Shown in pieces: positions 1 to 64,000 of a stretch of 64,000 nucleotides of DNA (the stretch's first letter is position 1; the number at the start of each line of letters is the position of its first letter). Where the stretch lies: the NCBI GenBank assembly GCA_947456305.1, contig CANGPN010000007.1, positions 1 through 64,000 of the forward strand, read 5' to 3'. Under the pieces are notes generated by a model. The model was not told the DNA's origin. It was given only the letters and a program-made list of their open reading frames with translations, and did not search any database. Source of the stretch: Comamonadaceae bacterium. Lineage in GTDB: Bacteria; Pseudomonadota; Gammaproteobacteria; Burkholderiales; Burkholderiaceae_C. A program made the position numbers and the translations under genes.

Positions 1-75
1 ACCGGTCAGTCTGAAGAGGAAGCAAAAACTTTGATCCTGAAGGCACGCGAACACTGGTTCGCGGGTCAAGCGTAA
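1..75 (+). CDS. nusA: NusA, C-terminal end only (partial)
   Basis: An open frame enters from the left edge and stops with TAA at 73-75. Its last 24 residues contain EEEAKTLILKAREHWF, which resembles the extreme C terminus of betaproteobacterial NusA (the second acidic-repeat/HhH region). NusA is the transcription elongation, termination and antitermination factor that binds RNA polymerase. The identification rests mainly on position: infB starts 25 bp downstream, and nusA-infB is one of the most conserved bacterial gene orders. Everything upstream is outside the window. Confidence 0.8.
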   Translation, partial: TGQSEEEAKTLILKAREHWFAGQA

Positions 76-99
76 CGGTCATGAAGAGGAACACCACAG

Positions 100-2892
100 A
101 TGACCATCACAACGGTTGCCGAGTTTGCCAAGGAACTCAAAAAATCTCCCGACACTCTGCTTGAACAGCTGAAATCAGCCGGCGTGTCTAAATCGTCTGC
201 AGCCGACGCGCTGACCGACGCTGACAAGCAGAAATTGCTGAGCTTCCTCAAAGCCAGCCATGGCACAGACACGCCCGAGCGCAAAAAAATCACGCTGGTG
301 AAGAAATCCACGTCTGAAATCAAGCAGGCAGATGCCACCGGCAAAGCACGAACCATTCAAGTGGAAGTGCGTAAAAAACGTACATTCGTCAAGCGCGATG
401 ACAACGACACCACGGAAGCACCCGAACCGGCTGAAGCACCTGCTGTAGCCGCAGTTCCCATACTGGACCAGGCCGAACTGGCCAGACGTGAAGATGAAGC
501 CCGCCGTCAGGCCGAGTTCATTCGCCGGCAGGAAGAAGAATTGGCCGAAAAACGCCGTCTTCGCGAAGCCCAGGAAGCCAAAGAACGTGAGGCACAAGCC
601 GCCGCTGCTGCGCCTGCTGTCGATGCAGACGCAGACAAAGCAGCTGAAGCTGCCGCCAAGGCCCAAGCCGCCGCAGCTGAACGCGAAGCAGCTGCCAAAG
701 CCAGCGCCGAGGAAGACGCTGCCCGCGCCAAAGATCTCGATTCACGCCGCCGCACAGCGCTGGCCGAAGCCGAAGCCATTCGCACCATGATGAATGCACC
801 GAAAAAAGTGCTGGTCGCGAAAAAGCCGGAACCTGAAAAAGCTGCTACGCCGGACCCCAAGGCCATCAAAGGCACGTTGCACAAACCGGCAGCTGGCTCC
901 ACTGCGCCGGGTGCCCGACCTGCGGGTTCAACCACCACCAAAGAAGGTCAGAAGGAAGTCAAAAGCGCCAAGCTGTCTTCCAGCTGGGCCGATGAACAGG
1001 CCAAGAAGAAAGAAATCAAAACCCGTGGCGATGCCAGCGGTGGTGTCGGTCGCAACAGCTGGCGCGGCGGTCCGCGCGGCAAACGCGAACGCGACCGTGA
1101 CGACACGCCGGTGCAAGCCGCACCTGCAGAAGCACGTGTCATTGAAGTGCACGTGCCCGAAACCATTACCGTGGCCGAACTCGCCCACAAAATGGCCGTC
1201 AAGGCTTCCGAGGTCATCAAGCAATTGATGAAGCTGGGTCAGATGGTCACCATCAACCAGCCGCTGGACCAAGACACCGCCATGATCGTGGTGGAAGAAA
1301 TGGGCCACAAAGCCGTCATCGCATCGCTGGACGATCCTGAAGCCTTCACCGAAGACGAAGCATCGGCTCACCATGGCGAATCGGTCACCCGCGCACCGGT
1401 GGTCACTGTCATGGGTCACGTTGACCACGGCAAAACATCTTTGCTGGATTACATCCGCCGAGCCAAAGTGGCGTCTGGCGAAGCCGGTGGCATCACCCAG
1501 CACATCGGTGCCTACCACGTGGAAACACCGCGCGGCATGATCTCCTTCTTGGACACGCCCGGTCACGAGGCGTTCACCGCCATGCGTGCACGCGGTGCCC
1601 AAGCCACTGACATTGTCATTTTGGTGGTGGCGGCTGACGACGGTGTCATGCCGCAAACCAAAGAAGCCATCAAACACGCCAAAGCCGCAGGTGTGCCTAT
1701 CGTGGTGGCGATCAACAAGATCGACAAACCCGATGCCAACACCGACCGCGTGAAAAGCGAGCTCGTGGCCGAAGAAGTCATTCCCGAGGAATTCGGCGGC
1801 GACGCGCCTTTTGTGTCTGTGTCTGCCAAAACCGGTCAAGGCGTGGACGATTTGCTCGAACAAGTTCTGTTGCAAGCCGAGGTGTTGGAGCTCAAAGCGC
1901 CTATCGATGCCATGGCCAAAGGTCTGGTTATCGAAGCCAGTTTGGACAAAGGTCGCGGCCCTGTGGCCACTATCCTGGTGCAGTCAGGCACCTTGAAAAC
2001 AGGTGACGTGGTGTTGGCCGGTCAAACTTACGGTCGCGTGCGCGCCATGCTGGATGAAAACGGCAAGACCATCAAGTCCGCCGGTCCTTCTATTCCGGTG
2101 GAAATCCAAGGACTGACCGAAGTGCCGCAAGCCGGTGATGAATTCATGGTCTTGTCCGACGAGCGACGTGCGCGTGAAATCGCCACCTACCGCGCCGGTA
2201 AATTCCGCAACACCAAACTGGCCAAGCAACAAGCGGCCAAGCTGGAAAATATGTTCACCGACATGGCGTCCGGCGAAGTCAAAAACCTGCCCATCATCAT
2301 CAAAGCCGATGTTCAAGGTTCGCAAGAAGCACTTGCCTCCTCGTTGCTCAAACTCACCAACGAAGAGATCCGGGTACAACTGGTCTACGGTGCGGTCGGC
2401 GGTATCAGTGAATCAGACATCAACTTGGCAATCGCATCCAAAGCCGTCATCATCGGTTTCAACACCCGAGCCGATGCCGGTGCGCGCAAGTTGGCCGAGA
2501 ACAACGGCATCGAAATTCGCTACTACAACATCATTTATGACGCTGTAGACGAACTCAAAGCCGCCATGTCCGGCATGTTGACACCGGACAAAAAAGAAGA
2601 AGTCATCGGTATGGCCGAAATTCGTCAAGTCTTCCGCATCAGCAAGATCGGTGCGATTGCAGGTTGTATGGTCACCAACGGTATCGTTCGCCGCAATGCG
2701 CGTTTGCGTTTGTTGCGCGACAACGTGGTGGTCTTCACCGGCGAGTTGGAAAGCTTGAAGCGCTTCAAAGACGATGTTCGCGAAGTCAAAGAAAACTTCG
2801 AATGCGGCTTGAACCTCAAAGGTTACAACGACATCCAAGAGGGCGATCAGCTCGAGTTCTTTGAAATCAAGGAAATCGCCCGCACGATTTAA
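100..2892 (+). CDS. infB: Translation initiation factor IF-2
   Basis: IF-2 is the GTPase that places initiator fMet-tRNA on the 30S subunit and promotes subunit joining. The 930-residue protein has the expected layout: an N-terminal IF2_N helical domain (about residues 1-50), a long Ala/Glu/Lys-rich linker, a second IF2_N domain (about 345-400), then the G domain from about residue 430. The G motifs are GHVDHGKT (G1), DTPGHEAF (G3), NKID (G4) and SAKTGQG (G5), followed by the beta-barrel and the C-terminal fMet-tRNA-binding domain. It lies between nusA and rbfA. Length and motifs are normal for betaproteobacteria. Confidence 0.98.
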
Positions 2893-2901
2893 TCTGTACG
2901 C

Positions 2902-3273
2902 ATGCCAGCCAAGAAATCGTCCACAGCCCACCGCGGTTTTCGCGTCGCCGACCAGATCCAGCGCGATTTGTCGGAGTTGATCCGCGAACTCAAAGATCCG
3001 CGTCTGGGCATGGTGACGATCCAATCGGTGGAAGTCACCCCCGACTATGCACACGCCAAAGTGTTTTTCAGTGTGTTGGTCGGAGACGCTGATGCTTGCG
3101 CAGAAGGCCTGAACCAAGCCGCCGGTTTTTTGCGCAACGGCTTGTTCAAACGTTTACACATTCACACCGTACCTACTTTGCATTTCCAATACGACCGCAC
3201 ACCCGAGCGCGCTGCCGACATGAACGCGTTGATTGCCCGTGCCGTTGCCTCCCGCGCCAAAGACACCGACTGA
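2902..3273 (+). CDS. rbfA: 30S ribosome-binding factor RbfA
   Basis: RbfA is a small KH-fold factor that binds the 16S rRNA 5' region and helps late 30S maturation and cold adaptation. The 123-residue protein shows the family's conserved block, with [14 protein letters not shown] near the N terminus, [10 protein letters not shown], and then [17 protein letters not shown]. It starts 9 bp after infB and its stop is 2 bp before the truB start. No strong Shine-Dalgarno is visible before the ATG, so translation is probably coupled to infB. Confidence 0.96.
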
Positions 3274-3275
3274 CC

Positions 3276-4226
3276 ATGAACTCGCCACGCACACGGGTGC
3301 AACGGCGTCCCGTGCATGGGGTGTTGTTGCTCGATAAACCACTGGGACTCTCCAGCAACCAGGCTTTGCAAAAAGCCAAGTGGTTGTTGCGCGCTGAAAA
3401 AGCCGGTCACACCGGTACCTTGGATCCGCTCGCCACTGGCGTATTGCCCTTGTGTTTCGGCGCAGCCACCAAATTCAGCCAATTGCATTTGGATGCCGAC
3501 AAAACCTATGAAGCCGTGTTGCGCTTAGGTCAACGCACCAGCACCGCTGACGCAGAAGGCGAAGTCATCGCCGAAGCTGCGGTCGATTTCACCCCGGAAA
3601 AATTGCAACAAGTGCAAGCGCTGTTCACTGGCGAACTCATGCAGTTGCCGCCCATGCACAGTGCGTTGAAAAAAGACGGCAAGGCTTTGTACGAATACGC
3701 ACGCGACGGCGTGGACGTGGAGCGCGCGCCGCGCCGCGTCACCATTTACGAATTGCAATTGAGCGAATTGCCTGAAGTTAACGGCGTGCGCAGCGTGGCT
3801 TTGCGCGCGCGCTGCAGCAAAGGCACGTACATACGCACGCTGGGCGAAGACATAGGCATTGCGCTTGGTTGCGGTGCATTTTTGTCTGCATTGCGGCGTG
3901 TACAAAGCGGTGTGTTTCTGGCCGAAGACTGCATCAGCTTGACCGATTTGGAGAGCTGGCCAGAAGACAAACGCCACGCGGCTTTGAAGCCGGTGGACGC
4001 GCTGCTGGACAGTCATCAAGCCATCACATTGCCCAGCGAAGATGCAGGGCGCTTTTTAAGCGGTTTGCGCCGTCGTGGCGATTGGCCTGACCATGCGCAA
4101 GTGGCCGTTTACGGCACTGACCCCCGTTCCTTGCTCGGCACCGCCCATGTGCGTGCCGGCGAACTCATACCCGAACGTTTACTCAATCCCCAAGAAATCC
4201 AATCCTTACTCGAGAGTGCTGCATGA
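3276..4226 (+). CDS. truB: tRNA pseudouridine(55) synthase TruB
   Basis: TruB converts U55 of the tRNA T-loop to pseudouridine. The catalytic motif GHTGTLDPLATGVLP is present, with the nucleophilic Asp at about residue 50, and the later RCSKGTYIRTLGEDIG block is also typical. The frame is open upstream of 3276, but the ATG 2 bp after the rbfA stop gives the correct N terminus (MNSPRTRVQRRPVHGVLLLDKP) and a normal length of 316 residues. The gene overlaps typA by 4 bp (ATGA), so the two are probably translationally coupled. Confidence 0.96.
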   Translation: MNSPRTRVQRRPVHGVLLLDKPLGLSSNQALQKAKWLLRAEKAGHTGTLDPLATGVLPLCFGAATKFSQLHLDADKTYEAVLRLGQRTSTADAEGEVIAEAAVDFTPEKLQQVQALFTGELMQLPPMHSALKKDGKALYEYARDGVDVERAPRRVTIYELQLSELPEVNGVRSVALRARCSKGTYIRTLGEDIGIALGCGAFLSALRRVQSGVFLAEDCISLTDLESWPEDKRHAALKPVDALLDSHQAITLPSEDAGRFLSGLRRRGDWPDHAQVAVYGTDPRSLLGTAHVRAGELIPERLLNPQEIQSLLESAA

Positions 4227-6049
4227 CTTTACAAATTAGAAACATCGCCATCATTGCCCACGTTGACCATGGCAAAACCACCATGGTTGACCAGTTGCTG
4301 CGTCAATCCGGCACGTTCGCCGACCACGAAAAAGTGGTGGACACCGTCATGGACAACAACGCCATCGAACGCGAACGCGGCATCACCATTCTGGCCAAAA
4401 ACTGCGCGGTCAGCTGGAATGGCACACACATCAACATCGTTGACACACCGGGACACGCGGACTTCGGCGGTGAAGTTGAACGCGCTTTGTCCATGGTCGA
4501 CGGCGTGGTCTTGCTCATTGATGCGCAAGAAGGCCCGATGCCCCAAACCCGCTTCGTCACCAAAAAAGCCTTGGCTCTGGGTTTGAAGCCCATCGTCGTG
4601 GTGAACAAAGTGGACAAGCCCGGCTCACGCCCCAGCGTTGTCATCAACCAAGCGTTTGAGTTGTTTGACAAACTCGGCGCGAATGATGAACAACTCGACT
4701 TCCCCGTCGTGTACGCATCCGGCATCAACGGCTGGTCTTCACTGGTTGAAGGCGAGCAGGGCGAGCAATGGGGCCCTGACATGTCGGCTTTGTTTGAAAC
4801 CGTGTTGAAACACGTGCCGCCGCAGCAAGGCGACCCGGCAGCGCCTTTGCAGTTGCAAATTTCCGCGCTCGACTTTTCTACGTTTGTGGGCCGCATCGGC
4901 GTGGGCCGCATCAGTGCAGGCACCATCAAGCCCGGCATGGACGTGGTGGTGATGGCCGGTGTAGATGGCGCGCCTGTCAAAGGCCGCATCAACCAAGTGT
5001 TGAAGTTCCAAGGCTTGGACCGCATTCAAGCCACCGAAGCCGGTCCCGGCGACATTGTGTTGATCAATGGTATTGCCGACATCGGCATCGGTGTCACCAT
5101 CACCGACCCGCTCAACCCCAAACCTTTGCCCATGTTGAAAGTGGACGAACCCACGTTGACCATGAACTTTTGCGTCAACACCTCGCCGCTGGCAGGCCGC
5201 GAAGGCAAGTACGTGACCAGCCGCCAAATCTGGGACCGTCTGCAAAAAGAACTGCAACACAACGTAGCTTTGAAAGTGAAAGAAACTGACGAAGACGGTA
5301 TTTTTGAAGTCTCCGGTCGCGGTGAATTGCACTTGACCATTTTGTTGGAAAACATGCGCCGCGAAGGCTACGAGTTGGCCGTGTCCAAGCCGCGTGTGGT
5401 GTACCGCGAGATCAACGGTGAGCGTTGCGAGCCTATCGAATTGGTCACCGCAGACATTGAAGAAATACACCAAGGCGGCGTGATGCAAGCCTTGGGCGAG
5501 CGCAAAGGTGACTTGGTGAACATGGAATCTGACGGACGCGGTCGTGTGCGTTTGGAATACCGCATCCCTGCGCGTGGCCTCATTGGTTTCACCACCGAGT
5601 TTTTGAACTTGACCCGTGGTTCAGGCCTCATCTCCAACATCTTTGACAAATACGAAGCCCACAAAGGCGAAATCGGCGGACGCAAAAACGGTGTGCTGAT
5701 TTCCATGGACGACGGTGAAATTTTCACTTACGCATTGGGCAAACTCGACGACCGTGGCCGCATGTTCGTCAAGCCCAACGACCCGGTGTATGAAGGCATG
5801 ATTGTTGGTATCCACAGCCGTGACAACGACTTGGTGGTGAACGCCACCCGCACCAAGCAACTGACCAACTTCCGAGTCTCCGGCAAAGAAGACGCGATCA
5901 AAATCACACCGCCGATTCAACTGACTTTGGAATACGGCGTGCAGTTCATTGAAGACGATGAATTGGTTGAAATCACACCTAAGAGCGTGCGACTGCGTAA
6001 GCGCCATTTGAAAGAACACGAGCGCAAACGCGCCAGCCGCGAAGCCTGA
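4223..6049 (+). CDS. typA: Translational GTPase TypA/BipA
   Basis: This is an EF-G-like ribosome-associated GTPase involved in 50S assembly at low temperature and in stress responses. The 608 residues include AHVDHGKTTMVDQLL (G1), RERGITI (switch I), DTPGHADFGGEVERAL (G3) and NKVDKP (G4). The BipA-specific C terminus includes RGLIGFTTEFLNLTRGSG. The ATG overlaps the truB stop. Length and motifs are typical, and nothing is missing. Confidence 0.97.
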   Translation: MTLQIRNIAIIAHVDHGKTTMVDQLLRQSGTFADHEKVVDTVMDNNAIERERGITILAKNCAVSWNGTHINIVDTPGHADFGGEVERALSMVDGVVLLIDAQEGPMPQTRFVTKKALALGLKPIVVVNKVDKPGSRPSVVINQAFELFDKLGANDEQLDFPVVYASGINGWSSLVEGEQGEQWGPDMSALFETVLKHVPPQQGDPAAPLQLQISALDFSTFVGRIGVGRISAGTIKPGMDVVVMAGVDGAPVKGRINQVLKFQGLDRIQATEAGPGDIVLINGIADIGIGVTITDPLNPKPLPMLKVDEPTLTMNFCVNTSPLAGREGKYVTSRQIWDRLQKELQHNVALKVKETDEDGIFEVSGRGELHLTILLENMRREGYELAVSKPRVVYREINGERCEPIELVTADIEEIHQGGVMQALGERKGDLVNMESDGRGRVRLEYRIPARGLIGFTTEFLNLTRGSGLISNIFDKYEAHKGEIGGRKNGVLISMDDGEIFTYALGKLDDRGRMFVKPNDPVYEGMIVGIHSRDNDLVVNATRTKQLTNFRVSGKEDAIKITPPIQLTLEYGVQFIEDDELVEITPKSVRLRKRHLKEHERKRASREA

Positions 6050-6062
6050 ACGACTTCCTGAG

Positions 6063-6953
6063 ATGGACAACAAGCTGAGTCATGCACAAGCCTTGGGGCT
6101 GATGGTGCTGGCCACCTTGTTGTGGTCCATTGCAGGCATTGTGTCGCGCCAGATCACGCAGGCGCAGGGCTTTGAAGTCACCTTCTGGCGCAGCTTTTTC
6201 ACTGCACTCAGTTTGGCTGTTGGCCTCACCCTGGCCACACGCGGCAATGTGTGGCGTGTGAATGCGTTTCGCTCACGCACGCTGTGGCTCTCCGGTGTGT
6301 GCTGGTCGGTCATGTTCACTGCGTTCATGTTGGCCATGACCATGACGACAGTGGCCAATGTGCTCATCACTTTGTCACTCGGTCCCTTGCTCACCGCCTT
6401 GCTGCATCGCTTGCTCGGCGCTCAGGCTTTGTCGCGCCAGACCTGGGGCGCGATTGCGCTGGCAGCCGTGGGCATTGCTTATATGTTTGTGTCGCAAATA
6501 CAGCTTGACGGTGGTCAACACCTCAAAGGCATGTTGGTGGCTGTGTGTGTGCCCATGGCCGGTTCGGTGCAATGGAACCTCATGAAAACCCGTCAACAAG
6601 ACGTTGCGCAAACCAATATGTTGCCGGCCATATTGATTGGCGCTGTGTTGTCTTGTGTGTTTACCGCGCCGCTGGCTTTTCCTGCCGCAGCGAGTGCAAC
6701 TGACATGCAATGGCTGGCCTTGCTCGGCGTGTTTCAACTCGCTGTGCCTTGCAGTTTGGCTGTGTGGAGTTCGCAGGTGTTAAAGCCGCACGAAGTGGCA
6801 CTGCTGGCATTGCTTGAGGTGTTGTTTGGCATCAGCTGGGCCTGGTTGGGCGCAGGTGAAGCACCAGCTCTTGCGGTGATGACCGGAGGAAGTCTGGTGC
6901 TGATAGCACTGGCAGGAAACGAATATGCAAGTTGGAGGCAACGTCTTGGATAA
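6063..6953 (+). CDS. EamA/DMT-family transporter
   Basis: A 296-residue integral membrane protein with about ten hydrophobic segments in two halves, the pattern of the drug/metabolite transporter (EamA, RhaT-like) family. The first helix reads LGLMVLATLLWSIAGIVSRQI, which fits the EamA signature of a Trp in TM1. Members export metabolites or amino acids. The substrate cannot be read from the sequence. It starts 13 bp after typA, and its last 29 bp overlap the start of the next gene. Confidence 0.85.
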   Translation: MDNKLSHAQALGLMVLATLLWSIAGIVSRQITQAQGFEVTFWRSFFTALSLAVGLTLATRGNVWRVNAFRSRTLWLSGVCWSVMFTAFMLAMTMTTVANVLITLSLGPLLTALLHRLLGAQALSRQTWGAIALAAVGIAYMFVSQIQLDGGQHLKGMLVAVCVPMAGSVQWNLMKTRQQDVAQTNMLPAILIGAVLSCVFTAPLAFPAAASATDMQWLALLGVFQLAVPCSLAVWSSQVLKPHEVALLALLEVLFGISWAWLGAGEAPALAVMTGGSLVLIALAGNEYASWRQRLG

Positions 6954-8094
6954 AAAACATGTTGAATTGCTGAGCGGTGATGTGTTGGCGCAGGTCAGCG
7001 GCCACATAGGTTTGATCACACTCAATCGTGCCAAGGCTTTGAACGCTTTGTCTTTGTCCATGGTGCGCGACATCACGCAGGTGTTGCTGGCCTGGCAAGC
7101 GGATAGCGGCGTGAAAGCCGTGGCCATGCGCGGCATGGGGCGTGAGGGCGCGTTCGGTGCGTTTTGCGCGGGTGGTGATATCCGGTTTTTTCACCAGGCT
7201 GCACTGGCAGGTGACCCGCAGTTGGAAGATTTTTTCACCGAAGAGTACGCGCTCAACCATTTGATACACCGCTACACCAAACCTTGCTTGGTGTTCATGG
7301 ATGGTGTGGTCATGGGCGGCGGCATGGGTTTGGCGCAAGGTGCGAGTTTGCGCATTGCCACTGACAAAACCAAAATGGCCATGCCCGAAACCATGATTGG
7401 TTTGTTTCCGGATGTAGGTGGCGGTTATTTCCTCAGCCGCTGCCAAGGTGCATTGGGCGAGTACTTGGGTTTAAGCGGACAGATGTTGAACGGCGCAGAA
7501 GCTGTGTTCGCAGGCTTGGCCGATGTGTTGTGCCCCAGCGCTGAATTATCTGCACTGTGGGACGCATTGCCAAACATGGACTGGCAGAACGCAGCACATG
7601 TATTGCAACAACTGACACAGCCGTATGCAAGCGCCACAGCAACAGCCAAAGCGCACACACCGGCTTGGTGGAACCCGCAGTTGAACAGCGTGTTTGGTTT
7701 AGCCGATGTGCCAACGATAGCCAATGCATTGGCACAACACACAGATGAATTGTCACAAGCCGCATTGCAAGCTTTGCGCAATCGTTCACCGCTGATGTTG
7801 TGTGTGACGCTAGAACAAATCAGGCGCGCACGCCACATGGAGCTGGCCGATGAACTGCGCATGGAACGCGACATGGTGAGACACAGTTTTCACCCTGCGC
7901 ATTTGCAGCGCGGCCCGGCGCACAGCGACACGGTAGAGGGCATTCGTGCGCTGGCCGTGGACAAAGACCATGCACCCAAGTGGCAGCCGCTTCGACTGGA
8001 AGACATCAGCACGGACATGGTGACACCGTTTTTCCAAAGCCCATGGCCGGTGCATGCGCATCCACTGCGGCATTTGTCAGACCCTGCCGCCTGA
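6925..8094 (+). CDS. Enoyl-CoA hydratase/isomerase family protein, 3-hydroxyisobutyryl-CoA hydrolase type
   Basis: A 389-residue crotonase-fold protein. The motifs FCAGGDI (oxyanion hole), VMGGGMGLAQGASLRIAT and MPETMIGLFPDVGGGYFL are those of the 3-hydroxyisobutyryl-CoA hydrolase branch, which in valine catabolism cleaves 3-hydroxyisobutyryl-CoA to the free acid. The length (about 350-390 residues) also fits this branch better than true enoyl-CoA hydratases (about 260). The chosen ATG overlaps the EamA gene by 29 bp. A TTG a few codons downstream is an alternative start. The exact substrate is inferred from family resemblance. Confidence 0.85.
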   Translation: MQVGGNVLDKKHVELLSGDVLAQVSGHIGLITLNRAKALNALSLSMVRDITQVLLAWQADSGVKAVAMRGMGREGAFGAFCAGGDIRFFHQAALAGDPQLEDFFTEEYALNHLIHRYTKPCLVFMDGVVMGGGMGLAQGASLRIATDKTKMAMPETMIGLFPDVGGGYFLSRCQGALGEYLGLSGQMLNGAEAVFAGLADVLCPSAELSALWDALPNMDWQNAAHVLQQLTQPYASATATAKAHTPAWWNPQLNSVFGLADVPTIANALAQHTDELSQAALQALRNRSPLMLCVTLEQIRRARHMELADELRMERDMVRHSFHPAHLQRGPAHSDTVEGIRALAVDKDHAPKWQPLRLEDISTDMVTPFFQSPWPVHAHPLRHLSDPAA

Positions 8095-8170
8095 GGCATT
8101 AAGCTCAATGAACCTATGCGATCAAATAACCGGTGTGCATTTGACGTGAACACCTTAAAGAAAGTAGCGA

Positions 8171-8917
8171 ATGGCCTCCAGCCCTAAAGTTTTGTTCGGT
8201 TTTCATGCTGTCGGAGTGCGACTGAAAACCACGCCTGCCTCAGTCATTGAAGTGTTTTTTGATCCGACGCGCAGAGACGCGCGCATGCGCCAATTTCAAG
8301 AACGCGCCAAAGAAGCCAAAGTGAAACTGGTGGAGGCCGACGGTATGCGGTTGGCGCAGCTGGCCGGTAACCACGGCCACCAAGGCGTGGTGGCGCGGGT
8401 GCATGCGATTGACATTGCCAAGTCGCTGGATGAATGCTTAGAAGCTTTACCCGAGGACGAACCGGCGTTGATATTGGTGCTGGACGGCATCACCGACCCG
8501 CATAACCTGGGCGCGTGCTTGCGAGTGGCGGATGGTGCGGGCGTGCATGCGGTGATTGCGCCCAAAGACCACGCAGTAGGCATCAACGCCACCGTGGCCA
8601 AGGTGGCCAGTGGCGCGGCGGATACCGTGCCGTATTTCATGGTGACCAATTTGGCGCGCACGCTCAACGAATTGAAAGAGCGCAATATATGGATCACCGG
8701 CACCAGTGACGATGCCGAGAAAACACTTTACGACGTGGATTTGAAAATATCGACTGCCTGGGTATTGGGCGCGGAAGGCTCCGGCCTCAGGCAGTTGACA
8801 CGCAAGACCTGCGATCAGCTGGTCAGTATTCCCATGGCGGGCGGCGTGGAGAGTTTGAATGTCTCGGTAGCAAGTGGCATATGTTTGTATGAGACGGTGC
8901 GTCAGCGCAGCATGTAA
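8171..8917 (+). CDS. rlmB: 23S rRNA (guanosine(2251)-2'-O)-methyltransferase RlmB
   Basis: A SPOUT (TrmH-like) methyltransferase of 248 residues that methylates G2251 in the 23S rRNA P-loop. The N-terminal substrate-binding domain (VLFGFHAVGVRLK) is followed by the three SPOUT motifs: LDGITDPHNLGACLR, VLGAEGSGLRQLT and IPMAGGVESLNVSVASG. Together these form the SAM-binding knot. The 76 bp upstream hold no gene. No operon partner is obvious. Confidence 0.95.
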   Translation: MASSPKVLFGFHAVGVRLKTTPASVIEVFFDPTRRDARMRQFQERAKEAKVKLVEADGMRLAQLAGNHGHQGVVARVHAIDIAKSLDECLEALPEDEPALILVLDGITDPHNLGACLRVADGAGVHAVIAPKDHAVGINATVAKVASGAADTVPYFMVTNLARTLNELKERNIWITGTSDDAEKTLYDVDLKISTAWVLGAEGSGLRQLTRKTCDQLVSIPMAGGVESLNVSVASGICLYETVRQRSM

Positions 8918-8957
8918 GGCCGTTTTGCTGAAATAACCTAGCATTAGAATACCGAGC

Positions 8958-9311
8958 ATGGAACGGATACGTCAAGCCTCACATTTAGCCCGATTTGTGC
9001 TGGTGTGGTTTGTCATGTCTGTTGGCATTGCCATGGCTTCACCATGGGTCTCACCTAAGTCGATCGATATGGTCTGTACCGCAAGCGGTGCCATGAAGTT
9101 GGTGGCATCTGATGATGCAGACACGGCTGAACAAAATGTTCACACGATGGACTGTGCCTTGTGTATGGCAGTAGGCATCCCGCCTGCCTCCATTAAAAGT
9201 CAGTTCACCAAACCTTCACCTTTATCTCATGCCCTGAACTCTATAGAAGCGGCTCATATTGCTGCGGCGACTGCGCCGCCATTTCCTTCCCGCGGACCAC
9301 CCGCACTTTGA
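8958..9311 (+). CDS. Small exported DUF2946-type protein
   Basis: A 117-residue protein with one hydrophobic N-terminal segment (FVLVWFVMSVGIAMA) and a short MDCALCMAVG motif near residue 65. That layout is what I know from the DUF2946 family: one N-terminal helix, then a Cys-x-x-Cys-type centre. DUF2946 genes typically sit next to TonB-dependent receptors or copper/iron uptake genes, and here the TonB receptor begins 69 bp downstream. The function is unknown. A role in metal handling at the envelope is an inference from context. Confidence 0.65.
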   Translation: MERIRQASHLARFVLVWFVMSVGIAMASPWVSPKSIDMVCTASGAMKLVASDDADTAEQNVHTMDCALCMAVGIPPASIKSQFTKPSPLSHALNSIEAAHIAAATAPPFPSRGPPAL

Positions 9312-9379
9312 ACTTCATTTGACGTATGCACCAAGCATGGCTTGGTGTGCCTTCTTATTTTGAAATTCAGAGGTTTTTT

Positions 9380-11452
9380 ATGCATAAAGCTCGTATGGCA
9401 TTGGCTTTTGCCGTGGGTTGTTCATTTTCTTCGTTTGTTTGGGCCCAAGAATCCACAGCTGTTTTAGGTACGGTGGTTGTCACTGCTTCCAAAGAGGGTG
9501 CATTACCTGCAACTGCTGTTTTGACATCTGTGGATTTGATGGGTTCAGATCAGGTTGAAGACAAAAATGTCAAGAACAGTTGGGAGTTGTTGGGGCAGAT
9601 GCCTGGTATTTCATTGAAGTCTTGGCAGATGGGATTGGAGTCAGGTAAACCGGCGCTTCGCGGTTTCAACGGAGAAGGTTATGTGAACGGCGTCAAGTTG
9701 CTGATTGACGGTGTGCCTGCAAACACCAACAGCGGAAACATGCGGCAGTTGGACATGATTTTCCCCATGGACATCGATTACATCGAAGTGGTTCGAGGGA
9801 CCAACGACCCGCGGTATGGCCTGCACAGCATAGGTGGCAATATCAATGTGGCGACCAAGCAAGGTGGTAACTACAGTGACGCCCGTTTATCGCAAGGCAG
9901 TTGGAGCACCACGGATTTTCAAGGTGTCATTGGTCGGGAGACGGATGAGTTTTCTCAAAACTACTTTTTGGCGGTCTACAAATCGGATGGATTTCGTGAT
10001 CACTCTAGCACTGAAAAATACGGTGCAGGTGCAAAGTGGTTTTACCGCCCAACAGGCAGCGACCTTAAGCTAGGTTTGATTGTCAGAAGCTTTGACGGCA
10101 CAGCGGATGAGGCCGGCTACTTGACCCAAGCCGAATACAACGCATCACCTCTACAACACATATCTACTCGCAGCGGAGCAGATACTGACAGCCGCCAAAT
10201 GCAAAATGTCAGTGCGCATCTGGACTACGCCATTTCGTCATCCACGCATTCGTCTACCAAAATTTATTTCAGCAGTTTGACCGATGACAGAAAGATGACT
10301 TATCCGGGTGTGACCTATTCAGTCGGTTCGCAAAACAGGAATTGGAACGAAGATCACCAAGGAATATTGACCACGCTGACCTGGGACACCAGTGAGAGAT
10401 TGACATTGGAAGCTGGCTTGAATGTGGAGAAACAAAACAACCAATACCAGCGTCACTACTGGGCATCTGGCTCGGCGTACGCAGGGACCGTCAGCACTTG
10501 TACAACGTCGAGAAGCGGGGACATCAGATACAGTGAATGTTGGGATTACACCGTGGAAAACACAGGCGCGTACTTACAAGCCATATTTCGTCCGCTGGAA
10601 AATTTGAAAATCATTCCCGCCTGGCGAGTGGATCATTTCACCGGATCAACCTATGGCCACCTGAGGACAACTTCAAGCTATTCATCTCAAGGCATGACTG
10701 ACTATGGATGGATCAATCAACCTAAATTAAGCATGGTGTACAACTTGAATCCAATGAACAGTGTGTATGTTAACTGGGGTCAAACTTTCCAACTGTTAAC
10801 AGGCGGCGCTATATCTTCAGGCCCTTATGGATCCAGTCTTTCCAGCGCGTCAGTCAATACTGGTGAGGAACTGGGATTCAAGTTCAATAACGGCACCGGG
10901 CTGGATGGGCGCATTGCGGTATGGCAGCAGGATGCACCGGATGAGATTGCAAATCTTGCATCAGCCGGCACTTTTCAATGGCTAGGTTCAACCAGAAGAC
11001 GTGGTCTTGATTTGCAAATCACAAGTCAAATTTCACGATCCACCAAAGTCTGGTTGTCGCATTCTGTGCAAGAGGCCAAAATCATTTCTGGCTATACGCC
11101 TTCGCTGACTGGAAAACATATTTTCGGCACGCCTGACCAAATGTCTACTTTGGGGCTTGAACATGCTGTAGATGAAAAACTCCATATCAGCGCCCAAGGC
11201 CGGTCGCAAGGCGGTTATTACATCAATCCATTGAATACGAATGGTAAGTTTGGTGAGTATGTTCTGTTCGATGCCAGTGCCAAATACCAGGCCATTAAAA
11301 ACTTGAGTATCGATTTTCAAGTGCGAAACGTGTTCGATAAAGCTTATGCCTCTGATGTCTGGGATGAAGATCCCAAAGTGTCGACGGGAAATGCTTTTTA
11401 CTCAGCAGGCGCTCCACGATCCTGTTTTGTATCTGCAACTATCAAGTTTTAA
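9380..11452 (+). CDS. TonB-dependent outer-membrane receptor
   Basis: A 690-residue outer-membrane receptor, probably for a ferric siderophore or another metal chelate. The signal peptide reads MHKARMALAFAVGCSFSS...VWA|Q. It is followed by a TonB-box-like segment (AVLGTVVVTASK), the plug domain with the conserved LIDGVPANTNSG and VVRGTNDPRYGLHSIGG motifs, and the beta-barrel ending in a terminal Phe (ATIKF). The frame extends to 9326, but the ATG at 9380 has an AGAGG ribosome-binding site 6 bp upstream and gives a proper signal peptide. It is followed 3 bp later by a PepSY protein, as in many iron-uptake loci. Confidence 0.92.
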   Translation: MHKARMALAFAVGCSFSSFVWAQESTAVLGTVVVTASKEGALPATAVLTSVDLMGSDQVEDKNVKNSWELLGQMPGISLKSWQMGLESGKPALRGFNGEGYVNGVKLLIDGVPANTNSGNMRQLDMIFPMDIDYIEVVRGTNDPRYGLHSIGGNINVATKQGGNYSDARLSQGSWSTTDFQGVIGRETDEFSQNYFLAVYKSDGFRDHSSTEKYGAGAKWFYRPTGSDLKLGLIVRSFDGTADEAGYLTQAEYNASPLQHISTRSGADTDSRQMQNVSAHLDYAISSSTHSSTKIYFSSLTDDRKMTYPGVTYSVGSQNRNWNEDHQGILTTLTWDTSERLTLEAGLNVEKQNNQYQRHYWASGSAYAGTVSTCTTSRSGDIRYSECWDYTVENTGAYLQAIFRPLENLKIIPAWRVDHFTGSTYGHLRTTSSYSSQGMTDYGWINQPKLSMVYNLNPMNSVYVNWGQTFQLLTGGAISSGPYGSSLSSASVNTGEELGFKFNNGTGLDGRIAVWQQDAPDEIANLASAGTFQWLGSTRRRGLDLQITSQISRSTKVWLSHSVQEAKIISGYTPSLTGKHIFGTPDQMSTLGLEHAVDEKLHISAQGRSQGGYYINPLNTNGKFGEYVLFDASAKYQAIKNLSIDFQVRNVFDKAYASDVWDEDPKVSTGNAFYSAGAPRSCFVSATIKF

Positions 11453-11455
11453 GCT

Positions 11456-12613
11456 GTGAATGCCAAATATTTGCGCCGCTGTTTGTCAGCGGCACATCTT
11501 TACCTTGGTTTGGTACTTGGCGGGGTGTTTGCCTTGCTAGGGTTGACCGGGAGTTTTCTGGTTTTTTATCCAGAAATCGACCGGTTTCTTAACCCTGAAC
11601 TTCAAATCTCAAGCCGTCCTTTGTCTGAATTGAATGTTCAGGTTATGTTTGAGCGTTTACATGAGGCATTTCCTCAGCGTCAAGGTGTTTGGCGCTTGGA
11701 ACTGCCGCGTGACAGTGAGCAAGCTGTGTATGCAAGGTATTTGCGACCTGAAGAAAAATCCCCGGAGCTGTTTGCCCCTTTGGTGGTCGCCTTAGATCCA
11801 GCTTCCGGATCAGTGATCAACAGCCGTTTTTGGGGCGACTATGCCGTCACCTGGGTTTACAACTTGCATTATTCGCTGCTGGCGGGCAAAACGGGAACCG
11901 TTTGCGTCAGCTTGCTGGGGATCGCTTTGTGCCTCAGCATGTGCATAGGCATTTACTTGTGGCTTCCGCGTGGTTCAAACCGTTTAAAGAAAGCCATTCC
12001 CAAAGTTCGCAACAACAAATACCAAGCCATTTACGATTTGCACGGGTATTCAGGGGCTTATGGTCTTTGCTTGCTGTTGGTATTGACGGTCACGGGTATC
12101 GGACTGGCTACGCCTCAGTGGTTGGAGCCTATTGTGAATACTTTTTCCCATCGTGCCGTCAAGTTGGAATTCGAATCTGAAATGCCTTTGCGATCCACCA
12201 CACGCATAAGTGCAAATCAGGCTATCGCTGTGAGTCAGGTTCAAATCCCCGGTTCGCAGGTCCGCTGGATCGAGGCCCCTTCAACCGTGCAAGGTGCTTA
12301 TGTGTTGAGGCTCAAGCAAAAGGGAGAACCCAGCGACAGATTTCCAAAAACTTATCTCTGGGTCGATCAATTCAGCGGAAAGGTACTGGGTGTTCGCGAT
12401 GCCTTAAATGTCCCCGGTGGAGATGTATTTTTCGATTGGATGCACCCACTGCATAACGGTGAAGCATTGGGAATAGGCGGGCGATGGCTGGTCTTCTTTC
12501 TGGGTTTACTGCCGTTTTTTTTATGCTGTACCGGTTGGATTCGCTGGCGTCACAAAGTCAAAGCGAAAAGTCAGTCTGCCAGCAATGCCCATCTTTCATG
12601 GTCGCGCCATTGA
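11456..12613 (+). CDS. PepSY-domain integral membrane protein (iron-uptake associated)
   Basis: A 385-residue PepSY_TM-family protein of the kind paired with siderophore receptors (PiuB/FoxB-like), thought to act as an inner-membrane reductase or in siderophore processing. The N-terminal helix LYLGLVLGGVFALLGLTGSF, the LHGYSGAYGL motif with its His, two further central helices and a C-terminal helix before WIRWRHK fit the family. The likely start is GTG at 11456, 3 bp after the receptor stop. The 3' end overlaps the convergent GNAT gene by 43 bp. Confidence 0.85.
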   Translation: MNAKYLRRCLSAAHLYLGLVLGGVFALLGLTGSFLVFYPEIDRFLNPELQISSRPLSELNVQVMFERLHEAFPQRQGVWRLELPRDSEQAVYARYLRPEEKSPELFAPLVVALDPASGSVINSRFWGDYAVTWVYNLHYSLLAGKTGTVCVSLLGIALCLSMCIGIYLWLPRGSNRLKKAIPKVRNNKYQAIYDLHGYSGAYGLCLLLVLTVTGIGLATPQWLEPIVNTFSHRAVKLEFESEMPLRSTTRISANQAIAVSQVQIPGSQVRWIEAPSTVQGAYVLRLKQKGEPSDRFPKTYLWVDQFSGKVLGVRDALNVPGGDVFFDWMHPLHNGEALGIGGRWLVFFLGLLPFFLCCTGWIRWRHKVKAKSQSASNAHLSWSRH

Positions 12614-13104
12614 CCGTTCTTTTTTAAAAAGCGCGGGCTAAATCCTTCTTTATTGAAACCGCAAGACTTCAGCAGTGCAATAGAAGACAAGTTATCCGGC
12701 TGCACATTGGCTTCAAGCCTGTGTAACTTTAGGCGCTTGAATGCGATGGTGATTACTTGTTCAACGGCCTGTCGCATCAAGCCTTGTCGCAGGTGCGCTT
12801 GAAATGAGTAGTAAATCAAATAAGCATTTTTGAAATCGCCGTAAAAAATATCTCTTAACTCAACCACACCCGCCAACTCCCGCGTGTCGGTTCGTATGAC
12901 GGCCCATGCACGATCCTCAGTTGTATTCATCTCCAACACATAGTGTTGAAACGCCTTGCGGCTCAATGGCACTTGTACCCAAGGTTTGAGTAAATCCCGG
13001 CTCTCGCGCAAGCTTTGCATGAATGCGTTCTTGTCGGTCTCACGCAGCCGCCTGAGCTTGACTGGGACAGGCACCGGTGATTTGCGCTTTAAAGGTACAG
13101 GCAT
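12571..13104 (-). CDS. GNAT-family N-acetyltransferase (RimJ/RimL type)
   Basis: A 177-residue acetyltransferase. The C-terminal half has the RimJ/L pattern of beta-bulge, acetyl-CoA loop (AHLRQGLMRQAVEQVI) and RLEANVQPDNLSSIALLKSCGF, in which N-x-x-S-x-x-L-L-x-x-x-G-F is diagnostic. Members acetylate protein N termini or small molecules; the substrate is unknown here. The first 20 residues are rich in Pro, Lys and Arg. It converges on the PepSY gene with a 43-bp overlap. Confidence 0.85.
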   Translation of the reverse strand: MPVPLKRKSPVPVPVKLRRLRETDKNAFMQSLRESRDLLKPWVQVPLSRKAFQHYVLEMNTTEDRAWAVIRTDTRELAGVVELRDIFYGDFKNAYLIYYSFQAHLRQGLMRQAVEQVITIAFKRLKLHRLEANVQPDNLSSIALLKSCGFNKEGFSPRFLKKNGQWRDHERWALLAD

Positions 13105-13211
13105 TTGAGCAGTTTAAGCAGTCTTTAACTGTGCAGACTGCCGCTAAAAGCTATATATATGTATTAAATAGTGATTAATATATTGATTAAGTAATTAATT
13201 ATTAAGCATAG
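13105..13211. promoter_or_regulatory. AT-rich divergent intergenic region
   Basis: This 107-bp gap lies between the GNAT gene (minus) and the protease lipoprotein gene (plus). It contains an inverted repeat (GCAGTCT at 13118-13124 and AGACTGC at 13135-13141), then an unusually AT-rich block at about 13150-13205 with repeated ATTAA units. The block is likely to hold the promoter of the protease gene. I cannot assign -35 and -10 boxes with confidence. Confidence 0.35.
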
Positions 13212-14711
13212 ATGAAACTATTCCTCTTCGGCTGCTTGTTCGCGGCGGCTGTTTCATTATTGGCAGGGTGCAGCAGTGGCGGCGGTGGGGGTAGCACTGT
13301 CCCGTTAAAACTTGACGGACTGAGTGTGTATGACTACCAGACGGCAAGCAGTTCACAAAAACCTGTTTTGCAGGACGCCAGTTATCCAGCCGAATGGGAC
13401 AAATCCGGCAAGGTGACTCCGCCCAAGGTGTCGCCGCTGGAATCAGTCTACTCTGACGGTACTAAAGTGATCAGGGACGGTTCCGTAAACAAACCGTTTT
13501 TGCAATCCGAGTTGGCAACAGCCAAGATTCAAGACCCTAATGCAGTGGTTCGTAGCGTGAGTGAATTGGCCGCTGTGAGTACTTTGATTGGTTATCGGGC
13601 TATTGATTACGACTTGCGCTGGGGGACTCCTGACACCATGGGGCCAAGTTATGCGCAGCGATATGCCAACGGAACTTGGCAACCTGAGCAGCCGTTGAAA
13701 TTTTGGGGGCAGACATTGACTGGTTTAACTGGTCGATGCGGCTTCATATTGACTGGCACACCCTGTGTGTCGGACACAGGCCCCAGCCTTGCAGCACCCG
13801 CCCAAGACGTTCTTGACGCCTGGAATTTGGGCTGGACTGGTAAAGACGTGAATATTTTGATGGAGGATTTTCTGTATGACAAAGTAGATTTTCACGGCAC
13901 CATCACATCATTGATTGCATACCGTTATGCCCCGGGAGCAAAACTTTATGGCTTGAATTTCGGCGCTGATCAATCATCTCACTCTGTTGTCAATCTTGCA
14001 AATGAGACCTACCAAGGTGCGCCTATCAAGCTGGGGGTTGTTAACGCCAGCTATGTTGCGAACCTTGAGTTTTTGACGGGTAAGAAAACAGGATGGACTC
14101 AGGCGGAGTTGGATCAAGCCAGAATAGACAATACATACAACTCACTGCTGGTCACTAACCGGTTTCAAAATGCGTCCTACAAGGGGCAAGTCAATTACAC
14201 CGATGCTGTGATCACCAAGGCGGCGGGTAACGACGCCCTGCGGTCTGATCAGGAACCCATCAACAAGGCCTTGGCAGATATTTCTACCATCAACAGCCGT
14301 TTATTGATTGTGGGTGGACTGACCCAAGCAGGCACTACAGACAATCCCGTTGAAATTGCTTACTACAGCAACACGGCAGGAAAAGACGCAGCAGTCAGCA
14401 GCAGGTACCTGTTAGCCAGCGGTACCGTGCCCTTTGAATCCGGCGGCTTGGTGGTGAATGGCACGACGGTGCAAGCCAATTCCAATATGGGCACCTCTTA
14501 TGCGGCACCACGCGTGGCCGGCATGGTGGCCATTGTGCGCAGCAAATTTCCCAACCTGAACGCCAGCCAGACCGCGTCCATCATGCTGGACACCGCGCGG
14601 TATGACACTTTGGCTTGTTACTACACCGCTGGCGGGTGTGACAAAACCATTTATGGCAGGGGCGAAGCCAGTTTGTCCCGTGCTCTGGCTCCTGTGGGAA
14701 GGTTGCGCTGA
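13212..14711 (+). CDS. Subtilisin-like (S8) serine peptidase, lipoprotein
   Basis: A 499-residue predicted lipoprotein with lipobox LLAGC followed by a Ser/Gly-rich linker (SSGGGGG), so it should be anchored in a membrane facing the periplasm or outside. Catalytic features of S8 peptidases are visible: Ser429 in MGTSYAAPRVAG, His228 in DFHGT, the oxyanion Asn in AAGND, and a candidate Asp219 in ILMEDF. The Asp-His distance is only 9 residues, far shorter than in classical subtilisins, and the usual D-[ST]-G motif is altered. The target is unknown. The next gene starts 1 bp after its stop. Confidence 0.85.
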   Translation: MKLFLFGCLFAAAVSLLAGCSSGGGGGSTVPLKLDGLSVYDYQTASSSQKPVLQDASYPAEWDKSGKVTPPKVSPLESVYSDGTKVIRDGSVNKPFLQSELATAKIQDPNAVVRSVSELAAVSTLIGYRAIDYDLRWGTPDTMGPSYAQRYANGTWQPEQPLKFWGQTLTGLTGRCGFILTGTPCVSDTGPSLAAPAQDVLDAWNLGWTGKDVNILMEDFLYDKVDFHGTITSLIAYRYAPGAKLYGLNFGADQSSHSVVNLANETYQGAPIKLGVVNASYVANLEFLTGKKTGWTQAELDQARIDNTYNSLLVTNRFQNASYKGQVNYTDAVITKAAGNDALRSDQEPINKALADISTINSRLLIVGGLTQAGTTDNPVEIAYYSNTAGKDAAVSSRYLLASGTVPFESGGLVVNGTTVQANSNMGTSYAAPRVAGMVAIVRSKFPNLNASQTASIMLDTARYDTLACYYTAGGCDKTIYGRGEASLSRALAPVGRLR

Positions 14712-14712
14712 C

Positions 14713-15333
14713 ATGTCGGTGCTCATTCGTTGCTTACTGTGCGTGCTGTGTCAAGTTGCATGCAGCTTCAGCGCGCATGCCAGCGACGAGGAACACAGAG
14801 ACACCATCAGCCGTGTCCTCATGGCTTCATCTCAGTCCAGCACAAATTTGCTCTATCCGTTCATCACCCAGTTGTATGTGCAACGCGAGCAAGGTCAGTT
14901 CACTTTAAGCTCAGGTCAAAGTTTGATGTCCGTGTCCTCAACGGTAGCTTCCGGTTATGACGCAAGCATTGCGCACCACATAGGCGACTTTTACCAAGCC
15001 AATAATCTGCGTCAGCGCTGGGTCATGAATTACTTAGACCCGCAAACCCGTTGGTTGATCTCCTTTGGTTACGACTCAGGCACACAGGCTGACAAGCTGA
15101 GCATCGAAGCCTCTGTGTTTTTGGGGTTGGCCAAAAACATTGAACTGGCAAAGCAACACCATTTAATGTTTTCATGGGGTCAATGGTTTGGCGGCAAAGT
15201 AACCGAGCGCCCGTGTTTGGATGCGTATGACCGTGAGTATTGGTGTCCCAAGCTGATAGCGTGGACAGAACGCCCAGTCTTGGACACCTCACCCGGTAAA
15301 TACTACGAACTTAAATACCAATGGTTGTTTTAA
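14713..15333 (+). CDS. Exported, outer-membrane-like protein downstream of the S8 peptidase
   Basis: A 206-residue protein with a signal peptide (MSVLIRCLLCVLCQVACSFSAHA) and no family I recognise. The mature part is rich in alternating Tyr/Phe/Trp segments (RWVMNYLDPQTRWLISFGYD) and ends in ELKYQWLF. A C-terminal aromatic Phe is the usual outer-membrane barrel signal. The frame is open further upstream, but the ATG at 14713, 1 bp after the protease stop, gives the signal peptide. The close spacing suggests co-expression with the protease, as partner, substrate or anchor (inference). Confidence 0.65.
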   Translation: MSVLIRCLLCVLCQVACSFSAHASDEEHRDTISRVLMASSQSSTNLLYPFITQLYVQREQGQFTLSSGQSLMSVSSTVASGYDASIAHHIGDFYQANNLRQRWVMNYLDPQTRWLISFGYDSGTQADKLSIEASVFLGLAKNIELAKQHHLMFSWGQWFGGKVTERPCLDAYDREYWCPKLIAWTERPVLDTSPGKYYELKYQWLF

Positions 15334-15424
15334 TATCCGGTGTTTTCTCAATGTCATTGCGATAAATGCGGCAATGTGCGCTATCACGCTTGAAAAACCG
15401 CTGACCACCTAGAATCAAGGGCTG

Positions 15425-17767
15425 ATGAACGCCCCTATAGACGTCTCCTTTTTCAATCGCGCCGCCAAGCCCCTGACCAGTTACCGCAAGTATTGGGCGG
15501 CGCGTTTCGGCACAGCTGCGTATTTACCCATGAGTCGCGCAGAAATGGCGCAACTCGGCTGGGACAGTTGCGACATCATTCTGGTGACTGGCGACGCGTA
15601 TGTAGACCACCCCAGCTTCGGCATGGCGGTTATCGGTCGCATGTTGGAGGCGCAAGGCTTTCGCGTCGGCATCATTGCCCAGCCTGAATGGCACAGCGCC
15701 GAACCGTTTCAAGCATTGGGTCAACCCAATTTATTTTTCGGTGTGACCGCCGGCAACATGGATTCCATGATCAACCGCTACACCGCGGATCGAAAAATCC
15801 GAAGTGATGATGCCTACACGCCCGGCGGTGTCGGCGGCAAGCGACCGGATCGCAGCGTATTGGTGTACAGCCAGCGTTGCCGCGAGGCTTACCCTGCGGT
15901 GCCCATCATCATCGGTGGCATAGAAGCATCGCTTCGCCGTATTGCGCATTACGACTATTGGCAAGACAAAGTGCGTCGTTCCATTTTGATTGATGCCAAA
16001 GCCGATTTACTGCTTTACGGCAATGCGGAACGCGCATTGGTGGAAGTGGCGCACCGCATCGCTGCCAAAGAACCGATCACGCAAATTACCGATGTGCGCG
16101 GCACGGCTTATTTGGTGCGCGAAACCCCAGCCGATTGGTTTGAAATTGACTCCACCGAAGTCGACACACCCGGGCGGATTGAAGCGCATGTGAACCCGTA
16201 TTTGATGGTCAGCGACCAGGCCAAAGCGCAAGGCGAAACCTGTGCCCGCGAAGACGAGGCGCAAGCGGTGGCGGATGCAGCCACATTGAAAATCGGTAAA
16301 ACTGGCGCAACATCACCCCCCGGCTTCACCACGTCGCCTTTGCAATTCGTGCCCAACCCGGCGTTGCAGGGCAAAGGCAAACTCAAAGTACCGCCGCGCG
16401 AGCGCTCGGTCATTCGCTTACCGAGCTACGAGCAAATCAAATCGGACCCGGTGTTGTACGCGCATGCCAACCGTGTCTTGCATTTGGAAACCAACCCTGG
16501 CAATGCACGCGCCTTGGTTCAATCGCATGGCGAGGGACGCACCGCACGCGATGTGTGGATCAACCCGCCGCCCATACCGTTGACCACGGCCGAGATGGAC
16601 CATGTGTTTGATTTGCCGTATGCGCGCAGCCCGCACCCGGCATATGCAGACAAGCAAGGCGGCCACGACGGCGAAACAAAAATCCCCGCGTGGGAAATGA
16701 TTCGCTTCAGCGTCAACATCATGCGCGGCTGCTTCGGTGGTTGTACGTTTTGCTCCATCACCGAGCACGAAGGCCGCATCATTCAAAGCCGCAGCGAAGA
16801 ATCTATTCTTCGTGAAATTGAAGACATTCGCGACAAAGTGCCCGGCTTCACCGGCGTGGTCAGCGACCTAGGCGGCCCCACGGCCAACATGTACCGCATC
16901 GGTTGCAAAACACCAGAGATTGAAGCCGCGTGCCGCAAACCCAGTTGCGTATTCCCCGGCATTTGCCAAAACCTGAACACCAGTCACGCGCCGCTGATAC
17001 AGCTCTACCGCAAGGCGCGCGCACTGCGCGGTGTGAAAAAAATCCTCATCGGCTCCGGCTTGCGTTATGACTTGGCAGTGGAAAGCCCCGAGTACGTGAA
17101 AGAGTTGGTGACCCACCACGTCGGCGGTTATTTGAAGATCGCGCCCGAGCACACCGAAGGCAGTCCGCTGTCCATGATGATGAAGCCCGGCATTGGCAGC
17201 TATGAACGCTTCAAGCAAATGTTTGACAAATACAGCGCAGAAGCCGGTAAGAAGCAATATTTGATTCCGTACTTCATCGCCGCCCACCCCGGCACCCGAG
17301 ACGAAGACATGATGCATTTGGCCGTATGGTTGAAGAAAAACGGTTTTCGCGCCGACCAAGTGCAAACCTTTTACCCCAGCCCCATGGCCACCGCGACTGC
17401 CATGTACCACTCGGGCAAAAACCCGCTCAAACGGGTAGGGCGCGACAGTGAAGCCGTGGACATAGTGCGCGGTGAGAAGCGCCGCCGCTTACACAAAGCG
17501 TTTTTGCGTTACCACGACCCGAACAACTGGCCTCTGCTGCGTGAAGCGCTCAAAGCCATGGGACATGCCGATTTGATAGGCAATGGCAAACAGCATTTGA
17601 TACCGCGTTTTCAGCCACTCAACACCGAGGGCTATACCAGTAGCCGTCGCAAAAACAGCACTGCAGCGACTGCCAAAACTTCACCTGTGACGACAGGAAG
17701 AGTGAAAGCTGCGCCCGGAAAAATATTGACGCAGCACACAGGTTTGCCGCCGAGAAAACGCAAATAA
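15425..17767 (+). CDS. ygiQ: YgiQ-family radical SAM protein
   Basis: A 780-residue YgiQ-type protein (UPF0313). The N-terminal region has the cobalamin-domain-like fold ([20 protein letters not shown]), and the radical SAM centre has a Cys-x3-Cys-x2-Cys motif in [19 protein letters not shown]. Further family blocks include [22 protein letters not shown] and [16 protein letters not shown]. The reaction is not known to me, though the cluster should bind a [4Fe-4S] and SAM. The C terminus is a Lys/Arg/Thr-rich tail. It converges on the following gene with a 1-bp gap. Confidence 0.93.
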
Positions 17768-17768
17768 A

Positions 17769-18731
17769 TCAAGCTATGGTCAGCAAAGGCAAATCGTGCG
17801 CTGTGGCCAGCGCGTCGATTTGCTTGCGAGTCAGGCCTGCAAAAAATGCACTTAGCTTCACATGTGTAGCTGGAAGCAGCATCACATCTTGCCCGGGCTT
17901 GGCGGCTTTGATGCCAGCCACTTCAGCCAAACGCGCTGCGAAATGTGGCTCTAAAGCTGCGACAGCCACACGACCTTTGATACACGCATACACCGCATAA
18001 CCTGCGTGCGCACCACCGACACTGCCTTTGGGCAGCGTCAACCCCCAATGTCGCGGCAAGGCCAGATAAGCCGCCGCGTCTTCCAAAGCCACCTCGTGAA
18101 ACACGCCTTTGCCGAGGGTGCGGCCGGGACGGGCGCGTTGCCACAGCGCTTTCAACACAGCTTCCACTGCCAGCGCAGAACCCGCCATGTCTGCAAACAA
18201 AGTGGCCGGCAAATTCAATCCATTGACCAGACCATTCGCGGCCAAGTAGGTTAAATCGTGTCCGGGAATTTCTGCACCTACACCTTTGGTGCCGACGATA
18301 CACACCTGTATCAGCGACGGGTATCTGGCGTGCAAACTGTTCCAGTCCATCCCGAGTTTTTTCAAAGCAGACGGCCTGAACGAGGTGATCAACACATCGG
18401 CTTTGGATAACAGTGCATGCAGCTTGGCCTGGCCTTTCGCGGACTTCAAATCGGCTTGCACCACCTTCACGCCCGCGTGCAAGTGCGCGTATGCATGCGG
18501 CGCGTACAGGCCCATAGGGTCGCTGGTACTGCCTTGGAGAGAACCAGCGGGCGGCAGCGGTTCCAGCTTGGTACAGGATGCGCCCATATCGGCTAAGCGC
18601 ATGACTGCAGCGGGGCCGGGCAGGTTGAGCGCGACGCTTAAGACGCGTACACCGCGCAGGCTGGTGTCGGAGGGGGTGAAGGCTTGGTTGCTAGACATGT
18701 ACTTGAAGTTGAGAGTGTGGTCAGGTGTCAT
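17769..18731 (-). CDS. CaiB/BaiF-type CoA-transferase family protein
   Basis: A 320-residue protein of the class III CoA-transferase / alpha-methylacyl-CoA racemase family. Conserved features are LRGVRVLSVALNLPGPAAVMRLADMGA near the N terminus, ADVLITSFRPSALKKLG and PSLIQVCIVG. At 320 residues it is shorter than most CaiB members (about 380-400), and the central D-x-x-x-Q-A-x-x-G motif reads HDLTYLAANGLVNG. Substrate unknown. A second in-frame ATG at 18698 is an equally possible start. Normal GC content ends here: everything upstream of its start is AT-rich island. Confidence 0.75.
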   Translation of the reverse strand: MTPDHTLNFKYMSSNQAFTPSDTSLRGVRVLSVALNLPGPAAVMRLADMGASCTKLEPLPPAGSLQGSTSDPMGLYAPHAYAHLHAGVKVVQADLKSAKGQAKLHALLSKADVLITSFRPSALKKLGMDWNSLHARYPSLIQVCIVGTKGVGAEIPGHDLTYLAANGLVNGLNLPATLFADMAGSALAVEAVLKALWQRARPGRTLGKGVFHEVALEDAAAYLALPRHWGLTLPKGSVGGAHAGYAVYACIKGRVAVAALEPHFAARLAEVAGIKAAKPGQDVMLLPATHVKLSAFFAGLTRKQIDALATAHDLPLLTIA

Positions 18732-19020
18732 GTTAAGCGGCTACTGCATACACATAGCCTTTTGCAGTGTAGGAATCAGCTTTTTAAGAATTTGTTCAAA
18801 ATAATTATCAAAAATCCTTCAAAAGCATTAGTTTTTGCTGATAAATCTATCAAATTAGATTTTTTAATACTGTTTTATTGAAATTAATGATTTAAAAAGT
18901 GATACTATATAGATTCTTGCTTTGATTTGTGTATTAAATAGTAGTCGTGAAGTGGTTTGACTATGAATCGCGAAGTAAGCACTGTTTAAAGGCCAGGTAG
19001 TTGATACCTAGTAAGAACAG

Positions 19021-19052
19021 CAATGGCTCAATCTGAAAAATTGAGGCCATTG
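19021..19052 (+). promoter_or_regulatory. RNA hairpin directly before the ops-like site
   Basis: CAATGGCTCAAT (19021-19032) pairs with ATTGAGGCCATTG (19040-19052) over 12 bp with one bulged G and a 7-nt loop. No T-run follows, so it is not a standard terminator. The GCGGTAGC element follows immediately, a position that suggests a pause or regulatory hairpin in the leader. Confidence 0.5.
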
Positions 19053-19061
19053 CGGTAGCCA
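19051..19061 (+). promoter_or_regulatory. ops/JUMPstart-like element (RfaH-type recruitment site)
   Basis: TGCGGTAGCCA matches the ops consensus GGCGGTAGYNT at 9 of 11 positions, including the whole GCGGTAG core. In enterobacteria ops elements recruit the antiterminator RfaH to long polysaccharide operons and lie just upstream of the first gene. Here the site is 19 bp before the exporter ATG. Whether this organism has an RfaH paralogue cannot be seen in the window. Confidence 0.4.
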
Positions 19062-19080
19062 TGAATAAATACTATTTAGT

Positions 19081-19767
19081 ATGAAACAACCTTTAGTACA
19101 TCTTTTAAATATTTCAATAAATCTATTTAAAAACTCGTCCGATAACTTTTCATTCAAGAAATTTTTATTGACTCAAAAGTTTTTACCGGAGTCAATTTCT
19201 ATTTTCAGTGATATTTCATTAGATATTTATAAAGGTGAAATCTTAGGTATAGTGGGTTCAAATGGTATTGGTAAAACTACATTGCTTTCAGCCATTGCAG
19301 GTATATTGCCGATTGCATCGGGTATACGCCAAGTGAGAGGAAAATGCCTTCCTTTATTGGGTTTAGGAAATGTATTTCATGGTGATTTAGATATTCAAAG
19401 AAATATAGTGCTTTGGGAAACATGCTTTAAATCTAATTTTGTAATTAATAATGATTTTGTTGACGATGTAATTAAAAAAGCAGGACTTAATATCAGTCAG
19501 ACGACTGTGATGCGAGCTTTATCTTCAGGCATGAAATCACGACTTGCATTTGAATTAGCAATGAGAGATACGTCTGATATTCTTTTACTTGACGAGGTAT
19601 TTTCTGTAGGGGACGCACATTTTAGAGAGCAATCTACGATCAGAATAAAAGAAAAACTAAAAACACTAGGGTGCGCAGTGATAGTTTCTCACGATCAGCA
19701 GGTATTAGAGGATAACTGTACAAAAATTATTCGAATAAAAGATCATATGACAATTGAAGTATGTTGA
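19081..19767 (+). CDS. ABC transporter ATP-binding protein, polysaccharide-export (Wzt/KpsT) type
   Basis: A 228-residue ATPase. Walker A is GSNGIGKTT, the signature is the polysaccharide-exporter variant LSSGMKSRLAFELAM, and Walker B is DILLLDEVFSVGD, followed by the switch His in VSHDQQ. The S-S-G-M-x-x-R-L-A-F and DE-V-x-x-V-G-D patterns are those of Wzt/KpsT/TagH rather than of importers. There is no C-terminal carbohydrate-binding extension as found in O9a-type Wzt. It is the first gene of the AT-rich cluster and pairs with the permease 28 bp downstream. Confidence 0.9.
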   Translation: MKQPLVHLLNISINLFKNSSDNFSFKKFLLTQKFLPESISIFSDISLDIYKGEILGIVGSNGIGKTTLLSAIAGILPIASGIRQVRGKCLPLLGLGNVFHGDLDIQRNIVLWETCFKSNFVINNDFVDDVIKKAGLNISQTTVMRALSSGMKSRLAFELAMRDTSDILLLDEVFSVGDAHFREQSTIRIKEKLKTLGCAVIVSHDQQVLEDNCTKIIRIKDHMTIEVC

Positions 19768-19795
19768 ATAATATTATTATCATTAATAAATAATT

Positions 19796-20557
19796 ATGAT
19801 TAAAGACTTTAATCTGGTGCAAATTAATAGATTTACAAGTCTACTACTAACTCTTCAGAAAAAAGATAATTTAATAGGTTTTATAATAGGGTTGGTCCCG
19901 ATATTAGTAACAGGATTTTCGATTGAACTTTTCATTGGTAAGGTTATCGGAGGTGAAATACATACTGACGGAATTAAGGGGGTATGTGCATTATTCTTTA
20001 TTTTTTTTAGTAATTCAATTTCGCAATCAACAATATCCATAAAAAATTATAGTTCAATTATTAAGAACTCATACTTACAACCAATGACAGTAATGCTTAG
20101 TGAGATTTTATTGCAATATCTAACTTTTATAATAGCATTTTTAATCTTCATACTTGTATTTAATATTTCTTTTATAAAATGTATTCTGCTTATCATATTA
20201 TCTTTTTTACTGTTTATATATACATTGGCATTAACAAACAGTTTGCTAGTATTAACTTCTATACTGGAGGATTTTGGTAGGATTCTAAGTATTATCTTTC
20301 AGATGCTTTTTTGGGTATCGCCTATTCTATATTCAATAAGATCAATTAAAACCGAATTAGTCTATATGTTTATGACTAACCCTTTTTATATTTTCTTTGA
20401 ACTAATATATCTGATTAATTCACCCGAATCATTTGATCATAATTTTTTTTGGTGGGGTTTTAGTTCATCATTAATTTTTTTAATAACTATATATTTATTA
20501 CTAAGAGAGTATCGAAAAAAAAATAATTGTATTTTTATAAAATATTCAAATAATTAA
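19796..20557 (+). CDS. ABC-2-type permease, polysaccharide export (Wzm-like)
   Basis: A 253-residue membrane protein with about six hydrophobic segments, consistent with the ABC-2/Wzm permease fold. The sequence before the last helices (ILSIIFQMLFWVSPILYSIR) matches the typical ABC-2 block with F-W-x-S-P-I-x-Y, and MTNPFYIFFELI follows as in Wzm/TagG proteins. With the upstream ATPase it would form the exporter for the product of this cluster, probably a lipid-linked or glycan product. The base composition is very AT-rich. Confidence 0.85.
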   Translation: MIKDFNLVQINRFTSLLLTLQKKDNLIGFIIGLVPILVTGFSIELFIGKVIGGEIHTDGIKGVCALFFIFFSNSISQSTISIKNYSSIIKNSYLQPMTVMLSEILLQYLTFIIAFLIFILVFNISFIKCILLIILSFLLFIYTLALTNSLLVLTSILEDFGRILSIIFQMLFWVSPILYSIRSIKTELVYMFMTNPFYIFFELIYLINSPESFDHNFFWWGFSSSLIFLITIYLLLREYRKKNNCIFIKYSNN

Positions 20558-20562
20558 TATTT

Positions 20563-21645
20563 ATGCAAATTGATCTTTTCCGTCCATCTGTACCTCCGTT
20601 ATCAGCCTATTATTCCTATTTAGAATTAATAGAGTCAAATCAGATATACTCTAATTTTGGCCCTATACATCATAAATTTAAAAAAAGGCTGGCTGATTAT
20701 TTTAATATTGGAGAAGAAAATATTGAGTTATTTTCAAGTGGAACGATGGCATTGGTTGCTGCACTCATTGCGTTACAAACTATAAATAAAGATGAAGTGC
20801 GTCCTTATTGCCTATTGCCTTCATGGACTTTTGTAGCGACAGTTCAATCCGTGATTGCAGCTGGCTTAACACCAATTTTTGTTGATGTTGAGGAGCAATC
20901 AATGCAATTAACTAAAAATATGATTGAGCAAGTTTCAAATGAAATCTTGCTAAAAACCTCAGTAGTTCTCGTAGTATCTCCTTTCGGGGCGCCACTAATT
21001 TTAGAAGGCTATGATTTGCTTTGCCAAACTTATGGATTCGAAGTACTTTGTGATTGCGCTGCAGGATTTGAATCTGCAAAATCATTCAATTTTCATACAG
21101 TTATATCGTTACATGCTACAAAAATATTTGGAATCGGAGAAGGTGGATTATTAATTAGTATAAATAAAAAATTAATTGAATATGCCAAAGCTTATAGCAA
21201 TTTTGGTTTTTTAAATTCAAGAAAATCGATTACAAGAGGTATTAATGGTAAATTTTCCGAAATTCAAGCCGCTATTGGACTAGCTGCACTTGACTTATGG
21301 GGTAGCAACAAAAAAGATTATTATCAAAAAGCCGCATATTATCTTGAGGCTGCCTTTAATCTGCCATTTCAATTTCAAGAAGGTTGGGGGCGAGACTGGG
21401 TGAGCTCAACTTGCGTTATTCGCTTTGATGATGAATCTCAAAAAAAATCCGTCCAAAAAGATTGGGCTAATAATAAAATACAAACCAGAGATTGGTGGAA
21501 TCAAGGTTGTCATTTAGAGCCTGCATTTTGTCATTATGAATTTATTAACATAAGAAACAATACTAATATATTGGCCAAAACTACTTTAGGTATACCGTTT
21601 TATAAAGATATTTCTCAAGATTCAATTAATCACATTTTTAAGTGA
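20563..21645 (+). CDS. DegT/DnrJ/EryC1/StrS-family PLP aminotransferase
   Basis: A 360-residue sugar-aminotransferase-type protein. Conserved features are FSSGTMALVAAL near residue 60, LPSWTFVATVQSVIAAGLTPIFVDV, the Asp of CDCAAGFES and the PLP-binding Lys187 in HATKIFGIGEGG. Family members transfer an amino group to keto-sugar nucleotides (as in VioA, FdtB or PglE) to make 3- or 4-amino sugars. It is 5 bp downstream of the permease. The sugar substrate is not deducible, and no sugar-nucleotide dehydratase is encoded nearby, so the keto-sugar must be made elsewhere. Confidence 0.88.
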   Translation: MQIDLFRPSVPPLSAYYSYLELIESNQIYSNFGPIHHKFKKRLADYFNIGEENIELFSSGTMALVAALIALQTINKDEVRPYCLLPSWTFVATVQSVIAAGLTPIFVDVEEQSMQLTKNMIEQVSNEILLKTSVVLVVSPFGAPLILEGYDLLCQTYGFEVLCDCAAGFESAKSFNFHTVISLHATKIFGIGEGGLLISINKKLIEYAKAYSNFGFLNSRKSITRGINGKFSEIQAAIGLAALDLWGSNKKDYYQKAAYYLEAAFNLPFQFQEGWGRDWVSSTCVIRFDDESQKKSVQKDWANNKIQTRDWWNQGCHLEPAFCHYEFINIRNNTNILAKTTLGIPFYKDISQDSINHIFK

Positions 21646-21662
21646 CTTATGATTAAAGCATA

Positions 21663-22577
21663 ATGACTTTAAATAATATAGAAATTAGTGTAATTGTACC
21701 GACATTTAGGCATGAACAATTTATTGAGAGTTGTCTAAACAGTATTATCCAACAGAAATTAAATTTTAATATTGAAATATTGGTAGGCGATGATTGCTCA
21801 CCAGATGGTACTGCATCGGTAATTGAGAGAATTGCAAAGTCAGATGACCGTATTGTTTTATATAAATGGCTTCGAAATGAAGGTGGTTTAAAAAATATTG
21901 ATAAGTTGCTTGAAAAGGCACGTGGTCGATATATTTCTATTATAGAGGGTGATGATTTTTGGTTGACTAATGATCACCTGTATAAGAGTATTAATTATCT
22001 AAATAATGATAACTCTCTGAGTTTTGTCGCAACGAATTATCTTAACTTTCATAATGATTCATATTTCATGCGTCAAAAAATGAGTGTAATGAAAACAACT
22101 AGACTCAAATTTTGGCAATTAGCTTTTGGTAATTTTTTACAAATGGGCACTATGGTATTTAGAAGAGAGTTATTTGCTCGAATTCCAAATGACGCTTTTG
22201 ACTTTCACATAGGTGATTATCCAATGATTCTATTACTATTAAATCAAGGAGACGGATTACTTTTAGAAAGTTTTAATATGGCTTACAGAGAACATTCTGG
22301 CGGGGTTTGGTCTGTTCAAAGTAACAATAATAAAATTAATCAAACACAAGAGACTATAAGATGGATGATAGATAGAAAATATTTTATTTATTTTAAAAAA
22401 ATCTTTTTACGAATTTATTTGGCAAAGTTAAAATTTAGTGCCGGTAATAAATTAGTATTCATTGAATTTTTTTTATATCTTCCTGTTTTTTTGATTTTTA
22501 TATTATTTCGAAATTTTTCACTTCCTACCATTTGTGATAACAATAGAGAGTTAAAGAGATTAAATATTAATGCTTGA
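21663..22577 (+). CDS. Family 2 glycosyltransferase
   Basis: A 304-residue GT-A fold glycosyltransferase. The N terminus ISVIVPTFRHEQFIESCLNSI is typical, with nucleotide-binding Asp43-Asp44 in VGDDCSPDG and the metal-binding Asp97-Asp98 in EGDDFW. The C terminus has a hydrophobic stretch (FFLYLPVFLIFILF), suggesting membrane association. It is the only glycosyltransferase in the cluster. A separate small ACP gene follows. Confidence 0.9.
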   Translation: MTLNNIEISVIVPTFRHEQFIESCLNSIIQQKLNFNIEILVGDDCSPDGTASVIERIAKSDDRIVLYKWLRNEGGLKNIDKLLEKARGRYISIIEGDDFWLTNDHLYKSINYLNNDNSLSFVATNYLNFHNDSYFMRQKMSVMKTTRLKFWQLAFGNFLQMGTMVFRRELFARIPNDAFDFHIGDYPMILLLLNQGDGLLLESFNMAYREHSGGVWSVQSNNNKINQTQETIRWMIDRKYFIYFKKIFLRIYLAKLKFSAGNKLVFIEFFLYLPVFLIFILFRNFSLPTICDNNRELKRLNINA

Positions 22578-22611
22578 ATACTTAGATAGCTATTTGATTT
22601 TTTTTTAAACT

Positions 22612-22617
22612 AAGGAG
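22612..22617 (+). promoter_or_regulatory. Strong ribosome-binding site of the ACP gene
   Basis: AAGGAG lies 8 bp before the ATG of the acyl carrier protein gene. It is clearly stronger than the sites of its neighbours, which suggests that ACP is made in excess of the enzymes. Confidence 0.6.
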
Positions 22618-22625
22618 AATTTGCA

Positions 22626-22844
22626 ATGAGTGAGTACGACTTTTTGGAAGAATTTATATCTGCTATTGATCCAGCTGAGCCTGATTTGATAAATATCGAA
22701 AGTCATTTAGCTTCAATTCCTGAGTGGGATTCTCTCGCTGTCCTCGGCGTGATTGTAATGTTTGAAACATTATTTGATAGAAAAATTACAGGCGAAATTA
22801 TTGCAAGTGCTCAAACTGTCAGAGATATTTTTAATTTTATTTGA
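22626..22844 (+). CDS. Acyl carrier protein
   Basis: A 72-residue acidic protein with the ACP fold. Ser36 in EWDSLAVLGVIVMFE is the expected attachment site of 4'-phosphopantetheine (D-S-L motif), followed by FETLFDRKITGEII. It differs from housekeeping AcpP, which has GADSLDTVELVMALE, and resembles the dedicated ACPs of polysaccharide or natural-product clusters. With the KAS III-like enzyme 14 bp downstream it probably carries a short acyl chain made for this pathway. Confidence 0.88.
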   Translation: MSEYDFLEEFISAIDPAEPDLINIESHLASIPEWDSLAVLGVIVMFETLFDRKITGEIIASAQTVRDIFNFI

Positions 22845-22858
22845 TATAAAGGATTAAT

Positions 22859-23914
22859 ATGACTTTTGGAACACTTTCAGGAATAGTAATTCGAGGGATT
22901 TCTACTGTAGTGCCAACTATTAAAATGGATAACCTCGCAGTTAATCCTGAAGAATTGGTTCAACGTGAACGTCTAGTTCGAAATATTGGTATCCGTTTCC
23001 GCAGAGTTTGCAAGTCTGGTCAGATTTTTTCTGATTTAGTTCAATCGGCGTGTGAGGATTTATTATCAAATCTCAATTGGTCTAAAAAATCTGTTGATTT
23101 ATTATTAGTGGTAACTCAGTCTGGTGAGTATATTATTCCATCTACCTCAATAATTTTGCAAGATCGGATAGGCTTTCCAACTTCAACTCTCGCTTTTGAT
23201 ATTAATTTAGGATGCTCAGGTTATCCTTATGGTGTAATAGTTCTTGGCTCAATTATGAAAAGTTTGGGACTAAAGAGAGGAGTTCTATTAGTCGGCGATC
23301 AGTCATCTTCTACAGGATCCCCCGATGCTGGACGGGAAATATTATTCAGTGATTGTGGTACGGCGACTGCTTTAGAGTTGGATGATAAAGCTTCGGAATT
23401 GTACTTTGATGGCTTTTCTGATGGCTCTGGTGCTCTTGCGATATATGTTCCTCATGGTGGAAAACGACATAGTACGGAAAAAGAAAGCCATGATTATCGT
23501 TTAATGAACGATGGTGTTACTAGAAAAATGACTGACGTTCATTTGGATGGCCCTGCAATTATGAATTTTTCTATTGGAGTAGTGCCTGATGCATTACGGG
23601 CGATTTGTACAAAATCTGAAATACAAATTGAAAAAATCGATTATTTTGTTCTTCATCAAGCTAATAAAATGATAAATGAGACAATTCGAAAAAAAATGAA
23701 AATGCCAGAGGAGAAATTTCCATTGGTTTTATATGAATATGGAAATACTAGCTCTGCTACTATTCCTATCACAATTTCATCTAAGCTTAAAGAATCTATT
23801 GCGCTTGCTGATAAATTAATATGCGTTTGTGGTTTTGGTATAGGTTTATCTTGGGCTTCACTAATTTTTAAACTTGGTCCAGAAACTTATATTTCATCCG
23901 TGATTGAAGCGTAG
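22859..23914 (+). CDS. KAS III-like beta-ketoacyl-ACP synthase
   Basis: A 351-residue FabH-family protein. The complete catalytic triad is present: Cys119 in NLGCSGYPYG, His266 in LHQANKMI and Asn296 in YGNTSSATIP. KAS III enzymes condense an acyl-CoA with malonyl-ACP, and cluster-specific versions use their own ACP. It is a little longer than FabH (about 320). Together with the ACP and the SDRs it could make a 3-keto and then a 3-hydroxy short acyl chain. It ends in TAG, 4 bp before the next gene. Confidence 0.9.
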   Translation: MTFGTLSGIVIRGISTVVPTIKMDNLAVNPEELVQRERLVRNIGIRFRRVCKSGQIFSDLVQSACEDLLSNLNWSKKSVDLLLVVTQSGEYIIPSTSIILQDRIGFPTSTLAFDINLGCSGYPYGVIVLGSIMKSLGLKRGVLLVGDQSSSTGSPDAGREILFSDCGTATALELDDKASELYFDGFSDGSGALAIYVPHGGKRHSTEKESHDYRLMNDGVTRKMTDVHLDGPAIMNFSIGVVPDALRAICTKSEIQIEKIDYFVLHQANKMINETIRKKMKMPEEKFPLVLYEYGNTSSATIPITISSKLKESIALADKLICVCGFGIGLSWASLIFKLGPETYISSVIEA

Positions 23915-23918
23915 TTTG

Positions 23919-24659
23919 ATGAAGTCATCAAATAATATTTTTAGGTTTGAAGGTAAGCATATTGTTGTTGCGGGTGGTACTTCTGGAATAGGTTTAGCAG
24001 TCGCTAGAACTATAAAAGAATTAGGTGGTGTCGTTACAATTATTGGTCGTAATTCAGAGTTACTTAACACAATCAAATTAGATGGGTTTAATATAATAAA
24101 CCATGATCTTTTCGAACTTAGCTCACTTAATCAATTAGCAGTATAGGTTGATGAATTCGATGGTTTGCTTTGGTCTGCTGGGATGGCTGAAACGCTGAGA
24201 CCTTTTGGTTTGCTCACTCTTTCATTGATTGAAGAACTTATAAATAAAAATTGCTACGCACCGTTTGAATTTATTGTTAAAGCTCAAAAAGCACGTAAGA
24301 TTAAAAATGGTGGATCTATCTGTTATGTGAGTTCAGTGATTGAAAAATGTGGCACGCTAGGATCTGGTGGCTATGGATTAGCTAAATCTGGTTTTTCCTC
24401 TCTTGCAAGAAGTATAGGATTAGAACTAGTCAAGAAAAAAATTAGAATTAATTCAGTAGCTTATGGATATATAGATACAAAATTCATAAAAAATCTTGGT
24501 GGTTCAAAAGATATCATCAACTCAATTCCGATGGGCATTTTGACAGCTGAACAGGCTTCTGGTGTTGCTGTATTTTTACTTTCAGAAGCTTCAAAATATA
24601 TTACTAGACAAACTATATTAGCAGACTCAGGTGTGACACTACATCAATCGTTGGCATAA
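23919..24659 (+). pseudogene. Short-chain dehydrogenase/reductase interrupted by an in-frame TAG
   Basis: Read through one TAG (24144-24146, codon 76), this is a complete 246-residue SDR. The first part (23919-24143) has the Rossmann motif AGGTSGIG. The second, in the same frame, has the WSAGM (NNAG-like) motif, the catalytic Tyr and Lys in GGYGLAKSG, and a normal C terminus (ILADSGVTLHQSLA). Both halves align end to end with the neighbouring SDR. A single-base change (for example CAG to TAG) would explain the stop. It may be a recent nonsense mutation, a sequencing error, or a read-through site. Confidence 0.8.
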
Positions 24660-25403
24660 ATGTTTTGTAACCTTTTTGATAAAAAAATTTTAATTACTGG
24701 TGCATCTTCGGGAATAGGTTCTGAAACTGCATTTGTTTCGGCTTCGAGGGGAGCAACTCCTATTTTAGTTGGAAGAGATATTGAGCGTCTGGAGAATGTA
24801 AAAAATCGAATATTAGAATCTGAATATAGGTGTGGTAATATTTATTCGATTGATTTGTCTACATCAGAGGGTGTAAATAAATTAGTTAGAAATATAAAAG
24901 AACCTGTCGATGGTATTGTATTTTCAGCAGGAATTTCTAAACCAAGACCTCTTCAATTAATAACAGAAGAATATTTAGATGAAAATTTTTCAATTAATAC
25001 TTTTTCTCCTTTTCTAATACTTTCAAAATTACAGAAAAGCAGATTAATTTCTCCAAATGCTTCTATCGTATTCCTGTCGTCTATTGCAGCAGTTACAGGT
25101 ACAAAAGGAACAGTTATTTATTCAGCCTCAAAAGGAGCCCTCATAGGTGCTTCAAAGGCACTCGCTGATGAGTTATCTAAAAAGAAAATTCGAGTTAATG
25201 TTGTTTCTCCAGCTGTGGTTAGAACTGCTATTTTTTCTTCTGAACAAGAAGGCTATTTAGAAGAGCAGTCAAAAAAATATCCCTTAGGGCTAGCTTCAAC
25301 TCTGGATATTGCAGCTACCATTGTTTTTTTAATATCTGATTCTTCAATTTCAATTACTGGTGAAAATATAGTTATTGATTCCGGTTGCACAAATATTTCC
25401 TAA
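24660..25403 (+). CDS. Short-chain dehydrogenase/reductase (FabG-like)
   Basis: A 247-residue classical SDR with TGASSGIGSETA (NAD(P) binding), VFSAGISKP (NNAG position), catalytic Ser in FLSSIAAV and Tyr/Lys in YSASKGALIGASKAL. The C-terminal GENIVIDSGCT is typical of FabG-like enzymes. A likely role is reduction of a 3-ketoacyl-ACP, or of a keto-sugar. It starts directly after the stop of the interrupted SDR and is its paralogue, so it may cover the missing activity. Confidence 0.88.
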   Translation: MFCNLFDKKILITGASSGIGSETAFVSASRGATPILVGRDIERLENVKNRILESEYRCGNIYSIDLSTSEGVNKLVRNIKEPVDGIVFSAGISKPRPLQLITEEYLDENFSINTFSPFLILSKLQKSRLISPNASIVFLSSIAAVTGTKGTVIYSASKGALIGASKALADELSKKKIRVNVVSPAVVRTAIFSSEQEGYLEEQSKKYPLGLASTLDIAATIVFLISDSSISITGENIVIDSGCTNIS

Positions 25404-25409
25404 TATTTC

Positions 25410-26531
25410 ATGAAACTATCTGATATCTATTCTAGTCAAGATTTTTTTAAATTAGAAAAATCTCATATATTTGAAAAATATTGGATTTATTTTTGTCAAG
25501 CATCTTTTTTAAAAAAAAATAATGATACTTTTTCACGTAATGTTTGCGGCAATCCAGTAAGTGTTCGAAATACTGGTGATAAATTAATTGCATTTGAAAA
25601 TATTTGCGCTCACCGTAAGGCCACTATTTTTTTTGAAGAACATTCGAATCGTCCATTTTCATGTAAATATCATGGATGGGTTTATGATAAAGAAGCTGTT
25701 TTATATAAGATTCCAAATTCTCAAATATATGAATTTACTTCACAGCAAGTTGAGAAATGTGGAAAGCTGAAACGTTATTCTGTAAAAATTTTAGGTAATA
25801 TGGTTTTTATAAATTTATCGCCCAATCCAATTCCAATAGAAGAACAATTTCATGATGAGTTTTTATCGCAAATAGTAGAGTCATCAGGTCATTTTGATGA
25901 TTCTGTAACTTCAACTAGTTGGCAGGCTAAATACAACTGGAAATTAAATTTTGAAAATGTACTGGATTGGAATCACGTTCGTTTTGTTCATCCTAATACA
26001 TTTGCGCCTTTACAAGTAGGAAGTGATATTGAAGTTGATAATTCTCAAGAATGGAAAAATAATACCGGATCTGAAATAACTGACCTGTTGCATAGAAAGA
26101 TTGATGTTCGTGACTTGAGTTATTCAACTCAGAGTGAAATAAAACTTACAGATCGTTGGATCAGGAAACATATTAACCGATATAAGAACAAAGATATTTA
26201 CTATAACTGGTATATTTTTCCTAACGTTAATTATTGTTCAATAGGCGGTGATCATTTTTTAATACAACAATTCGACCCAATTAATTCTATATCTAATGAC
26301 TTTAGATTAGAAATAGTGACTGCTAGAAGAAATGAGTTAGTTAATTTTTTACCTTTATTAACTGCTTTAATTGAAGGTGAGAAACGCGTAATAGATGAAG
26401 ATACAGTTTTTCTAGAAAGTCAACAATTAAATTTGAATAATGATAATTTAAATAATTATTTACAAGGTGCAAATGAAAAAGCTTTATTAGTTTTTAAAAA
26501 ATGGCTTTTGGATAACGTATATGGACAGTAA
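25410..26531 (+). CDS. Rieske non-heme iron oxygenase (alpha-subunit type), copy 1
   Basis: A 373-residue Rieske oxygenase. The [2Fe-2S] ligands are Cys66 and His68 (ICAHRKA) and Cys85 and His88 (SCKYHGWVYD). The mononuclear iron site has the D-x2-H-x4-H motif with Asp186, His189 and His194 (LDWNHVRFVHP). The size fits single-component VanA/KshA-like oxygenases that need a separate reductase, and no reductase or ferredoxin gene is nearby. It probably hydroxylates or demethylates an intermediate of the cluster. Such enzymes are rare in glycan loci; CMP-Neu5Ac hydroxylase is a known Rieske enzyme acting on a sugar nucleotide. Confidence 0.9.
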   Translation: MKLSDIYSSQDFFKLEKSHIFEKYWIYFCQASFLKKNNDTFSRNVCGNPVSVRNTGDKLIAFENICAHRKATIFFEEHSNRPFSCKYHGWVYDKEAVLYKIPNSQIYEFTSQQVEKCGKLKRYSVKILGNMVFINLSPNPIPIEEQFHDEFLSQIVESSGHFDDSVTSTSWQAKYNWKLNFENVLDWNHVRFVHPNTFAPLQVGSDIEVDNSQEWKNNTGSEITDLLHRKIDVRDLSYSTQSEIKLTDRWIRKHINRYKNKDIYYNWYIFPNVNYCSIGGDHFLIQQFDPINSISNDFRLEIVTARRNELVNFLPLLTALIEGEKRVIDEDTVFLESQQLNLNNDNLNNYLQGANEKALLVFKKWLLDNVYGQ

Positions 26532-27141
26532 TAAAAAATTAAAAATTATTGGAGAGGGTGAATGGTTATATTATGCTTATTCTGCGGCTATTGAATATAA
26601 CCGATGGAATACTATCGAGCTTTTTGATATAATTAAAATAAATGAATACTCATATGATTTAAGTGGATTTAATATACCTGAAGAAAATGTTGATTATTTT
26701 CTTGCAATTGATGGTTCTATATTTGGAACCGTTAGAGAAAAACATTTATCTATTTTGGTTTCAAAAGGTTTTAATTTCATTTCAATTATGCCCTCACATA
26801 TGTCTTCAATTATGAAGAATATGAATTGTTTAATTGCTTCTTTCGTCAATATTAATAATTTTAATTTTCGAATTCAATTTAATACATTTATTGGCCCTTA
26901 TTGCAATTTACCATCTAGTTTTTCTACTGGACGATCAGTAACTATCGGTCCCTATACTGATATTCAACCTGGAGTAAGTATTGGCAAGAATGTTACATTA
27001 ATTGGAGTCAAAAAAATTTCTTCTAATATCTCAATTGGCGAATATACAAAAGTTGATAATATTGAAATTATCAATAAGGTAATTAAGCCATTAACAAGTC
27101 ATACACATTTATTTCCTAGGTCTGTAAATATTAAAAATTAA
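26521..27141 (+). CDS. Left-handed beta-helix acyltransferase-like protein, copy 1
   Basis: A 206-residue protein with an N-terminal alpha/beta part and a C-terminal hexapeptide-repeat segment (VTIGPYTDIQPGVSIGKNV, then ISIGEYTKV). It overlaps the upstream Rieske gene by 11 bp. The repeat region is short and partly degenerate, with no clear catalytic His as in PglD/NeuD enzymes, so activity is uncertain. The N-terminal half (VDYFLAIDGSIFGTV, IMPSHMSSI) resembles the corresponding part of the protein at 28241-28864, which suggests a duplication. Confidence 0.65.
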   Translation: MDSNKKLKIIGEGEWLYYAYSAAIEYNRWNTIELFDIIKINEYSYDLSGFNIPEENVDYFLAIDGSIFGTVREKHLSILVSKGFNFISIMPSHMSSIMKNMNCLIASFVNINNFNFRIQFNTFIGPYCNLPSSFSTGRSVTIGPYTDIQPGVSIGKNVTLIGVKKISSNISIGEYTKVDNIEIINKVIKPLTSHTHLFPRSVNIKN

Positions 27142-27157
27142 TATAATTTCAATCAAA

Positions 27158-28266
27158 ATGAAATCTCTAAATGATAAATACGCAACCGATAGAGGTGATT
27201 ATTTTTTCTCTAATTATTGGATTTATTTTTTAGTTTAACTACTCAAATATCAAATAAATATGATTATATAAAAAAAAGTATTGCCGGGAAATCAATAATT
27301 GTAAGAAATGATGGTGAAAGGCTAAGAGCGTTTGAGAATAGATGCCCGCATAGAAATGCTCAGCTTTTTAGTGAAGATGAAGGTAACGCTTATTTAAGAT
27401 GTCCTTTTCATGGCTGGGGGTTTAGATCTGATGGTTCATTGGCTGGCATTCCTTATAACGAGGAGATGTATGGTTTCTCGAAAGAATATTGTCAAAATAT
27501 TTCACTGCTTGAATATGGCCTTGAGATAATTGGAAAATTTATTTTTATTAATTTATCGCACACACCTTTAAAAATTGAAGATCAATTTTCTATATTTATG
27601 CTTGAGGATCTTAAAAACCTTAGTAAGCATATAGATACTAACTTCTCAACAACTAAAATTCATGCTAAGTGCAATTGGAAGTTGATCATGGAAATTGTTA
27701 TGGATCCTTTGCATATTCCATTTGTCCACCCAAGTACCATAAGTACTAAGAGACCGTTTGTTCCACCATCTTCAACGATTATTCATAATAAAGAATTTAA
27801 TTATTATCGTATTAATGAATTATCTTATAAAACAACTACATCATTACCACATGAGGATGAGAATTGGCATCCATTGGTAGAGAGTTATCCATCTAAGGGT
27901 ACTTATTTAGAATACTATTTTTTTCCTAATTTACATTTCATAGTACCTACAGGAGGATTTAGTTTTGCTTATTGTGCCCAGTTTCCACAAGAATATAACT
28001 TGACAACTATAAATTATTTTTATGCAACTGCTAAACGAAAAGTAAATCATAGAATTTTTCCAATTGTCAACATCGAAGCCTTTGGTTTTGGACTTCGTAC
28101 TTTCTTGGAAGATGTAGCAATGATGGAGAATGTTCAGCTTTCAGCTAATTCTGATCTATTAACTGGTAATTTTGGAAATTATGAAATGCATATTAAGGCT
28201 TGGCGCAATTTTTTCAGAGATTTTGATTATGAGAATTCCAATGAAACAACTTTATCTTCTAAATGA
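27158..28266 (+). CDS. Rieske non-heme iron oxygenase, copy 2, needing a -1 frameshift
   Basis: From the ATG at 27158 the first 26 codons (ending in NYWIYFLV, then TAA at 27236-27238) align with the start of Rieske copy 1. The rest of the protein continues in the -1 frame from about 27229. The two frames join at T TTT TTA (27226-27232). The downstream part is intact: CPHRNA and CPFHGWGF bind the [2Fe-2S] cluster, and MDPLHIPFVHP (D-x2-H-x4-H) binds the iron. Total length would be about 369 residues. Either one T was lost from the T6 run or the ribosome shifts at this heptamer. The 3' end overlaps the next gene by 26 bp. Confidence 0.8.
27226..27232 (+). other. Slippery heptamer T TTT TTA at the frame junction
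   Basis: In the frame of the ATG at 27158 the codons are TAT TTT TTA, giving the canonical X XXY YYZ heptamer T TTT TTA. A -1 slip there leads directly into the long open frame (next codon AGT at 27232). No clear stem-loop is visible in the 60 bp downstream, so a plain homopolymer indel remains the simpler explanation. Confidence 0.4.
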
Positions 28267-28864
28267 TAATACCGATTATTCAAAAAAATGTATTGAATTG
28301 GCTTTATCATTTTATTATTCGCTAGATATTATTGATATTGATAATAAAAGTACCGAGAATACTTTTTCAATGAATTTCTTTAATAAATTTTCAGGTAACA
28401 ATGTATTTATAGCTGCGGATGAGCAATTTTTTAGCATGCTACGAATGAATTTATTAAAAGTTATTTTATCAAAAAAAGCATTTTTAATTAATTTAATATC
28501 ACAAAATATCCGTATTCCCAGTCATTCAATATTGGGTAAAAATATATTTATTGGCGATAATGTTTTTTTAGGTGAAAATGTTGTCATTGGTGATGGTGCA
28601 ATTATTGATAGCCGTGCTATTATCATGCACAATTGCATTATTGGTAAAGGTGTTTTCATAGGTAGAGAAGCCGTAATTGGGTCTAATTCTCTGATAGGTA
28701 GTAACACGGTTATTGGTTCAAAAGTATTTATAGATTCAATAAAAGTTGGTTCTAAATGTAAGGTATTTAATATGGGGCGTTATTCCGCCGACATTCCTAC
28801 TTACACCAGTTTCATTGAGAATCACTCAGAACCAATCACTTATCGCGAAAATTTACTATGTTGA
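28241..28864 (+). CDS. Left-handed beta-helix acyltransferase, copy 2
   Basis: A 207-residue protein with a clear run of hexapeptide repeats (FIGDNVFLGENVVIGDGAI, then GREAVIGSNSLIGSNTVIGS), the fold of sugar O- and N-acyltransferases using acyl-CoA or acyl-ACP. The N-terminal about 85 residues resemble the equivalent part of the protein at 26521-27141. The start used is the ATG at 28241 (MKQLYLL); an ATG at 28229 is also in frame. It overlaps the Rieske gene upstream and the next acyltransferase by 7 bp. Confidence 0.75.
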   Translation: MKQLYLLNDNTDYSKKCIELALSFYYSLDIIDIDNKSTENTFSMNFFNKFSGNNVFIAADEQFFSMLRMNLLKVILSKKAFLINLISQNIRIPSHSILGKNIFIGDNVFLGENVVIGDGAIIDSRAIIMHNCIIGKGVFIGREAVIGSNSLIGSNTVIGSKVFIDSIKVGSKCKVFNMGRYSADIPTYTSFIENHSEPITYRENLLC

Positions 28865-29490
28865 ATCAATTAATAATAATTGGTGCAGGGGGGCTTGGAA
28901 GATCTTTAATGTCTATTGCTTTGTCAGACCGAGGGAATGGCGTAGATTGGACTCCAATAGGCTATTTAGACTCTCGTGCAACGAATTTATTTGACCAAAA
29001 TATTTCAGATTTAATTCTTGGATCTCCTTTTTTCTATCAACCAAGAAAATTTCAATATTTTATCTGTGGAGTTGGATATCCAAAATTAAAAAGAAAATTT
29101 GTTGAATCTCTTCTTGAAAAAAATGCTCTTTTCATTCCTTTCCTACCTCAAAAAAATGTTGGTGAAAACAGCATAATTGGTATTGTTTTTTTTATGGTTA
29201 ATGTTTCTATTGGCGTGGATTGTGTGATTGAGGATTTTGTTTTCATTGACCAGAGAACAATTGTTGGACACAACGTATCAATTGGTCGTTATTCACATAT
29301 CGGTTTTAGTGTAAATATTGCTGGAAATGTCAATATTGGTGAAGAGGTAATTATTCATTCAGGTGCCAATATTGGTCGTGGAATAAAAATTGGTAATGCT
29401 GCTGAGATAGGTATGGGGGCGGTTGTATTACGAGATGTACCTGACGGCGCAATCATGGTGGGAAATCCAGCAAGAAATATTAAGTTCTAA
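28858..29490 (+). CDS. NeuD/PglD-type sugar acyltransferase
   Basis: A 210-residue protein with an N-terminal Rossmann-like sugar-nucleotide domain (IIIGAGGLGRSLM) and a C-terminal left-handed beta-helix. The catalytic His is likely in IVGHNVSIGRYSHIG, and the end is the family signature VVLRDVPDGAIMVGNPAR. PglD and NeuD enzymes acetylate amino sugars such as UDP-4-amino-sugars or sialic acid. With the aminotransferase upstream it could acylate the new amino group using acetyl-CoA or the cluster's acyl-ACP (inference). Translation is coupled to the previous gene by overlap. Confidence 0.85.
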   Translation: MLNQLIIIGAGGLGRSLMSIALSDRGNGVDWTPIGYLDSRATNLFDQNISDLILGSPFFYQPRKFQYFICGVGYPKLKRKFVESLLEKNALFIPFLPQKNVGENSIIGIVFFMVNVSIGVDCVIEDFVFIDQRTIVGHNVSIGRYSHIGFSVNIAGNVNIGEEVIIHSGANIGRGIKIGNAAEIGMGAVVLRDVPDGAIMVGNPARNIKF

Positions 29491-29512
29491 TAAATTAATT
29501 TGGAGCAAAATC

Positions 29513-30625
29513 GTGAAATTTTTTATCTTAGGTGATCGTAAAATGATGTATTTGAAACCGGCATTACTGAATGATCCTGATTTTGGTGGATTTTTAATCG
29601 ACTCCGCTAATATATTTGATTTTGAGAGGAGAGTTAGAAGTAGTTACTCTAATAAACAAATTAGTTTTAAAAATTTTTTACGTTATTCAAAAGCTAATGG
29701 TGCAAATCTAGTTCTTTATTACAACGATATAGTTGGTTCTAAGTTGTTTAGAAATTACTTATATTCATTATCTAACGAATTTTGTTTTAATATTAAAGAT
29801 TTTTTTGAATTTTCATTCTATAAAAACATTCCTCTTGTTTATGACACACCACAAGATCTCGTGAATCAAATTTGTTATAGAAAAAAAGATTGGGAAATAT
29901 TGGCTGAGAGAGTGTCTGATCAATTTTCTAAAGAATCAATCAAAGCATATTTAAGAGCTATAGAGAAAAAATCTATTGATGAAATGATTCCATATGTAGT
30001 TCCCTTTGATTTTGAAAGTTTCAATAAATACTCTAATCACTTTTCTTTTATGCCCACTGATGATGAAATTTTTGTGGATATTGGTGCTTACGACGGTGAT
30101 TCTGTTGCTAAATTTATTGAATCTACTCCTACAGGCGGATATCGGGAAATTCATGCGTTTGAACCAAATAAATCTACATACGCTCAACTTGTATTAAGAA
30201 AACAATGGATTCCCAGATTATTTACTTACGAATTGGCTTTATCAAATCAAAATAGTTTCAGTATTTTTAATAATGATGGTGGGTCTATGGGTGCCAGACT
30301 TTATGACGGTAATGCTGAAGTATTTAATGAAAATGATTGTTGCAAAGTTCAGACTGTTAGGCTTGACGATGTATTAAAAAATGCAACGTTTATTAAGATG
30401 GATGTTGAAGGCTTTGAAAAAAATGTCGTTGATGGTGCCAAAGAATTAATCCGTAAATGTAGTCCTACTTTGGTTATTGATACCTATCACCATGCAAATG
30501 ACGCTTTGGAGATTTATGAGGCAGTTATGAATATACATAAGTACTCTTTTGTTGGTATGAGATTCGTACATGCCAATTTACACGCACATTCACTTTATTT
30601 TTCTGATACCAAAAATCTTGTTTAA
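29513..30625 (+). CDS. FkbM-family methyltransferase
   Basis: A 370-residue protein whose C-terminal half is an FkbM SAM-dependent methyltransferase: motif I VDIGAYDGDS at about residues 188-197, the acidic HAFEPNKSTYAQL and the FkbM block FIKMDVEGFEKNVVDGA. The first about 180 residues match nothing I recognise. The start is GTG at 29513, with GGAG 7 bp upstream; the frame is open further 5', within the previous gene. FkbM enzymes often O-methylate glycans or natural products. It is the last gene of the AT-rich island. Confidence 0.85.
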   Translation: MKFFILGDRKMMYLKPALLNDPDFGGFLIDSANIFDFERRVRSSYSNKQISFKNFLRYSKANGANLVLYYNDIVGSKLFRNYLYSLSNEFCFNIKDFFEFSFYKNIPLVYDTPQDLVNQICYRKKDWEILAERVSDQFSKESIKAYLRAIEKKSIDEMIPYVVPFDFESFNKYSNHFSFMPTDDEIFVDIGAYDGDSVAKFIESTPTGGYREIHAFEPNKSTYAQLVLRKQWIPRLFTYELALSNQNSFSIFNNDGGSMGARLYDGNAEVFNENDCCKVQTVRLDDVLKNATFIKMDVEGFEKNVVDGAKELIRKCSPTLVIDTYHHANDALEIYEAVMNIHKYSFVGMRFVHANLHAHSLYFSDTKNLV

Positions 30626-30663
30626 AAGTTATATTTAGATGCAGTAAATTGTTGATTAACTAT

Positions 30664-32569
<1,906 letters not shown>

Positions 32570-32573
<4 letters not shown>

Positions 32574-33334
32574 GCGGTTTCCTCGCCCAAATAAGCAGCT
32601 TGCACTTTGGCATCGGCGCGTATCTCTTGTGGCGTGCCGCTGGCGATGACGGTGCCATTGACCATGACGGTCAAGACCTCGGCCAGCGCAAACACCGCGT
32701 CCATATCGTGTTCCACCAGCAGCATGGCATGGTCTTTTTTCAATTTGTGCAACAGCACCACCATGGCCTCTGCCTCGGCGGTGCCCATGCCTGCCAGCGG
32801 TTCATCCAGCAGCAACACCTGCGGTTCAGTTGCCAGCACCATGGCGATTTCTAACTGGCGTTGCACGCCGTGGCTCAGGTTGGCCGCGATGATTTGCTGT
32901 TCTTGCGCCAAGCCGGTGAGTTGCAAGGCGCGTTCTGCGCGCTCGCGCACTGCTTTGTCAGTAGATGCATTGCTCAGCCATGCCAATGGGTTGTAAGGCG
33001 CGCGGGCTTGGCGCGACTGGGCTGCCAGCATGAGGTTGTCCCAAACGCTGAGCGCTAAAAATACATTGGTCTTTTGGTAACTGCGTCCCAAGCCATGAAG
33101 GGACAATCGGTCATGCGACCAGCCACTGACATTTCGACCGTTGAGCCAGAGTTCGCCATGGGTGGCCGCCACATCACCGCTGAGCAAATGGGTGAGGGTG
33201 GTTTTACCCGCGCCGTTGGGGCCGATGACGGCGTGCAATTGGTCTTTGTACAGGGAGAGTGACACGTCGTTCACCGCCAGCAAACCGCCGTAGCGTTTGC
33301 TCAAACCATTGGCTTGCAACAAAGCTTCACTCAT
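32570..33334 (-). CDS. livG: Branched-chain-type ABC transporter ATP-binding protein (LivG-like)
   Basis: A 254-residue ATPase: Walker A GPNGAGKTT, signature NLSHGVQRQLEIAM (the LivG variant of LSGG) and Walker B VLLLDEPLAGMG. The reading frame extends upstream, but the ATG at 33334 gives the expected N terminus (MSEALLQANGLSKRYGG) and overlaps the permease stop by 8 bp. It is the second ATPase of the five-component transporter encoded here. Confidence 0.92.
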
Positions 33335-34313
33335 CGGCGGCTTTCTCTGTGCGCAGCAAACCCATGAGACCTTGCGGTGCGACAACGACGACCAACACGA
33401 TCAAAGAGCCCATCCACAGTTGCCAGTGTTTGGCCAAATCAAAGTCGCCGATTTTGGGCAAGTCTTTGAACAGGTCCAGAAAAATTTCAAAGCCGAACGC
33501 GCCAATCATTGCGCCTGCGACATTGCCCATGCCGCCCAGAATCACCATCATGATGACGTGTGCGCTCATGTGAAAACCCATGAGCTCCGGATTCACATAA
33601 CCGGTTTGCGCCGCCCACAAAAACCCGGCCAATCCCGCCAATGCGCCTGCAAGTGTGAACGCAGTGAGTTTGTAGCTGAAACTGGCATAGCCTAAAGCGC
33701 GGGTGCGGTGTTCGTTCAAGCGGATGCCGTTCAAGGTTCTGCCAAACGGACTCCACAGCAAGCGGCGCAAAAACGCATAGGTGATGAGCATGCAAGCTAG
33801 CGTGAAGTAATACAGCATCCACTTGTTTTCTAGGTCAAGACCCAGTCCACCGGGGCGTACGTTAATGTAAATACCGTCAGAGCCGCCCAGCGCCTTGTTG
33901 TCGAAAAACAGGTAGTACATCATTTGTGAAAACGCCATGGTCACCATGATGAAGTAGATGCCGTGCGTGCGCACGACAAAAAAACCGATGACCAGTGCGG
34001 CCAAGGCCGAGGCCAACATGGCCAGTGGCAGGGCGATGAGCCAGTTGGCACCGGCATCCTGCGGCGATAAATAAGCGACCACATAACCGGCCAGTCCGAA
34101 ATACGCTGCGTGGCCGAGTGACACCAGACCAGTGATGCCTTGTAATAAATCGAGGCTCATGGCGAAGATGGCCAGAATCATCATGCGGGCGACGGTTTGC
34201 GTATAAAAATCCTGACCGGCAAACGGAAAAGCCAGCAAGGCCAGAAGACCAAAGACCAGCAGCAGTTTGACGCTGCGCGGCAGTACTTCCAAATGGGCTT
34301 GCGGTGTACTCAT
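33327..34313 (-). CDS. livM: Branched-chain-type ABC transporter permease (LivM-like)
   Basis: A 328-residue membrane protein with eight to ten hydrophobic segments. The LivM-specific block MSLDLLQGITGLVSLGHAAYFGLAGYV is present, as is the GGMGNVAGAMIGAFGF signature near the C terminus. The true start is the ATG at 34313, overlapping the LivH stop by 4 bp; the longer frame upstream has no membrane-protein character. It should form the translocation pore together with the LivH-like permease. Confidence 0.92.
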   Translation of the reverse strand: MSTPQAHLEVLPRSVKLLLVFGLLALLAFPFAGQDFYTQTVARMMILAIFAMSLDLLQGITGLVSLGHAAYFGLAGYVVAYLSPQDAGANWLIALPLAMLASALAALVIGFFVVRTHGIYFIMVTMAFSQMMYYLFFDNKALGGSDGIYINVRPGGLGLDLENKWMLYYFTLACMLITYAFLRRLLWSPFGRTLNGIRLNEHRTRALGYASFSYKLTAFTLAGALAGLAGFLWAAQTGYVNPELMGFHMSAHVIMMVILGGMGNVAGAMIGAFGFEIFLDLFKDLPKIGDFDLAKHWQLWMGSLIVLVVVVAPQGLMGLLRTEKAADE

Positions 34314-35176
34314 TGTTTGAACAAGCCTTCGGGTTTGTATAACAGCACCAGCGCCATCAATACATAGACCAGCATGCTGGCAAATTGCGGCACCAGCACT
34401 TTGCCGAAGGTGTCCACCAGACCCACCAGCAGTGCTGCTGTGAGGGCTCCGCGCACCGAGCCTATGCCGCCGATGACGACCACCACAAAGCACATGATCA
34501 GCACTTGCGAACCCATGTAGGGGTAGACGCTGGACAGCGGCGCAATCAACATACCTGCCAATGAGGCCAGTGCCACACCGAGCGCAAACACCAGCGCGTG
34601 CAAGCGAACAATGTTCACGCCCAAGGCCTGCGCCATGTCGCTGTTGAATGCACCGGCGCGGATTTTCATACCGAGTTTGGTGCGGCTGATCAACAGCCAC
34701 AAACCCAGAGCCAGCAGCGAACAAATACCCAGCATGAACAAACGGTAAGCAGGATAAGAAAGTGTGTCGGTGAGGTTGATAGACCAGTTCAGCGAGTCCG
34801 GTACGGCGACGTTGTGTACATCGTCGCCCCAAAGCATGGAACGCAACTCTTCAAAGATATAAATCAAACCAAAGGTCAGCAACACTTGGTCTAAGTGGTC
34901 GCGCTTGTAAAAATGTTTGAATAAGATTTTTTCCAACACCCAGCCAAGCAAGAGGCTAAGCACTGCGCCCACGACAACGGCCAGAAACAAATTACCGCAC
35001 AGACCGGTGAGTGCGTAAGCCAGGTAAGCGCCTAGCATGTAAAAACTGCCGTGCGCCAGATTGACCACACCCATGATGCCGAAGATCAACGTCAAACCAG
35101 CTGCCAGTAAAAACAGCAGCAAGCCGTATTGAACGCTATTGAGCAGTTGAATTAAAAAATTAGCGAGATCCATCAA
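34310..35176 (-). CDS. livH: Branched-chain-type ABC transporter permease (LivH-like)
   Basis: A 288-residue permease with about eight membrane segments. It has the LivH signatures LTLIFGIMGVVNLAHGSFYMLGAY and FVVVVIGGIGSVRGALTAALLVG. It overlaps both the substrate-binding protein gene (4 bp) and the LivM gene (4 bp), so the whole transporter is translationally coupled. Confidence 0.93.
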   Translation of the reverse strand: MMDLANFLIQLLNSVQYGLLLFLLAAGLTLIFGIMGVVNLAHGSFYMLGAYLAYALTGLCGNLFLAVVVGAVLSLLLGWVLEKILFKHFYKRDHLDQVLLTFGLIYIFEELRSMLWGDDVHNVAVPDSLNWSINLTDTLSYPAYRLFMLGICSLLALGLWLLISRTKLGMKIRAGAFNSDMAQALGVNIVRLHALVFALGVALASLAGMLIAPLSSVYPYMGSQVLIMCFVVVVIGGIGSVRGALTAALLVGLVDTFGKVLVPQFASMLVYVLMALVLLYKPEGLFKQ

Positions 35177-36357
35177 CCTAGCTTACAACCAGCCCCGGAG
35201 TCAGACAGGGCTTTGGCTGCAACGCCTAACACCACGTTTTCTTTGCCTTTGACCACGCGCAGGTACATATCCTGTACAGGGTTGTGCGCTTTACTCATGG
35301 TCCATTTGCCGCGCGGGCTGTCGATCACAGCGTTTTCCATGGCGGTGTACAAAGCTTTTTTATTGGTCAGGTCACCATTCACAGCGGCCGCGCCTTGCAG
35401 CAGCAACTGACCCGCGTCGTAGCCTTGCACGGCATAGACATCGGGTTGCATCTTGAAGCGCTTTGCGTAGGCCAGGCGGAATGCATCGTTGCGTTTGGTG
35501 GCCAAAGACGCGCTGTAGTGCAGCGTGGTCATGATGCCTTGGGCCGAAGGGGCGAGTTCATCGTCAAGCAAACCTTCGGTCAAAAAGCCGGACCCGTACA
35601 AAGGAATTTTTCCGGCCAAGCCAGCGGCTGCATAGTCGCGGATGAATTTGGAAGCGCCGCCGCCGGAGAAGAAACACGCCACCGCATCGGGTTTGATAGA
35701 GGCAATTTCGGTGAGCAGCGCTTGAAATTCCACATTGGGGAAAGGCAAGCCGAGTTCTTTGACGATGGTGCCGCCTGCAGCCAAGTAGCCTTCTTTAAAA
35801 CCTTCACCGGCTTCGTCACCTGCCGCGTATTTCCAGGTGATCCAGACGGCTTTTTTATGGCCTTTCTCCATCATCACTTTGCCCAGCGCTAGCGTGGGCT
35901 GACTGTTGGTGAATGAGGTGCGGAACACGTTGGGCGCACACAGCGCGCGCGTGGCGGCGTGCAAACCTGCATTAGGGATGATGGACAGCACGCCGGTTTC
36001 ACGTGCCACTTTGTGTATGCCCATTTGCACACCTGAATGGACAGTGCCGATGATGGCGTCAACTTTATCGCGCTGCACCAGTTTGTTGGCGTTTTCCACG
36101 CCTTTGGCAGGTTCGGATTCATCATCCACTTTGAAATATTCAATCTCGCGTCCGCCGAGTTTGTTGCCTTTTTCTTCTAAGGCCATGCGAAAACCGTTGT
36201 CGCAAGCCAGTCCCAGTTGGGCAAAAGTACCGGTGTAGGGAAACATCATGCCTATGCGGATTTTGGCGTTTTGCGCACGGGCAGAGGGCACCAGTCCGGT
36301 GGAGGCAGCGCCCAAAATGGCGGCGGTTCGGGTCAGTACTTGTCGGCGCGAGGTCAT
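35173..36357 (-). CDS. ABC transporter substrate-binding protein, LivK/aromatic-acid type
   Basis: A 394-residue periplasmic binding protein (Peripla_BP_6 type). The signal begins MTSRRQVLTRTAAILGAAS and ends at SARA|Q; the R-R pair suggests possible Tat export. The mature protein reads IRIGMMFPYTGTFAQLG, as in binding proteins for aromatic acids or branched-chain amino acids. Position between a benzoate-type CoA ligase and the permeases suggests that it binds benzoate, 4-hydroxybenzoate or a relative. The ligand is inferred, not shown. Confidence 0.88.
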   Translation of the reverse strand: MTSRRQVLTRTAAILGAASTGLVPSARAQNAKIRIGMMFPYTGTFAQLGLACDNGFRMALEEKGNKLGGREIEYFKVDDESEPAKGVENANKLVQRDKVDAIIGTVHSGVQMGIHKVARETGVLSIIPNAGLHAATRALCAPNVFRTSFTNSQPTLALGKVMMEKGHKKAVWITWKYAAGDEAGEGFKEGYLAAGGTIVKELGLPFPNVEFQALLTEIASIKPDAVACFFSGGGASKFIRDYAAAGLAGKIPLYGSGFLTEGLLDDELAPSAQGIMTTLHYSASLATKRNDAFRLAYAKRFKMQPDVYAVQGYDAGQLLLQGAAAVNGDLTNKKALYTAMENAVIDSPRGKWTMSKAHNPVQDMYLRVVKGKENVVLGVAAKALSDSGAGCKLG

Positions 36358-36394
36358 GGAATTCTCCGGGAAGGGCTTGAAAATAAACGGGCAA

Positions 36395-37966
36395 TCAAGC
36401 CCTCAGTTTAAACCGCTGGATTTTGCCGGTGGCTGTTTTGGGTAGTTCGGGCAAAAACTCCACCCAGCGAGGATATTTAAACGGAGCTAATTGGCTTTTC
36501 ACATGGGCTTTCAAATCGGCTTCATCCGCCGTTTGGCCGGGTTTCAACACCACATAGGCTTTGGGTTTGATCAGCCCTTCATCATCTGCCTGACCAACCA
36601 CAGCTGCTTCGAGCACGGCGGGGTGGGTCATCAAAGAAGCTTCCACTTCAAATGGCGACACATAAATGCCGCCGACTTTCAACATATCGTCAGAACGGCC
36701 GCCATAGGTGTAATAGCCATGGGCATCGCGGCTGTACTTGTCGCCGCTGCGGGTCCATTCACCGGCAAAGGTGTGTTTTGTTTTTTCGCGGTTGTTCCAG
36801 TACATGACGGCGGCGCTGGGGCCGCTGATTTGCAATTCGCCGAGTTCACCTTCTGCGCATTCATGCCCGTCGTCGTTCACCAGTCGCAAACGGTAACCGG
36901 GCACGGCTTCGCCGGTGGTGCCGTAACGCACACGACCGGGCCGGTTAGACAAAAAGATGTGCAGCATTTCTGTCGATCCTATGCCGTCTAGAATTTCAAC
37001 GCCGTATTCGGTTTGCCATTTGTGGCCGATCTCGGCGGGCAAGGCTTCACCGGCGCTGGTACAGACACGCAGATTCAGTGCTTGAGCACGTGGACGCGGT
37101 TCGTGCGCCAGCAAACCTGCAAACAAGGTAGGCACACCATAAAACACCGTCGGTTGGTGCGTTTGTAAAACATGGAACACGTCTACGGGTGTGGGTCGTG
37201 TGCCTAGCAAAACTGTGGTCGCACCGACTGCCAATGGAAAACTCAACGCATTGCCAAGTCCGTAAGCGAAAAATAGTTTGGCCGCTGAAAACACCACGTC
37301 GTCTTCCTGCAAACCCAGCACTGCACGGCCGTACAACTCGGCGGTTTGGATCACGTGGCTGTGCAAATGCACGGTGCCTTTGGGAGAACCGGTAGAGCCA
37401 CTGGAGTAAAGCCAGAAACACACATCGTCTGCCAGGGTATGTGCGGCTTGCGCCATCGGCGGATGCTTTTGTATCAGTTCAGCCATGTCTTGGCCACCAG
37501 GTGCGGTGTCTGCCGCATCAGAAATGATGTGTTGCAAATGCGGACATTGGCTTACAACGGGGGCAAACACCGGCCACAACGCTTTGGATACCAGCAAGGC
37601 GCGGGCGCGTGAGTCCTGCAACATGAATTGGTAGTCTTGCGAAGTGAGCAAGGTATTCACTGCCACCGGCACTACACCGGCCAAAATGCAGCCTAAAAAC
37701 GCCACCGGCCAAATCAGGCTGTCGTGCATGCAAAGCAACACGCGATCTTCCTGACGCAGACCTGATTCAATCAAAGCTTGCGCAAAACGTCGGGACTGTT
37801 CGTTCAATTGCGAATAACTCAATCGCGCGCCGCTGTGTGCATCTATGTAAGCTGCTTTGTCAGCGCGCGTGCCATGCCGTTGCAGCAAGTCTGCCGCCGC
37901 GTTATAAACCCGGGGAATGTCAATTTCAGGCGGTGACGATGAGTGATCGGCTTGGCTGAGCGGCAT
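36395..37966 (-). CDS. Benzoate-CoA ligase family protein
   Basis: A 523-residue acyl-CoA synthetase of the benzoate/4-hydroxybenzoate-CoA ligase type (BadA, BclA, HcrL). It has the AMP-binding motif YSSGSTGSPKGTVHLH, the ILDGIGSTEMLHIFLSN block, GGRSDDMLKVGG and the catalytic Lys in PKTATGKIQRFKLR. The reaction is aryl acid + ATP + CoA to aryl-CoA. It is the first gene of the transporter-pobA operon. The operon thus holds both a CoA-dependent and a direct hydroxylation step; no box-pathway genes follow in the window. Confidence 0.9.
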   Translation of the reverse strand: MPLSQADHSSSPPEIDIPRVYNAAADLLQRHGTRADKAAYIDAHSGARLSYSQLNEQSRRFAQALIESGLRQEDRVLLCMHDSLIWPVAFLGCILAGVVPVAVNTLLTSQDYQFMLQDSRARALLVSKALWPVFAPVVSQCPHLQHIISDAADTAPGGQDMAELIQKHPPMAQAAHTLADDVCFWLYSSGSTGSPKGTVHLHSHVIQTAELYGRAVLGLQEDDVVFSAAKLFFAYGLGNALSFPLAVGATTVLLGTRPTPVDVFHVLQTHQPTVFYGVPTLFAGLLAHEPRPRAQALNLRVCTSAGEALPAEIGHKWQTEYGVEILDGIGSTEMLHIFLSNRPGRVRYGTTGEAVPGYRLRLVNDDGHECAEGELGELQISGPSAAVMYWNNREKTKHTFAGEWTRSGDKYSRDAHGYYTYGGRSDDMLKVGGIYVSPFEVEASLMTHPAVLEAAVVGQADDEGLIKPKAYVVLKPGQTADEADLKAHVKSQLAPFKYPRWVEFLPELPKTATGKIQRFKLRA

Positions 37967-38036
37967 GTAAACAAACCTTGTTCATCAAAGAATGCGAGGA
38001 TTATTGCCCACATACCATGCAAGAAAATGCATGAGA

Positions 38037-38066
38037 TTGAAGCAGCATGGCTTGTGCGGGTAGAAT
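38037..38066 (+). promoter_or_regulatory. Sigma70 promoter of the tRNA-Pro gene
   Basis: TTGAAG (38037-38042), an 18-bp spacer and TAGAAT (38061-38066) precede the tRNA by 8 bp, so transcription would start almost at the mature 5' end. Confidence 0.6.
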
Positions 38067-38074
38067 GTGCGGTT

Positions 38075-38151
<77 letters not shown>

Positions 38152-38156
38152 ATATT

Positions 38157-38182
38157 AAAAAAAGGCCTTACGGGCCTTTTTT
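38157..38182 (+). terminator. Rho-independent terminator after tRNA-Pro
   Basis: AAAAAAGGCC, loop TTACG, then GGCCTTTTTT: an A-tract, GC stem and T-tract right after the tRNA-Pro gene and 9 bp before the tRNA-Arg gene. Confidence 0.75.
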
Positions 38183-38190
38183 CTTGAATT

Positions 38191-38267
38191 CTGCCCGTAG
38201 CTCAGTTGGATAGAGCAACAGCCTTCTAAGCTGTGGGTCGGGGGTTCGATCCCCTCCGGGCAGGCCA
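38191..38267 (+). tRNA. tRNA-Arg (UCU)
   Basis: A 77-nt cloverleaf. The acceptor CTGCCCG pairs with CGGGCAG, the D arm is GCTCAGTTGGATAGAGC, the anticodon stem-loop ACAGC-CTTCTAA-GCTGT gives UCU, the T arm contains GGTTCGATCC, and CCA is encoded (38265-38267). No separate promoter is evident between it and the terminator upstream, so expression may depend on read-through. Confidence 0.95.
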
Positions 38268-38333
38268 ATGAATTCAAATACTTAATTCAATTACCCGAGC
38301 TGGTATCTTCAGCACCTTATAAGGAAAGCATTC

Positions 38334-39125
38334 ATGAGTGAACAAAAAATCCGCTTCGACGATGGCGCCGGTTACGAGCAAATGATGGGCAAGTGGAGCA
38401 GGCTTGCAGGTGATGTTTTTCTGGACTGGCTGCAAGCCCCCGCTGAAAAGCACTGGGTGGATATAGGCTGTGGTAACGGCGCATTCACGGAGTTGCTGAT
38501 AGAACGTTGCGCACCGTCGGCGGTGTCGGGCATTGACCCGTCAGAGGGCCAGTTGGCCTATGCGCGGGAGCGCCCCGGCTGCCGTTTGGCGGTGTTTCAA
38601 CAGGGCGATGCCATGTCGTTACCGTACGCGGGCGGTTCTTTCGACGCCGCTGTCATGGCGCTGGTGATATTTTTTGTACCCGATCCTGCCAAAGGCGTGG
38701 CCGAAATGTCTCGTGTGGTCAAACCGGGCGGCCTGGTTTCAGCCTATGCCTGGGATATGCTGGGAGGTGGCTTTCCCTTAGCAGCTATTCAAGCGCAAAT
38801 GCGCGTCATGGGACACATACCTATGTTGCCGCCGAGTCCTGAGGTATCCAGAAAACAAGCTCTGCACGAAACTTGGGTGGCGGCAGGTTTGAAAGCAGTT
38901 GAAACCACCGAGATCAAGGTCCAACGCACCTTTGATGACTTCGAAAATTACTGGCAAATCGCTATGGTCGGCTCCAGTGTCGGTCCCACCATCAAAGCAT
39001 TGCCTGCGCCTGACTATGAAGCCCTTAAAACCTCTGTGCAACAAGGTTTGGAACACGGCAGCAAAGGTGGCCGGATTGTGGTTCACGCGCGTGCTAACGC
39101 GGTTCGCGGCTTTGTGCCGAATTGA
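38334..39125 (+). CDS. Class I SAM-dependent methyltransferase
   Basis: A 263-residue methyltransferase with motif I VDIGCGNGAFTELL, the acidic SGIDPSEGQLAYAR, GDAMSLPYAGGSFDAAVMALV (motifs II/III) and EMSRVVKPGGLVSAYAWD. It resembles UbiE/Methyltransf_11 proteins acting on small molecules; the substrate is unknown. It stands alone between the tRNA genes and a convergent gene. A candidate terminator follows its stop. Confidence 0.88.
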   Translation: MSEQKIRFDDGAGYEQMMGKWSRLAGDVFLDWLQAPAEKHWVDIGCGNGAFTELLIERCAPSAVSGIDPSEGQLAYARERPGCRLAVFQQGDAMSLPYAGGSFDAAVMALVIFFVPDPAKGVAEMSRVVKPGGLVSAYAWDMLGGGFPLAAIQAQMRVMGHIPMLPPSPEVSRKQALHETWVAAGLKAVETTEIKVQRTFDDFENYWQIAMVGSSVGPTIKALPAPDYEALKTSVQQGLEHGSKGGRIVVHARANAVRGFVPN

Positions 39126-39172
39126 TATTTTTGTCAACTGAAACGACTTGATGACGCCTTAAGCAAAGGGCG

Positions 39173-39205
39173 GTCTGACAGCTTCAGACGATATTTTTCT
39201 TTTTA
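39173..39205 (+). terminator. Candidate terminator after the methyltransferase gene
   Basis: GTCTGA, loop CAGCT, TCAGAC, then GATATTTTTCTTTTT. The stem is short (6 bp) but a T-rich tract follows. It overlaps the 3' end of the convergent TPR-protein gene. Confidence 0.4.
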
Positions 39206-39861
39206 GACGATATTTGCCTGCGCAACTGCTGAATCGTTTCTGCGGCATTCGGCATTTGCGGGTTCACCTGATTGGCGCGTTCCATGTAGTCCAGCGCACG
39301 TTCGAACTGGCCTTTGTCAACCAGCATGCGGGCGTAACCCGATAGCGCGCCGAAATGCTGGGGTATGCGTTTGAGTACTTCTTCGCAATCCAAAATGGAC
39401 AAATCGTATTGTCCGATCATGAAGTACAAAGTGGCGCGTTTGTTCCACGCCTCGGCAAACGACGGTTGCTGCTCGATGATGTGCGAGAACACATCAATAG
39501 CGTGGGGCAGGTCACCGGCGCTCATCAAGTCAAGGCCTTGCTGGTATTCGATGTCTATGGCGGGGTTGCCGGAGTGGCCCCAGAGTTGCCAGATGACAGC
39601 TTGCGCCACGTTGCGCACCGATGCATCCGTATCGCTAAGCAGCGGGTAAAGCGTATCCGCGTCTGCGGCAGTCCCCAGGCGGGACAAGCGGTTCATGGCA
39701 TTGATACGCTCTGAGGTGTTGCCGTGGGCGATGTCTTCTTGTGCTTGTTGGTAGTCAGGGTTGCTGCTGGCTTGCTCGCCAAGAGCCACAGGTGCGCTGA
39801 GCAGTCCAGAGAGGGCAAGTAGCAAGAGTAAAGGCATGAATAAGCGCAAACTGTTGTGCAT
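39184..39861 (-). CDS. Exported TPR/HEAT-like repeat protein
   Basis: A 225-residue protein with a signal peptide (LRLFMPLLLLLALSGLLSAPVALG). Residues about 45-95 look HEAT-like (INAMNRLSRLGTAADADTLYPLLSD). From about residue 105 there are two to three tetratricopeptide repeats (AIDVFSHIIEQQPSFAEAWNKRATLYFMIGQYDLSI has the spacing of a TPR pair), followed by a Lys-rich end. TPRs mediate protein-protein contacts, and the partner is unknown. It is last in a minus-strand row of four genes of envelope or unknown function. Confidence 0.8.
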   Translation of the reverse strand: MHNSLRLFMPLLLLLALSGLLSAPVALGEQASSNPDYQQAQEDIAHGNTSERINAMNRLSRLGTAADADTLYPLLSDTDASVRNVAQAVIWQLWGHSGNPAIDIEYQQGLDLMSAGDLPHAIDVFSHIIEQQPSFAEAWNKRATLYFMIGQYDLSILDCEEVLKRIPQHFGALSGYARMLVDKGQFERALDYMERANQVNPQMPNAAETIQQLRRQISSKKKNIV

Positions 39862-39967
39862 GGCGAGTCTCCAACGAATGGACTTTTCTAGCTTACCCGA
39901 GGTTCAGGCTTTGCGCTTTGCCAATACCCACACCGCCAGAACCTGCTTTAGGGGCAATGCCATGGCC

Positions 39968-40765
39968 TTAGTGGCCGCCGTGACCAGAGGGCTTTTCTTT
40001 TGCCGCTTTGTCAAAGAAGTGGTACCAGCATTCTTCTTTGGCCAGGATATTGCTCTTGTTATCTAGGCAGTAATAGCGCCGGATTTTTTTCTCGCGGTCG
40101 GTGATGAAATAGCTGCGGTAAAGCGTTTTGTTCAGCACGTACATGATGGCAGTACGCGACTGGGGGCAGGTTTCCCCCAAAATACAAGAGCGCATGACGT
40201 TGGAGTTGACGTACAGCTCTATGGAAATAATGGGAAGTTTTTTGCCGTGGTGTGTGGCCACCAGGCGGACCGCGCAGGTTGAGCCTGTGACTTTGTCCAG
40301 ACCGTCTTTTTCCGCCAGCATATTGGCCTCTTGCGCCAGCAATTCACGGTACCACTCACCGATCACACCCCGGCAAATAAAATATTCTTCTTCTTCAGTT
40401 TTGTGAAACGGCTCAATGTATGGGCGGCGCTTGGAGTCGAAATAAAACAGCGGTTCCTGGCCTTCAAACGTACGTTTGGGACGCTCCTCCTTGACCGGTG
40501 CACCATGTGCGTCTTTGGCGGGTGCACCGTGCGCATCTTTGGCACCGTGGTCGTCTTTGGCAGGCGCGCCGTGTTCGTCTTTTTTAGGGGGTGCGCCGTG
40601 TTCATCCTTCTTGGGAGGGGCACCGTGTTCATCTTTTTTGGGCGCTGCGCCGTGGTCGTCTTTTTTAGGCGGCGCACCGTGGTCGTCGTTGGCCATGGCT
40701 GCGCTTGACACCGTCAATGCCAGAAGCAAAAGCATTTGTTGCAAAAAAAGAGACAAGATTTTCAT
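39968..40765 (-). CDS. Exported protein with tandem His-Gly-Ala repeats and a conserved Cys domain
   Basis: A 265-residue protein of no family I can name. A signal peptide (MKILSLFLQQMLLLLAL...AMA) is followed by eight copies of a 6-9-residue unit of type DEHGAPPKK (residues about 26-90), each with one His. The C-terminal domain has well spaced cysteines (ICRGVIGEWY, STCAVRL, SCILGETCP, YYCLDN, EECWYHF), aligns with the lipoprotein encoded upstream, and ends in HGGH. Metal binding by the repeats is a guess. The frame extends to 40822, but the ATG at 40765 gives the signal peptide. Confidence 0.7.
   Translation of the reverse strand: MKILSLFLQQMLLLLALTVSSAAMANDDHGAPPKKDDHGAAPKKDEHGAPPKKDEHGAPPKKDEHGAPAKDDHGAKDAHGAPAKDAHGAPVKEERPKRTFEGQEPLFYFDSKRRPYIEPFHKTEEEEYFICRGVIGEWYRELLAQEANMLAEKDGLDKVTGSTCAVRLVATHHGKKLPIISIELYVNSNVMRSCILGETCPQSRTAIMYVLNKTLYRSYFITDREKKIRRYYCLDNKSNILAKEECWYHFFDKAAKEKPSGHGGH
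40497..40690 (-). repeat. Short in-gene tandem repeat coding DxHGAPxKK units
   Basis: About eight imperfect copies of an 18-27-bp unit lie within the gene at 39968-40765, each coding D-[DEA]-H-G-A with a Lys-rich tail. Unit length varies by whole codons, so copy number could change without breaking the frame. Confidence 0.75.
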
Positions 40766-40843
40766 GGGCTGAGGTTTACAACGTCTATGGTTTATCGGCT
40801 TCAAGCAGCCGGTCTTGAGCAAAAAGCAAGCGGGATGAGGCGC

Positions 40844-41581
40844 TTAATCAACGGTGTAGCAGGTCTGGTCTCTGTGCCATTTACCTGTATCTGTGACGCA
40901 ATGGTGTTGAATCAGTTTGCGACTGATATCAGACAAAAAATACGATCTGTAGAGCGCGTTTCTGTTCGGGACAAAATTGACAGTGCGAAAAATGGGACAT
41001 TCCTCGCTGCGTATGCAACGGTCAAACTGCTTGCTGTTTTCATACAGCTGAATACTGATACGTCCAGGCGTCAGGCTTTTTTCCGTGCCAGCGGTGACGA
41101 TGCAAGTCTTAGGGTCGACAAAATGCAGTTCTGACAATTCGTTGAAATAGTTCATCTCGGCGACCACGAGTTCCAAAAACCACGGCGCCACAATCCCTTT
41201 GCATTCGTAATAGTCCAACTTATCCGAATGGTGAACAACTTCACCCAAAGGCAATTTGTTCTTGTCCAGCATCAGCATCGGCTCCTTGCCGGAATTAGGG
41301 GGATGGGCTTTGGAGGCGCGCGGCGCTTCTTCCTGGCCTTCTTTGCTTTGCGAGCCTTCGTTCAAAACGGATTCAACTCGGCGGTTGAGTGAATCTTCTT
41401 CTTTGGTGGTCTGTGCTTTCTTGTCAGGCACCTGCAGAAATTTCGCATCCTTGGGTGCTTTATCGTCCGAACAAGCGGTCAGGAAAATCAGTGCGCACAG
41501 CAAACCCGCGCCAAAAAAAGCTATTTGGACCGGTGATTTAAAAGAAATCTGGGACATGGCTTGCATTATCGACGTATTCAA
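40844..41581 (-). CDS. Lipoprotein with the same Cys-conserved domain
   Basis: A 245-residue predicted lipoprotein (ALIFLTAC lipobox at about residue 37). After a charged linker, its C-terminal about 130 residues align with the next gene's product: YYECKGIVAPWFLEL, KTCIVTAG, RISIQLYENS, RCIRSEECPIFRT, RNALYRSYFLSD and HHCVTD. Six cysteines are shared between the two, suggesting disulfides in the periplasm. Not a family I recognise. It starts 4 bp inside the end of the upstream gene, so the two are probably co-translated. Confidence 0.7.
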   Translation of the reverse strand: MNTSIMQAMSQISFKSPVQIAFFGAGLLCALIFLTACSDDKAPKDAKFLQVPDKKAQTTKEEDSLNRRVESVLNEGSQSKEGQEEAPRASKAHPPNSGKEPMLMLDKNKLPLGEVVHHSDKLDYYECKGIVAPWFLELVVAEMNYFNELSELHFVDPKTCIVTAGTEKSLTPGRISIQLYENSKQFDRCIRSEECPIFRTVNFVPNRNALYRSYFLSDISRKLIQHHCVTDTGKWHRDQTCYTVD

Positions 41582-42489
41582 CCGATGAGCACCAAGGAAT
41601 AAGCGTTTTTCATTTTTGACAGTGCTTTGTCCGCTTTGATGTTTTGCGCTTTGGTGATTTCCAGTGGTTTGATGTTGCCGATCTGCGTAATGCTTGCGAT
41701 TTTTTTATTATTGCTGGCTATAAAGTCTATGTTTTTTGAAATATTGCTGCTGGTGTCGCGGATATTTAAATAAAATTCAGTGGAATATTTATTGAATAAG
41801 TCGGTCAAAACCTTACCCTCGGACACAGAAGCATTGATGGCGCTACCTTTGAATGCTTCAATGCCGGTCAGCATGCCCTTATCGTCAAGCACTTTCAGTC
41901 CCCTGTAATTAATAGCCAGAGCCTGGGTATCGTCGTAGCCCACAAACTTGGCACTGTCGCCCGGCACGACGTTGACGGTGGTGGTGGTGGTGGTGCCAGG
42001 CGTGGTTGCAGTGCCTGAGGTGTCAATATGGGTTTGTATTTCAAATTTGCCGTTGACTGATTTAGACCACAGTTGGCTGTCCCAGGGCGAGATCAACTGT
42101 TTGGTTTGACCGGCTGACGGGGTAATGATCATTGTGTTAATTTTGGGATTAAGCGTGCGCAAAGTTGAAATATTGCTACTTAAAACCGAGAATTCATCAT
42201 TCAATACCAAGGTGTTATCTGGAAATTTGGCTAATAAATTGACACTGGACTTGGCTTGGCTGGAAGTTACATTGACTTTGGCCGGCATATTCGTCACGTT
42301 GACTTGCGCGATTTGAGCCTGCACCAGATTCAAATCTTTCAGACTGGCCGAAATATTTTCAGCCGAGTCGGCAATCGAAACTTTCAAGCGGCTGTTCATT
42401 TTCAAAGCGGCCAAAGCTTGGGCTGCGGTCATGGGCCGCGGGCTTGCCGGTGTGGCAAGACTGGGAACACTGACTGATGTGACCTGCAT
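41578..42489 (-). CDS. Repeat protein with adhesin-like modules (unknown function)
   Basis: A 303-residue protein without a signal peptide. The N-terminal half holds at least two units of pattern 'VSIADSAENISASLKDLN...' (about residues 36-66 and 97-125: LNDEFSVLSSNISTLRTLN), which resemble the DxxxNhxxxhxxL modules of large secreted bacterial adhesins. A TTPGTTTTTTVNV segment lies in the middle. Secretion by a type I or other signal-less route is possible but unproven. It is first in the minus-strand row that continues with the Cys-domain lipoprotein. Confidence 0.55.
   Translation of the reverse strand: MQVTSVSVPSLATPASPRPMTAAQALAALKMNSRLKVSIADSAENISASLKDLNLVQAQIAQVNVTNMPAKVNVTSSQAKSSVNLLAKFPDNTLVLNDEFSVLSSNISTLRTLNPKINTMIITPSAGQTKQLISPWDSQLWSKSVNGKFEIQTHIDTSGTATTPGTTTTTTVNVVPGDSAKFVGYDDTQALAINYRGLKVLDDKGMLTGIEAFKGSAINASVSEGKVLTDLFNKYSTEFYLNIRDTSSNISKNIDFIASNNKKIASITQIGNIKPLEITKAQNIKADKALSKMKNAYSLVLIG
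41977..41994 (-). repeat. (ACC)6 microsatellite coding six threonines
   Basis: Six perfect GGT triplets on the plus strand are read as six Thr codons on the minus strand. Changes would keep the frame and alter only the Thr-tract length. Confidence 0.8.
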
Positions 42490-42692
42490 GATTTATCCTC
42501 TGAAAATGATCAGAGCGGCAATACATTGCCGCTCAAGCCTTGCTTCATGGTTTTTTGACCGGTAATTGGCAATGCTTATTGAACTGCAGAGGTAAAGCAA
42601 TATACAAGCCCGGTGCAGAAAATACCGGGTCATTCAAGACAGGATCAACGCGATGAAAACATCTTCCAAGGTCGACTGCGGGAAATAAACGT
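42490..42692 (-). promoter_or_regulatory. Intergenic region with two hairpins
   Basis: This 203-bp gap separates two minus-strand genes. It holds a perfect 9-bp hairpin (GAGCGGCAA 42513-42521 / TTGCCGCTC 42526-42534, 4-nt loop) that would lie in the 5' leader 24 bp before the ATG of the repeat protein. A second hairpin (CCCGGT 42609-42614 / ACCGGG 42624-42629) may end the upstream transcript. Neither is followed by a T-run on the minus strand. Confidence 0.4.
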
Positions 42693-43202
42693 TCACCTGC
42701 CCAGATAAGAACAAGTAGTTTTTAATTCAGCGACAGCCTCACGGCTGTTGGGCACACTAAAAAACATCGTATTCGCCATGAATGAGGCCACTATCTTCCC
42801 CTTGGCGTTGAGAATTTTTTTCTCCAGAGCGAAATAGTCTTTACCGAAATCGGGTCCGGTGACATAGCTCAGTTTATTACCCATATTGACTTGACCAAAA
42901 GCCATATCAATGGCTTTTTCCTGGTCAACCCGCAAAGAAATCTGTGTGGATTCCGGGTATTTTTGAGCCTTATCGAAATCAATACTGGTAATGAATGCAA
43001 ACCACCTGGTTTTATCTTTGTCGTTCCAGCATTTCAGGGCCAAGGCATAGGTGCCTTCTTCATTGTCGACAGATATATAAGCGTTATTGTCATCTGTCAT
43101 TGGGTCTGTGCCTTGGGTGATCTCCCATTCTGCATGGACTGTTTGATTGCAGAGTAAGCATAGAAATAAAAATACTGACGTGAATGGTTTGAGAAATTTC
43201 AT
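42693..43202 (-). CDS. Small exported protein of unknown function
   Basis: A 169-residue protein with a signal peptide (MKFLKPFTSVFLFLCLL...VHA|EW). The mature part begins WEITQGTDPMTDDNNAYISVD and contains two cysteines (ALKCWND and TTCSYLG) that could form a disulfide. The opening 'W-x-DPMTD' pattern is seen in several small exported families, including VasI/TagO-like proteins, but there is no secretion-system neighbourhood to support that. The frame extends 27 bp upstream; the second Met gives the better signal peptide. Confidence 0.6.
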   Translation of the reverse strand: MKFLKPFTSVFLFLCLLCNQTVHAEWEITQGTDPMTDDNNAYISVDNEEGTYALALKCWNDKDKTRWFAFITSIDFDKAQKYPESTQISLRVDQEKAIDMAFGQVNMGNKLSYVTGPDFGKDYFALEKKILNAKGKIVASFMANTMFFSVPNSREAVAELKTTCSYLGR

Positions 43203-43420
43203 TTTGAGTTGCTCTTTGAAAGGTATCAATATAAATCAACAGTATCTGTTGAATATCAATTCATTTAAATTAGTTATTTAGGTTTATTCAATTCTTTAAG
43301 ATTCATTTAAGTGAATGGCTTGGAGGAGCATGGCTGGAAAAGCTGCGCTTAAGAAGCCGCCGGTTTTGTCGAAGCTAATTACAAGCTTGGACATTTCCGC
43401 ATTCAACTACCGGACAAACC
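43203..43420. promoter_or_regulatory. Divergent AT-rich intergenic region
   Basis: About 218 bp between the exported protein (minus) and the barrel protein (plus). The part at about 43230-43310 is AT-rich and probably holds the promoters of both genes. No operator or RNA is recognisable. Confidence 0.3.
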
Positions 43421-44041
43421 GTGAAATCCTTTTTTTGTTACTGCCTTACTTACTTGCTGTTTGCGTTTACTGCACACGCCGAATCAAACCGTTTTATAGG
43501 CGGCCATATTCAGATAGCCACCGGTTTTCAGTTGAATAACCCGACGCTGGACAACTACAGCGATAGCCAAAGCACTTCAAGCTCACCGGTCAAAGGGATT
43601 CCTCTGGTTTTTGGAGCCGGCTATAGCTTGTCTTTGAGTGGTTCAAAAGTCATAGGCCTGAGTTATGAAAGAAACCTGGTCGATACTTATTCAGCCTCCT
43701 TGGCCACGACCAGCTCAGGGACAACCAAAAGCAGCAGCTTGGCCTATAGCAACCAGCAACGTTTATCAGTCACAGGAGGCCATTTGCTGAACAATTTCGC
43801 CATGGTCTACGGTAAGCTGGGTTATGCAAGTCTGAGCACCACCAAAGCAGACAACAACTTTGACCTCAGCGGTTATGTGCTGGGCGTGGGCTACAAGTCA
43901 TTTCTCAACAACTTTCAGTATGTGTTTGCCGAATACAACCACACGCGCATGCCCAAAACCGGTTTGGTTAACGGTTCAGTCACTTACGATGCGCAATCCG
44001 TCGGCCACGAGTTGTTGTTTGGTGTGGGCTTGCAGTTTTAA
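43421..44041 (+). CDS. Small outer-membrane beta-barrel protein
   Basis: A 206-residue protein with a signal peptide (MKSFFCYCLTYLLFAFTAHA|E) and a series of amphipathic strands with Gly/Tyr/Ser turns (FIGGHIQIATGFQL, MVYGKLGYASLS, LSGYVLGVGYKSF, YVFAEYNHTRM). It ends ELLFGVGLQF, with the terminal Phe of barrel proteins. It resembles OmpW/Ail-type eight-stranded barrels of the 'outer membrane protein beta-barrel' superfamily. The ligand is unknown. Confidence 0.8.
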   Translation: MKSFFCYCLTYLLFAFTAHAESNRFIGGHIQIATGFQLNNPTLDNYSDSQSTSSSPVKGIPLVFGAGYSLSLSGSKVIGLSYERNLVDTYSASLATTSSGTTKSSSLAYSNQQRLSVTGGHLLNNFAMVYGKLGYASLSTTKADNNFDLSGYVLGVGYKSFLNNFQYVFAEYNHTRMPKTGLVNGSVTYDAQSVGHELLFGVGLQF

Positions 44042-44056
44042 GCCCTGACCAGCGAT

Positions 44057-44776
44057 TCAGCGTTTTTCGTACTGCGCTTTACCGAACAAGGTTTCCATGG
44101 CTTTTTTGTCGTCTTGCAAGGGCTTGCGCAAATCTGCCAGCACGGCGCAGCCGCGAATCACTGCAGGTCTGCTCTCCATCATGTCAAACCATTCTTTTAA
44201 GCGCGGGTAGTCGGCCCAGTCCATGCCTTGGTTTTTCCAGTTACGCAGCCACGGGTAAATGGCCATGTCGGCAATGCTGTAACTATTGCCTGCGATGTAC
44301 TTGCCCAAAGCCAATTGTTTATCCATCACGCCATAAAGCCGCTTGGCTTCGTTGGTGTAGCGGTCAATGGCGTAAGGGATTTTTTCAGGTGCGTAGGCGC
44401 GGAAATGGTGGTTTTGCCCGAGCATGGGACCGACACCGCCCATTTGAAACATCAGCCATTGCAACACTTCAAATTTCGCACGGTCTGACTTAGGCAAAAA
44501 CTTGCCCGTCTTGGCCGCCAGATACAACAAAATCGCGCCCGATTCAAACAAGCTGATGGGCTTGCCGTCCGGGCCGACGGGGTCAACCAACGCAGGGATT
44601 TTGTTGTTCGGGCTGATGGTCAAAAACTCAGGCGTGAACTGCTCGCCTTGACCGATGTGTACCGGATGCGCCAGCCAGTCACGCCCAAGCTTGTAGCCGC
44701 ATTCCTCCAGCATGATGTGGACTTTGTGGCCGTTAGGTGTCGGCCAACTGTAAACATCGATCATGTGCGGTTTCAT
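44057..44776 (-). CDS. Glutathione S-transferase family protein (YfcG/YghU-like)
   Basis: A 239-residue thioredoxin-fold plus all-alpha GST. The start MIDVYSWPTPNGHKVHIMLEE and the region NNKIPALVDP, then SLFESGAILLYLA, match the Nu-class/Ure2p-like YfcG-YghU group, which has glutathione-dependent disulfide-bond reductase activity. The acid dehydrogenase gene ends 2 bp upstream, so it is the last gene of the acyl-CoA operon. A detoxification role there is inferred. Confidence 0.9.
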   Translation of the reverse strand: MKPHMIDVYSWPTPNGHKVHIMLEECGYKLGRDWLAHPVHIGQGEQFTPEFLTISPNNKIPALVDPVGPDGKPISLFESGAILLYLAAKTGKFLPKSDRAKFEVLQWLMFQMGGVGPMLGQNHHFRAYAPEKIPYAIDRYTNEAKRLYGVMDKQLALGKYIAGNSYSIADMAIYPWLRNWKNQGMDWADYPRLKEWFDMMESRPAVIRGCAVLADLRKPLQDDKKAMETLFGKAQYEKR

Positions 44777-44778
44777 GT

Positions 44779-46041
44779 TCAGCTGCCGCGCGTGATGGGC
44801 ATGTCAACGTCTTGCGGCATGGTGGAGATATGGCGTGCAAGTTCCAGCTTGGCGATGGAGTTGCGGTGCACCTCGTCCGGACCGTCGGCCAGACGCAAAG
44901 TGCGCTGGTGGGCGTAGGCGTAGGCCAACGGGAAGTCATCGCTGACACCGCCTGCACCGTGCGCCTGAATCGCCCAGTCGATGATTTGTGTGGCCATCAC
45001 TGGCGCGATCACTTTGATCATGGCGATTTCGGTTTTGGCGATTTTGTTGCCGACCGTGTCCATCATGTAAGCGGCTTTGAGGGTGAGCAAACGCGCTTGC
45101 TCAATCATGATGCGCGACTCGGCGATACGCTCGTGCCACACGCCTTGAGATGAAATGAGCTTGCCGAAAGCGGTGCGGCTGTTCAAACGCTTGCACATGA
45201 GTTCCAGCGCACGTTCGGCGCAGCCTATGGTGCGCATGCAATGGTGAATACGGCCAGGGCCTAAGCGGCCTTGGGCGATTTCAAAACCACGGCCTTCGCC
45301 GAGCAACAAATTGCCGACCGGCACACGCACGTTTTTCAGCAGCACTTCCATGTGACCGTGGGGCGCATCGTCGTAGCCGAACACGCTCAAGGGACGCAAG
45401 ACTTCCACGCCAGGCGCATTGGCCGGCACAATGATCATGCTTTGCTGAGAGTGGCGTGGCGCGTCAGGGTCGGTTTTGCCCATGACGATATACACCGCGC
45501 AACGCGGGTCACCGGCACCTGACGACCACCACTTGCGGCCATTGATCACGTATTCATTGCCTTCGCGGTGAATAGAACATTGGATGTTGGTAGCGTCCGA
45601 GGAGGCCACATCAGGTTCGGTCATCAAGAATGCCGAGCGAATGTCGCCGCGCAGCAATGGCTCTAACCACTGGTCTTTGAGTTCTTCGCTGGCGTAGCGC
45701 TCAAAGGTTTCCATGTTGCCGGTGTCTGGCGCAGAGCAGTTGAACACCTCGGCGGCAAACGGCACGCGGCCCATGATTTCGCACAACGGTGCGTATTCCA
45801 GGTTGCTCAGACCTTCGGGGGCGCGCTTGCTGTGCGGCAAAAACAAGTTCCACAAGCCGGCTTTGCGTGCCAGCGGTTTGAGTTCTTCGACGATTTCCGT
45901 GGGGATCCAAGGGTTGCCTTTGGCGCGGTTAGCGGCGATCTCTTCATAAAAGCGTTTTTCGTTAGGGTATACGTGTTCGTCCATGAAGGCGATCAAGCGT
46001 GCCTGCATGTTTTTGACTTTATCGGTGTAATCGAAATTCAT
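44779..46041 (-). CDS. Acyl-CoA dehydrogenase
   Basis: A 420-residue flavoprotein of the acyl-CoA dehydrogenase family. It has [17 protein letters not shown] (FAD/substrate loop), [14 protein letters not shown], a middle beta-domain and C-terminal helices with [11 protein letters not shown] and [34 protein letters not shown]. The last block is typical of the ACAD10/11-like group that is often paired with an APH-type kinase, and that kinase is encoded 45 bp upstream. The substrate is probably a medium or long, possibly hydroxylated acyl-CoA (inference). Confidence 0.92.
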
Positions 46042-46086
46042 CAGTGTCTCCGGTTAGTAAGTGTGTATCTCAAGGGTAAGCAGTGA

Positions 46087-47169
46087 TTAATGGCGTTGAG
46101 CAAACAGCCAGGCGAGTTCGGCCATGGGGCGGGCGCCTGCGCCTGAAGCTTTGGCTTGCGCGCTCGAGGCCGTACCGTCTTCGACTCGTTTGGCAATGCC
46201 TTGCAAGATGGCGGCGATGCGAAACATGTTGTAGGCCAGATAGAAATTCCAGTCTTTTTTCAATGCGTCCAGCGTCGTGATGCCGCTGCGTTTGCAATAC
46301 AAATCGATGTACTCGTCTTCCAGCGGAATGCCCAGGGCAGCGTGGTCCAAACCGCCTATGCCTCTGAAGCTACCCGGAGGAATATGCCAGGACATGCAGT
46401 GGTAACTGAAGTCGGCCAGCGGGTGGCCTAAGGTGGAAAGTTCCCAGTCCAGCACCGCCAGAATGCGCGGCTCATCCGGGTGAAAAATCATGTTGTCTAA
46501 ACGGAAGTCGCCGTGCACGATGCAGGTCAGGTCGGCGCGAGCGCTGTCGGGCATATGCGCGGGCAGCCAGTCCATCAGCTTATCCATTTCGGCGATGGGC
46601 TGGGTGACTGATGCGCGGTATTGCTTGCTCCAGCGGCCGATTTGACGGTCAAAGTAATTGCCGGGTTTGCCGAAGTTTTCCAAGCCTTGTACTTTGTGAT
46701 CCACCGCATGCAATGCGGCGATGACGCGGTTCATTTCCAGATAAATATCGCGGCGTTGCTCGCGGTTCATATCAGGCAAAGCTTGGTCCCACAGCACACG
46801 GCCTTGAACAAATTCCATGACGTAAAAAGCGCGGCCAATGACGGATTCGTCATCGCACAACACATGCATGTGCGCCACCGGCACGCCCGTGCCTTGCAGG
46901 CCGCGCATGACGGCGAACTCTCGCTCGATGGCGTGCGCGGAAGGCAGCAGTTTGGCCACCGGCCCGGGCTTGGCGCGCATCACATAGCTTTTGGACGGCG
47001 TGATGAGTTTGTAGGTCGGGTTGGACTGTCCGCCCTTGAACATTTCTACTTGCAAAGGGCCGCTGAAACCCTGCATATGCGATGTCAGCCAAGCTTGTAA
47101 AGCGGCCTCATCAAAGCGATGCGTATCGCTGACCTCGCGTGTGCCAACGAAGTTGTCAAAGTTGCTCAT
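46087..47169 (-). CDS. Phosphotransferase family protein (APH/ACAD10-like kinase)
   Basis: A 360-residue APH-fold kinase. It has GGQSNPTYKLI (nucleotide loop), the catalytic Brenner motif IVHGDFRLDNMIFHP and VLDWELSTLGHPLADFSYHC (metal-binding D-W). In mammals the fused ACAD10/ACAD11 kinase domain phosphorylates 4-hydroxyacyl-CoAs before the dehydrogenase part acts. The separate neighbouring genes here suggest the same two-step breakdown of 4-hydroxy acids (inference from the known family). It starts 4 bp after the Crp-type regulator gene. Confidence 0.88.
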   Translation of the reverse strand: MSNFDNFVGTREVSDTHRFDEAALQAWLTSHMQGFSGPLQVEMFKGGQSNPTYKLITPSKSYVMRAKPGPVAKLLPSAHAIEREFAVMRGLQGTGVPVAHMHVLCDDESVIGRAFYVMEFVQGRVLWDQALPDMNREQRRDIYLEMNRVIAALHAVDHKVQGLENFGKPGNYFDRQIGRWSKQYRASVTQPIAEMDKLMDWLPAHMPDSARADLTCIVHGDFRLDNMIFHPDEPRILAVLDWELSTLGHPLADFSYHCMSWHIPPGSFRGIGGLDHAALGIPLEDEYIDLYCKRSGITTLDALKKDWNFYLAYNMFRIAAILQGIAKRVEDGTASSAQAKASGAGARPMAELAWLFAQRH

Positions 47170-47173
47170 GTGT

Positions 47174-47890
47174 TTACTCCGATGCGCTGATTTTCATCAG
47201 CGCTTCCCGGTTGCGAATCACCAGACCGCCGGGCTCTATGCGCAAGGCCTCCTCGCGCTCCATGGCTTTGAGTTCCTGGTTCACACGCTGCCGCGATGCA
47301 CCCACCAATTGCGCCAATTCCTCTTGCGCCAGATGCAATCCGATGCGCACTTCCTCGCCGTGATTGAGCGACGGCACGCCATAACTGCGCGCCAGATGAA
47401 GCAATTGTTTGGCCAAACGCGCACGCAAGGGCAGGGTGTTGAGGTCTTCGACCAGACCGAACAACTGGCGGATACGTCTGGCTTGCAAACGCAGCATGGC
47501 TTGGTAAAACTCGACGTGCTCCGACAGGATTCTGTCGAAATCGTGCCGGGCCACACACAGTATGGTGGTGTCTCCGTGCGCATAAGCATCGTGGGTGCGG
47601 CTGTCGCCATCCAGTATGGCCACATCGCCGAACCAAATACCTGGTTCGATATAGGTCAGCGTGATCTGCTTGCCCGACAACGAGGTGGAACTGACACGCA
47701 CTGCCCCTTTGGCACAGGCTATCCACTCTTCGGGCGTGTCGCCGCGCGCGGTGATCAGATCGCCGTCTTTGAGTCGTTTGACGTAAGCACATCGGAGTAT
47801 GTCGTGGCGCAGTGAAGGTGAAAGGGTGGAAAACCAGCGTCCGGCATTGACTGCCTCGCGTTCTTCTATGGTAAGGATTGGCTCGTCCAT
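47174..47890 (-). CDS. Crp/Fnr-family transcriptional regulator
   Basis: A 238-residue regulator with an N-terminal cyclic-nucleotide-binding-like beta-roll (GDLITARGDTPEEWIACAKGAVRV, GIWFGDVAILDGD) and a C-terminal winged helix (HLAQEELAQLVGASRQRVNQELKAME). No Cys cluster for a [4Fe-4S] is visible, so it is not an Fnr-type oxygen sensor. It sits between the enoyl-CoA hydratase and kinase genes and may control this acyl-CoA operon. Its effector is unknown. Confidence 0.9.
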   Translation of the reverse strand: MDEPILTIEEREAVNAGRWFSTLSPSLRHDILRCAYVKRLKDGDLITARGDTPEEWIACAKGAVRVSSTSLSGKQITLTYIEPGIWFGDVAILDGDSRTHDAYAHGDTTILCVARHDFDRILSEHVEFYQAMLRLQARRIRQLFGLVEDLNTLPLRARLAKQLLHLARSYGVPSLNHGEEVRIGLHLAQEELAQLVGASRQRVNQELKAMEREEALRIEPGGLVIRNREALMKISASE

Positions 47891-47963
47891 CGTCTGTCTT
47901 GTGGGTGACCGGTTGGTTGAAAAATGTCTCCGGCGGGACCGGCGACTTGAATAAAAGCAGTTT

Positions 47964-48746
47964 TCAGGGTTTGTAGTAAGGGGTTTGTTTGTCCAGAAAC
48001 GCCTGAATGCCGATACCGGCGTTGGGGTGGTGCAGATTTTTCACAAAATGCTGCTTCTCGAGTTGCATATGTGTAAACAGGTTTTGTGCAGGTGCAGCGT
48101 TTACCAATTCTTTGATGCTGGCCAGTGTGTTGGGCGCGCGCTGGTTCAAGCGTTCCGCCAAAGTCAAGGCGCCTGCCAAAGCCTGGCCGGGTTCGGTAAT
48201 TTCATTGATCAGTCCGTGGGAGAACAATGTGTCGGCGGTGATTTTTTCGCCAAGCATCAACCACTGGTTGACCAAAGACCGGGGCAGGGTGCGGGCCAGT
48301 TGCCAACTGCCGCCGCCGTCGGGTGACAAGGCGACGCTGCTGTAAGCCATGACAAACACGCTGTTGCCGGCAGCGACCAGAAAATCACAGGCCAGCGCCA
48401 ATGAAAAACCCGCACCCGCCGCAGCGCCTTCAACGGCTGCCAGCACCGGCTTGGGGAAAGTGGTCAGGGTTTCAAGCCAGCCGTGCAAGCCGTCAATGCT
48501 TTGCGCCTGGTGCTCGGGTGGCAAACTGCGGTTGTGCATCAAGCGGTTCAAGTTACCGCCTGCACTGAAATTCGTACCCTCGCCGGTCAACACCACGCTG
48601 CGAACGTCGTTATTGCTTTCAGCCGCGTTCAACGCTTCAATGCCGGCCGTGTAAATCTCCGGGCCTAGGGCATTGCGGTACTCGGGGTTGGACAGGGTTA
48701 AAACCAGTGTTTGTCCAACGCTATGACTTTTGAGTTGAGCGGTCAT
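47964..48746 (-). CDS. Enoyl-CoA hydratase/isomerase family protein
   Basis: A 260-residue crotonase-fold enzyme with FSAGGNLNRLM (oxyanion hole), AAVEGAAAGAGFSLALACDF and ALSPDGGGSWQLARTLP. The position that carries a catalytic Glu in true hydratases is Asp here (SPDGG), as in PaaG-type isomerases, so it may be an isomerase or a hydratase of an unusual substrate. It starts 3 bp downstream of the 3-hydroxyacyl-CoA dehydrogenase gene, and the two form a beta-oxidation pair. Confidence 0.9.
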   Translation of the reverse strand: MTAQLKSHSVGQTLVLTLSNPEYRNALGPEIYTAGIEALNAAESNNDVRSVVLTGEGTNFSAGGNLNRLMHNRSLPPEHQAQSIDGLHGWLETLTTFPKPVLAAVEGAAAGAGFSLALACDFLVAAGNSVFVMAYSSVALSPDGGGSWQLARTLPRSLVNQWLMLGEKITADTLFSHGLINEITEPGQALAGALTLAERLNQRAPNTLASIKELVNAAPAQNLFTHMQLEKQHFVKNLHHPNAGIGIQAFLDKQTPYYKP

Positions 48747-48749
48747 GCT

Positions 48750-50270
48750 TCAAACACCGGTGTGAGAAAGACTCAAACCCAGCGCGCCGCGACGACGTAA
48801 CCATGGGCTGGGGCGGTAACGCGGGTCGCCGTAGACGGTTTGCATATTGAACAACACCTCTAGCAAGCTGTCTGCACCCAGCGAGTCGCCAAGGGCCAAC
48901 GGGCCTTTGGGATAGCCCAGACCCAGTGTGACGGCGGTTTCCAAATCTGCCGGAGAGCAAATGCCTTGCTGGCAAATATCGCTGGCAATATTCACAATGT
49001 GTGCGATGACGCGTTGCGTGACAAAACCGCCGCTGTCGCGGATCACGCTGACCGCTTTGCCATCGGCCGCAAACAACGCATGTGCGGCATCCCGCATATC
49101 CAGACGGGTAGCCGGATTGGTTGCCAGCACGCGGCGCTTGGTCGCCGAATCAGGCATCAACATATCAATACCCAAGGTACGAGCCGGGTCCAGGCGTTCA
49201 ACAATGGCGCAGGTGGTGACATCAAAACCCAAGGGTGCCACCAAACACAAGGCCTGGTTGGAAGGGGCGGTGCCGGTCTCGATCTGCGCGCCCAGGTCTT
49301 TGAGCAATTGAAACAGGTCCTGGCGGCGTGCCGCACGTGCAGAGACCCAGAAAGGTGGCAGTGCAGTCACCATCGGCGCGGGGGGTTCTGGGCAAAGCTG
49401 TGCTTTACCATCAATATAGGTATAAAAACCTTGCCCAGTTTTACGACCCAGCCAGCCGCCTGCTAAACGTTGCGCGGTGATCACCGAGGGCCGGTATCGG
49501 GGTTCTTCGTGATACTGGTGGTAAATGGATTCCATCACCGGATGCGACACATCCAGCGCCGTCAAATCCATCAATTCAAAAGGCCCGAGCTTGAAACCGG
49601 CCTGGTCTTTGAGAATCAGGTCTATGGTGGCAAAGTCTGCAATACCTTCTGAAACGATACGCAGAGCTTCGGTGCCATATCCGCGCCCGGCATGGTTGAC
49701 GATAAACCCCGGCGTGTCTTGAGCCTGTACCGATTGGTGACCCATGGCTTTGACAAATTGACCCAGTCGAAGACACACGGCCTTGTCCGTGGCCAATCCC
49801 GGTATGACTTCAACCACTTTCATTAAGGGGACAGGGTTGAAAAAATGCAGGCCCGCAAATCGGCCCGGGTGTTTCAGACCAGAGGCTAAGGCTGTCACAG
49901 ACAGTGAAGAGGTGTTGGTGGCGATAATCGCTTCTGCGTTCACCAGTGTTTCTAATTCAGCGAACAGGTTTTTTTTGATGCCGGTGTTCTCCACTACAGC
50001 TTCAATCAGCAAATCGCAAACGGCGAGCTCGCTCAACCCCGTTGCCGCTGAAAGCCGCACTTTCAAAGCTTCGAACTCGGCCGCGCTCAAGCGGTCTTTG
50101 TCGCGCATTTTTTGCCATTGGACATGTATGGCCTGACAGGCTTTGTCAGCAGCGCCTGGACTGACATCGTGCAGTTTGACGCGGGCGCCGGTCTGGGCAG
50201 CCATTTGTGCAATGCCTTGGCCCATTGCGCCGGCACCGATCACAGCCACAAATTGAAAGTTGGTATTCAT
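48750..50270 (-). CDS. 3-hydroxyacyl-CoA dehydrogenase (PaaH-like)
   Basis: A 506-residue NAD-dependent 3-hydroxyacyl-CoA dehydrogenase. The N-terminal Rossmann domain (VIGAGAMGQGIAQMAAQTGARV), the GLHFFNPVPLMKVVEVI block and the duplicated C-terminal dehydrogenase domains (GFIVNHAGRGYGTEALRI, later GFVTQRVIAHIVNIASDI) match PaaH/PaaC-type enzymes of phenylacetate or adipate degradation. The about 500-residue length with two C-terminal domains is characteristic. It oxidises 3-hydroxyacyl-CoA to 3-oxoacyl-CoA. Its start diverges from the GST gene at 50363. Confidence 0.93.
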   Translation of the reverse strand: MNTNFQFVAVIGAGAMGQGIAQMAAQTGARVKLHDVSPGAADKACQAIHVQWQKMRDKDRLSAAEFEALKVRLSAATGLSELAVCDLLIEAVVENTGIKKNLFAELETLVNAEAIIATNTSSLSVTALASGLKHPGRFAGLHFFNPVPLMKVVEVIPGLATDKAVCLRLGQFVKAMGHQSVQAQDTPGFIVNHAGRGYGTEALRIVSEGIADFATIDLILKDQAGFKLGPFELMDLTALDVSHPVMESIYHQYHEEPRYRPSVITAQRLAGGWLGRKTGQGFYTYIDGKAQLCPEPPAPMVTALPPFWVSARAARRQDLFQLLKDLGAQIETGTAPSNQALCLVAPLGFDVTTCAIVERLDPARTLGIDMLMPDSATKRRVLATNPATRLDMRDAAHALFAADGKAVSVIRDSGGFVTQRVIAHIVNIASDICQQGICSPADLETAVTLGLGYPKGPLALGDSLGADSLLEVLFNMQTVYGDPRYRPSPWLRRRGALGLSLSHTGV

Positions 50271-50362
50271 ATCAAAGAATTATGGCTGACATTGGTCAGC
50301 CGTCCGCAGTGGCAAATTGCTGCAAAATGCCCGCCACAATCTATACATAGGGAGACTTTCGA

Positions 50363-51025
50363 ATGACACTCAAGCTTTGCGGTTTTGCACTCAGCAACTA
50401 TTACAACAAAATCAAACTTCAACTCATGGAAAAAGGAGTGGCGTTTGAAGAAGAGCTGGTGTGGACCGGCAATTCACATCCCAAGCTCATAGACCGGTCG
50501 CCCATGGGAAAAGTGCCTTTTCTGGAGACGCCGCACGGTTGCATATCTGAATCTATGGCTTGCGCAGAATACATAGAGCAGCAATACCCGACACACCCTT
50601 TGTTGCCTGCCGACCCGTTTGAGGCAGGCAAAGTGAGAGAGTTGATTGTTTATATAGAGTTGCACATTGAATTGGTGGTACGGGAGTTGTACGGTCAGGC
50701 TTTTTTCGGTGGCCAGGCCAGCGATGCCACCAAGGAGAGGGTACACAAGCAATTGGTTAAAAACATCGCAGCGTTTTCTAAGCTGGCCAAATTTTCACCT
50801 TATGTGGCGGGTAGCACCTTCACTTTAGCCGATTGCGCTGCTGTGTTTCACTTGCCCATTGCGGTGTCGGCTTGCAAGCTGGTGCTGGGTGAAGACTTGT
50901 TCGCAGGCTTGCCCGTGAAAGCCTATACCCAGCAGTGGGCAGACAACCCGAACATGAAAAAAATCCAAGAGGATCGCAAGGCCAACAGTGAATTGATGGC
51001 GGCCTTGCGTGCCAGCAAGACTTAA
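50363..51025 (+). CDS. Glutathione S-transferase family protein
   Basis: A 220-residue GST: N-terminal thioredoxin fold (KLCGFALSNYYNKIKLQLMEKG; GKVPFLETPHGCISESMACAEYIEQ) with Ser in place of the usual catalytic Tyr, then an all-alpha C-terminal domain (YVAGSTFTLADCAAVFHL, in which S-x-x-x-A-D is the N-capping box). A GST activity is likely; the substrate is unknown. It diverges from the acyl-CoA operon and converges on the small gene below lexA. Confidence 0.9.
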   Translation: MTLKLCGFALSNYYNKIKLQLMEKGVAFEEELVWTGNSHPKLIDRSPMGKVPFLETPHGCISESMACAEYIEQQYPTHPLLPADPFEAGKVRELIVYIELHIELVVRELYGQAFFGGQASDATKERVHKQLVKNIAAFSKLAKFSPYVAGSTFTLADCAAVFHLPIAVSACKLVLGEDLFAGLPVKAYTQQWADNPNMKKIQEDRKANSELMAALRASKT

Positions 51026-51028
51026 ACC

Positions 51029-51301
51029 TCAGTTAGGGTAGATCTGGCGCTGGTTGTCCAGATCTATCAACCGGTCGAGTTCTGCGCATACATCGGCCAT
51101 GCGACCGGAGATGACCATGCGTCCCGCTGTGTGCAAAGGCGGGCGCTGTTCTTCGGCGATGTGCACTACTCGCAAAGGCCGGTCTGACATACAGCGTGAA
51201 GTCTTAGGCGCTGCTTGAACGCGCTTGTGTGGCAACAAAGAACGCACGGCGGCATCGACGCGCTGAAAAACCTGCTGGCTGCTCCAAAGGGCTAGTGACA
51301 T
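51029..51301 (-). CDS. Small conserved-looking protein in the lexA operon
   Basis: A 90-residue basic protein (ALWSSQQVFQRVDAAVRSL at the N terminus; MVISGRMADVCAELDRLIDL near the C terminus) that I do not recognise. It has no signal peptide or membrane segment. It begins 14 bp after the lexA stop behind an AGGAG ribosome-binding site, so it is probably co-transcribed with lexA and SOS-induced. LexA-linked small genes often encode cell-division inhibitors or mutagenesis factors, but nothing in the sequence proves that here. Confidence 0.65.
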   Translation of the reverse strand: MSLALWSSQQVFQRVDAAVRSLLPHKRVQAAPKTSRCMSDRPLRVVHIAEEQRPPLHTAGRMVISGRMADVCAELDRLIDLDNQRQIYPN

Positions 51302-51315
51302 AGTGATCTCCTGGG

Positions 51316-51981
51316 TTAGAACTGGTTGCGGATCAGGCCGACGGCCAGACCTTCAATTTCAAAGATTTCGCCGGTGGGCACCTTAATAGGTGAGAAATCC
51401 GGGTTTTCAGGCAACAGGCTTATGCCTTCGCTTGTTTTGTGAAAGCGTTTGACGGTGACTTCTTCGCCGACGCGTGCCACCACGATTTGGCCGTTACGGG
51501 CTTCGCGGGTGGTTTTGACAGCCAGCAAATCGCCGTCCATGATGCCTATGTCGCGCATGGACAAACCTTTGACTTTGAGCAGGTAGTCAGGTTGCTGTGA
51601 GAACAGCGAGGCTTCGACGGTGTAGTTTTGCTCTATGTGCTCTTGCGCCAGTATGGGTGAGCCTGCGGCCACACGGCCTATCAACGGTAAGCACAGTTGC
51701 GCCAAAGCCTGAGCCGGCAGTTGGAATTGTTTGAACCCTGTGGTGTTGAAGCTGTCGCCCGCAGCTTGCTTGAGGCGTATGCCGCGCGATGTGCCGCTGA
51801 CCAGTTGTATGACGCCTTTGCGGGCCAGGGCTTGTAAATGCTCTTCGGCGGCATTGGCAGATTTGAAGCCGAGTTCGGCGGCGATTTCTGCGCGTGTGGG
51901 CGGCGCACCGGTGTTGTGCAAAGCGGTTTGTATTAATTCCAGAATTTGCTGCTGACGGGCCGTGAGCTTGATAGTGTCCAT
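51316..51981 (-). CDS. lexA: LexA repressor
   Basis: The SOS repressor, 221 residues. The N-terminal winged helix is [33 protein letters not shown]. The self-cleavage Ala-Gly bond is in GRVAAGSPI, and the Ser-Lys dyad is in [28 protein letters not shown]. The frame is open for 17 more codons, but the ATG at 51981 gives the conserved [10 protein letters not shown] start. A LexA-box-like sequence lies 75 bp upstream in the divergent promoter region. Confidence 0.97.
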
Positions 51982-52055
51982 GGGGCTCCTGCACAATAGG
52001 TTGGTTGAAAAAAGTGACCGAACACCTAACAAAAAGCTGTTCGGATATCCAGTAA

Positions 52056-52071
52056 CTGTATTTTTAACCAG
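52056..52071. promoter_or_regulatory. LexA box (SOS operator)
   Basis: CTGTATTTTTAACCAG matches the CTGT-N8-ACAG consensus except for one base (CCAG). It sits between divergent lexA and the asparaginase gene, 75 bp from lexA and 20 bp from the asparaginase ATG, so LexA could repress both. Confidence 0.6.
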
Positions 52072-52090
52072 TTTTTAAGGTTTGGCAAGC

Positions 52091-53815
<1,725 letters not shown>

Positions 53816-54571
53816 TCAGGCGCTCAGTAACTGATTGACTCGAAGCAGATCGTCCGGCGTGTCTACACCCGGGGCACTGGCATGCTCAGACACGTGTACA
53901 CCGATGCGATAACCATGCCAAATCGCACGCAATTGCTCCAGTGCTTCCAGTTGTTCGGATGGCGCCGGGGTTAACTGTGGAAACACCGTTAAAAAAGCCG
54001 CCCGGTAGGCATACAAGCCGACATGCCGGTAAACCGGAAAGGGCGGCAATTGACCGGCTTGTGCATCGCGCCAGCAGGGGATAGATGCGCGGCTGAAGTA
54101 GCTGGCGTTAGCGTGTGCGTCCAGCACGACTTTGACCACATGCGGGCTGTGCCAGTCTTGCAAATCCGTGATCGGGTGGGCCAGCGTGCTCATGCTGAGC
54201 TGGTCTTGTGCGGCGAGCAAGTGGGCGACTTCATTGATGTGCACTGGGTCTATCAACGGCTCATCGCCTTGCACATTGACCACGATGGTATCCGGCGACA
54301 GGCCGAGCAACTTCACAGCTTCGGACAATCTGTCGCTGCCGCTGGGATGATCGGTACGCGTCAAGATGGCTTCAATTGCGTGAGCGTTACATGCCGACAA
54401 AATGCGTCCATCGTCAGCAGCAACCACCACGCGATGTGCACGGGATTTCAAGGCCTGTTGCGCCACCCGAACCACCATAGGCAGTCCGGCGATATCGGCC
54501 AGCGGTTTGTCCGGCAATCGGGAAGAACCCAGTCGCGCGGGAATCAGCACCACGAACGCCGGTTCACTCAT
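53816..54571 (-). CDS. kdsB: 3-deoxy-manno-octulosonate cytidylyltransferase (CMP-KDO synthetase)
   Basis: Activates KDO as CMP-KDO for the lipopolysaccharide inner core. The 251-residue protein has [20 protein letters not shown] (CTP-binding loop), [14 protein letters not shown] and [12 protein letters not shown], all diagnostic of KdsB. It is translated just after the Trm112-like gene with an 8-bp overlap and forms part of the envelope-biosynthesis group exbB-exbD-lpxK-kdsB. Confidence 0.96.
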
Positions 54572-54755
54572 GCAGTTTTTCCAGCTCGTCGTCGCTCAAG
54601 GTGCGTGCTTCAACTTCCAATAAAACGGGAATGCCATCGCGAACCGGGTAGGCCAGACGGGCGCTGCGGGAAACCAGTTCTTGGGTTTCGCGCTGGTAAA
54701 TCAGACTGCCTTTGGTAACCGGGCAGACCAGCAATTCAAGAAGTTTTTTGTCCAT
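54564..54755 (-). CDS. Trm112/YcaR-family small protein
   Basis: A 63-residue protein ([16 protein letters not shown]; then [16 protein letters not shown]), the usual Trm112-like domain. In bacteria these proteins lie between lpxK and kdsB, as here, and their exact role is not settled. The start chosen is the ATG at 54755 (MDKKLLELL), overlapping lpxK by 20 bp. Its end overlaps kdsB by 8 bp. Only part of the zinc-binding cysteines of eukaryotic Trm112 is kept. Confidence 0.9.
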
Positions 54756-55749
54756 GAACCAATGATAGTCGCTGCACATCCGCGAGCAGTTGATCTAGCC
54801 AGAGTGCGGGCAATGTGCAATCTAAAGGGACCGCCCAGACCTGCGGCAGGTGCGGCCAAAGTTTGACCGCGTCTTTTTCGGTGCAAAAAACCGGCGCGTC
54901 ATCGGCAGGTATCCATTGCGAGAGGTCGGCATGGTCTGCGAACACATGCGTTTGTTGTAAGTGCAATCCGGCTTTTTCCAAGGCGGCAAAAAACACATGC
55001 GGTTGGGCAATCGCCGCCAGCGCTTGCACCTGGCAGTCTTGCCAGTTCGACAACGGGCGTTGCTCTCCCAAAGCATTGCGGGCTGACAGTGACAACTGAC
55101 GCTTTGCCGCTAAGCTGTTCTCAAAAGGCTGTTTGCCGGTATGCAATACGTACTGAACCACCCCGGGCTGGGGCAGTCGCGGCCACGGTTCACGCAGCGG
55201 CCCCGCCGGCAACAACCAGCCGTTGCCCAAACCGCGGTCGTCAAACACGCAGATGGCCATATCGTGCATCAAAGCGTGGTGCTGCAAACCATCGTCGCTG
55301 ATGATTAAACGGGTGTGCGGGTAGGCTTGCAGCAAAGCCTGAGCCGCCTTGCTGCGCTCGCGGCCTGTGAACACAGGAACATTGCAACGCTGTTTGATCA
55401 GCAGGGGCTCGTCACCGCTTTCTTGCGCCGGACTGTCTGTTTGGACCTCGCGAACCGGCTCACTGTCCGTTCCGTAGGCCCTGGCAATCACGCCCGGTTG
55501 CCAGCCCGACGCCTTGAAAAATTCAACCAAGCTGATGACAACAGGTGTTTTGCCGGTGCCGCCCGCCACTACATTGCCCACTACCAGCACTGGCACGGGC
55601 AGGCGAGTTGCCGGACGCACGCCCAGTTTCGTTAAAACTGCACTCACGATCAGCCAGACACGGCTGAGCAGTGTCAGCGGCCACAGCAGACAAGCTGTTG
55701 CGCCTCGTCCAAGCCACACGTGTCGGGAGAGATAAACAGACAAAGGCAT
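54736..55749 (-). CDS. lpxK: Tetraacyldisaccharide 4'-kinase
   Basis: Phosphorylates the 4' position of the lipid A disaccharide precursor at the inner membrane. The 337-residue protein has one N-terminal hydrophobic segment and the P-loop in [19 protein letters not shown]. Other LpxK blocks are [32 protein letters not shown] and [19 protein letters not shown]. It is 6 bp downstream of exbD. Confidence 0.96.
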
Positions 55750-55755
55750 GGCCGA

Positions 55756-56187
55756 TCAGGGTAAAACCGTGTTGCTCGTGCGCGCCTGTGCAGAAAAAGT
55801 GATGCGTTGCAGCCCTGCGTTTTGAGCCGCTTCCATGACCAGCATCACGGCCTGGTGGCTGGCACGCGCGTCGGCTGCGATGACCAGCAAGCTGTCGCGG
55901 TTACCGTTAGCTGCAGCACTGATGGCCTGGGACAACGCGCCTATATCGGACGTGGTCAACGCTGTTTTTTGAACCACATATTGACCATCGCTGCTGATGC
56001 TTACGCGCAAGTCGTCCGGCCGGTTGTCTTGAGCGGCGCTATCGGCTTTGGGCAGGCGCATGTCCAGTTGGGTCAAACGTCCATACGTGGTGGTAAGCAT
56101 CAAAAAAATCAGTACCACCAGCAAGACATCGATAAACGGGATCAGGTTGATCTCGGGCTCTGAGGACTTGGGACGACCGAATCGCAT
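55756..56187 (-). CDS. exbD: Biopolymer transport protein ExbD/TolR
   Basis: A 143-residue protein with one N-terminal membrane helix (INLIPFIDVLLVVLIFLML) carrying the conserved Asp that takes part in proton transfer, and a periplasmic domain (VIAADARASHQAVMLVMEAAQNAGL). With ExbB it energises TonB- or Tol-linked outer-membrane processes, such as the TonB receptor at 9.4 kb. It starts 3 bp after exbB. Confidence 0.95.
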   Translation of the reverse strand: MRFGRPKSSEPEINLIPFIDVLLVVLIFLMLTTTYGRLTQLDMRLPKADSAAQDNRPDDLRVSISSDGQYVVQKTALTTSDIGALSQAISAAANGNRDSLLVIAADARASHQAVMLVMEAAQNAGLQRITFSAQARTSNTVLP

Positions 56188-56190
56188 GGC

Positions 56191-56817
56191 TTAACGAATG
56201 CTGCTTTTGGCAGCGTAAAAATGGCGTACCAGTCGCTCGGCGGCGATTTCCAGTTCGACCGTGAAATAGTCTACTTTGTTTCTGAAATAACGCCACATGA
56301 CCAGACTAGGAATGGCGATGACCAGACCGAAGGCGGTGTTGTATAAAGCCACGGAAATACCGTGCGCGAGTTGTGCCGGATTTCCGGCACCGGGGGTTTG
56401 GGCACCGAAAATTTCGATCATGCCGATGACAGTGCCAAACAGACCGAGCAAAGGTGCCACTGAAGCAATAGAGCCGAGGGCGCTCAGGTAGTGCTCTAGT
56501 TTGCTGTTGACGCGACGGCCGCTGGCCTCTACCACGGCGCGCAATTCGCTCTCGGTGGAAGCAGGTTTGTGTTGCATGTGATGCAGACCGGCGACAATGA
56601 TTTCACCCAAAGCGCAGTGGCTTTTCAATTGTTCGATGGATTCGGGTTTGAGCAGGGCGGGCTGCGACAAAGACAAGACCTCATCCAGCAGACGCGCAGG
56701 AATCACCTTGTGGGTTTGCAGGCTGTAAATCCGCTCGAAAATCAGCGCCAGCGCCGCGATGGAACAAGCCAGCAAAGGCCAGATCGGCCAACCGGCCGCT
56801 TGTATGATGCCAAGCAA
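56191..56817 (-). CDS. exbB: MotA/TolQ/ExbB proton channel family protein
   Basis: A 208-residue protein with three membrane segments (WPIWPLLACSIAALALIFERI; LGSIASVAPLLGLFGTVIGMIEIFG; ISVALYNTAFGLVIAIPSLVMW). The second and third carry the MotA/TolQ/ExbB signature. It forms the pentameric channel with ExbD. It is first in the minus-strand run exbB-exbD-lpxK-Trm112-kdsB-adk and diverges from xseA. Confidence 0.95.
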   Translation of the reverse strand: MLGIIQAAGWPIWPLLACSIAALALIFERIYSLQTHKVIPARLLDEVLSLSQPALLKPESIEQLKSHCALGEIIVAGLHHMQHKPASTESELRAVVEASGRRVNSKLEHYLSALGSIASVAPLLGLFGTVIGMIEIFGAQTPGAGNPAQLAHGISVALYNTAFGLVIAIPSLVMWRYFRNKVDYFTVELEIAAERLVRHFYAAKSSIR

Positions 56818-56888
56818 AAGTATTCTCCCGTCATATAGGCTGTCAATTATGGCCCACTCGGGTCCGCAGACTCTTCAACCCAGCAGCT

Positions 56889-58196
56889 ATGAGCGAACAA
56901 CCCTACACCACAGAAACCGCCGCCAGTCGGGTCTGGAGCGTTGCCGGTTTGTGCCGCGCGATCAGCGATCAACTCAAAGCGCGTTTCAACCTAGTGGTGG
57001 TAGAAGGCGAAATATCCGGCATGACCCGCGCGGGCAGCGGCCATTGCTACCTGACATTGAAAGACGAGCAAGGGCAGCTGCGTTGCGCCATGTTCAGGCG
57101 GGTTGCTGAATCTTTGAACTTCGAGCCGCGCAACGGCGACCTGGTGCAAGTGCAGGCCCGTGTCGGGTTGTACGAACCGCGCGGAGAACTGCAACTGGTG
57201 ATCGAGGCCATGCGCCCGGCTGGTGCGGGGCAGTTGCACGAGGCGTTTTTGAAACTAAAGGCCAAATTGCAAGCTCGGGGTTGGTTTGACGAGGCCCGCA
57301 AGAAAAATATTCCAATGCGCCCGCGCGGTATCGGCGTGGTGACCTCGTTGTCAGCTGCCGCTTTGCACGACGTCTTGACCGCTTTACAGCGGCGCGTGCC
57401 GCACATACCTGTGCGCATTGTGCCCAGCCAAGTGCAAGGCGTAGATGCACCGGTAAATTTGATCGCGGCCTTGACGTCGGTGCAGGCCTTACCCGGCGTG
57501 GATGTGGTGTTGCTGGTGCGCGGCGGCGGCTCCATGGAAGATTTATGGGCTTTCAACGACGAGGGATTGGCGCAAACCATCGTCGATTGCAAACTGCCTG
57601 TGATCACCGGGGTAGGGCACGAGACCGATTTCACCATTGCGGATTTTTGCGCTGACTTGCGTGCACCCACGCCGACAGCCGCAGCTGAACTGTGTGCGGT
57701 GACCCAAGCGTCTGATCTGGACGATTTGGATGATTGGCAATCAGCGCTGATGGCGGTGGTGCACGCCCACATGGAGCGAGAGGGGCAAAGGCTGGACCGG
57801 GCCGAACGCCAGCTCGGCAGACCCTCCGCTTGGTTGCATGCACAGCAATTGATTTGCAACAAACTGTCGCACAGGCTGGAACGCGGGGTTGCCGTCAACA
57901 TTAACCAACGCCAAATGCGCTTGCAGCCCATGGCATTGCGCTTGAAACAGGCGGCGCTGAATCTGCCCAAACAACTTTCACACCGTCTGGATAAATCGCA
58001 ATGGCTGCTGCGTTCATTAGACCCGGCGCTGGTCTTAAAACGGGGCTATGCCTGGTTGCAAAACGACCAAGGCCTGGCTTTGAGTTCATTCAGTGAATTT
58101 CACTCCGGTTTGCATGTAACGGCCAGGCTGGCCGACGGCCAGGTCAGTTTGACGGTGGACGGCAAGCAGTCTGTGACCAAAACTCCAAGCGCTTGA
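56889..58196 (+). CDS. xseA: Exodeoxyribonuclease VII large subunit
   Basis: The 435-residue large subunit of exonuclease VII, which degrades single-stranded DNA. An N-terminal OB fold (LVVVEGEISGMTRAGSGHCYLTLKDE) is followed by the conserved catalytic core: PRGIGVVTSLSAAALHDVLTAL, DVVLLVRGGGSMEDLWAFNDE and GVGHETDFTIADFCADLRAPTPTAAAE. A C-terminal coiled-coil region and LVLKRGYAWLQ complete it. The xseB partner is not in the window. Confidence 0.96.
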   Translation: MSEQPYTTETAASRVWSVAGLCRAISDQLKARFNLVVVEGEISGMTRAGSGHCYLTLKDEQGQLRCAMFRRVAESLNFEPRNGDLVQVQARVGLYEPRGELQLVIEAMRPAGAGQLHEAFLKLKAKLQARGWFDEARKKNIPMRPRGIGVVTSLSAAALHDVLTALQRRVPHIPVRIVPSQVQGVDAPVNLIAALTSVQALPGVDVVLLVRGGGSMEDLWAFNDEGLAQTIVDCKLPVITGVGHETDFTIADFCADLRAPTPTAAAELCAVTQASDLDDLDDWQSALMAVVHAHMEREGQRLDRAERQLGRPSAWLHAQQLICNKLSHRLERGVAVNINQRQMRLQPMALRLKQAALNLPKQLSHRLDKSQWLLRSLDPALVLKRGYAWLQNDQGLALSSFSEFHSGLHVTARLADGQVSLTVDGKQSVTKTPSA

Positions 58197-58235
58197 ATCA
58201 CACTTTCTGTTTTATGCAGGTGTACTTGTTTGGGC

Positions 58236-58679
58236 TTATTTGTTGTTGAACACGCTTGATTTCAGTACATAGCCCTTTCGGATTTGTTTGATGGCAAACC
58301 ATCCTTGCTTCATTTCCAGCACATAACGCACCGGTTTGTCAGAGCAATGAGCGTCTGTGGTTTGCGGCTTCATATCCGCCAGATTGACGATGCTGCCATC
58401 GTCAGCGATGAAAGCCGCAGTCAAAGGCATGAGGGTGTTTTTCATCCAGAAACACTGAACCTGGGGTTGATCGAACACAAATAACATGCCTTCGTGTTGC
58501 GGCATGTCCGGCCGGTTCATCAAGCCTATGGCGCGTTGCTCAGGGGTGGAAGCAACCTGGGCTTGAATTTGGTACATACCGGCCTGCAACAGAACACGTG
58601 GCAACTCGGTTTGAGCCGTTTGAGCCCAGCTTGCAAACGTGCACACAGAAATCAGCAGTGTGAAAAGGTACGAGGTCAT
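58236..58679 (-). CDS. DUF192-family exported protein
   Basis: A 147-residue protein with a signal peptide (LFTLLISVCTFASWAQ) and the DUF192 domain: EQRAIGLMNRPDMPQHEGMLFVFD, then FWMKNTLMPLTAAFI and RYVLEMKQGWF. The family is widespread and its function is unknown. It converges on xseA with a 39-bp gap that holds no clear terminator. Confidence 0.9.
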   Translation of the reverse strand: MTSYLFTLLISVCTFASWAQTAQTELPRVLLQAGMYQIQAQVASTPEQRAIGLMNRPDMPQHEGMLFVFDQPQVQCFWMKNTLMPLTAAFIADDGSIVNLADMKPQTTDAHCSDKPVRYVLEMKQGWFAIKQIRKGYVLKSSVFNNK

Positions 58680-58772
58680 GTTCAGGTCAGCATCGATGGT
58701 TAGAATGATTCGAAAGAGGCCTCAGGAATTGCCTGTCACCGGCCCAGCTTATTTTTTTCTGGAGATTGTCAC

Positions 58773-60026
58773 TTGTACCAGCATATCAAGGTGCCCGCCA
58801 AGGGCGAAAAAATCATCGTCAATCCGGACATGTCATTGAAAGTTCCGGATCAACCTATTATTCCTTTCATCGAAGGCGATGGCACCGGCATGGACATTAC
58901 ACCGGTCATGCTTAAAGTGGTTGACGCGGCGGTTGCTAAAGCCTACGGCGGCAAGCGTCAGATTCACTGGATGGAGGTGTATGCCGGTGAGAAATCTACC
59001 AAGGTCTACGGTCCGGATGTCTGGTTGCCTCAGGAAACACTGGCAGCCTTGAAAGAATACGTAGTGTCCATCAAAGGACCGTTGACCACACCCGTCGGCG
59101 GTGGTATCCGCTCTTTGAACGTGGCTTTGCGCCAGGAACTCGATTTGTACGTGTGTTTGCGCCCGGTTCAATATTTCAAAGGCGTGCCTTCTCCTTTAAA
59201 AGAGCCGGAAAAAACCCACATGGTCATCTTCCGTGAAAACTCCGAAGATATTTACGCCGGTATCGAGTACGAAGCCGAGTCAGACAAAGCCAAAAAATTG
59301 ATCAAGTTTTTGATCGATGAAATGGGTGTCACCAAAATCCGCTTCCCCAACACATCAGGCATCGGTATCAAGCCTGTGTCCCGTGAAGGAACCGAACGCC
59401 TGGTGCGCAAAGCCATCCAATACGCTATTGACAATGACAAGCCCAGCGTCACCATAGTGCATAAGGGCAACATCATGAAATACACCGAAGGTGGTTTCCG
59501 TGACTGGGCCTACGGACTGGCGCAAAAAGAATTCGGCGCACAGTTGATTGACGGTGGACCCTGGTGCAGTTTCAAAAACCCTCGGACCGGTCGCGAAATC
59601 ATTGTCAAGGACAGCATTGCCGATGCCTTCCTGCAGCAAATTCTGTTGCGTCCCGCTGAATACAGCGTGATTGCCACTTTGAATTTGAATGGTGACTATG
59701 TATCGGATGCGTTGGCTGCTCAGGTCGGTGGAATTGGTATTGCACCCGGCGCGAATTTGTCTGACTCAGTGGCCTGTTTCGAAGCCACACACGGAACGGC
59801 GCCCAAATACGCCGGCAAAGACTACGTTAATCCGGGCTCAGAGATTTTGTCCGCCGAGATGATGCTGCGTCACATGGGTTGGGTTGAAGCCGCCGATCTG
59901 ATCATTTCCTCTATGGAAAAGTCTATTTTGAGCCGCCACGTGACGTACGACTTTGCCCGCCTGATGGAAGGCGCTACTCAGGTGAGTTGCTCGGGCTTCG
60001 GTCAAGTGATGATTGATCACATGTAA
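58773..60026 (+). CDS. icd: Isocitrate dehydrogenase (NADP+)
   Basis: A TCA-cycle enzyme of 417 residues, isocitrate to 2-oxoglutarate. It has [37 protein letters not shown] (substrate Ser and Arg), [14 protein letters not shown] (the N-S-E-D-I-Y motif), the Lys/Asp region [15 protein letters not shown], and [17 protein letters not shown] with the metal-binding Asp. The start is TTG at 58773, with GGAG 8 bp upstream; the resulting MYQHIKVP is the normal start in Burkholderiales. Confidence 0.96.
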
Positions 60027-60032
60027 AGCCTG

Positions 60033-60056
60033 AACAAGGCTTTCAGTAGCCTTGTT
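60033..60056. terminator. Hairpin between convergent icd and cold-shock genes
   Basis: AACAAGGCT (60033-60041) and AGCCTTGTT (60048-60056) form a perfect 9-bp stem with a 6-nt loop. There is no T-run on either side, so it may act as a 3'-end stabilising structure or a bidirectional weak terminator. It overlaps the stop of the cold-shock gene. Confidence 0.4.
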
Positions 60057-60351
60057 GCGTGATCAGATTCGCCCGGAATTGCGGGGTTCTCAGGCGCGAG
60101 CCTTTGCAATCTGCTGCCGGGCGTTTTTCTTCTTGTATGGCAGGTGCGGCTATGACTTTGATGCTTTTGGCCATCCATCCGCGCGGGCCTTGTATAGGTT
60201 CGTAAACCACGGTCGCGCCTTGCTGCAGCGTTTTGAACCCCACCATCTCTACTTCGCTGAAATGCGCAAACACATCAGAGTCAAATTCGTTGGATTCAAT
60301 GAAACCAAAGCCTTTGTGGTTGTTAAACCATTTCACAATGCCATAAGCCAT
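60043..60351 (-). CDS. Cold-shock domain protein
   Basis: A 102-residue protein. Residues 1-68 are a cold-shock domain with the RNP1-type motif KGFGFIE and RNP2-like VFAHFSEV, which binds single-stranded nucleic acid. The C-terminal about 34 residues (EEKRPAADCKGSRLRTPQF) are an extra tail not seen in about 70-residue CspA. The 5' side is an unusually AT-rich region shared with clpS, with a long palindrome, in keeping with cold-regulated leaders. Confidence 0.9.
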   Translation of the reverse strand: MAYGIVKWFNNHKGFGFIESNEFDSDVFAHFSEVEMVGFKTLQQGATVVYEPIQGPRGWMAKSIKVIAAPAIQEEKRPAADCKGSRLRTPQFRANLITQQGY

Positions 60352-60415
60352 ACATACCCCTGTTCTTGAAATTGAGTTTTAATTGCTTAATTTTTAATGA
60401 AATTCTAATTATTAC

Positions 60416-60446
60416 AATAAATAATTATTACACATAATTATTTATT
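60416..60446. repeat. AT-only palindrome between cold-shock gene and clpS
   Basis: AATAAATAATTAT (60416-60428) and ATAATTATTTATT (60434-60446) are a perfect 13-bp inverted repeat around TACAC, within a very AT-rich stretch at about 60376-60466. It lies in the leader of the minus-strand cold-shock gene and upstream of clpS. It could be a protein-binding site or a temperature-sensitive RNA hairpin. Confidence 0.55.
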
Positions 60447-60522
60447 AGAATTATTATTTATTATCAAGTACCGGCTTTTTTTTAAAAATCGGGTCTGTTC
60501 GGGACACCGATAGAATCAATGC

Positions 60523-60873
60523 ATGGCAACCCAATCACCGAAACCTCCCTCCATCGCGCCGGCCCGGGATTCCAACGGCGACTCTGTGGTTCTTGAGCGC
60601 CAAACCCTGAAAACCAAGCCGCCACAGATGTACAAAGTGGTGATGTTGAATGATGATTTCACCCCCATGGAGTTCGTGGTGCGTGTATTGCAAGAGTTTT
60701 TCAGCAAAGACCGCGAGGCTGCCACCCAAATCATGTTGAAGATCCATTTGGACGGCAAAGGTGTCTGCGGCGTTTATTCCAAGGACGTCGCCGCAACCAA
60801 AGTGGATCAGGTGCAGGATGCGGCCCACCAGGCCGGGCATCCTTTGCAATGTTTGGCCGAACCCGTTGAATAA
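60523..60873 (+). CDS. clpS: ATP-dependent Clp protease adaptor ClpS
   Basis: A 116-residue N-degron adaptor that hands proteins with N-terminal Leu, Phe, Trp or Tyr to ClpAP. The domain begins at about residue 35 ([24 protein letters not shown]), where the NDD segment binds the N-degron, and contains [21 protein letters not shown]. The first about 30 residues are the flexible tail. It is followed by clpA 54 bp later, the standard order. Confidence 0.96.
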
Positions 60874-60927
60874 ATCCCATCCGTTTCCATATACAGTTGA
60901 ACCCAAGATCGCACCAAGGAAGAAATC

Positions 60928-63255
60928 ATGATTGCCCAAGAACTTGAAGTCAGCTTGCACATGGCCTTCGTAGAAGCCAGGCAGCAGCGTCATGAATTCA
61001 TCACCGTTGAGCATTTGCTGCTGGCATTGCTTGACAACCCCAGCGCCGCTGAAGTGTTGCGCGCCTGCTCAGCCAATATTGATGACCTGCGCAAGTCGCT
61101 GTCCAACTTCATCAAAGACAACACGCCGCAAGTTGCAGGCACTGATGAAGTTGACACCCAGCCCACGCTGGGCTTTCAACGCGTCATACAACGCGCCATC
61201 ATGCATGTGCAATCCACTGGTAACGGCAAAAAAGAAGTCACCGGTGCCAACGTGCTGGTGGCCATCTTTGGAGAAAAAGATTCGCACGCGGTTTACTACC
61301 TCCATCAGCAAGGCGTCACTCGCTTGGATGTGGTGAATTTCATTGCGCACGGCATCAAAAAATCCGACCCGCAAGAGCCTGTCAAAGGTGCTGAATCCAG
61401 TGCGCCTGAAGCCGAAGAAAACACAGACAAATCTGAAAAAACCTCGCCACTTGAACAGTTCACCCAAAACCTGAACCAAATGGCCAAAGACGGCAAGATC
61501 GACCCGCTGATCGGCCGTGAATACGAAGTTGAACGAGTGATCCAAATCCTTTGCCGTCGCCGCAAAAACAACCCGTTGCTGGTGGGTGAAGCAGGCGTTG
61601 GTAAAACTGCGATTGCCGAAGGACTGGCCTGGCGTATCACGCAAAAAGACGTGCCCGAAATTTTGGCTGAGTCCCAGGTGTATTCCTTGGACATGGGCGC
61701 ATTGCTGGCCGGCACCAAATACCGTGGCGATTTCGAGCAGCGCCTCAAAGGTGTGTTGAAATCACTCAAAGACAAACCCAATGCCGTGCTGTTCATTGAC
61801 GAAATTCACACCTTGATCGGTGCAGGTGCGGCCTCTGGCGGTACTTTGGATGCCTCCAACTTGCTCAAGCCCGCTTTGTCCAGCGGTCAGCTCAAATGCA
61901 TTGGTGCCACCACTTTCACCGAATACCGTGGCATCTTCGAAAAAGACGCGGCCTTGTCACGACGCTTCCAAAAAGTGGATGTGGTCGAGCCCACCGTCGA
62001 GCAAACCGTGGATATTCTCAAAGGCCTGAAGTCGCGCTTTGAAGAGCACCACAGCGTGAAATATGCGGTGGCTGCTTTGCAAGCTGCGGCAGAGCTCAGT
62101 GCCAAATACATCAACGACCGCCATTTGCCCGACAAAGCCATTGATGTGATCGACGAAGCCGGTGCAGCGCAACGCATATTGCCGGTGTCCAAACGCAAGA
62201 AAACCATCACCAAGTCCGAGATTGAAGACATCGTCGCCAAAATTGCGCGCATCCCGCCAGCCAGTGTGTCCAACGATGATCGCGGCAAGCTGCAAACCTT
62301 GGAACGCGATTTGAAGAGCGTGGTTTTCGGCCAAGACAAAGCCTTGGAAGTGTTGGCCTCTTCGGTCAAGATGGCGCGCTCCGGTTTGGGTAAAGCAGAC
62401 AAACCGATCGGTGCGTTTTTGTTCAGCGGCCCCACCGGTGTGGGCAAAACCGAAGCTGCCAAACAACTGGCTTACATCTTGGGTATCGAATTACTGCGAT
62501 TCGACATGTCGGAATACATGGAGCGTCATGCGGTCAGCCGGTTGATTGGCGCGCCTCCCGGCTATGTAGGTTTTGATCAGGGCGGTTTGTTGACTGAAGC
62601 CGTCACCAAGAAACCGCACGCCGTGTTGTTGCTGGATGAAATCGAGAAAGCTCACCCGGATATTTTCAATGTGCTGTTGCAAGTCATGGACCACGGCACC
62701 TTGACGGATAACAACGGACGCAAAGCCGATTTCCGCAACGTCATCATCATCATGACGACGAATGCCGGTGCAGAGACCATGAACAAGTCGACCATAGGCT
62801 TTACCAACGCGCGCGAACCCGGCGACGAAATGGCCGACATCAAGCGCTTGTTCACGCCCGAGTTCCGCAACCGCTTAGATGCCACCGTCAGCTTCAAACC
62901 GCTGGATGAAGTCGTCATCATGCGCGTGGTCGATAAGTTTTTGTTGCAACTGGAAACACAGTTGGCTGAGAAAAAAGTTGATGTCACGTTCACCGACGAT
63001 TTGCGCAAATATTTGGCCAAGAAAGGTTTCGACCCGCTCATGGGTGCTCGTCCTATGCAACGCCTGATTCAAGACATGATCCGCCGTGCGCTGGCCGACG
63101 AATTGCTGTTTGGTCGTTTGACCGAAGGCGGTCGCTTGACGGTGGGCTTGGACGACAAAGACGAAGTCCTGCTTGACATTCAGCCGCTGCCAAAAAAGGA
63201 AAGCCGTTCTTCCAAATCCGAACCGGCTGAGCCCGAAGAAGCAGAGGCGAGTTAA
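60928..63255 (+). CDS. clpA: ATP-dependent Clp protease ATP-binding subunit ClpA
   Basis: A 775-residue AAA+ unfoldase of the ClpAP protease. A Clp N-domain (residues about 1-145, with [17 protein letters not shown]) is followed by the first AAA module (Walker [16 protein letters not shown], Walker [16 protein letters not shown]) and the second ([28 protein letters not shown]). The C-terminal domain D2-small and an acidic tail ([10 protein letters not shown]) end the protein. No ClpB-type middle coiled coil is present. It starts just after clpS. Confidence 0.97.
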
Positions 63256-63256
63256 C

Positions 63257-63976
63257 GTGGCAGGACACAGTAAATGGGCCAATATCCAGCACCGCAAAGG
63301 CCGACAAGATGAAAAGCGCGGCAAGGTCTGGACCCGGGTTATTCGCGAAATCATGGTGGCGGCGCGCGCAGGCGGCGGCGATTTGCAAGTCAATCCACGT
63401 TTGAGACTGGCGGTTGAAAAAGCCAAAGCGGCCAATATGCCGGCCGACACCATCAAGCGCAATATCGACAAAGCCACCGGCAACCTCGAAGGTGTGCATT
63501 ACGAAGAAATCCGCTACGAAGGCTACGGAATTGGCGGTGTCGCCCTGATGGTCGACACCATGACCGACAACAAAGTGCGCACCGTCGCTGAAGTTCGCCA
63601 CGCATTGAGCAAACACGGCGGCAACCTGGGCACTGACGGCTCAGTGGCTTTTCAATTCAAACATTGCGGTCAGTTGATTTTGGCACCCGGCACCTCTGAA
63701 GATGCGGTGATGGAAGTGGCCTTGGAAGCAGGGGCACAAGATGTGGTGACGGATGAAGACGGTGCGATTGAAGTGCTGACCGACCCCGCCGATTTTGAAG
63801 TGGTCAAAGCCGCCTTAGACAAAGCCGGCATGCAGCCTGCGGTGGCAGAAATCACTTACCGTGCAGACATCACGATTGAACTGAGCGAAGAAGACAGTTT
63901 GAAAATGCAAAAAATCATTGACGCGTTGGAAGATCTTGACGATGTGCAAGAGGTCTACCACAACGCAGCCTTATGA
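63257..63976 (+). CDS. yebC: YebC/PmpR-family DNA-binding regulatory protein
   Basis: A 239-residue protein of the YebC/PmpR/TACO1 family. It has [23 protein letters not shown] at the start, [27 protein letters not shown] and a DELT-like C-terminal part ([14 protein letters not shown]). Members act as transcription regulators or translation activators. The start is GTG at 63257, 1 bp after the clpA stop. The end overlaps purD by 4 bp. Confidence 0.94.
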
Positions 63977-64000
63977 AAGTACTTGTCATCGGCTCAGGCG
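63973..64000 (+). CDS. purD: Phosphoribosylamine-glycine ligase, first codons (partial)
   Basis: The ATG at 63973 overlaps the yebC stop (ATGA) and reads MKVLVIGSG before the window ends. That is the usual start of PurD, and yebC-purD is a known order in Burkholderiales. Only nine codons are visible, so the call depends on context. Confidence 0.6.

Follow-up and report, generated by a model that had tools for sequence, protein, structure and literature searches.

An inserted AT-rich operon in a Comamonadaceae bacterium joins an acyl amino sugar and Rieske oxygenase cassette to a Wzm/Wzt-like exporter, probably for a surface glycan

The viosamine island of Pseudomonas syringae and the island of P. 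aeruginosa PAK encode VioA, VioS (a KAS III), VioR, VioB, an acyl carrier protein (ACP) and a methyltransferase, all of which recall the locus described here; they differ from it in having a large VioT transferase and a glycan carried on flagellin, and the seven-gene table of the P. syringae island lists neither a Rieske gene nor an exporter (PMC3927599). A Rieske-bearing set, XCV2006-XCV2013, is tabulated for the flagellar cluster of Xanthomonas. Like our locus, it has an aminotransferase, an ACP, a 3-oxoacyl-ACP synthase, two SDRs, an acetyltransferase and a Rieske oxygenase in a row, followed by a hypothetical gene where the Xanthomonas loci in our comparison have a short beta-helix gene; unlike our locus, it adjoins fleQ and flagellar genes, and its tabulated rows name no Wzm/Wzt and one Rieske gene rather than two (PMC3826837). 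The ten-gene gigX island of X. oryzae (Yu et al. 2018, as described in the citing papers PMC8657755 and PMC6859632) probably corresponds to this set. Here, we describe an operon that we consider likely (probability roughly 0.6) to have been gained horizontally and to serve an exported surface glycan with an oxidised N-acyl amino sugar.

An inserted island with two interrupted genes

The window, the whole stretch of DNA that was analysed, comprises 64,000 nucleotides (positions 1 to 64,000 of contig CANGPN010000007.1, assembly GCA_947456305.1). Its island, 19081-30625, consists of 14 co-directional genes, all on the (+) strand, behind a leader:

18732..19080, +, operon leader; stem-loop and 8-base GCGGTAGC, 22-29 bases 5' of wzt
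19081..19767, +, Wzt-like ABC ATPase, 228 aa; PF00005 E 4.7e-18
19796..20557, +, Wzm-like ABC-2 permease; PF01061 E 3.4e-4, under gathering score
20563..21645, +, DegT/StrS sugar aminotransferase; PF01041 E 7.3e-46, PDB 3ju7 E 1e-43
21663..22577, +, GT2 glycosyltransferase; PF00535 E 1e-25
22626..22844, +, acyl carrier protein, DSL serine; NCBIfam E 5.6e-4, PF00550 E 0.039
22859..23914, +, KAS III; PF08541 E 8.2e-25
23919..24659, +, SDR1, in-frame TAG at 24144-24146; both halves match the first SDR of relatives
24660..25403, +, SDR2, FabG-like reductase; PF13561 E 1.9e-42
25410..26531, +, Rieske oxygenase 1; PF00355 E 3.2e-13, PF00848 E 2.1e-14
26521..27141, +, short beta-helix protein 1, pairs with Rieske 1; PF00132 E 1.6e-7, pairing seen in relatives
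27158..28266, +, Rieske oxygenase 2, frame change near start; PF00355 E 6.7e-15
28241..28864, +, short beta-helix protein 2, pairs with Rieske 2; PF00132 E 7.4e-15
28858..29490, +, VioB/NeuD/PglD-type sugar N-acyltransferase; TIGR03570 143 bits, under cut-off 160.8
29513..30625, +, FkbM methyltransferase; PF05050 E 3e-17; GTG start picked by eye, the open frame beginning at 29423

The first-pass annotation had given the island these coordinates and this gene content, ABC-2 exporter pair included, and both hold; its count of 12 or 13 co-directional genes was right in direction and short in number, and it had overlooked the two interrupted genes (SDR1 and Rieske 2) and the pairing of Rieske with short beta-helix genes. 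The island is also, as claimed there, far richer in A and T than both flanks: its G+C is 0.310 (31.0%) against 0.537 (53.7%) in the remaining window, where other 11545-bp stretches, taken in 250-bp steps with the island left out, fall no lower than 0.515. Third-position G+C spans 0.15-0.25 in 13 island genes (SDR1 omitted) versus 0.49-0.71 in 18 hand-chosen flank genes. The flanks were compared with stretches from six relatives, one of which (L112) spans a single flank; in the five that were used, which lack the island, 10-417 bp separate the aligned flanks (L109, 85; L110, 212; L111, 417; L113, 45; L114, 10). Alignment of the left flank stops at window positions 18653-18721, near the start of a CoA-transferase III gene, and that of the right flank has its edge at 30664-30669, at a gene of 4-hydroxybenzoate hydroxylase type. 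Because the aligned flanks nearly meet, the island is an insertion into this genome. Several routes of entry were considered and rejected: the window's two tRNAs sit at 38075 and 38191, the longest word common to both edges is 10 bases, not a meaningful direct repeat, no plasmid record carries the KAS III at E 1e-60, and no phage record carries Rieske 1 at E 1e-20.

SDR1 is broken by its in-frame stop, and the first ~25 codons of Rieske 2 (27158-27238) stand in a different frame from the remainder (27217-28266); the remaining 12 island genes are open. Thus the complete pathway may be changed or shut off here, and the glycan pathway of this genome is possibly inactive. In three relatives, every frame-breaking gap that falls inside a gene of the aligned flank pieces is compensated (gaps between separate pieces being uncounted), and a generally error-prone assembly is therefore not indicated. 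The island could be a decaying remnant, a gained cassette whose product this strain no longer makes: the two interruptions, their lack of counterparts inside the flank genes, and the finding of the KAS III in a single genome, this one, among 84 from the genus all fit such decay. We regard it as rather unlikely, given that the other 12 genes are open, that neither the Rieske ligands nor the KAS III triad has been lost, and that the interruptions are known from a single draft assembly.

Rieske oxygenases and their beta-helix partners

Both Rieske proteins contain CxH...CxxH and a 2-His-1-Asp set. In Rieske 1, whose predicted model has a pLDDT of 89.2, the ligands are C66, H68, C85 and H88 for [2Fe-2S] and H189, H194 and D331 for iron, and the ligands are kept in Rieske 2. 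Cys119, His266 and Asn296 of the KAS III are invariant in an alignment of four rows, and His138 of the VioB-like acyltransferase is kept in 83% of 84 rows. CntA and stachydrine demethylase-type Rieske monooxygenases are ~20% identical to the island Rieskes. No Rieske ferredoxin or reductase was recognised among profile matches of the island genes; a motif scan of relatives for these partners gave 84 matches, and among the 40 matches listed most fell in non-coding-looking frames. A sialic-acid hydroxylase-like role was rejected, since no nonulosonate synthase family is among the island matches.

In relatives, a Rieske gene lies directly adjacent and upstream of 60 of 61 short beta-helix genes. 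Twenty-five rows went into the Rieske model: five from the window and L007-L009 (minus one L009 Rieske), and 20 of the 25 that were listed for 17 chosen loci. The model of the beta-helix proteins has 18 rows, two from the window and 16 of the 18 listed. Short beta-helix protein 2 has fold matches of PerB/PglD type. On a Rieske tree the exporter rows needed 3 changes versus a shuffled mean of 10.6 (0 of 500 equally low); however, long branches come together on it and the composition of eight rows is odd, and the tree was set aside as evidence. We tentatively propose that a Rieske oxygenase and its short beta-helix partner may form a unit for O2-dependent editing of N-acyl amino sugars, portable between flagellin glycosylation and, together with a separate KAS III lineage, a Wzm/Wzt exporter that serves a surface polysaccharide, in several lineages within a single taxonomic order. 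No description of oxygen-dependent N-acyl amino sugar editing in bacterial glycans was found in our searches of open-licence PMC papers.

The cassette and the exporter in relatives

The island contains the aminotransferase, ACP, KAS III, reductase and VioB acyltransferase of a viosamine-type island, the ACP and VioB models being sub-cut-off; the ACP has weak model matches only, and was recognised by its DSL motif and its conserved location before the KAS III. The first-pass likening to N-(3-hydroxybutanoyl)-viosamine-type loci (ACP, KAS III, SDRs, VioB/NeuD-like protein and aminotransferase) is thereby upheld. The ACP, KAS III, SDR, VioB-like, Rieske and short beta-helix genes are clustered as in the Xanthomonas-type module, with the VioB-like gene 3' of the Rieskes here and 5' in that module, and without its adjoining flagellar genes or GT41-type transferase. 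Among 80 loci chosen by KAS III similarity (L066 being a copy of L008 with an identical KAS III and an equally long contig, and the 80 overlapping three genome-search loci by one), 66 hold all of ACP, KAS III, SDR, VioB-like and Rieske genes, and 53 of these 66 also hold flagellin/FliD or a GT41-type transferase.

It is therefore conceivable, though unlikely, that the cassette still decorates flagellin here and that the adjacent exporter pair and GT2 serve another purpose. Beyond those 53 relatives, two flagellins and a FlgL-like protein are encoded on contig C25 of this genome, the L029 genome also has flagellins, and the Xanthomonas flagellar cluster holds the enzyme set (PMC3826837). Against this, the module and the flagellins lie on separate contigs (C7 and C25), the genome's best match to a flagellar-locus GT41 is weak (26% identity, E 1.2e-19, on C9), and an exporter block accompanies the module in three lineages. 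Moreover, the sole other KAS III match in the genome, 30% identical, is on C11, so that no second module stands beside the flagellins.

That exporter block, Wzt-Wzm-DegT-GT2-ACP-KAS III-SDR-SDR, has one order in the window, in Polynucleobacter cosmopolitanus (L029) and in another member of the order (L127). The cluster is thus conserved rather than scattered in relatives, and the first-pass claim stands on this point; its statement that no described system has this exact set holds for the exporter-coupled Rieske/KAS III arrangement, of which our searches of open-licence PMC papers found no description, and fails for the enzyme set, given the 66 loci and the Xanthomonas table. The parts are known, and their joining to an exporter is a little-described variant. 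The Wzt-like protein (78% identical to that of L029, 60% to that of L127) is an ABC ATPase by PF00005 (66.5 bits versus a gathering score of 25); its Wzm-like partner (68% and 40%) reaches 20.7 bits for PF01061 versus 26.9, and the pair is kept in both relatives. As in Wzm/Wzt O-polysaccharide loci, a Wzm-like permease and an ATPase precede sugar genes, and among NCBIfam models those of galactan Wzt and Wzm come closest, with scores far under their cut-offs. Unlike those loci, the island carries an acyl/oxygenase cassette and its Wzt shows no C-terminal carbohydrate-binding domain, the 228 aa matching ATPase-type Pfam families only (E 0.01).

In a KAS III tree, all six exporter-linked rows and L017, which carries a GT41 and no exporter, are split from the other 78 by a branch of 99% SH-aLRT, and repeat trees (13 rows dropped; L127 or the window row omitted) recovered the same set at 99-100%. 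Three Bordetella loci, all ending at contig ends, were rejected as the same exporter type because their Wzt is not the one seen here (29% identical to the window's in L018, 33% in L021; L019 judged by profile only).

The leader RNA (18985-19080) folds with a z of -2.72, 1 of 200 shuffles being equally good. Its GCGGTAGC, the sole copy in the window on either strand, resembles the ops core, and an RfaH-family protein scores above cut-off elsewhere in the genome; this is a hint only of RfaH/ops control. JUMPstart gave no Rfam match in the leader at E 1. A recurring operon leader was rejected: the exact 14-base motif has two genomic copies, one here and one within an open frame, and with up to two mismatches it matched 35 times, less often than its reversed control (63).

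A proposed surface glycan pathway

We observe directly the gene families, the catalytic residues that KAS III and the two Rieskes retain, the insertion, and the exporter gene order in three lineages. In the pathway that these sequences suggest, the aminotransferase (105.8 bits for the DesI model, far under its cut-off of 650) would convert an NDP-4-keto-6-deoxysugar, for which the genome encodes RmlB, to an amino sugar. The ACP, KAS III and SDRs would build a short 3-hydroxyacyl chain, which the VioB-like protein would transfer to the sugar's amino group; one or two Rieskes, each with its own beta-helix partner, would oxidise either the sugar or its acyl chain, and FkbM would add a methyl group. 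Finally, GT2 would join the sugar to a lipid-linked chain, to be exported through Wzm/Wzt.

The exported-glycan reading is favoured because the exporter gene order is common to the three lineages and because the exporter-linked KAS III rows group together. It is favoured further because the L127 block sits amid polysaccharide genes (a PF00953, WecA-type initiator, RmlC, GT2s and nucleotide-sugar genes), because a dehydratase gene (RmlB/GDP-mannose dehydratase family) lies ~1 kb past the last cluster gene of L029, and because RmlB is encoded in this genome (above cut-off on C24, although common, being likewise in 10 of 14 control genomes). It is weakened because the enzymes mostly accompany flagellin or GT41 genes, L017 included; because Wzm falls under its gathering score, the operon holds a single GT, and SDR1 and Rieske 2 are interrupted; and because the island lacks a recognised ferredoxin or reductase. 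KAS III, ACP, Rieske and FkbM proteins are also found in natural-product loci, as would suit a pathway for a small molecule, either a natural product or an amino-sugar lipid, that has a dedicated ABC exporter. We consider this very improbable, as none of the island's genes was recognised as a release, ligase or modular synthase gene, and the relatives adjoin flagellar or GT41 genes (the 53 of 66) or, in L127, polysaccharide genes.

If the exported-glycan reading is true, the glycans of flagellin and the polysaccharides exported to the surface would have one enzyme cassette in common, and in many Betaproteobacteria, Xanthomonas and Pseudomonas the sugars of the bacterial surface would be substrates of oxygenases. 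The pairing of Rieske and beta-helix genes raises the biochemical question of which group is oxidised and what the partner does. Phages and grazers could plausibly target acyl amino sugars on the cell surface.

Content and insertion of the island

Sequence reading and profile matches place 14 genes, all on the + strand, within window positions 19081-30625, in this order:

+ strand: Wzt, Wzm, DegT aminotransferase, GT2, ACP, KAS III, SDR1, SDR2, Rieske-1
+ strand, after Rieske-1: short beta-helix 1, Rieske-2, short beta-helix 2, VioB/NeuD-type acyltransferase, FkbM methyltransferase

The host genome is a draft (52 contigs, 2.59 Mb, 86.9% complete), and the window comprises the first 64000 of the 137,800 bases of contig C7. 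The G+C content of the island is 0.310, versus 0.537 for the remaining window. Positions 9001-14000 and 41001-44000 also have a G+C content (0.44-0.49) below that of their surroundings.

From sequence comparison with relatives, the island is an insertion. A search of 84 genus genomes at E 1e-50 found its KAS III in one, the window's own, and the right flank gene, of the 4-hydroxybenzoate hydroxylase type, was matched in 72. When stretches from six relatives were compared, the aligned flank ends lay 10 to 417 bp apart in the five that covered both flanks, versus approximately 12 kb in the window. A tRNA scan of the window and a comparison of words shared by the edges revealed no tRNA or flank repeat marking the island ends.

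Two island genes are interrupted. SDR1 carries an in-frame TAG at 24144-24146, and the halves on either side match adjoining parts of the same relatives' SDRs; Rieske-2 has a frame change inside its first ~25 codons. Alignment of flank pieces to three relatives showed no uncompensated frame-breaking gap within any gene. Because the interruptions affect SDR1 and Rieske-2 and the aligned flank genes lack such gaps, decay of the island is a live possibility, one that the first-pass annotation overlooked.

Flagellin-type and exporter-type relatives

A search of 250 family genomes with Rieske-1 (E 1e-25) gave four matches, the window's own and three others, each with a KAS III 46% identical to that of the window. 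In all three relatives, the cluster has a GT41-type TPR transferase (family checked for L008) beside it, and in two, L007 and L008, it adjoins flagellin and FliD. Scanning genome contigs with a KAS III alignment yielded at least 591 matching stretches and at least 525 confirmed relatives; the analysis retained the best 80 loci and called their genes with home-made profiles. In these loci, whose counts are biased by the choice on KAS III similarity, ACP, KAS III, SDR, VioB-like sugar N-acyltransferase and Rieske genes occur together in 66, with DegT in 57 of the 66; the context of the full set is FliC/FliD or GT41 in 53, a Wzt-like gene in 4 and neither in 9. No Rieske gene was recognized in 14 of the 80; among the 73 loci at least 12 kb long, 65 have one.

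The cluster of Polynucleobacter cosmopolitanus (L029) has the gene order of the window, with ACP likewise between GT2 and KAS III, and identities of 78% (Wzt), 68% (Wzm), 58% (DegT), 44% (GT2) and 50% (KAS III). Downstream of KAS III, its SDRs, VioB-like protein and two Rieske proteins are 24-40% identical. The exporter and DegT are more similar than the decorating enzymes, and the decorating cassette looks as if it had been exchanged. This cluster ends in a 4HBT-type thioesterase gene (15970-16377); profile searches of the window island genes recognized none.

A Wzm search of the order matched 2 of 399 genomes, the window's own and that of L127. Surrounded by polysaccharide genes, the L127 block has the order of the window (Wzt 60%, Wzm 40%, DegT 44%, GT2 44%, ACP 36%, KAS III 48% and SDRs 29-33% identical), and ahead of Wzt lie one Rieske gene and one beta-helix gene of the VioB-like type. 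An exchange of its cassette is not clear from these identities, with a higher value for KAS III than for Wzm. In either comparison, the gene families differ in their natural rates. Directly after the SDRs, a 458-aa protein (6105-7478, - strand) has no Pfam match at E 0.001. In the Bordetella loci L018, L019 and L021, Wzt differs from the window's type; a sugar-phosphate transferase (PF02397) is close by in L018, and L021 (Bordetella hinzii) carries two tandem ACP/KAS III/SDR/Rieske/beta-helix sets with a Wzt-like gene between them.

In a KAS III tree of 85 rows built by a quick method, six exporter-linked rows and L017, a GT41 locus, split from the 78 others with 99% SH-aLRT; the window and L127 have long branches, and three of the six are close Bordetella kin. 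The exporter label changes twice on this tree, versus an average of 5.9 in shuffles (0 of 500 as low). The split returned at 99-100% in repeat trees from which 13 rows, mostly close copies, were dropped, or the L127 or window row was omitted.

Rieske and short beta-helix pairs

The window island contains two Rieske/short beta-helix pairs. Among profile-recognized genes of the 80 best loci, the 90 Rieske genes are followed by a short beta-helix gene (59), none within reach (19), another Rieske (6), FkbM (5) or a VioB-like gene (1); a Rieske gene is directly upstream of 60 of 61 short beta-helix genes, and 20 loci have at least two Rieske genes. The predicted structure of beta-helix 2 (pLDDT 77.9, N-terminal part weak; the other four models, 54-66) resembles sugar N-acetyltransferases of the PerB/PglD type, with E 7e-7 yet a TM of only 0.46 for PerB and a TM of 0.58, by model length, for PglD 3bsw. 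Across 68 aligned rows, none of the columns filled by beta-helix 1 reaches 80% conservation of a histidine; in the VioB-like family, by contrast, H138 is kept in at least 80%. Because of this difference, the short beta-helix proteins may be other than ordinary acetyltransferases.

Proposed target of the glycan

The host genome encodes two flagellins and an FlgL-like protein on contig C25, and a search of this genome did not place the KAS III module beside these flagellins. Adjoining them is a 3028-aa open frame (4992-14078 of L015, a stretch of C25; - strand) with short repeats rich in TTAQ/TTDQ, which resembles a giant surface protein built of repeats. Contig C24 carries RmlB and an RfaH-family gene, and a GT41 search of the host genome gave a weak match only. 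Flagellin-domain genes are also present in the genome of P. cosmopolitanus. We favor, with a probability of roughly 0.6, an exported surface glycan as the better reading of the island.
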